Origin: a virus
Reading direction: 5' to 3' (one strand)
Virus record (IMG/VR): IMGVR_UViG_3300042298_000285
Coordinates: 1-22,324 of that record
Length of the DNA stretch: 22,324 nucleotides
Shown here: positions 1 to 22,324 of the stretch, piece after piece
Numbering within the stretch: the first letter of the stretch is position 1
Layout of the letters: the number at the start of each line of letters is the position of its first letter
Position numbers and translations under genes: made by a program
The notes under the pieces: generated by a model
Database searches by the model: none
The model's input: only the letters and a program-made list of their open reading frames with translations
Told to the model about the DNA's origin: nothing

Positions 1-1
1 G

Positions 2-172
2 TCAGTTCTCAGGAGAGATGGATCGCGCCGCCGTCGCTACCAGTGTGCGAACCTGCACAGGTTCAACACGGAGGAAAGAATTGTTGGCCTTTCCTCTACA
101 GCTACCGAGGTGACACCCTCGTCGTCAACGCCACCCCGAAAAAAACCAATTATCAACAAGCCACTGAAATAG
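2..172 (+). CDS. NrdR-like zinc-ribbon protein, C-terminal fragment (5' end outside window)
   Basis: This reading frame is open from the left edge to a TAG at 170-172, so the gene starts outside the window. It begins with SVLRRDGSRRRRYQC and continues into an HRFNTEERIV segment. That arrangement (basic RRRR patch, Cys, then a HRF-T-E stretch) matches the second half of the zinc ribbon of NrdR-type repressors, in which a pair of cysteines precedes RRRR and another follows. The remaining residues are a low-complexity Ser/Thr/Pro/Lys tail, and no ATP-cone follows, so it is probably a small phage zinc-ribbon protein and not a full NrdR. The stop overlaps the Shine-Dalgarno of the next gene (TAGGAG), which suggests the same operon. 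A second frame is also open here but gives no recognisable protein. Only 56 codons are visible, so the call is moderate. Confidence 0.5.
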   Translation, partial: SVLRRDGSRRRRYQCANLHRFNTEERIVGLSSTATEVTPSSSTPPRKKPIINKPLK

Positions 173-185
173 GAGATGCACTACT

Positions 186-404
186 GTGAATGATGAACAA
201 CCCAAAGTGAAGAAGGGTCGTGGTCCCGGTAAGAAGCCACGGCTGTTTTGCACGAGCCTGCGTATGGAAAAGCACGTACTGGAGTTCTACAGAACCCATT
301 ACCCAGACTGCATGCAGGCGAAGATGAGAGAAGTTCTTACCGATTACATGAACGATCAACTAGCCCAACAAGGAGCCCCAAATGGGACGCAAGAAAATGA
401 CTGA
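186..404 (+). CDS. small basic ribbon-helix-helix-like DNA-binding protein
   Basis: This 72-residue protein starts at GTG 186, with AGGAG at 171-175 as ribosome binding site. The N-terminus is strongly basic (KVKKGRGPGKKPR, AT-hook-like). It is followed by a strand-helix-helix pattern, TSLRMEKHVLEFYRTHYPD then AKMREVLTDYM, that resembles the ribbon-helix-helix fold of BrnA/Arc-type DNA-binding proteins. No toxin gene is next to it, so an antitoxin role is not supported. A small regulator or nucleoid-type protein of the phage is more likely. Its last 23 bases overlap the start of the DUF3310 gene, implying translational coupling. The family assignment is from memory of the motif, not from a search. 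Confidence 0.6.
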   Translation: MNDEQPKVKKGRGPGKKPRLFCTSLRMEKHVLEFYRTHYPDCMQAKMREVLTDYMNDQLAQQGAPNGTQEND

Positions 405-948
405 CGCCGCACGCATCCGTGCTTACTTCACCAAGAACCCCGACGCTAAGCCAAGGGATGCAGCCGTTACGTTGAATGTGAGCCCTACCAACGTGTACGT
501 TGTTCGTAACAAGATGAAAAGGGAGAGTGAAGTTATCGCTGCCCCTACTGATAGGGCCAAGGCATGGCTAGCCGTTAACCCTTGGTTCGGGAAAGACGCG
601 AAAGCTACAGCTATTGCTGTTGGCATCCACCAAGATCTTTTGAAGCAGGGTGTAGTTGCAGACAGTGATGAATACTTCAAACTTCTGGATGAGCGCATTC
701 GCGTAGCAGCAAAGGTAGCACTTGCTGAGAAGTTGGGGGTCACGGAGATCACTGCCGACCCGGTCAACCATCCGCCGCACTACAAGACTGGTGGTATCGA
801 GACCATCGACTTCATCGAGTCCAAGGAGTTGAACTATCGCCTGGGCAACGTGATCAAGTACATCACCCGTGCCGACCACAAAGGTAATCGCCAAGAAGAC
901 CTCAAGAAGGCGTTGTGGTATCTGCAGCGTGAGATTGAGAAAGCATAA
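382..948 (+). CDS. HTH and DUF3310 phage protein
   Basis: This 188-residue protein has three recognisable parts. Residues about 5-48 look like a homeodomain-type helix-turn-helix (KPRDAAVTLNVSPTNVYVV). Residues about 57-112 carry the NPWFG...IHQDLL..G...SDEYF..LDERIR pattern found in several large-phage proteins. Residues about 126-188 are a clear DUF3310 domain, with NHPPHY at 129-134 and the VIKYITRADHKGNRQEDLKKALWYL helical core. DUF3310 proteins are common in phage nucleotide-metabolism and replication regions and are sometimes labelled nucleotide kinase, but no biochemical role is secure. The start is ATG 382 with AGGAG at 371-375. The combination of a DNA-binding head with DUF3310 suggests a replication-associated or regulatory job, which is inference. 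Confidence 0.85.
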   Translation: MGRKKMTDAARIRAYFTKNPDAKPRDAAVTLNVSPTNVYVVRNKMKRESEVIAAPTDRAKAWLAVNPWFGKDAKATAIAVGIHQDLLKQGVVADSDEYFKLLDERIRVAAKVALAEKLGVTEITADPVNHPPHYKTGGIETIDFIESKELNYRLGNVIKYITRADHKGNRQEDLKKALWYLQREIEKA

Positions 949-950
949 GC

Positions 951-1244
951 ATGCCAGCAACCCCCGAGTCAAAGGTCAAGGCCAAGATCAAAGATCTCCT
1001 GACCAAGTACAACGTGTACTACGTAATGCCTATTGGCACGATGTACGGGAACTCGGGGGTTCCCGACTTCCTGTGCTGTATACGCGGACGCTTCCTGGCT
1101 GTTGAGGCCAAGGCGGGCAAAGGCAAAACCACGGCACTCCAAGACAAGAACCTGCACCTGATCGACAAGGCAGGTGGGGTCACGCTTGTGATCCGCGAAG
1201 ACACGCTTGACTTGCTTGAGTTGAAGCTGAAGGAGCTGACTTGA
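951..1244 (+). CDS. VRR-NUC domain nuclease
   Basis: This 97-residue single-domain protein belongs to the VRR-NUC branch of the PD-(D/E)XK nucleases. The visible catalytic pattern is Glu6 in PESKV, GVPDF with Asp39, VEAK with Glu52 and Lys54, and Gln64 in TALQ, in the expected order and spacing. Length is normal for stand-alone phage VRR-NUC proteins. In FAN1 the same domain cleaves branched or flap DNA structures. A Holliday-junction or flap-processing role in phage replication is a family-based inference. The gene begins 2 bases after the DUF3310 stop, and its own stop (TGA 1242-1244) overlaps the TTG start of the polymerase gene, so the three genes are almost certainly co-transcribed and coupled. 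Confidence 0.9.
   Translation: MPATPESKVKAKIKDLLTKYNVYYVMPIGTMYGNSGVPDFLCCIRGRFLAVEAKAGKGKTTALQDKNLHLIDKAGGVTLVIREDTLDLLELKLKELT
1231..1235 (+). promoter_or_regulatory. Shine-Dalgarno that fixes the TTG start of the polymerase gene
   Basis: AGGAG lies 5 bases upstream of TTG 1241, inside the last codons of the VRR-NUC gene. The following residues (KIIVVDFET) form the first exonuclease motif at the very N-terminus, so no downstream start could be used without losing it. The TTG start is therefore well supported, and the TTGA overlap couples the two genes. Confidence 0.75.
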
Positions 1245-3103
1245 AAATAATAGTGGTCGATTTTGAAACACATTACACCAAAACATATAGTTTGGGCAAG
1301 ATGACCACGGAAGAGTACGTCCGCAGTCCAGACTTCGAAGTTATAGGTGTTTCAGTACAAGTAGGTAGCGATGAGCCTGTATGGTTTTCTGGCACACGTA
1401 AGGAGACGAAGGAGTTCCTTGAGGGGTTCGACTTCGGGAGCAATCTTGCACTCGCTCATAACGCTATGTTTGACGCCGCTATTCTTAGCTGGCATTTTGA
1501 TATCCATCCTAAAGGTTGGCTGGACACTCTCAGCATGGGCCGTGCACTGCACGGTACAGAAGTTGGTGGCAGCTTGGCAGTACTTGCGAAGCACTACGAA
1601 CTAGGGGTCAAGGGCGACGAGGTGCTCAATGCTCTGGGTAAACGCCGAGCCGACTTCACCCCCGAGGAACTTGCCCGCTACGGTGAGTACTGCAAGAACG
1701 ATGTGGCGTTGACGTGGGGCTTGTTTGCCGCCATGTCCGAGACGTTCCCCAAGGTTGAGCTGCGGCTGATTGATCTGACCATCCGCATGTTCTCGGAGCC
1801 GGTGCTGCAGTTGGATAACAAACTGTTAACCAACCATTTGGAGGAGATCAAAACCGTAAAGGAAGCGTTGATTGGTAGTCTGGACAAAGGCATGTTGATG
1901 AGCAACCCGCAACTTGCCGAGTGGCTCCGTAACCACGGAGTTGAGCCACCGATGAAGATAAGTCCGACCACGGGCAAAGAGACTTACGCATTTGCAAAGA
2001 ATGACGAAGAGTTCAAAGCATTGCTTGAACACGAAAGTACCATTGTCCAAGCGGCTGTGTCAGCTAGATTGGGTGCTAAGTCCACGCTGGAGGAGACGCG
2101 GACCCAGCGGTTCATCGACATCTCCCAACGCGGGCCTATGCCAGTTCCCCTTCGCTACTATGCTGCGCACACTGGGCGCTGGGGCGGGGACGACAAGCTG
2201 AACCTGCAGAACCTGCCGCGCAAAAGCGCGTTGAAGCATTCGATTGTTGCGCCCATTGGTTATGTGGTCCTTGACTCTGACTCATCCCAGATCGAAGCAC
2301 GTACTTTGGCATGGCTATCTGGGCAAGATGACTTGGTGCAGTTCTTTGAGTTGAACAACCAAGAGATTGCCGAGGGTGTGCCGAAACACCTGATGCAATA
2401 CGACCCGTACAAGATCATGGCCGCAGCCATCTACGGCAAAGCTGTGAATGCGATCACGGAGAAAGAGCGTTTCCTCGGCAAGCAGACGGTGCTTGGGGCA
2501 GGCTACGGGATGGGGGCCAAGAAGTTCCAGGCGCAGCTCAAGACTTACGGAGTCAGCTTGGACGAGGCTGAGTGCCAACGCATCATCGACGTGTACCGTA
2601 AAACGTACCCGCAGATCCCTAAGTTCTGGAGGCGGGCTCAGAAGATTCTCGACTCCATCATTGGCAACAACGCCGACTCCTTCGGACGGGACGACATCCT
2701 GAGCGTGGATGGCAAGCGGGGCATCCTGTTACCCAACGGGCTGTACTTGAAGTATCCAAACTTGCGTAGGCGCATGAGTGAGGAAACCGGTGATGTGGAG
2801 TACGTCTACGACACCAAGAAGGGGAAGACTACTGTGCCCAACCACATCTACGGGGGCAAGGTGGTGGAGAATGTTTGCCAAGCACTGGCCCGAATCATCA
2901 TTGGTGAGCAGATGCTCATGATCGCCAAGAAGTATCGCGTGGTCATGACGGTGCACGATGCGATTGCCTGCATAGTCCCCGAGAAGGAGGCTGATCGGGC
3001 TAAAGAGTTCGTTGAAATCTGCATGAGGTTGCGCCCCAAGTGGGCACCCGACCTTCCCCTTAACTGTGAAGCTGGATATGGAAAAAGCTATGGTCACTGC
3101 TGA
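1241..3103 (+). CDS. polA: family A DNA polymerase with 3'-5' exonuclease
   Basis: This 620-residue replicative polymerase synthesises the phage genome. The N-terminal third is a DnaQ-like proofreading exonuclease: DFE with Asp7 and Glu9 (Exo I), AHNAMFDAAI (Exo II) and YCKNDVALT (Exo III). There is no 5'-3' exonuclease domain. Polymerase motif A is DSSQIE with Asp347, and motif C is VHDA with His572-Asp573. Motif B runs from Arg410 through Lys414 and Leu418 to Tyr422-Gly. Leu418 stands where E. coli Pol I has Phe762 and T7 polymerase has Tyr526, a known variant among environmental phages that is expected to alter incorporation speed and fidelity. All catalytic carboxylates are present, so the enzyme should be active in both domains. 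It starts at TTG, overlapping the VRR-NUC stop, and sits in a nuclease-rich replication operon. Confidence 0.97.
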   Translation: MKIIVVDFETHYTKTYSLGKMTTEEYVRSPDFEVIGVSVQVGSDEPVWFSGTRKETKEFLEGFDFGSNLALAHNAMFDAAILSWHFDIHPKGWLDTLSMGRALHGTEVGGSLAVLAKHYELGVKGDEVLNALGKRRADFTPEELARYGEYCKNDVALTWGLFAAMSETFPKVELRLIDLTIRMFSEPVLQLDNKLLTNHLEEIKTVKEALIGSLDKGMLMSNPQLAEWLRNHGVEPPMKISPTTGKETYAFAKNDEEFKALLEHESTIVQAAVSARLGAKSTLEETRTQRFIDISQRGPMPVPLRYYAAHTGRWGGDDKLNLQNLPRKSALKHSIVAPIGYVVLDSDSSQIEARTLAWLSGQDDLVQFFELNNQEIAEGVPKHLMQYDPYKIMAAAIYGKAVNAITEKERFLGKQTVLGAGYGMGAKKFQAQLKTYGVSLDEAECQRIIDVYRKTYPQIPKFWRRAQKILDSIIGNNADSFGRDDILSVDGKRGILLPNGLYLKYPNLRRRMSEETGDVEYVYDTKKGKTTVPNHIYGGKVVENVCQALARIIIGEQMLMIAKKYRVVMTVHDAIACIVPEKEADRAKEFVEICMRLRPKWAPDLPLNCEAGYGKSYGHC

Positions 3104-3281
3104 GATTGTTGACTACGCAATGCCCCTCATGAACATTGAGAGGCTAGCTAAGGAATGCCATGACTTGTGCCTCGTGGGCGACTACGACGGTGCCAACGAA
3201 TTGGCCTTGAAGATTGGGGTCGAGGCGCGTATCCTGGGCGCTTCGCTTGCAATAATGCAGGGTAAGGAGAACTCACAGTGA
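3078..3281 (+). CDS. small hypothetical protein overlapping the polymerase gene end
   Basis: This ORF of about 67 residues starts within the last 26 bases of the polymerase gene in another frame and ends with TGA at 3279-3281, overlapping the GTG start of the next nuclease gene. The protein (IERLAKECHDLCLVGDYDGANELALKIG...) reads as two or three helices, with two cysteines and no known motif. The start is uncertain. GTG 3066, ATG 3078 and ATG 3090 are all in frame; 3090 has the best upstream GGAAA and 3066 has none. The tight fit between two real genes and the plausible composition favour a genuine gene. No function can be assigned. Confidence 0.6.
   Translation: MEKAMVTAEIVDYAMPLMNIERLAKECHDLCLVGDYDGANELALKIGVEARILGASLAIMQGKENSQ
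3265..3269 (+). promoter_or_regulatory. Shine-Dalgarno supporting the GTG start at 3278
   Basis: AGGAG is 8 bases upstream of GTG 3278 and 14 bases upstream of the in-frame ATG 3284. The spacing favours GTG as the start of the Fe-S nuclease gene and places the binding site inside the preceding small gene, so translation is probably coupled. Confidence 0.6.
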
Positions 3282-3943
3282 ACATGCCGACTTGGTCTTA
3301 CAGCAGCCTGAAGAACTTCCAACAGTGCCCCAAGAAGTACTTTCACCTCAAGGTTGCCAAGGACGTAGTTGACCGCCCGCACGAGTCCGCGCTGTACGGT
3401 TCGGCTGTGCATAAGGCTGCTGAGGATCACGTTGCCGAGGGCGTCCCCATCCCCCCTAAGTACGCCTACATCGCCCCGACGATTGAGGCACTGAAGAAGA
3501 TCCCCGGTGAGAAGTACTGTGAGATCAAGATGGGGGTAACGGAGAAGCTGCAGGCTTGTGACTACGACGCCCCGGATGCTTGGTGGCACGGTATCGTTGA
3601 CTTGCTGATCGTCAATGAAGCCGAGGGTATTGCCCACATGGTGGACTACAAGACCAGCAAGAACGCCAAGTACGCCGACACCAAACAGTTGGACTACATG
3701 GCTGTGGCTGTGTTTGCCAAATTCCCCAAGATCAAGGTGATCAAGTCAGCACTGCTGTTCGTGGTGAGCAACGAGTTCGTACAGAAGAAGCACGTTGCCG
3801 AGAACGTGCAGTTGTACATGAACAGCGCCACCTTTGACCTGAACCGTCTGAAGAGCGCGTTCAAGAGCGGGGTGTGGAACCCCGTCACTGGCCCACTGTG
3901 CAAGTTCTGCCCAGTGAAGAGTTGTGAGCACAACCGGAGTTAG
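3278..3943 (+). CDS. Cas4/RecB-like PD-(D/E)XK nuclease with iron-sulfur cluster motif
   Basis: This 221-residue nuclease belongs to the Cas4/AddB-type PD-(D/E)XK group. The catalytic series is His45 (GSAVHKAAE), Asp108 (GIVDLL), Asp123-Tyr-Lys125 (VDYKTSK) and Gln137 (QLDY). One cysteine near the N-terminus (FQQCPKKY, Cys17) and three at the C-terminus (CKFCPVKSC, Cys208, Cys211 and Cys216) form the split 1+3 pattern that binds a 4Fe-4S cluster in AddB and Cas4. Family members are ssDNA exonucleases or end-processing enzymes. With no CRISPR array or Cas1/Cas2 in the window, a phage recombination or DNA-end processing role is more likely than spacer acquisition. The gene overlaps its upstream neighbour and is followed after 2 bases by the HNH-like gene. 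Confidence 0.9.
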   Translation: MNMPTWSYSSLKNFQQCPKKYFHLKVAKDVVDRPHESALYGSAVHKAAEDHVAEGVPIPPKYAYIAPTIEALKKIPGEKYCEIKMGVTEKLQACDYDAPDAWWHGIVDLLIVNEAEGIAHMVDYKTSKNAKYADTKQLDYMAVAVFAKFPKIKVIKSALLFVVSNEFVQKKHVAENVQLYMNSATFDLNRLKSAFKSGVWNPVTGPLCKFCPVKSCEHNRS

Positions 3944-3945
3944 GT

Positions 3946-4197
3946 ATGCCCTACACCAAGTCCCCCCGCCCGTACAAACACGAGTACCAAATGCAACTCA
4001 AACGAGGTGAGCATGAGGACCGCATGGAACGCCAACGCGCACGCAACAAGCTTGATGCTAAGGGCGTAGATCGTACGGGTAGAGATGTCAGCCACGTCAA
4101 AGCTCTTGCTAAGGGTGGCTCCAACAAAGACGGTTACAAACTAGAGTCACCATCGAAGAACCGCAGCCGCAACCTCCACCACAAAGGAGAGAAATGA
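3946..4197 (+). CDS. HNH-like small basic protein
   Basis: This 83-residue protein is very rich in Lys, Arg and His. Residues 47-76 (DVSHVKALAKGGSN...ESPSKNRSRN) follow the order of an HNH nuclease core: D-x-x-H with Asp47 and His50, then GGSN, then an Asn-Arg-Ser near residue 72. The zinc-binding cysteine pairs of many HNH enzymes are absent, as in some small phage versions. It may nick or cleave DNA, or it may be a DNA-binding relic. The start is ATG 3946 with GGAG overlapping the upstream stop. It sits between the Fe-S nuclease and the SNF2 helicase, which fits a DNA-processing role. Confidence 0.6.
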   Translation: MPYTKSPRPYKHEYQMQLKRGEHEDRMERQRARNKLDAKGVDRTGRDVSHVKALAKGGSNKDGYKLESPSKNRSRNLHHKGEK

Positions 4198-4198
4198 C

Positions 4199-5593
4199 GT
4201 GACTGAGCAATACTTAGAGGGCTACGAATGGCCCCGTCCATCAGGAATCGAACCCTTCGCACACCAGAAAGAAACCGCACAATTCCTAGCCACCCGCAGC
4301 AAAGCCTTCTGCTTCAACGAGCAGGGCACAGGCAAGACTGCGTCGGTGATATGGGCGACCGACTACCTCATGAACGTGGGGGCCATCAAGCGGGTTCTTA
4401 TTGTGTGCCCCCTGTCCATCATGCACTCGGCATGGCAACAAGACCTCTTCAAATTCGCCATTCATCGTACGGTAGATGTAGCTTACGGTTCAGCACTTAA
4501 GCGTAAAAAGATAGTCTCAGGCGTAGCCGAGTACGTTGTCATCAACTTTGATGGCGTCGAGATTGTCCGAGAGGAGATCGCCAGAGGTGGATTCGACCTC
4601 ATCGTGGTCGATGAGGCGTCGGCGTACAAGAACGCAGCCACCACACGGTGGAAAGTCATGCGGTATTTGATGCAGCGCATCAAAGGGTTGTGGATGCTGA
4701 CCGGCACACCTGCTGCCCAGTCGCCAGTTGATGCCTACGGGCTAGCTAAGCTTGTGAACCCTGCTGGTACACCCCCGTTCTTTGGGCAGTTCAGAGACAT
4801 GGTGATGTACCCGGTTACCCAGTACCGATGGGTGCCTAAGCCGAAATCCGATGAAATTGTCCACAACGTACTCCAACCTGCCATACGGTTTGAGAAGGCG
4901 CAGTGCCTGGACTTGCCCGAGGTCACGTACATAGACCGAGAGGCCCCGATGACTGTGCAGCAGCTTAAGTTCTACAAGGAACTCAAGAACGAGATGTTGG
5001 TCGAGGCGGCAGGGGAAGAGATCTCAGCGGTCAATGCAGCGGTGAAACTCAACAAACTTCTACAAATAGCTTGTGGTTCTGTATACACAGATACACGGGA
5101 GGTAGTGGACTTTGATGCCCGCAACAGGTTGAACGCTATCAAGGAGGTCATTGAGGAGGCCAGCCACAAGGTGCTGATCTTTGTGCCGTTTACGCACACC
5201 ATCCTCAAGGTCAAGGAGTACCTGACCAAAGCTCACATTGTGAGTGAGGTCATCGACGGCAGCGTCCCTGTTGTCAAGCGCAGCCAGATCGTCACCGACT
5301 TCCAGACCAAGGAGAACCCACGGGTCCTCATCATCCAGCCGCAAGCTGCGTCCCACGGGCTTACCCTAACTGCCGCCGACACCATCGTCTGGTACGCTCC
5401 CGTGACCAGTGTGGAGACCTACCTCCAAGCCAACGCCCGCATCAACCGCCCAGGCCAGCGCAACGCGATGACTGTGGTGCACATCCAGGGCAGTCCTGTG
5501 GAGCGCGGGCTGTACGCCATGCTGCGGGGCAACATCGCCAACCACGACAAGATCGTTGAACTTTATCGCCAAGAGATGAACGAAAACACTTGA
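4199..5593 (+). CDS. SNF2-type superfamily 2 DNA helicase/translocase
   Basis: This 464-residue protein contains a complete SF2 motor of the SNF2 class. Motifs in order are PFAHQ near 19-23, Walker A QGTGKT at 42-47, LIVCPLSIMHSAW (Ia region), VVDEAS with Asp138-Glu139 (motif II), LTGTPAAQ at 167-174 (motif III), then in lobe 2 ASHGLTLTAADTIVWY (motif V) and QANARINRPGQ (motif VI with arginine fingers). It is close to minimal length, with no accessory domains. SNF2 proteins translocate on double-stranded DNA. In phage replication modules they are thought to remodel recombination intermediates or displace proteins, which remains inferred. It starts at GTG 4199, one base after the preceding TGA, and its stop lies inside a promoter-like -35 box. 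Confidence 0.93.
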   Translation: MTEQYLEGYEWPRPSGIEPFAHQKETAQFLATRSKAFCFNEQGTGKTASVIWATDYLMNVGAIKRVLIVCPLSIMHSAWQQDLFKFAIHRTVDVAYGSALKRKKIVSGVAEYVVINFDGVEIVREEIARGGFDLIVVDEASAYKNAATTRWKVMRYLMQRIKGLWMLTGTPAAQSPVDAYGLAKLVNPAGTPPFFGQFRDMVMYPVTQYRWVPKPKSDEIVHNVLQPAIRFEKAQCLDLPEVTYIDREAPMTVQQLKFYKELKNEMLVEAAGEEISAVNAAVKLNKLLQIACGSVYTDTREVVDFDARNRLNAIKEVIEEASHKVLIFVPFTHTILKVKEYLTKAHIVSEVIDGSVPVVKRSQIVTDFQTKENPRVLIIQPQAASHGLTLTAADTIVWYAPVTSVETYLQANARINRPGQRNAMTVVHIQGSPVERGLYAMLRGNIANHDKIVELYRQEMNENT

Positions 5594-5617
5594 CAAAGTC
5601 AAGACACGCTGTACAGT
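5590..5617 (+). promoter_or_regulatory. sigma70-like promoter candidate
   Basis: A perfect -35 box TTGACA (5590-5595) and a -10-like TACAGT (5612-5617) are separated by 16 bases. The -35 overlaps the SNF2 stop codon, and the -10 lies in the 68-base gap, the only sizeable gap in the left operon. Transcription would begin near 5623-5625 and serve the ssDNA-binding protein, HTH and primase-helicase genes. The -10 matches only 4 of 6 consensus positions. Confidence 0.55.
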
Positions 5618-5623
5618 CGAAGA

Positions 5624-5639
5624 CGTGGGCCCACCCACG
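5624..5639 (+). promoter_or_regulatory. stem-loop at predicted 5' end of the downstream transcript
   Basis: CGTGGG (5624-5629) and CCCACG (5634-5639) form a perfect 6-base-pair stem with a CCCA loop. It has no U-tract, so it is not an intrinsic terminator. It falls exactly where RNA from the promoter at 5590-5617 would begin. A 5'-terminal hairpin can protect mRNA from decay, so this may stabilise the transcript. That role is inferred. Confidence 0.45.
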
Positions 5640-5661
5640 CAAAACAAGTAGGAGCTAACAA

Positions 5662-6087
5662 ATGCAGGAAGAAGACCAAGGGGTCGCAGCACCCCTTCCT
5701 CTAGCCGTCGATAAGGTGGCCGAGGCGTACATCTCGATCCGAGATGCCCGTGCTGAAGCGAAGCGCGTCTTTGAAGCCCAGGATGAAACCCTGGCTGAGC
5801 AGATGCGGGAGCTTGAAGCACACCTGCTTGACGTGTGCAAGCAGATCAACGCCGACAGTATCAGAACCAAAGCAGGCACAGTCATTCGTTCAGTCAAAAC
5901 ACGGTACTGGACAAACGACTGGGATTCAATGTACCGCCTCATCCATGAGAGGCAAGCATTCGGCCTGCTCGAGAAGCGACTTCATCAATCCAACATGAAG
6001 CAGTTTCTTGAAGAGAATCCAGAGGTCTTGCCTGAGGGTCTGAATCAGGACAAGGAATACACCGTGGTTGTTAGACGTGCAAAGTAA
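5662..6087 (+). CDS. conserved phage protein of unknown function, upstream of the ssDNA-binding protein
   Basis: This 141-residue protein starts at ATG 5662 with a strong AGGAG at 5650-5654. Residues about 15-65 are a charged helical, probably coiled-coil, segment (DKVAEAYISIRDARAEAKRV then LAEQMRELEAHLLDVC). A beta-rich part follows (IRTKAGTVIRSVKTRYWTNDWDSMY), then a helix and a final strand (EYTVVVRRAK). The pattern of a helical start followed by a TKAGT strand and a DWD motif recurs in a phage family encoded next to ssDNA-binding proteins. The layout loosely recalls Gam-type nuclease inhibitors, but I see no decisive motif. It is the first gene behind the promoter candidate, so it may be well expressed. 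Confidence 0.75.
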   Translation: MQEEDQGVAAPLPLAVDKVAEAYISIRDARAEAKRVFEAQDETLAEQMRELEAHLLDVCKQINADSIRTKAGTVIRSVKTRYWTNDWDSMYRLIHERQAFGLLEKRLHQSNMKQFLEENPEVLPEGLNQDKEYTVVVRRAK

Positions 6088-6092
6088 ATCAA

Positions 6093-7010
6093 ATGAGCAA
6101 CATTCAACTCTTTAATCAAGAAGTCCCCGATTTCCTCCAAAACGCTGGCTTGAGTGAACTGACCAAGTCCTTGGTCGGTCGCCCCCGTAACAAGCGTCTG
6201 GTGCCCAAGAACGGCATCTGGACGAAGATGGTTGGTGGTGAAGCGATGGGCAAGCTCAAGGGCGACATCGATGTCGTTATCGTCAACGCCGCGCCGCACG
6301 TTGGTCGGATCTTCTACGCTACTGCGTGGAACCCCGATGCCGAGCCGACCGCACCGGACTGCTTCTCGAATGATGGCCGCATCCCCGATGCCAAGTCTGC
6401 GAATGTGCAAGCCAGCCGCTGTGACGATTGCCCCCAGAACATCAAAGGTTCTGGGCAAGGCCAATCAAAAGCCTGCCGTTACAACCGTTTCATCGCCGTG
6501 CTGTTGAAGGACGACTTTGGTACTTCTCTGGAAGGAGAGGTGTACCAGATCAAGCTGGCATCCAAGTCCCTCTTTGGTGACAACGATGGCAATGCGTACA
6601 CGTTCGAGAACTACACCAAATACCTGGGCAACAACGGCAAGAACGTGGATCACGTTGTGACCCGCATTAGCTTCAACGAGAACAACGACAACCAGTCGGT
6701 TATGTTCGCTCCTGTTGGCTACATCAACCGCCAGCAGTATGACGTGGCTCAGCGCGTGGCTAACCTGCCCGCAACCAAGGCTCTGATCGCCATGACACCT
6801 TCCCAGGTCGATGGTGTTACCAAGCTGCCCCCTCCGATGTTCAAGCCTGCGATCACTACAGCCGCAGTGACTGATATTGAAGACATCGAGGATGAGCCGC
6901 CCAGCAAGCGCCCGAGCAAGAAGTCTGTAGACGCAGACGCAGAAACCCCTGCAGCCAAGAGCAAGAAGGCACTTGCCGACGTGGTCTCCGCCTGGAGTAA
7001 GGACGACTGA
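6093..7010 (+). CDS. probable single-stranded DNA-binding protein with zinc-type cysteine cluster
   Basis: This protein has 305 residues. The N-terminal two thirds are beta-rich with aromatic residues. Four cysteines (Cys90, then Cys110 and Cys113 in CDDCPQN, then Cys128 in KACRYNRF) suggest a structural zinc site. The last 60 residues are low-complexity Ala/Lys/Pro/Asp and end in WSKDD, the short acidic tip that many ssDNA-binding proteins use to contact partners. T4 gp32 also combines a zinc site with an acidic tail, but sequence similarity to gp32 is not obvious. Position between a promoter and the primase-helicase gene fits a replication SSB. No clear Shine-Dalgarno precedes ATG 6093. The assignment rests on architecture and context. 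Confidence 0.6.
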   Translation: MSNIQLFNQEVPDFLQNAGLSELTKSLVGRPRNKRLVPKNGIWTKMVGGEAMGKLKGDIDVVIVNAAPHVGRIFYATAWNPDAEPTAPDCFSNDGRIPDAKSANVQASRCDDCPQNIKGSGQGQSKACRYNRFIAVLLKDDFGTSLEGEVYQIKLASKSLFGDNDGNAYTFENYTKYLGNNGKNVDHVVTRISFNENNDNQSVMFAPVGYINRQQYDVAQRVANLPATKALIAMTPSQVDGVTKLPPPMFKPAITTAAVTDIEDIEDEPPSKRPSKKSVDADAETPAAKSKKALADVVSAWSKDD

Positions 7011-7012
7011 CC

Positions 7013-7246
7013 ATGACCTATGGGTACAGCCAGCGTATGGCGGAGCTTAATCGCTCCGCTGAGCTGGAGTCGATAGGTGTGGCGCTGGGTAGGGAATGCA
7101 TCAGGATCGGACTCTCCGTCCGTACTGTTGCAGAGGACTTAGGTGTCTCTCGCATGACGATCTACAACTGGTTCACTGGCGCAAGTAAGCCCAGTAAACG
7201 GATGGACTTGGTCGTCAAAGCTTACCTAACCGACCTACGCAAGTAA
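7013..7246 (+). CDS. small helix-turn-helix DNA-binding protein
   Basis: This 77-residue protein has a clear helix-turn-helix at residues about 36-63: SVRTVAEDLGVSRMTIYNWF followed by TGASKPSKRM, typical of Cro/CI or transposase-like XRE-type domains (helix, Gly turn, recognition helix with SRMTIYNWF). There is no ligand-binding or oligomerisation domain. It begins two bases after the ssDNA-binding protein gene and precedes the primase-helicase gene. It may regulate the phage operon or mark an origin. Neither can be decided from sequence. Confidence 0.8.
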   Translation: MTYGYSQRMAELNRSAELESIGVALGRECIRIGLSVRTVAEDLGVSRMTIYNWFTGASKPSKRMDLVVKAYLTDLRK

Positions 7247-7258
7247 CCCATGTGTACT

Positions 7259-7276
7259 ACGGAGCTTCGGCTCCGT
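7259..7276 (+). promoter_or_regulatory. extra-stable cUUCGg tetraloop hairpin before the primase-helicase gene
   Basis: ACGGAGC (7259-7265), TTCG (7266-7269) and GCTCCGT (7270-7276) form a perfect 7-base-pair stem with the C(UUCG)G tetraloop, one of the most stable RNA loops known. No U-tract follows, so termination is unlikely. It sits between the HTH stop (7246) and ATG 7300. It could act as an RNA-processing boundary, a decay barrier or a translational control element. Confidence 0.6.
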
Positions 7277-7299
7277 GGTGCCCTATTCACTCCAAAAAT

Positions 7300-10143
7300 A
7301 TGACGAACTTCGACTTGCTCGACACAGTGCTGCCCAAAGAGGGTCGGTACTGCATGTTTGGGAAAGGTCGGTACATAGTCCAGAAGTTCTTTGATACCCG
7401 GGAACAGTTAGACGCTGAGGTCAGCAAGCTTGTAGATAACAACTTCGATGCTTACTTTGGCTGCGCCAAGTTCGGTGACGCCAACAACCGTGAGCATGGA
7501 AACGCCGAGTACTTCCACGCACTGTGGATGGACATAGACTGCGGCGAAGCAAAGGCTAAGCCAAACGACAAGGGCAAGATCGAGGGGTACATCGATCAAG
7601 AGACCGGCCTGAAAGCCGTGATGGAGTTCTGCAAGTCCCAGAAGCTCCCTCGCCCGATCATTGTTGACTCAGGCAATGGCCTGCACTTCTATTGGATTCT
7701 CACTGAGGTGGTTCGTCGCCCACAGTGGGAGGCGCTGTCTAAGAGATTCCGTGCGCTGGCCATCGAGAAAGGGCTGATTGTAGATACTTCAGTATTTGAA
7801 GCATCCAGAGTCCTGCGCGTCCCCGGCACATTCAACTTCAAGAACTCTCCCCCCAGCCCTGTGGCGGTGATCAGTGGGGAGCATGACGTTACCGACTACG
7901 AAGTCTGGAAAGCACTCATCGGTGCCCCAGACGCAGAGATCCCACAAGACACCAGCCATTTGCCCAGAGGCATGAGCCCCCTTCAGGAGGCTCTGATGGA
8001 GAACCGGATCAAGCGGTTCAGCACCATCATGCTCAAGTCGGCGGGGGGTAGTGGCTGTCAGCAACTACTGTATTGCTATCAGAACCAGAAGGACATCAGC
8101 TACAACCTTTGGCGGTCGGCACTCTCTATTGCCACGCACTGCGTGGACAGGGAGAAAGCGATCCACAAGATCTCAAGCGACCACCCGCAGTACACAGAAG
8201 GTGAGACAGAGATTAAGGCTGCAGACATAGGTGGCCCACACCTGTGCACAACCTTTGAAACCCAGAACCCCGGGGGGTGTGACGGGTGCCCCAACAAGGG
8301 TAGGTTCAAGTCGCCCATCATGCTTGGTATGGACATCGCCAAGGCGGAGGAACCGGATGACGATGGTGACGGCAGTGATACCGCAGTAGCCACCCCCAAG
8401 CTCCCTGCTTTGCCGACGCCCTACTTTCGGGGCAAGCACGGCGGCATCTATCGACTACCGCCCACCACAGAAGACGATCCGGTACTTGTGTATGAGCATG
8501 AGCTTCACGTAGTCAAGCGCATGTCCGACCCGGTTCAGGGAGAGGTGGTTTTGTTCCGGCTGCACCTGCCAAAAGATGGGGTGCGTGAATTCACCCTCCC
8601 TATGACAACGGTGGTAGCTGAAAGAGAGTTGCGCCCTGCACTGGCTATGCACGGGTTGGTCAGCTTCAGTGATCAGTTCAAACTCATCTACACGTACATC
8701 ACTACGTGCGTCAAAAACATACAGGTAACCAACAAGGCAGAAATCATGAGAACTCAATTTGGCTGGGTAGACAACAACACCAAGATGATCATCGGGGATC
8801 GGGAGGTCACCGCACAGGGCAGCTTCTACAGCCCCCCGTCAAGTACGACCAAGGTCGAGGCGGAGATGATGCAACCAGAGGGTACGTTGGAGAAGTGGAA
8901 GGAAATCTTCAACATGTACGCTCAGCCTGGGCTAGAGGCGAACGCATTCGCTGCGTTGACGGGGTTCGGCTCCCCGCTGCTGAAGTTCACTGGGTTGAGT
9001 GGGGCGATCATCAACCTCATCTTCCCTGGCTCGGGCTCTGGTAAGTCCACCATCCTGTACATGTGCAACAGCATTTACGGGCACCCAAAGAACTTGGCGT
9101 CGATTTGGAAGGACACACTGAACGCCAAGATGCACCGGCTCGGGGTACTGAACAACCTGCCTAACACCATTGACGAAATCACCAACACCACTGCGGAAGA
9201 GTTCTCTGACCTTGCTTACAGCATTTCGCAGGGGCGTGGCAAGAACCGGATGAAGGCATCGTCCAACGAGATGCGGGTCAACCTGACAAGTTGGCAGGGG
9301 ATCACACTTGCTTCGTCAAATGCAAGCTTCTACGAGAAGCTCGGCGCAGCCAAAGACTCGCCCGACGGTGAGTCCATGCGTTTGATGGAGTACGCCATCA
9401 TGCCGAGCAACATCATCCCAGTGGAGTTGGGCAAGAAGATGTTTGACCACGAGCTGATGGAGAACTACGGCCACGCTGGGGACATCTATGCCGAGTACCT
9501 CGTTGGGCACCTCGAGGATGTAATCGACCTACTACGGCAGGTGCAAGCCAAGATCGACCGTGAGGTGCAGTTCACCAGCAGAGAACGGTTCTGGTCGGGC
9601 TTAGCAGCCTGCAACATCACGGGCGGCTTGCTTGCTAAAGACCTGGGCCTGCACAACTACGACATGCGGGCTGTCTACAGATGGATGGTCAACATGCTGC
9701 AGGGGATGCGTGAAGATATCAAACCCCCGTCTAGCAATGTCGTGACGATCATTGGCGAGTACGTCAACAACAACATGAGCAACGTCCTCGTGGTCAACGG
9801 AGATGCAGACGCTCGGACAAACTTGGTAGCGCTCCCCACAATGGAGCCCAGAGGTGAGCTGCTTATTCGCTTTGAGCCCGACACAAAGCGCCTGTTCTTT
9901 ACAGCCAAGGAGTTCCGGGGCTATTGCATCAAGCGGCAGATCAACTACAAGGGTGTGCTGGAGTCTCTTAAAGAGACAGGTGTATTCATCGGTCCAGGGA
10001 ACAAGCGGATGTCCAAGGGGATGAAGGTCTACTCACCGCCTGTGCGCATTCTGGAGTTCAACACAGACCATCCCGACTTCGTGAACGTCAATGACGTTCT
10101 GGGGGCTGACGATGATAATCGAAACGGTGCAGTACAGAATTAA
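7300..10143 (+). CDS. primase-polymerase (AEP) fused to DUF927-like helicase
   Basis: This 947-residue bifunctional replication enzyme has an N-terminal archaeo-eukaryotic primase domain with WMDID (Asp78 and Asp80), SGNGLHFYW (His129) and VDTSVFEASRVLRVPGTFNF (Asp162). These are the three hallmark motifs of PrimPol enzymes. A CTTF...NPGGCDGCP cluster (Cys316, Cys327 and Cys330) forms a probable zinc-binding linker. The C-terminal half is a DUF927-type ATPase: Walker A GSGSGKST (Lys582), Walker B TIDEIT (Asp625-Glu626) and a sensor-like ITLASSN. It should prime and unwind phage DNA, replacing a gp4/DnaB-type system. A longer GTG start at 7252 adds 16 residues, but that stretch is the hairpin region and reads unlike protein, so I prefer ATG 7300. 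Neither start has a clear Shine-Dalgarno. Confidence 0.92.
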   Translation: MTNFDLLDTVLPKEGRYCMFGKGRYIVQKFFDTREQLDAEVSKLVDNNFDAYFGCAKFGDANNREHGNAEYFHALWMDIDCGEAKAKPNDKGKIEGYIDQETGLKAVMEFCKSQKLPRPIIVDSGNGLHFYWILTEVVRRPQWEALSKRFRALAIEKGLIVDTSVFEASRVLRVPGTFNFKNSPPSPVAVISGEHDVTDYEVWKALIGAPDAEIPQDTSHLPRGMSPLQEALMENRIKRFSTIMLKSAGGSGCQQLLYCYQNQKDISYNLWRSALSIATHCVDREKAIHKISSDHPQYTEGETEIKAADIGGPHLCTTFETQNPGGCDGCPNKGRFKSPIMLGMDIAKAEEPDDDGDGSDTAVATPKLPALPTPYFRGKHGGIYRLPPTTEDDPVLVYEHELHVVKRMSDPVQGEVVLFRLHLPKDGVREFTLPMTTVVAERELRPALAMHGLVSFSDQFKLIYTYITTCVKNIQVTNKAEIMRTQFGWVDNNTKMIIGDREVTAQGSFYSPPSSTTKVEAEMMQPEGTLEKWKEIFNMYAQPGLEANAFAALTGFGSPLLKFTGLSGAIINLIFPGSGSGKSTILYMCNSIYGHPKNLASIWKDTLNAKMHRLGVLNNLPNTIDEITNTTAEEFSDLAYSISQGRGKNRMKASSNEMRVNLTSWQGITLASSNASFYEKLGAAKDSPDGESMRLMEYAIMPSNIIPVELGKKMFDHELMENYGHAGDIYAEYLVGHLEDVIDLLRQVQAKIDREVQFTSRERFWSGLAACNITGGLLAKDLGLHNYDMRAVYRWMVNMLQGMREDIKPPSSNVVTIIGEYVNNNMSNVLVVNGDADARTNLVALPTMEPRGELLIRFEPDTKRLFFTAKEFRGYCIKRQINYKGVLESLKETGVFIGPGNKRMSKGMKVYSPPVRILEFNTDHPDFVNVNDVLGADDDNRNGAVQN

Positions 10144-10306
10144 CTGGAAGGCTTTTCACAAAGGAGCTTCCTTCTTTGTACCCTGCATTAACTGGAAAAG
10201 AGCCCGTCGCCAAGTGCTTTGTGTAACCGACCGCCTCGGCATGGAGGTCATCATCAAGCCGGTGGTTGAAGAAGGTATACGCGGGTTGCGGGTGTGGAGG
10301 ATGTAG
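10112..10306 (+). CDS. small conserved phage protein
   Basis: This 64-residue ORF starts at ATG 10112 inside the last 32 bases of the primase-helicase gene, after a GGGGG ribosome-binding-like stretch. The sequence (INWKAFHKGASFFVPCINWKRARRQV...GIRGLRVWRM) matches a recurring short phage pattern of an aromatic strand, a basic helix and a terminal G-x-R-V-W-R strand. No catalytic residues are evident. It is the last gene of the left operon, immediately upstream of the terminator. An upstream extension to 10091 is possible but lacks support. Function is unknown. Confidence 0.7.
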   Translation: MIIETVQYRINWKAFHKGASFFVPCINWKRARRQVLCVTDRLGMEVIIKPVVEEGIRGLRVWRM

Positions 10307-10320
10307 GCTACACTTTTAGC

Positions 10321-10342
10321 GCAAGGAAGTCAGTTGCCTTGC
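10321..10342. other. stem-loop in the convergent intergenic region
   Basis: GCAAGG (10321-10326) and CCTTGC (10337-10342) form a 6-base-pair stem with a 10-base loop. A second small stem (GGAAG with CTTCC, about 10354-10370) follows. No U-run follows on either strand. They may guard 3' ends of the converging transcripts or be incidental. Apart from these and the terminator, the 104-base gap 10307-10410 shows nothing recognisable. Confidence 0.35.
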
Positions 10343-10378
10343 TTTCTCCTGATGGAAGTTAGCTCCTTCCGATCCTTC

Positions 10379-10407
10379 AGCCCCGGCGCAATGCCGGGGC
10401 TTTTTTT
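10379..10407 (+). terminator. rho-independent terminator of the left operon
   Basis: AGCCCCGGC (10379-10387) pairs with GCCGGGGCT (10393-10401) around a GCAAT loop, giving a 9-base-pair GC-rich stem followed by seven T residues (10401-10407). It acts on the + strand transcript and ends 3 bases from the stop codon of the opposing giant gene. On the - strand no U-tract follows the stem, so it appears one-directional. Confidence 0.93.
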
Positions 10408-10410
10408 CGC

Positions 10411-13400
10411 CTACTGTCGAGCGCGTTGCTCTTTCGCTTCCAGTGCCTGCCGGGATGGCAGAGCAGCTTTGCCGAAGTACTTGATGTCGGTCTCGGTCAA
10501 CGGCAGGCCACGGTAGGACTCACCCCGTGCTTTCGCTGCCGACTCAATCGAGCGAAGGATGTCGTCGGGCTCGATTGCCAACGTCTCATCAGGATGCCGC
10601 CGGTTGAACTCATCGCGCTTGGTCATGAACTCCTTGAACCGCTTGGTATCTTGTTTGAGATACGACTCTCTCAGGTTCTTCAGAATATCCTCACGCTCAA
10701 ACTTTATCTTCTGCATGACCGAGTAGAAGCGGTAGTTCAAGTTCTGAGCGTTGGAGATCTCATCAATCCGCAAGCCCATCGACTGGAACAGGAAGTCACC
10801 AAGGGTGTAGGCATCCTTGCTCAAAAGCTGCGTGCCCTTGTTGTCTTTGATGCCTTCCATCGCGTACTTCCACGCAACCAACGGACCTCGAGCGATTGCA
10901 GGGAGGAATTTCTCTGCAGCCTTCTGCGTGTCCCCATCCTTGAACGCCTTGTACGCATCCAGATACGTGAGAACCATGTTGATGGACGGGCCAGCCCGCT
11001 CAATCGCAGCCTCGATGAACCCTTCTCGAGGAGTGCGAGTCTCCTTGGTATCACGGAACCACAGGTCATTCAAAGACGTACGGCTTGCGATGTCCACACC
11101 CGTGAAGGCGTTGAGCGGGCCACGGTCAATGATGTCGCTGAGCTTCGTGCCGCCGATAGTGACATGTCCAAACTTCTCGGGCAGCAGCTCAGTGCGCCAC
11201 CAAAGTTCATAGTCCATCTGCTTGAGTGTCTTGGGCTTGTCCTCGTCACCGAGCGCGTTGGCCATCGCCCCCAGTAAACCCATGATGACACTGAACAGCG
11301 GCAGGCCAGAGGCCCCCGCCAGCAAGCCGGTCACACCCAAGATCCCAGAGAACTCCTTGAATGCCAGCCACCGAGTCTTACCCGGCAGTGGCTTGATGGT
11401 TTGAGCAAAGGTGCGTACAAGCCTCGTTGTGATAAATAGCGGATACATCGCAAACTGCAACACGAACCTTCCCGCTGCTTTCTGGAACAACGGTGGTCGG
11501 TTGTGCACAGCCATGTTGCCTGCGCTGTCGTGCGTGTCCTCGATAGCTTGGTCGATTGCAGCTTCATGAGCATCATTTGCTGCCTTGAGAACGTCTTGGT
11601 TCGCAGCCTTGGCGGCATCGACGGCCTTTTTAATAGCCAGTCGGTACGAGGTCAGGAACAGGATCTCGCGGGTGATGCGCTCGGCGTTGCTGAACAGCCC
11701 GCCTGTGATGGTGGTAGCTACGTGATACGCAGTGTCCTTGACCCCACCGACCTCAATAGACGGCACCCGAGCGCGTTCAAGAATTTCACCCGTCATGGTG
11801 GCATCGGTGCCACGGGCCATTGCCTTGAGTGCTTTGCGCTCATTGCCATTAAAGAAGACCGCTTTGGAGTGAAGCATCGAGATCGTTGGGAATACTCCTA
11901 ACGTGCGCTTGATATCCAATGCTGCAGTACGCTCAAGACCGAACTCGTCCCAGAACTTCATCAGCTTGGTCATCTCACGCGCAGTCTCAGCGTACCCATG
12001 CCGAGCGCCAAGAAGAGCAGCCCCATACGGCAAAGAGCTTAGCTGCACCAACGCAGAACCTGCTGCTGACAAGTAGTAGATGAACGAAGCACGGGTTGCC
12101 AGATCAACCGCCTTGGACCCAAGCTCAACCGACTTGGTAGACAACCCCGGCACCTTGTGCCCGTAGGGGTTCAACTGCACATCAACGCGCCGCGCCATCT
12201 CCTGCTGGTAGCGAACCAGAAGTGACTTCTCAGGGTTGCCCTCCAGCGATTTATCCGCAGCCACAAGTGAGTTGCGCAGCATGGTGCCGTACTTGATTCG
12301 GGCAAGTTGGCTGGACATGTGGATGGCAGTGGTGGAGAAGTTGCGGAGCAAGTCAGTGTTGAAGCCCGTGATCTCCTTACGCTTGATGAACGCTGTACGG
12401 AAGCTTTGGTCCGGCAGTGTGTTCAGGTAAAGCTGGTAGATGGAATCCTTGAGCTTGTCCCGACGGATACGGTCAACAGCAGGGTCACCCGTAGAGATTG
12501 GCGCAGCATCGATCAACTCAAAGATCTTGGTTAGCGCAGCCGTCATGTCTGACGTTTCTTTGCGGAACGACTCCAGCGTATCGCCTTGATCAAACTCATC
12601 AGGGTCTTTGAGGACTTCCTCGATAGGCCGATTGGTGCGCTGGGCGATGTCCTTAGCAAGCTCACGCTTCAGGGCTTCACGCTCGTAGGTAGAAGCAAAC
12701 GTGTAGAACTGCCGATCCTTGCTCTTCCTCTTACCCACACGCAGCCACAGATCCCCGCGATTACGCACCAACGCGAAATACGGAACGATGCGCTTGTCGG
12801 CTTCGTAGAGCTTCTTGATCTCAGCCAGCAGTTTGCTACGGGCACTTGCGGGCAGATCGGTGTTGTTGATCTGGTCATCCAGCAGGGTGCTGTAGTAGTC
12901 CACCATCGATTCGTAGTACTGCTTCAACTTCTTGTACAGCCGTTGCCCCTCTTTGCCGAGGCCGGTGTACAGCGAGTTCAGATCCTTGCTACGCTTATCA
13001 ACAGTTGGGTCGATCTCTGCGATGGTCGAGGCATAGACCACCTTCATCAGCTTGTCGCGCAGCCCAGGTTCTTTCTTGAACGTGGCGACCATGTCGTCGC
13101 TGATCTTCCCTGCAGCCTCCATCAGGTTGAACTCCATGCCACGCATGAGGCTCAACAGCTTGTTGGTGTTCTTCAGCTCAGGGATTGCTACGCTGCCTAC
13201 TTCTGCAATGGTGTCGGTGGTCATCAACGGCAAGAGCGTGTCAAGCCTTGACGCATCCAACGAATACAGAATGGAGCTGAGGACCGGTTTGATCTCGGAC
13301 AAATCACGCAGGGCATAGAGCCGACTCAGTTGTTCGGCACCCTTTGCGGACGCTCTTACTTTGGCAAGTGCTGCGTCAACGTCGGCGTCTATTTGCTTCT

Positions 13401-16400
13401 GAGTGCGGGTGTCCGCAGGCGTCAGAGTTGGGCCTGCAGCTCCTCCACTGACTCCACCTTGCTGAGCAGTTCCGCCAGCGGGCGGTACAGCTCCACTCCC
13501 ACCTTGTCCTGCTCTTGCTGATAGAGCCCCAGACTCACCATCACCCGGCTCCTCATTCTCTCTAGCTGCTGCTGAGGACTTTCCTTCGGATTTGCCGTAG
13601 TCTTCAAGAGATTTTGCAGTGTTTTTCGTTGTTGAGCGTCCATACGCCTCTCTCATTGCGGTAAAGGTGGACTCGTGCCGAGTCAGGATGTCCAGCAGAG
13701 CGTCACGATAGTAATCCATCAGTCCTTGGTCTGCCAAGTACTGATCTACCTTCATCATGTTGCTGTTGTGTGCCACCCCGTGATCCATAGACCCCGTGTG
13801 GGCGATCTCGTGGACCATCGTGCTCAGCAGGTTCTCACGCACACCAAACAGCGTCTTTGCCCCCCAGTCATAGAAGGGGTTTAGCAGCACTGCCTTGTAC
13901 GGGACCTTGATGTGAACGCCGCCGTAGCCCTTGTCTATGGAGATACCCGCGAAGAACAGATTCTTCGGGTCAAGCTTGTCGTAGCCATACAGTCCACTGT
14001 TTGCAGCAGACTCCTTCATCTCCACCATCAAGGTGCCGAGTTCAGCAAAGAACTGCTTCGGGTCTCCGTAGGCTTCGCCAATCTCTAGGAAGTCTACGTT
14101 GGTGTTGTTGTGGAAGATGGGCAGGCGTGGGTCCTGCTGCATCTGCAGCATGAACTGTTCACGGTCAGGCGCAGCCTTATCCGCCTTGAAGGTGGCTTCC
14201 TTTTGGTTGTCCTTACCCTTAAGTGGCTCAACGAGTTGTTTACCCTGCTTGTCTGTGACTCCCTTGTCGGAGACAAAAATCTCTGTTGGTAGGGGCGGCA
14301 GTTCCTTAGGTGCCACGGGTGCAGCAGCGTTTTTGTCGAACGCCTTCTTGAGCTTCTTGCTGGCGTCAGCAATGTCAGCACCCACGTCAATACGGGGCAT
14401 CGACACAATGCCCTTGAACGACTCCTGCAAACCTTCAGCCTCAACACCCCTGGCCACTTTCGCTAGGTATGACTGCAGTGCTTTGATATCTTCGTTGATA
14501 CGCTCTTTGAATCGTTCACGGCTGTTTTCAAACGGGTAGTCGGGGTGTTGGGCTACAACATTTGGTTTGATGTTGATGATGATGTCATGTGGTATGACCT
14601 CATTCATGTTTAGGTTGAATTGCTTATTGAACTGGTAAACGCCAGAAGACAGTACTTTATGGGCAGGGTATTGTTTGTGTTCAACACCAAAGTAGATATC
14701 TGCATCACCCCATGAGAAATGCGCACTGGTCAGCTTTGGGATGACTTTTTCATTGAAGTTGACACCAACATCTAAGACCTTGACTATGGGGTCGCCATAG
14801 CCGGGGTTGAACTCTACTGTTACTTGCGTCGGGCCAAGCAAGGGCTGCTGCAGTACATCGACACTGTCTGCCCCCCAAGGGAAGTAGATGTTCTTCTGCT
14901 GCCCCGTTTTGGGGTCAGTGTAGTTTTCAGGGATCTTTACCGTGACCGTAGTGCCATGTTCGGACTTCGGGGCGGCTTCCTTTTTTATCTGGAAAACTTC
15001 ACCAGCGATTTCTTCTGCAGTGGCATCCACGGTTGTACGCATGCCGTCACGCACGGTATCCAGCTTCAGCCAATCAGAACCGAGCATGAAGCCCATCTTG
15101 GCAAGACCGAGGCCACCGCTGCGCTCACTTGGGTCAAGATCGGTTTTGCTTGTGCCACCAACAGTAAAGAAGGCTGACTTGATGATGTCAGGGGTCATCC
15201 CCCTGGCGTTGTCTGAAACAGTAATGGTGCGGTCATCTGCATTGAGCGTGATCTTGATGTCACCAGTCTTGATAAGCCCAATCTTCACTGCGCCCTTGAC
15301 TGCATCGAATGCGTTCTGCAGAAGCTCCTTGACTGCAACGTCGGCCACGTTGGCGGCATACATGCTTGCGCCGAGCACCTTGATCAGGTTGCCCATATCG
15401 GCTTGCAGCTTGACGTCCTCAGAACCAAACTGCTGCTTGGAAGCCGCAGAAGTAGCCGTCAGATTGGGCCGAGAGATGATCTCTACGTTCTTCTTGTTGA
15501 CGCGGTGGTAAGCCTTGGGGCTGACAGCATTGTTCGGCTGTACTTTGACGTAGTCACCATCCACACCGAGCACCACACCCATCGTGTTACCCACACGGAC
15601 GGTGTCTCCCTCACGAGGGGCAGACTTTTTCAGTTCCTCTGCAGTCGGTGCAGTCTCACCCGTAGCCTCAACCCGGGCTTCGCCACGGGTCATCTTCTGA
15701 CGCTGTTCCTTGACCTCAGGCTTTTTCCCACCCGCACCTGCTCCACGCAGATACTCAGATACTTTCTGCTTGGTCTCTGGGTTCAGGTTGGGGACCGTCA
15801 CGAACTTCTTAAGCTGCTCATTGACTTCTGGATCAGTCAACTCTTTGTCAGCAAGCCGAGTACGTATCGGTGCCTTGGGGGCTATGCCCAAGCTGTCAAA
15901 GAACCCAGGTACAGCAAGTGTGTAGGTGAGTGCCGGAGCTGCAGGGGTTGGTGCCGGAGCGGGTTCGGGAGCCGGAGCGGGTTCGGGAGCCGGAGCGGGT
16001 TCGGGAGCCGGAGCGGGTTCAGGGGTTGGGGCGGGCTCAGGAGCTGGAGCGGGTTCAGGGGCCGGAGCGGGGGCCGTAGGGGTTGGGGCGGGCGCAGTTG
16101 GAGTTACTGCAGTGGGTTGCTCTGTTGCTCCTGCAGGAGGCCGTCCAACATCCGGCTCAGTAGGAACCACTCCACCTGTTGGAGGGACTCCAGCTCCTTG
16201 GGCGGGGGCTCCTGCACTGGGCTTGCCAGCCACTGAAACGCCTTCTCCAACTGCTGGTTCGACAGGTTTTGCAGCACTTGGTGTTCCTTCGGCAGGGGTT
16301 TCTGGTTGTGCACGCTTCGTAAGCTCCGCACGGATTGCTTCAATAAGAGGAGCTTTGCGCTGATCCTCAGGCTTGGCAAGCTGAGTCTTCAGAGTCTCTT

Positions 16401-18321
16401 GGAGCAACGTAGTCGGCCATGCCCCAACAGCAGGGGTCTCTGGCGCGGGGGCTCCTGCAGGGGCAGGGGGCTTAGCCTGCTCATCGATTACAGCAGTGGC
16501 CCTCTTACGCGCATCAGCCTCTTCCCAACCAGCCTGGATGTACTGGTTAGTCAGCGTATTGATCTTGCCTTCGCGCTCAGCAGCTTCCAACTCTTTGGTA
16601 CGGGCGTCTGTTGCGGGAGGAGCCGGGGGTGTAGGCGGAGCTACCGGAGGAGCGGGCGGAGCCGGGGGTGGCGGAGGTGGGGCTTGGGTCTCCTGTACCT
16701 CGTCCAGTGCTTGCAGCGCGGCGTCTTCAGGCTTCATACCTGAAGCCATCAACTCCTTTGTGCGCTGCACAATCTTGTTCTGGTCCAGCGGAGCTTCTTG
16801 CGCAAACTGCGCACGTTGTACTTCCGGCTTAGGGATGACCTTGTTGGGGTCGTACATCTCAGGTGACAGGGCACGCCGTGCGTATTCTTCAACAGGCTCT
16901 TTGAGGAAGTCCCGCTCAGCAATGTCTTTACGTAGACCTCGGGCAAGTGCTGCTTCGGGGGCGTACTTCTCAAAAGCCCGTTCAGCGCCACGCTTGCTTT
17001 CAATTGCACCGACAGTTGCGCCAGCCATCGTGCCCGACTGGATCACGGTCTGCCTGAGGGTCTCCCCTGCAGCTTCCAACAGATCAGCCCAACCTGCGTT
17101 GGGGCGCAGCCCAAACTCCGGAGCTTTGTCTATCAGGAACTGAGTAAATGTAGTTGCCTGCTCTGCAGGTATTTCCTTTGCCATTGCGGTGGCAAAGTAG
17201 CGTGCAATGTCCGCATTCGGGTTACCAGCCAGTTGCTTCTTCAGCCCAGCCAGAGCACCGGTCATACCGAAACGCTCAAAGACAAGTTCTGCAGCCGTCA
17301 ACAAAGACGCACGAGTAGCCGCAGCCCCCGGCTCCAACCCTTGACTACGGCCTTGACCGTACTCATTACTGAATACCTCTATACCCACACTAGCCAAGAC
17401 AGGCACGGCTGTACCTGTGAGCACACTGAGCGCAAGCATCGGCCCTTGTGTGGTGAGCGTAGCGAGTGCTTGCTGCGCAGACTTGGCGAATACACCTTCC
17501 CCCTCAGGGATAGCTGCAGTACGTTCAGCACCAATACGCTGCGCTCCGCGCAGCCGAGCCTTCATCTCGTCATCACCGACGATGTCGGCGTAGATGTTCA
17601 TCAGCCCCATGCCAGCCTGTTCAGCACGGGCACCGGCAGTAGCACCGACGCGATCAAGGAAGCCCGCGCCTTCCATTTCCTTCTTGGTCTTGGCAGCTTC
17701 AGCCCCAGCCTGCTCACCCACCACATCAGCAGTCATCTGCTGGAGGTCTTGCCCTGGCAACCCAGTCATAGCCTGGGCGATTGCCTTGCTCCTGGCAGTC
17801 TCTGGCGCAGCACCTTGCCGCATGAACCGCTCCATCTGCGGCTCAAGTCTGGTCTCCAATATACCCTTCGTAGCAGGCAGTGCACCCTCAAGTGCAGCGT
17901 ATTGGTTGGCGATCTGCCGAACCGCTCGGCCAGTGACATCGGACCTTGTACCAAGCTTCATCAGCGCAGCGTTGCGCTGAGCTTCGGGCATCGCGTCCAG
18001 CTTAGCCTTGATCCCAGCCACAAACTCAGGCTGCAGCATGGGGTCGGTGTACCCCGGAGTGCCAAACTCAGGAGTCGCGGCTGGGCCTGGACGCTCCAAC
18101 AAAGGCTGCTTATACAGCGCAGATCTACCAAAAGCTTCAGCCCCAGTCATGGGGCCTACTTTTCCAGGGTACGTCTCCTTGCCACCGAACAAAGAGGCAA
18201 GACCCCCAGCGGGGGGTTGGACCCCCAGCATCCTATTTACAGTTGCTTGTATTACAGCCGGGTTTGTGCCGTCGGGGAACTCAAGGATTCTTCCATCTGC
18301 CAGTTCAGCTTCAATCGGCAT
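10411..18321 (-). CDS. giant polyvalent virion protein: GHKL ATPase, HExxH metallopeptidase, LPD38-like C-terminus
   Basis: This 2636-residue protein starts at ATG 18321. The leader MPIEAELADGRILEFPDGT is typical of large phage virion proteins. Residues about 287-315 are hydrophobic, about 545-571 poly-Pro, and about 741-797 Pro-Ala-Glu repeats. Residues about 897-945 (GDTVRVGNTMGVVLGVDGDY) look SH3/KOW-like. A GHKL ATPase follows: N box with Glu999 and Asn1003 (KELLQNAFDA), G1 box DNARGM from Asp1037, and glycine-rich lid SGGLGLAKMG at 1068-1077. A zinc peptidase motif HEIAH lies at 1504-1508, with further histidines at 1514 and 1518. The rest is helical, with hydrophobic stretches near 2079-2106 and 2325-2357, and resembles large polyvalent protein domain 38. 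Such proteins are thought to be packaged and injected with phage DNA. The host target is unknown. It is the last gene of the virion operon. Confidence 0.88.
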   Translation of the reverse strand: MPIEAELADGRILEFPDGTNPAVIQATVNRMLGVQPPAGGLASLFGGKETYPGKVGPMTGAEAFGRSALYKQPLLERPGPAATPEFGTPGYTDPMLQPEFVAGIKAKLDAMPEAQRNAALMKLGTRSDVTGRAVRQIANQYAALEGALPATKGILETRLEPQMERFMRQGAAPETARSKAIAQAMTGLPGQDLQQMTADVVGEQAGAEAAKTKKEMEGAGFLDRVGATAGARAEQAGMGLMNIYADIVGDDEMKARLRGAQRIGAERTAAIPEGEGVFAKSAQQALATLTTQGPMLALSVLTGTAVPVLASVGIEVFSNEYGQGRSQGLEPGAAATRASLLTAAELVFERFGMTGALAGLKKQLAGNPNADIARYFATAMAKEIPAEQATTFTQFLIDKAPEFGLRPNAGWADLLEAAGETLRQTVIQSGTMAGATVGAIESKRGAERAFEKYAPEAALARGLRKDIAERDFLKEPVEEYARRALSPEMYDPNKVIPKPEVQRAQFAQEAPLDQNKIVQRTKELMASGMKPEDAALQALDEVQETQAPPPPPPAPPAPPVAPPTPPAPPATDARTKELEAAEREGKINTLTNQYIQAGWEEADARKRATAVIDEQAKPPAPAGAPAPETPAVGAWPTTLLQETLKTQLAKPEDQRKAPLIEAIRAELTKRAQPETPAEGTPSAAKPVEPAVGEGVSVAGKPSAGAPAQGAGVPPTGGVVPTEPDVGRPPAGATEQPTAVTPTAPAPTPTAPAPAPEPAPAPEPAPTPEPAPAPEPAPAPEPAPAPEPAPAPTPAAPALTYTLAVPGFFDSLGIAPKAPIRTRLADKELTDPEVNEQLKKFVTVPNLNPETKQKVSEYLRGAGAGGKKPEVKEQRQKMTRGEARVEATGETAPTAEELKKSAPREGDTVRVGNTMGVVLGVDGDYVKVQPNNAVSPKAYHRVNKKNVEIISRPNLTATSAASKQQFGSEDVKLQADMGNLIKVLGASMYAANVADVAVKELLQNAFDAVKGAVKIGLIKTGDIKITLNADDRTITVSDNARGMTPDIIKSAFFTVGGTSKTDLDPSERSGGLGLAKMGFMLGSDWLKLDTVRDGMRTTVDATAEEIAGEVFQIKKEAAPKSEHGTTVTVKIPENYTDPKTGQQKNIYFPWGADSVDVLQQPLLGPTQVTVEFNPGYGDPIVKVLDVGVNFNEKVIPKLTSAHFSWGDADIYFGVEHKQYPAHKVLSSGVYQFNKQFNLNMNEVIPHDIIINIKPNVVAQHPDYPFENSRERFKERINEDIKALQSYLAKVARGVEAEGLQESFKGIVSMPRIDVGADIADASKKLKKAFDKNAAAPVAPKELPPLPTEIFVSDKGVTDKQGKQLVEPLKGKDNQKEATFKADKAAPDREQFMLQMQQDPRLPIFHNNTNVDFLEIGEAYGDPKQFFAELGTLMVEMKESAANSGLYGYDKLDPKNLFFAGISIDKGYGGVHIKVPYKAVLLNPFYDWGAKTLFGVRENLLSTMVHEIAHTGSMDHGVAHNSNMMKVDQYLADQGLMDYYRDALLDILTRHESTFTAMREAYGRSTTKNTAKSLEDYGKSEGKSSAAARENEEPGDGESGALSARAGQGGSGAVPPAGGTAQQGGVSGGAAGPTLTPADTRTQKQIDADVDAALAKVRASAKGAEQLSRLYALRDLSEIKPVLSSILYSLDASRLDTLLPLMTTDTIAEVGSVAIPELKNTNKLLSLMRGMEFNLMEAAGKISDDMVATFKKEPGLRDKLMKVVYASTIAEIDPTVDKRSKDLNSLYTGLGKEGQRLYKKLKQYYESMVDYYSTLLDDQINNTDLPASARSKLLAEIKKLYEADKRIVPYFALVRNRGDLWLRVGKRKSKDRQFYTFASTYEREALKRELAKDIAQRTNRPIEEVLKDPDEFDQGDTLESFRKETSDMTAALTKIFELIDAAPISTGDPAVDRIRRDKLKDSIYQLYLNTLPDQSFRTAFIKRKEITGFNTDLLRNFSTTAIHMSSQLARIKYGTMLRNSLVAADKSLEGNPEKSLLVRYQQEMARRVDVQLNPYGHKVPGLSTKSVELGSKAVDLATRASFIYYLSAAGSALVQLSSLPYGAALLGARHGYAETAREMTKLMKFWDEFGLERTAALDIKRTLGVFPTISMLHSKAVFFNGNERKALKAMARGTDATMTGEILERARVPSIEVGGVKDTAYHVATTITGGLFSNAERITREILFLTSYRLAIKKAVDAAKAANQDVLKAANDAHEAAIDQAIEDTHDSAGNMAVHNRPPLFQKAAGRFVLQFAMYPLFITTRLVRTFAQTIKPLPGKTRWLAFKEFSGILGVTGLLAGASGLPLFSVIMGLLGAMANALGDEDKPKTLKQMDYELWWRTELLPEKFGHVTIGGTKLSDIIDRGPLNAFTGVDIASRTSLNDLWFRDTKETRTPREGFIEAAIERAGPSINMVLTYLDAYKAFKDGDTQKAAEKFLPAIARGPLVAWKYAMEGIKDNKGTQLLSKDAYTLGDFLFQSMGLRIDEISNAQNLNYRFYSVMQKIKFEREDILKNLRESYLKQDTKRFKEFMTKRDEFNRRHPDETLAIEPDDILRSIESAAKARGESYRGLPLTETDIKYFGKAALPSRQALEAKEQRARQ
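15953..16024 (-). repeat. 18-base tandem repeat encoding Pro-Ala-Glu units
   Basis: Four consecutive 18-base units (GCCGGAGCGGGTTCGGGA on the + strand; three perfect, the last with two changes) begin at 15953, 15971, 15989 and 16007, with degenerate units extending to about 16080. On the coding strand they give a six-residue Ala-Pro-Ala-Pro-Glu-Pro repeat. It forms an extended, probably stiff spacer between the N-terminal part of the giant protein and its ATPase region. The 18-base period preserves frame, so copy number can vary without breaking the gene. Confidence 0.9.
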
Positions 18322-18332
18322 GTGTTATCTCA

Positions 18333-20048
18333 CTACTGGAGTTGTTTGCCTTGGGCATCAAACTTTAATCGGGTGGTTGGTGCAGACCCCGGAGCTGGGC
18401 TTGGGGATGAAGTGCCCGGTGCTGTTAGCTGCCGCAGCCTACCAGCCTCATTACCGGCAATGATCTTAGCCCGTTCTTGGTCCCGCCACTCCTGTTTTTC
18501 CGCCTCAGACATACTCCAGAGATTGGTATTGAGCATCTCCCGCTTACGCAGCTCGGCATCAACAGCCGGGTCACGGCGGGCTGCAGTACCTTCAAGGGAG
18601 GCTACGGCCCTACCTCTAGCGTGGTCATCTCTTGCCCTGGCTTTAGTCTCCGGCCCTGGCTTCTCACCCCTGGCAATACGCGCTGCATAGTAGTCGGCAA
18701 CTGACTGCTCTTGGTCAGTGAGTCTGTCTGGTTTAGCACCCCCTTGCCCCTTAGCTGCAGCACGGGTACGAGCAGCTTCAACTTGAGCCGCAGCGGTGAT
18801 CTTTTTCTCTTCAATGCCAGCAATCGCTGCGATCTCTCTAGCCGAGGCAGCGTTACCTGAAGCGTAGAGTTTAGTAGCGGTATCAAACAGCTTAGCCCTT
18901 TGGGCATTGACTGTCTTAAGGTCGTTGTTGCCCTGAGCGCGTTGCAGCCCTTCAATGTCGTACTTGGCCTTGTTGAGCAGCTCTTCGCGCTTGATTGCTG
19001 CAGCGTCAATACCTGCTGCTTCTTGAGCACGTGCTTCCATAGAAGGGGCTATGGATTTAGTAAACCCAGCGCCTAGCCCGCCGAGACTACCCAGACCTCC
19101 TCTTTGCCCGCGAGTACCTTCCCCCGCAGCAACCAAAGCTTTGTAGAAATCCATGCGCTTGTTGGCCTCAAGCTGCTTACGTGCAGCCTCATCCTGTGCA
19201 CCTTGCTTTGCCATCAATGCTTGGAGACCCGCCAAGTAATCCCCGCCGATTGGCTTGTTCAGCACTCCGTACATGGCTGGGTCTTGTTTAGCCATGCTTT
19301 CACGGGTAGCCAACTCTGGAGCTACTGGCGCAGCCGCCCGCCTTTGTGCGAAAGCAGCTTGAAGCCCAGCGAGTTGCTGGGCGGTTGACTGAGGTCCTTG
19401 GGGGGCTTGGGCAGCTTGCGGCTGCATGGAGCGCGTTGTTGGAGGAGTGATTGGTACAAACTCGGGTGGACGACCCAAAGGGGCGGGGCCAATTGGTACA
19501 AGCCCCTCAATGTCCCTACTCTGTGGAACAGGACGGTCCTCAACAGGAAAGGACTCAGCCCCCTGCTCTTCTTCGTCGTCATCCTCGTCGTCTTCGTCTG
19601 ACGAAGAGTCCACAGCTTCTTTTGTGCCCTTAGCAAATGCAACGATGCCACCACCGGCCATCCTAAGGACATCAGGCTGCATCACACCCGGCTGAGCCGC
19701 TGCGTTTGCGATACCAGTTGCCTCTGGCTGCATATCAGGTTGAGGGGCACCCTCCGGTACAGGCATGGGTTGAGCCGCTGCACCCTGCATCATCTGCTGT
19801 TGAGCCTGCCCCATCCGCATACCCTGAAGCGCAGCTAATCCGGCTTGCTGCTCCAGTTGGTCTTTGACCGTGCCCGTGGGGGGCTCTACTTGCTCTTGGT
19901 CAAGTTTGTTTCGCCGCTGTATTTCACCAAGAGCTAAATACGGAGGGACCGCCGTATTCATGCCGTTGGCGTACGCTATCAACAGTTGCTGTGTTTGCGG
20001 GCCAGGGGGAAGCCCCTTCAGCCGCTCTTGGACTTGAATCAGATTCAT
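18333..20048 (-). CDS. putative virion structural protein with acidic tract
   Basis: This 571-residue protein starts at ATG 20048, 4 bases after the preceding stop. The N-terminus (residues about 20-50) contains AVPPYLALGEIQRR. Residues 130-141 carry MAGGGIVAFAKG, a glycine-rich strand motif that recurs in structural proteins of environmental phages. Residues 148-161 are almost all Asp, Glu or Ser (SSSDEDDEDDDEEE). The remainder is Ala/Gln-rich and predicted helical, with coiled-coil character around 290-480 and a low-complexity Pro/Ser C-terminus. There is no enzyme motif. Its place directly upstream of the giant gene and downstream of other structural-type genes suggests a minor or internal virion protein, perhaps part of the ejection apparatus. 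That is inference from context. Confidence 0.7.
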   Translation of the reverse strand: MNLIQVQERLKGLPPGPQTQQLLIAYANGMNTAVPPYLALGEIQRRNKLDQEQVEPPTGTVKDQLEQQAGLAALQGMRMGQAQQQMMQGAAAQPMPVPEGAPQPDMQPEATGIANAAAQPGVMQPDVLRMAGGGIVAFAKGTKEAVDSSSDEDDEDDDEEEQGAESFPVEDRPVPQSRDIEGLVPIGPAPLGRPPEFVPITPPTTRSMQPQAAQAPQGPQSTAQQLAGLQAAFAQRRAAAPVAPELATRESMAKQDPAMYGVLNKPIGGDYLAGLQALMAKQGAQDEAARKQLEANKRMDFYKALVAAGEGTRGQRGGLGSLGGLGAGFTKSIAPSMEARAQEAAGIDAAAIKREELLNKAKYDIEGLQRAQGNNDLKTVNAQRAKLFDTATKLYASGNAASAREIAAIAGIEEKKITAAAQVEAARTRAAAKGQGGAKPDRLTDQEQSVADYYAARIARGEKPGPETKARARDDHARGRAVASLEGTAARRDPAVDAELRKREMLNTNLWSMSEAEKQEWRDQERAKIIAGNEAGRLRQLTAPGTSSPSPAPGSAPTTRLKFDAQGKQLQ

Positions 20049-20052
20049 ATTT

Positions 20053-20910
20053 TTAACCCAGCTTCAAACCCTTGACCGCTTCCATCAGGGACCCAAGCCC
20101 ACCGATAGTAGATGTCAACTGCCCAATCCCACTCATCTGCGCAGGAGTGTTGGTCACCGTGGAAATCGGCAAACCCTGCAACATGGACTGCAGGAACTGC
20201 ACTTGTTTTTGTGGGTAGTCACGTTGGGCCAGGAATTCGTTGTAGTCGGCAGTGATGCCTTCTTGTTCAATGCCACGTTGTGCAGTGCCCGCCCCAGCCA
20301 GCATGTCAGCAAGGGTCTTGGCTTGGCCCTGTTCAGTATTGAACTGCCCCATCGCCCGATCATAGGCGTTAGCGTACCCAGTACCGATGGCTTTGTTTTG
20401 CTCTTGCAGCAGGTTGCGCTGAGTCTCAGCGTCCATAATGGCTTGGCGGGAGCCACCATATGCCCCTGCTTGAGACAGCTTAGCGGCATTACCCATCTGC
20501 GTCATCCGGCTTTGCCGACTAAGCTCTTCCAACTGAGGCGTCAATACCGCACTCAGGTACGGGTTCATGTAGTTAGCGGCAATGCCACCCGGCCCAGTCT
20601 GCTGGCCCGTGACCCCCGTAGAAGTCATTGTCGGCAGTTGGTACGCATCCGTGGAGGAGAAAGACTTCCCAAGCTGGCCGGGGAAAGTCAAGTTACCCAA
20701 CCCCTGGAACACCTTGGACTGCAGGCCAGATTCGCCCGCAGTCATCGGCCCTTGGTATGTCTGGTATGGCTGCTGGGACAAAGCCTGAGCCTGCCCCAGC
20801 ATGTTGGTTACATATGGGCCAGCCCACTCAGAAAGAGTTGAAGAGGATGACCCCCCCGCTGCAGGGAGTGCGGAGGCTGCAGTGCCTGCAGTGTTGGGCA
20901 TAGTAGCCAT
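20053..20910 (-). CDS. putative virion structural protein (GSRQAIMDAE family)
   Basis: This 285-residue protein starts at ATG 20910 with AGGA six bases upstream. The N-terminal half is Ser/Gly/Gln/Thr-rich (GPYVTNMLGQAQALSQQPYQ, a motif common near the start of this phage family). The central part (residues about 115-180) is the most conserved-looking: MNPYLSAVLTPQLEELSRQS then GAYGGSRQAIMDAETQRN, followed by a helical AYDRAMGQFN stretch. I recognise this combination from structural genes of aquatic phages, where it is usually annotated only as hypothetical or virion protein. A role as tail or internal core component is plausible. No enzyme motif or membrane segment is seen. Confidence 0.7.
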   Translation of the reverse strand: MATMPNTAGTAASALPAAGGSSSSTLSEWAGPYVTNMLGQAQALSQQPYQTYQGPMTAGESGLQSKVFQGLGNLTFPGQLGKSFSSTDAYQLPTMTSTGVTGQQTGPGGIAANYMNPYLSAVLTPQLEELSRQSRMTQMGNAAKLSQAGAYGGSRQAIMDAETQRNLLQEQNKAIGTGYANAYDRAMGQFNTEQGQAKTLADMLAGAGTAQRGIEQEGITADYNEFLAQRDYPQKQVQFLQSMLQGLPISTVTNTPAQMSGIGQLTSTIGGLGSLMEAVKGLKLG

Positions 20911-20919
20911 GCTCTGTCC

Positions 20920-21741
<822 letters not shown>

Positions 21742-21742
21742 A

Positions 21743-22324
21743 TCAACCTCTTCCAATGATGTTCAGCAACTCGTCGTAGGACGTGGGCTCGTCGGACTGA
21801 GCCAGGATCTGCTGTAGGTAGTCTTCTGCAGGATTCTCCTGCTTTTCACGTTCTTGAGCAATCTGTTGTTCCTCGATCTGCTCCCCCACGGCACCGGCTT
21901 TAGTGACGCTGAGTTCCTTGTACTTCTCGTCGGACACCTTGCCCTTCCCCAGCTTCTGCTTCTTTGAACCGAACTCCTTGCCGTAATAAAACACATTGGC
22001 GAGTTCCGGCCTGCCAATGGCAGCAGCCATAGCCTGGGCTTGGGGCAAAGAAATACGTGGGCGTGAAGTTGGAGTGGGTGTAGGAGTGGGTGTAGGGGTC
22101 GGAGTGGGTGTAGGAGTAGGGGTCGGAGTGGGTGTAGGAGTAGGAGTCGGAGTGGGTGTAGGAGTAGGAGTCGGAGTGGGTGTAGGAGTCGGAGTGGGTG
22201 TAGGAGTGGGAGTCGGAGTGGGTGTAGGAGTGGGAGTCGGAGTGGGAGTCGGAGTAGGGGTTGGAACAACGGGGGTGGGAGTCGGAGTAGGGGTTGGAAC
22301 AACGGGGGTGGGAGTCGGAGTGGG
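21743..22324 (-). CDS. virion-type protein with long Pro-Thr tract, 5' end outside window
   Basis: The frame is open from the right edge down to TGA at 21743-21745, giving 193 visible residues with the N-terminus missing. The first 86 or so are an almost pure Pro-Thr dipeptide repeat with two Pro-Val-Val-Pro interruptions. A folded-looking part follows: [20 protein letters not shown], then [20 protein letters not shown], then a charged helix ([20 protein letters not shown]) and the C-terminal [11 protein letters not shown]. Choosing the internal TTG at 22048 would lose the repeat and has no ribosome binding site, so I treat the gene as partial. The Pro-Thr tract resembles a rigid, extracellular-type linker. 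Context suggests a virion component. I do not recognise a family. Confidence 0.75.
21747..21751 (-). promoter_or_regulatory. Shine-Dalgarno favouring ATG 21741
   Basis: AGAGG on the - strand lies 5 bases before ATG 21741 and is too close to serve the in-frame TTG 21756. It also overlaps the end of the upstream gene (TGA at 21743-21745), so reinitiation or coupling is likely. Confidence 0.55.
22067..22324 (-). repeat. hexanucleotide-based tandem repeat encoding (Pro-Thr)n
   Basis: About 258 bases consist of a 6-base unit (GGAGTN-like on the + strand) with higher-order patterns: a 24-base unit around GTCGGAGTGGGTGTAGGAGT recurs several times, and a 33-base unit containing GGTTGGAACAACGGGGGTGG appears twice near the right end (TTGG at 22261 and 22294). 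It continues to the window edge and so is longer than seen here. All visible units keep the reading frame of the Pro-Thr protein. Confidence 0.92.

Follow-up and report, generated by a model that had tools for sequence, protein, structure and literature searches.

A giant ORF and its domain layout

The window, as we denote the whole stretch of DNA analyzed here, is a 22,324-base IMG/VR virus fragment that encodes a giant protein, P0001 (Table 1). The original prediction of a single uninterrupted ORF of 2636 residues proved correct; the strand, which it did not give, is minus, and the plus-strand reading of 10411-18321 is riddled with stop codons. A second IMG/VR contig (L002, IMGVR_UViG_3300044631_000179) carries an equal-length giant with the same ends, identical across the 467 queried residues, which rules out an assembly artefact confined to one contig as the source of the ORF. 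P0001 is under purifying selection, with an overall dN/dS of 0.106 in the comparison with its homologue in L004 (88% amino acid identity); the lowest value in this comparison, 0.038, was obtained for the GHKL domain and the highest, 0.33, for the linker after the zincin.

P0001 combines two disparate enzymatic domains, a GHKL ATPase and a zincin metallopeptidase, with a polyvalent C-terminal tail and is encoded among virion genes, which makes it a phage polyvalent protein. Pfam, the structural model of the zincin and the homology of the tail agree on this combination, as originally predicted, and both of the proline-rich spacers noticed at that stage are present, at about 545-570 and 739-800. 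The source virus is probably a podovirus; among the taxonomic markers in Pfam, P22 portal, T7-type connector and Terminase_6N were each detected in few relatives. A convergent early module occupies window positions 1241-10143 on the plus strand and encodes a PolA-type DNA polymerase, a PDDEXK exonuclease, an SNF2-type helicase and a DUF927 primase/helicase.

Table 1. Features of P0001 and of the adjacent genes in the window
Feature	Residues	Window coordinates	Strand	Evidence
Giant ORF P0001, complete, 2636 aa		10411..18321	minus	ATG start, uninterrupted
Exchangeable virion-protein leader (ADGRILEFPDGTNPAVIQ)	1-33	18223..18321	minus	phiM5 gp31 match
N-terminal region	34-560	16642..18222	minus	16-24% identity outside nearest relatives
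Pro/Ala-rich low-complexity linker	561-900	15622..16641	minus	sequence; unconserved
Small beta-barrel-like module start	905-955	15457..15609	minus	conserved G/V pattern; five strands in model
GHKL ATPase domain	956-1145	14887..15456	minus	Pfam HATPase_c, PDB profile, Foldseek
Middle (transducer-like) domain	1146-1390	14152..14886	minus	YPFxxSRE; Foldseek ~400 columns
Zincin metallopeptidase domain, Wss1/WLM-like (subfamily only a lead)	1391-1585	13567..14151	minus	AlphaFold, profile, Foldseek
HEIAH active-site motif	1504-1508	13798..13812	minus	invariant in 32/32
Gly/Ala-rich linker	1586-1690	13252..13566	minus	weakest constraint, dN/dS 0.33
LPD39	1695-1823	12853..13239	minus	E 4.7e-5, 23.6 bits, below cut-off 27
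DarB-like polyvalent C-terminal tail	1831-2636	10411..12831	minus	phrog_10089, LASTA; 29 phage records
571-aa gene directly upstream, same operon		18333..20048	minus	no family match
285-aa gene, DNA ejection protein family		20053..20910	minus	phrog_4287, 2.5e-5

A conserved core module between exchangeable flanks

An IMG/VR scan with residues 958-1424 retrieved 35 loci, and a profile search 57 loci. In the alignment of relatives, residues ~905-1585 of P0001 stand out as one block of high conservation, a module of ~680-690 amino acids, between nearly unconserved flanks. The module is 89% identical to that of the window in the two nearest relatives and 59-67% identical in those beyond; among the latter, identity falls to 16-24% in the N-terminal region, to 6-20% in the LPD39 stretch and to 12-28% in the tail. 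Complete giant ORFs of the relatives encode ~2,000-5,200 amino acids, with the exception of L088 and L089 (~1,690), and two unrelated tails are found on the same module, the LPD39/DarB-LASTA type in the clade of the window and the LPD38 type in L009, L012 and L033. The most divergent members (21-37% identity) have other architectures: the module is located at the N-terminus in L076, L078 and L079, and several add ART-PolyVal, ddrB-ParB, SLT, InPase, LPD1, LPD5, MutS_I or RadC to the polyvalent domains found in relatives, which also include LPD38. Judged by these comparisons, the module is a single unit that stays intact, with different leaders, N-terminal regions and tails swapped in around it. 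The start of the module (residues 905-955) is SH3/KOW-like by eye and is confined to the main clade. For the module as a whole, AlphaFold gave a mediocre model (pLDDT 66, pTM 0.43), too weak to place the ATPase relative to the protease.

The GHKL ATPase and its middle domain

The GHKL domain matches Pfam HATPase_c (E 9.5e-9) and HATPase_c_3 (E 5.4e-7), both passing the curated cut-offs, and all four boxes are present in P0001, namely, the N-box (KELLQNAFD, 998-1006), G1 (DNARGM, 1037-1042; DNG or DDGxGM in relatives), G2 (SGGLGLAK, 1068-1075) and G3 (HGT, 1122-1124), so that the full nucleotide-binding site proposed from the sequence holds up in the profile search. The GHKL boxes are invariant or nearly so overall, and the N-box Asn, the G1 Asp and the G2 glycines do not vary in 32 diverse sequences. 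A PDB profile search returned 105 chains at E<=0.01, of which the best 60, the matches listed, are all Hsp90-family proteins, with HtpG (Hsp90) at the top (9e-8); the 50 Foldseek matches listed, obtained with a model of pLDDT 66, are Hsp90 and GyrB/ParE (E to 6e-11, probability 1.00). The GHKL domain of P0001 is accordingly predicted to adopt the Bergerat fold.

The Foldseek alignments to Hsp90 and GyrB run for ~400 columns and reach the middle domains of these proteins, and for this reason, we regard the stretch after the GHKL domain as the usual middle, or transducer, domain. In Hsp90, the arginine of the SRE motif is the catalytic residue of the middle domain. In the YPFxxSRE motif of the module, Arg1268 is invariant in all 32 sequences and lies 262-290 residues from the N-box Asn in 29 of these and 332-348 residues in the three that contain inserts; the same distance in Hsp90 (293) and in T4 rIIA (227) is comparable. 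Alignments of Hsp90 (S327-R328) and of rIIA (R278-E279) show invariant residues of like kind.

The best named phage matches of the module in tblastn are rIIA proteins (E 2e-4), which suggested a specific kinship with rIIA, but this idea was dropped because a control profile of Hsp90 matched about equally: the profile comparisons gave 4.9e-10 and, with divergent members, 1.8e-13 for rIIA, and 4e-11 and 6.5e-13 for Hsp90. No rIIB gene was recognised within the window. The middle domain is not followed by the C-terminal dimerisation domain of Hsp90; the zincin takes this place, which sets the module apart from the Hsp90 family. Because the Hsp90 and rIIA profiles match alike, we treat the module as a GHKL branch of its own and do not assign it to the rIIA, Hsp90 or MORC families. 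The earlier label “MORC-type” is not supported: in a profile comparison that covered Hsp90 and rIIA, the domain is about equidistant from both, and no MORC protein appears among the 60 PDB or the 50 Foldseek matches listed. A hypothetical protein of the Enterobacter phages SABI and SonariX (PQ864023.1, 37883-38833; PQ898399.1, 207694-208644) resembles L079 across its GHKL and middle domains (25.7% identity, E 8e-4).

The zincin metallopeptidase

A lone HExxH pentapeptide in 2636 residues is weak evidence of a peptidase; we accept it nevertheless because the motif is invariant and the surrounding region has a confidently predicted zincin-like fold. His1504, Glu1505 and His1508 are conserved in all 32 sequences, at identities down to 19%, and a third histidine follows at position 1514; the candidate third zinc ligand is this histidine or an acidic residue. 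The AlphaFold model of this domain (199 residues, 32 sequences) reaches a pLDDT of 92.1 and a pTM of 0.88 and consists, in this order, of a helix, strands (77-100), the HEIAH helix (111-127) and two further helices. The zinc peptidase motif recognised in the original prediction is thus upheld by its invariance and by structure prediction for this segment. All 7 PDB profile matches at E<=1 are zincin-type proteases, the best of them Wss1p (0.014), and the best 5 Foldseek matches are all to Wss1, with E values of 0.24-0.7 that are suggestive only. Below the respective cut-offs, Pfam places WLM or YgjP-like metallopeptidase on the HExxH motif in four divergent relatives and gives WLM E values of 0.0009-0.003 in three relatives. 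On the basis of the model and these matches, the assignment of residues 1391-1585 to the zincin class appears safe, and the Wss1/WLM subfamily is only a lead. His1470 (H575 of the module), at the strand before HExxH, is invariant in the main clade and agrees with what Iyer et al. describe for phage-type zincins (PMC5512222). The same zincin fold is found in a 1404-residue viral model in BFVD, A0A516L4L2_1 (Foldseek 1.6e-8, TM 0.82, 22% identity), which may point to a named virus with a relative.

The two domains occur together

The zincin-wide alignment was too little conserved to serve as a collection query, and a narrower alignment was used instead. Seeding with the zincin only in this manner yielded 49 IMG/VR loci. 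In all 49, the ORF with the zincin also encodes a G2 box upstream of it; the N-box is canonical in 42 of these, and the remaining seven have variants such as KEMLQN, KELTQN and KEGLQN. Conversely, when GHKL was the seed, HExxH was found downstream in each of the 20 divergent loci checked; L085 ends at a contig edge. The spacing between the middle-domain Arg and HExxH is 218-255 residues in 30 of the 32 sequences and shorter (155-174) in L087 and L088, and no long low-complexity linker separates GHKL from the zincin. Because the pair is constant while the flanks change, GHKL and zincin most likely work as one machine. The original prediction missed this conserved unit, and the comparison of sequences argues against two independent effectors strung together on one chain.

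Leader, tail and delivery

All 33 residues of the leader align with the extreme N-terminus of gp31 of Sinorhizobium phage phiM5 (54.5% identity, E 4e-4), a protein annotated as “putative internal virion protein; detected in phage particle proteome”, so that the virion-type leader is confirmed. The leader also matches the start of a 708-aa protein of Rhizobium phage RHph_N65, whose gene immediately follows that of a “putative injection protein”. In L004, an unrelated leader, a tandem NPxTGExxFLVxNQW, replaces the first ~38 residues (window 18208-18321, minus strand, versus L004:4041-4200), and the rest of the protein is 86-90% identical (86% in the N-terminal region); no leader of this type was found in isolated phages. 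At the position of the LPDG-type leader, relatives start with short tandem-repeat tags. These fall into several unrelated classes (NPxTGE..LVGxQW, FSFEEA, FTTFTPLD, WTPPSDAVV, FVPL and PKSFIPDEEEE); such N-termini were found in L004, L015, L029 and L072, in L021 and L066, in L028 and L032, in L023 and L034, in L013 and L033, and in L089. These tags may be interchangeable signals for packaging or ejection.

At the other end of the protein, residues 1757-2606 align end to end with the tail of the giant of Klebsiella phage LASTA (E 2e-48, 23%), a protein in which LPD39 is detected at 9e-65, and residues 1836-2609 match phrog_10089, “DarB-like antirestriction” (E 7e-46), over only the last ~680 of the 4647 profile columns. 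P0001 has neither the adenine methylase nor the SNF2 helicase by which a DarB-like antirestriction protein is defined and shares only the C-terminal tail with DarB-like proteins, so the DarB name should not pass to it. As for the “long helical hydrophobic C-terminus” predicted here, a polyvalent region is indeed present, in the form of this DarB/LPD39-type tail; segment 2260-2500, singled out previously, belongs to the same tail, has one hydrophobic stretch at 2327-2358 and is not a separate domain. LPD38 maps to 2273-2406 at an identity no better than chance and is not claimed for the window.

The genes upstream of P0001 point to a virion operon, as proposed, within a neighbourhood that is visible only to the contig edge. 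The product of the 571-aa gene is, by its position, likely a virion or ejection protein. Matches to phrog_4287, the family of the 285-aa gene, recur in the same neighbourhood in L011 (8e-20), L009 (2e-4) and L014 (3e-5); in the window and in these three relatives, the respective gene either adjoins the giant gene on its upstream side or is separated from it by one gene. L009 additionally encodes a phrog_3287 virion structural protein upstream, and the gene order in L004, L005, L009, L011 and L019 is like that in the window. In BLASTP comparisons, no similarity was found between the two upstream window genes and their counterparts among the virion genes of LASTA and JC1, nor between the L009 neighbours and LASTA/JC1 virion proteins. 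Just upstream of the ejection-protein genes, at 21743-22324 on the minus strand, lies a gene with a long (PT)n repeat that leaves the contig.

Mass spectrometry of purified virions has revealed the presence of a giant of the LPD38 type, gp69 of Burkholderia phage JC1 (PMC9144972). From the leader, the tail family, the ejection-gene neighbourhood and this virion detection, we strongly infer that P0001 is packaged in the virion, in agreement with the original expectation.

Possible functions of the GHKL-zincin module

We give about an even chance to the explanation that P0001 is a packaged and ejected polyvalent protein in which an ATP-driven clamp feeds or gates a zinc protease directed against a client met at the stage of entry. 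P0001 would be packaged in the virion and ejected into the host along with the DNA, with the leader and the tail handling packaging and delivery. The GHKL clamp would dimerise and close on ATP, with the middle-domain arginine acting as the catalytic residue as in Hsp90, and the motion of the clamp would capture or open a client and hand it to the zincin. Most likely, this client would be a host or defence protein encountered right after entry. A Wss1-like protease joined to a DNA-clamp-like ATPase would suit the stripping of proteins from incoming DNA. A more specific proposal is a protease driven by ATP through an Hsp90-type GHKL clamp in place of an AAA+ ring. It would arrive preformed in the virion as an exchangeable payload of DarB/LPD giants and, at the very start of infection, would dismantle complexes of the host or its defences bound to the incoming DNA; this proposal is tentative, and we rate it as possible only. 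The short spacing in L087 and L088, a structural match to Wss1 below significance, the mediocre model of the whole module and the dissimilarity of the two upstream window genes to LASTA and JC1 virion genes in BLASTP count against the preferred explanation.

The Pro/Ala linkers on both sides of the module are also compatible with a processing role of the protease. The zincin could cut its own chain at these linkers, before packaging or after ejection, and free the parts, with GHKL as an independent effector. Self-processing is proposed for polyvalent-protein zincins by Iyer et al. 2017, who cite the processing of P1 DdrB (PMC5512222), and would agree with the long low-complexity linkers that flank the module and with the relaxed selection on the 3' linker. 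Independent parts, however, should sometimes occur alone, whereas GHKL and the zincin are co-conserved at near-constant spacing and with no long linker between them across very divergent architectures; furthermore, N4 vRNAP has a zincin and yet is packaged unprocessed (PMC5512222). We hold self-processing, the main rival, to be rather unlikely. The module might instead aid assembly or ejection as a chaperone-protease acting on virion proteins, for example, by keeping the chain translocation-competent, without any host target, as might be expected of an Hsp90-like domain behind a leader from an internal virion protein and next to ejection-protein genes. Yet the giants of LASTA and JC1, with the same tails, manage without the unit and bear a methylase-helicase, which marks the unit as a payload rather than something that such giants generally need and makes an assembly role decidedly unlikely.

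Less probable still is a factor akin to rIIA, a GHKL protein guarding against abortive infection that would be delivered early rather than expressed early. The rIIA proteins are the best named phage matches, the profile match with the divergent members reaches 1.8e-13, and both middle domains contain an RE motif, but the Hsp90 profiles match about equally, leaving no specific kinship, and no rIIB is seen within the window. Finally, P0001 could be a late non-structural protein that shares tail domains with virion proteins by chance. No proteomics was found that covers this virus or another carrier of the module; nevertheless, the resemblance of the leader to a particle-detected protein, the detection in virions of another DarB-like giant of this class and the conserved position near an ejection-protein gene leave this a very slim prospect. 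Delivery of an ATP-gated protease against an entry-stage client stays our preferred explanation.

Relation to known systems

P0001 shares the C-terminal ~850 residues, including LPD39, with the DarB-like giant of LASTA (NC_054965 gp01, 4433 aa), which is encoded after the virion structural genes; unlike P0001, the latter contains an SLT transglycosylase, an adenine methylase and an SNF2 helicase. JC1 gp69 (4515 aa) belongs to the same class of DarB-like giants; it has the tail type of L009, L012 and L033 as opposed to the LPD39-type tail of P0001, carries a different payload and gives no convincing BLASTP match to P0001. As described by Iyer et al. 2017, polyvalent proteins such as P1 DdrB and N4 vRNAP are, like P0001, multi-enzyme chains in a virion context with an HExxH zincin that has a conserved His near strand 2 (His1470 in P0001), and P0001 differs in that its zincin is welded to GHKL. 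Hsp90/HtpG has the Bergerat ATPase fold and a middle domain with SRE in common with P0001 and ends in a dimerisation domain where P0001 has the zincin. The rIIA proteins of T4 and related phages resemble P0001 in GHKL, the RE motif of the middle domain and phage origin, but stand alone at ~640-860 aa with no annotated polyvalent tail, and rIIB follows them in three of the loci examined. Wss1/WLM proteases, which act on DNA-protein crosslinks, provide the best sequence and fold matches of the zincin and share with it HExxH and, in many members, the third histidine; the similarity is weak, and nothing in P0001 indicates the SUMO or p97 modules that Wss1 has.

We found no earlier description in the literature of GHKL paired with a zincin in injected phage proteins. 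GHKL, HATPase, Hsp90, GyrB and Bergerat are not mentioned in the main text of the survey of polyvalent proteins (PMC5512222), and in the one paper found that brings phage polyvalent proteins and GHKL together, the latter term applies to topoisomerases and rIIA. Searches of the 50,697 phage records of INPHARED with the window module and three divergent queries gave GHKL-type matches only, with no GHKL-zincin pair and no match covering most of the module; the plasmid matches listed are likewise of the GHKL type only. Hence, the polyvalent protein is of a known kind, and the payload and the welded ATPase-protease unit appear to be undescribed.

The same tail bears a methylase-helicase in LASTA and GHKL-zincin in P0001, so DarB-type injected giants can be viewed as a chassis for delivery on which leaders, payloads and tails are exchanged. 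To our knowledge, known ATP-dependent proteases run on AAA+ motors; a GHKL-zincin fusion that is never separated in the loci found and retains both active sites is a candidate for another way to couple ATP to proteolysis. With clear module boundaries and predicted catalytic residues, the module is directly testable.

A cellular origin of the module was also considered, but among 84,980 genomes, the sole matches were two MAG contigs, L096 (Neisseriaceae, RXKI01000114.1), where the frame is interrupted as read, and L097 (Woesearchaeota), where the match is limited to 129 GHKL residues; both are possibly viral contigs binned into MAGs. Two carriers, L075 (2-12667) and L077, are giants of more than 4000 aa. 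L075 combines InPase, LPD5, LPD1, MutS_I, RadC, GHKL, zincin and LPD38, and thereby mixes InPase, phage-only according to Iyer et al., with RadC, described there for conjugative elements only.

Follow-up and report, generated by a model that had tools for sequence, protein, structure and literature searches.

A predicted Hsp90-type GHKL ATPase linked to a zincin metalloprotease domain in giant polyvalent proteins of uncultured phages

Results and discussion

The stretch of DNA analysed here (the window) is an uncultured-virus record of 22,324 bases, and encodes a giant polyvalent protein in which a complete-looking GHKL ATPase domain is followed by a zincin metalloprotease domain with an HExxH motif and a further ligand (Table 1). 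Both are predicted enzymes, and both assignments are well supported by sequence and by structural models. In the viral contigs examined the two domains are inseparable, and residues 901-1590 form an island of conservation (about 60-70% identity) within giants which are otherwise ~16% identical. The module may be an ATP-controlled metalloprotease delivered by phage, an interpretation whose chances we consider to be about even.

Table 1. Features of the giant protein gene and its upstream neighbour in the window
Feature	Position	Strand	Remarks
Giant polyvalent protein ORF, 2636 aa, ATG start	10411..18321	-	
SH3-like small beta barrel, residues 901-950, N-terminal to the ATPase, accessory	15472..15621	-	
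Predicted GHKL (Hsp90-type) ATPase domain, residues 966-1135	14917..15426	-	
N-box ELLQNAFD (Glu999, Asn1003, Asp1006)	15304..15327	-	
G1 box DNARGM, Asp1037	15196..15213	-	
GGTSK (Lys1059; 15145-15159) and ATP lid SGGLGLAKMGF (1068-1078; 15088-15120)	15088..15159	-	
Gly1123-Thr1124, last ATP-site motif	14950..14955	-	Gly in 49/49, Thr in 48/49 relatives
Predicted middle/transducer domain, residues 1136-1328	14338..14916	-	Fold comparison
DYPFENSRERF with invariant Arg1268, proposed gamma-phosphate arginine	14509..14541	-	49/49 rows
Predicted zincin metalloprotease domain, residues 1391-1590	13552..14151	-	
HEIAHTGSMDH: predicted ligands His1504, His1508 and probably His1514; predicted catalytic Glu1505	13780..13812	-	
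LPD39-like stretch	12853..13239	-	Pfam 23.6 bits, under gathering score 27
PLxRFG / DarB-like C-terminal domain	10516..12783	-	NCBIfam, PHROGs
Ejection-protein-like gene, upstream of the giant gene	20053..20910	-	phrog_4287, E 2.5e-5

The giant protein and its genomic context

The C-terminal part of the giant protein is matched by the NCBIfam PLxRFG model (residues 1847-2602, 285 bits, cutoff 100) and by phrog_10089, a family of DarB-like antirestriction proteins (PHROGs, E 7.4e-46), while proline-rich linkers precede the ATPase-zincin module on its N-terminal side. Pfam searches with 16 giants found HATPase_c in all 16, LPD38 and LPD39 in six each, ART-PolyVal in two, and RadC, H-NS, GNAT and SAP in one each, with the PLxRFG domain present in 8/16; by these domain assignments the giants are polyvalent proteins (PMC5512222), combining unrelated catalytic and LPD-type domains. 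An ejection-protein family was found in 11 of the 21 records searched (none was recognisable in the other 10). In 10/11 the ejection and giant genes share a strand, with the former 1.4-1.9 kb upstream, and in the remaining record it is far off; in the window, 1,732 bases separate the two genes. The contig of an 88%-identical relative (L258) also encodes portal and terminase. A GroES-like co-chaperonin (phrog_3188, E 1.1e-5) is found near the portal gene on that contig (L258:582-1019, minus strand).

Among isolate phages, 31 records match the C-terminal domain, and many of these are annotated as DarB-like or PLxRFG. The DarB-like giant of phage JC1 is reported to have been detected in purified virions by mass spectrometry (PMC9144972). 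The JC1 giant presumably shares the C-terminal domain of the window protein, as judged from phrog_10089 and the DarB-like name, and the gene context suggests that the window protein is probably packaged in the virus particle and ejected with the genome. The polyvalent and DarB-like giants (Bcep22, JC1, Parlo, LASTA) resemble the window protein in their C-terminal domain, giant size, LPD and ART cargo and place in the virion-protein region, but the DarB-like giants carry a methylase and an SNF2 helicase as cargo.

On the opposite strand, positions 1241-10143 (+) of the window contain replication genes, for a PolA-type polymerase, an SNF2-like helicase and a primase-helicase. The polymerase is nearest to those of Rhizobium and Pseudomonas KPP25-type phages (about 34-37%), and the giant protein had no significant match in the stretches compared of Rhizobium phage RHph_TM3_14A and Pseudomonas KPP25. 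A long (PT)n/(GV)n-coding repeat occupies positions 21996-22324 at the contig end, and may be why the record ends at 22324.

A complete-looking GHKL ATPase domain

Pfam models HATPase_c (36.1 bits, gathering score 26.4) and HATPase_c_3 (30.2 bits, gathering score 25) matched residues 994-1132, and the NCBIfam HSP90-family model matched residues 970-1130 below its cutoff (48 vs 455 bits), with the NCBIfam HtpG cutoff far from reached (20.9 vs 371 bits). The first-pass annotation had placed an N-box (Glu999, Asn1003), a G1 box (Asp1037 in DNARGM) and a glycine-rich lid in this region, with 34 and 31 residues between them, and both the residues and the spacings agree with the sequence. The N-box, G1, lid and GT motifs lie in this order within a Bergerat fold in the AlphaFold model, which is borne out by Foldseek and VIA-align matches; absence of this fold had been named as what would refute the assignment. 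Conservation was scored in an alignment of 51 diverse modules (A6: 48 from the 80 relatives described below, plus L046, L048 and the window), using 49 rows and excluding L136 and L138, in both of which the N-box is intact. Residues E999, N1003, D1006, D1037, G1041, M1042, K1059, G1069, G1072, K1075 and G1123 are invariant in 49/49, while the third position of the DxGxG motif is Ala in the window (DNARG) and many distant relatives have DNGxG. As in other GHKL enzymes, Glu999 is presumably the general base and Asn1003 the Mg residue, and Asp1037 presumably contacts adenine.

AlphaFold models of the module, made with 33 and 51 sequences, had pLDDT values of 77.9 and 80.9, and Foldseek returned 616 and 610 PDB matches at E <= 0.001 for the two models, all of which, among the matches listed, are Hsp90-family proteins, GyrB or ParE. 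Full-length Hsp90s ranked best (E about 1e-14 to 1e-11), followed closely by GyrB. VIA-align matches, spanning about 285-290 residues (about 27-347 of the model), support a GHKL domain followed by a transducer, with Z-scores for GyrB (20.5), HSP90B (20.0) and topo VI-B (19.4) that are ties, and hence the fold comparison picks no GHKL subfamily. By sequence, the predicted ATPase domain is closest to Hsp90/HtpG: profile comparison with hhalign ranked HtpG (2.9e-13) before rIIA (8.9e-10), MutL (1.3e-8) and GyrB (1e-6), although the unequal profile depths (24, 3, 20 and 16 sequences, respectively) make this E-value ranking a rough guide only. HtpG in the PDB was also matched by the 33-sequence profile (E 1.1e-10), whose top PDB matches were HtpG, an Hsp90 and TRAP1.

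The matches to Hsp90, GyrB and topo VI-B fit an Hsp90/topoisomerase-type arrangement rather than that of a sensor kinase, which the first-pass annotation had also disfavoured. We reject the sensor kinase as no histidine-kinase phosphoacceptor (HisKA/DHp) domain was found among the Pfam matches up to E 1. A PADLOC search gave no match to a known anti-phage defence family. An SH3/KOW-like patch had also been noted upstream of the ATPase, and is indeed modelled as a small beta barrel (block pLDDT about 74-88 in the AlphaFold model), but the pattern is present in only 39/80 relatives and absent from 41/80; we therefore place the barrel outside the module core, and reject it as a core DNA-binding SH3/KOW domain.

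The transducer domain and Arg1268

A beta-rich region following the ATPase, previously proposed to run to about residue 1290 and to be a transducer, does adopt a GHKL transducer fold in the model, but extends slightly further (~1136-1328). The VIA-align fold match to HSP90B and GyrB covers the N-terminal and middle domains. Searched alone, the transducer had nothing but one chance-level match in the PDB by sequence profile (E <= 10) and matched no relevant Pfam family, and hence a sequence-detectable Hsp90 middle domain is unsupported. There is no variation in Q1230, F1231, Y1262 and P1263 in the 49 rows, and the YPFxxxR motif containing the invariant Arg1268 is itself nearly invariant. This motif fell on DLPLNVSRE of HtpG in two separate profile comparisons, at a non-significant E-value of 0.39, and the same register was obtained in a low-stringency full-length alignment with HtpG. 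We take the Arg of the HtpG motif to be the gamma-phosphate contact in Hsp90; in GyrB and MutL this contact is made by a lysine, and the candidate catalytic place in the transducer is held by an invariant Arg, not Lys, in the 49 rows. No Hsp90 Pfam family was matched at E <= 1, and the zincin stands where the Hsp90 C-terminal dimerisation domain would be.

The similarity to Hsp90/HtpG thus comprises the N-domain sequence, the fold of the N-terminal and middle domains and a candidate Arg motif in corresponding order, whereas the window protein differs in having neither a middle-domain sequence match nor the C-terminal domain, and in having its ATPase fused to a protease within a giant phage protein. 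The second closest by profile, rIIA, is likewise a phage GHKL ATPase, and an SRE motif is present in rIIA of T4 (at 277) and of a Streptomyces phage (at 266), but not in Erythrobacter rIIA. It differs in being a separate protein with an N-terminal ATPase, whereas the window-type ATPase is internal to giant ORFs at the loci examined, and HExxH is absent from the three rIIA proteins examined. GHKL ATPases as such are thus known from phages, rIIA being described as a counter-defence protein (Iyer 2021, PMC7824862); the unusual point here is the fusion with a zincin within a polyvalent protein of virion type.

The zincin domain

The HEIAH motif of the predicted zincin is located at residues 1504-1508 (13798-13812), ~500 residues C-terminal to the N-box. 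N1481, H1504, E1505 and H1508 are invariant in 49/49 and position 1514 is His in 46/49; by analogy with Wss1, His1514 is likely to be the third zinc ligand. The most distant modules (L046 and L048) have a long insertion after HEVAH and not the His/Phe pattern, which may mean a different third zinc ligand. Many relatives (including L005, L018, L025-L030, L034, L035, L037 and L039) have, about 290-510 residues C-terminal to the first HExxH, another copy of this motif that often reads HEIVH, and the window protein has one only.

The zincin of the window itself matched no Pfam family above cutoff, with just an insignificant match to Matrixin. Counting matches up to E 1, the 36 zincin members included 21 matching WLM (best 3.8e-6), 21 matching YgjP-like, 11 matching SprT-like and two matching MPTase-PolyVal (PF18818, best E 0.06), and the best PDB match of the zincin profile was Wss1 (E 0.0045). 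No zincin is among the VIA-align matches listed for the module, which is uninformative as the list is taken up by the ATPase. The HExxHxxxxxH layout is shared with the WLM, Wss1 and YgjP-like zincins, but the similarity to these is weak and member-dependent, and the window's domain falls below cutoff.

Linkage and conservation of the two domains

Relatives were collected from viral contigs in three rounds, which gave four loci with the query alone, 41 loci with an alignment query, all with HExxH and ATPase in one long ORF, and 107 relatives with an ATPase plus transducer query. The best 80 of these 107 were kept, and in each of these 80 BLAST detects a zincin within the ORF of the ATPase, down to about 30% ATPase identity, with the HExxH located 463-632 residues downstream of the start of the ATPase match. 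The reverse, zincin-first scans found the ATPase in 36/36 and 28/28 loci; as these used queries derived from linked proteins, the rounds overlap and near-identical contigs are included, the linkage counts are not independent, and unlinked copies may exist elsewhere.

When 16 giants were aligned over their full length and 13 relatives compared with the window (excluding L045 and L046), mean identity was 67% for the ATPase N-domain, 57% for the transducer, 40% for the linker and 72% for the zincin, compared with averages of 16% for residues 1-900 and 18% for the PLxRFG region. The conservation of the zincin is not a selection artefact, since loci were chosen through short ATPase words. Pairwise distances of N-domain and zincin were correlated (r 0.88, with 0/2000 permutations as high), as would be expected from joint inheritance of the two domains, although shared ancestry could yield the same and there was no unlinked control.

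The whole module was matched at 25% identity by A0A516L4L2, a predicted viral protein, and hence module sequences exist in UniProt. Searching 50,697 isolate phage records with five module queries recovered the whole module in none of them; the queries gave either partial matches only (16-28% of the query), mainly rIIA-like, or nothing. The bacterial genome scan yielded a single locus (L050), a zincin fragment with 66% identity at a contig end of an Alphaproteobacteria MAG with no ATPase upstream of it on the contig, which is probably chimeric or a phage end; in 8/397 other bacterial genomes the zincin profile matched weakly and over short ranges.

Possible functions of the module

An ATP-driven clamp had been the suggestion for the ATPase domain taken by itself. 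The presence of the zincin downstream in all relatives examined points to an ATPase-controlled protease, rather than a DNA or protein clamp, as the likely function, and functional coupling best explains the strict linkage with both active sites intact while other cargo changes. In GHKL enzymes, the dimer closes on ATP binding, and this would in turn place or free an enzyme lying downstream. By analogy with these machines, ATP would be bound by the Hsp90-type ATPase and transducer and would close the dimer, with Glu999 and Arg1268 acting in its hydrolysis, and closure would position or unlock the zincin so that a protein is cut; we infer catalytic activity, dimerisation and coupling of ATP to proteolysis for the module, which would be one of several cargo domains of the giant protein. 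As the giant protein probably enters the virion and leaves it together with the genome, cutting would be expected chiefly in the host cell, which is rich in ATP; the infected cell making the protein contains ATP as well, and thus ATP alone cannot confine the protease to the next host. A host protein is favoured as substrate over the giant protein itself, because the module keeps an identity of about 60-70% and the remainder of the giant changes. The more specific proposal that a clamp in the virion senses the ATP-rich live cytoplasm and turns a Wss1-like zincin on a conserved host or defence protein is tentative, and we consider it rather unlikely.

Self-processing, in which the ATPase-controlled zincin cuts the giant protein in cis and frees its cargo before packaging or after entry, is doubtful but has some precedent. 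Autoproteolysis by zincins of polyvalent proteins was proposed by Iyer 2017 from cleavage of P1 DdrB, and the same article describes N4 vRNAP as packaged uncleaved (PMC5512222), which argues against it. The proline-rich linkers before the module would suit such processing, but with flanks ~16% identical and the protease ~72% identical no conserved cleavage site is apparent.

It is improbable that the ATPase is an Hsp90-like refolding clamp, aiding the unfolding of the giant for tail passage and its refolding with the zincin acting independently. The nearest sequence relatives are Hsp90/HtpG, and a protein of 2600-4000 aa would have to unfold for ejection, but every locus examined has the ATPase linked to the zincin, and the isolate giants sharing the C-terminal domain (31 records) seem to manage without the module. 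Improbable too is a DNA clamp with a Wss1-like protease, stripping or degrading host defence proteins bound to incoming phage DNA: GHKL transducers of topoisomerases and MORC bind DNA, close relatives have the SH3-like barrel, and WLM is matched by 21/36 zincins with Wss1 as top PDB match (E 0.0045), but 41/80 relatives are missing the barrel pattern, no DNA-binding domain was found in the module, and as many members (21/36) match YgjP-like, for which we know of no DNA-clamp or defence-stripping role.

Returning to the ATP-controlled protease, its closest parallels in architecture are the VcSduA (GHKL-Shedu) defence protein, for which it has been proposed that the GHKL domain controls a nuclease effector (PMC12137116), and the MORC/MutL restriction systems. 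In all of these a GHKL ATPase is proposed to control a C-terminal effector, but there the effector is a nuclease in bacterial defence, whereas here it is a predicted zincin in a phage protein. In the open-access literature searched, no description of a GHKL-zincin fusion was found, and the main text of Iyer 2017 (PMC5512222) does not mention Hsp90, GHKL, histidine kinase or gyrase, with MORC and MutL appearing in a reference title only.

Conclusions

While polyvalent phage proteins and their zincins were known, the linked Hsp90-type ATPase is a candidate for control of the protease by ATP. If the ATP-gated interpretation is true, this would to our knowledge be the first Hsp90-type ATPase directly driving proteolysis, and would extend GHKL-controlled effectors beyond nucleases, and Hsp90-like proteins beyond chaperones, to proteases. 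The module would then be a new class of virion-delivered effector, and if its target is a host defence protein, it would represent a widespread counter-defence device, seen so far only in uncultured phages.
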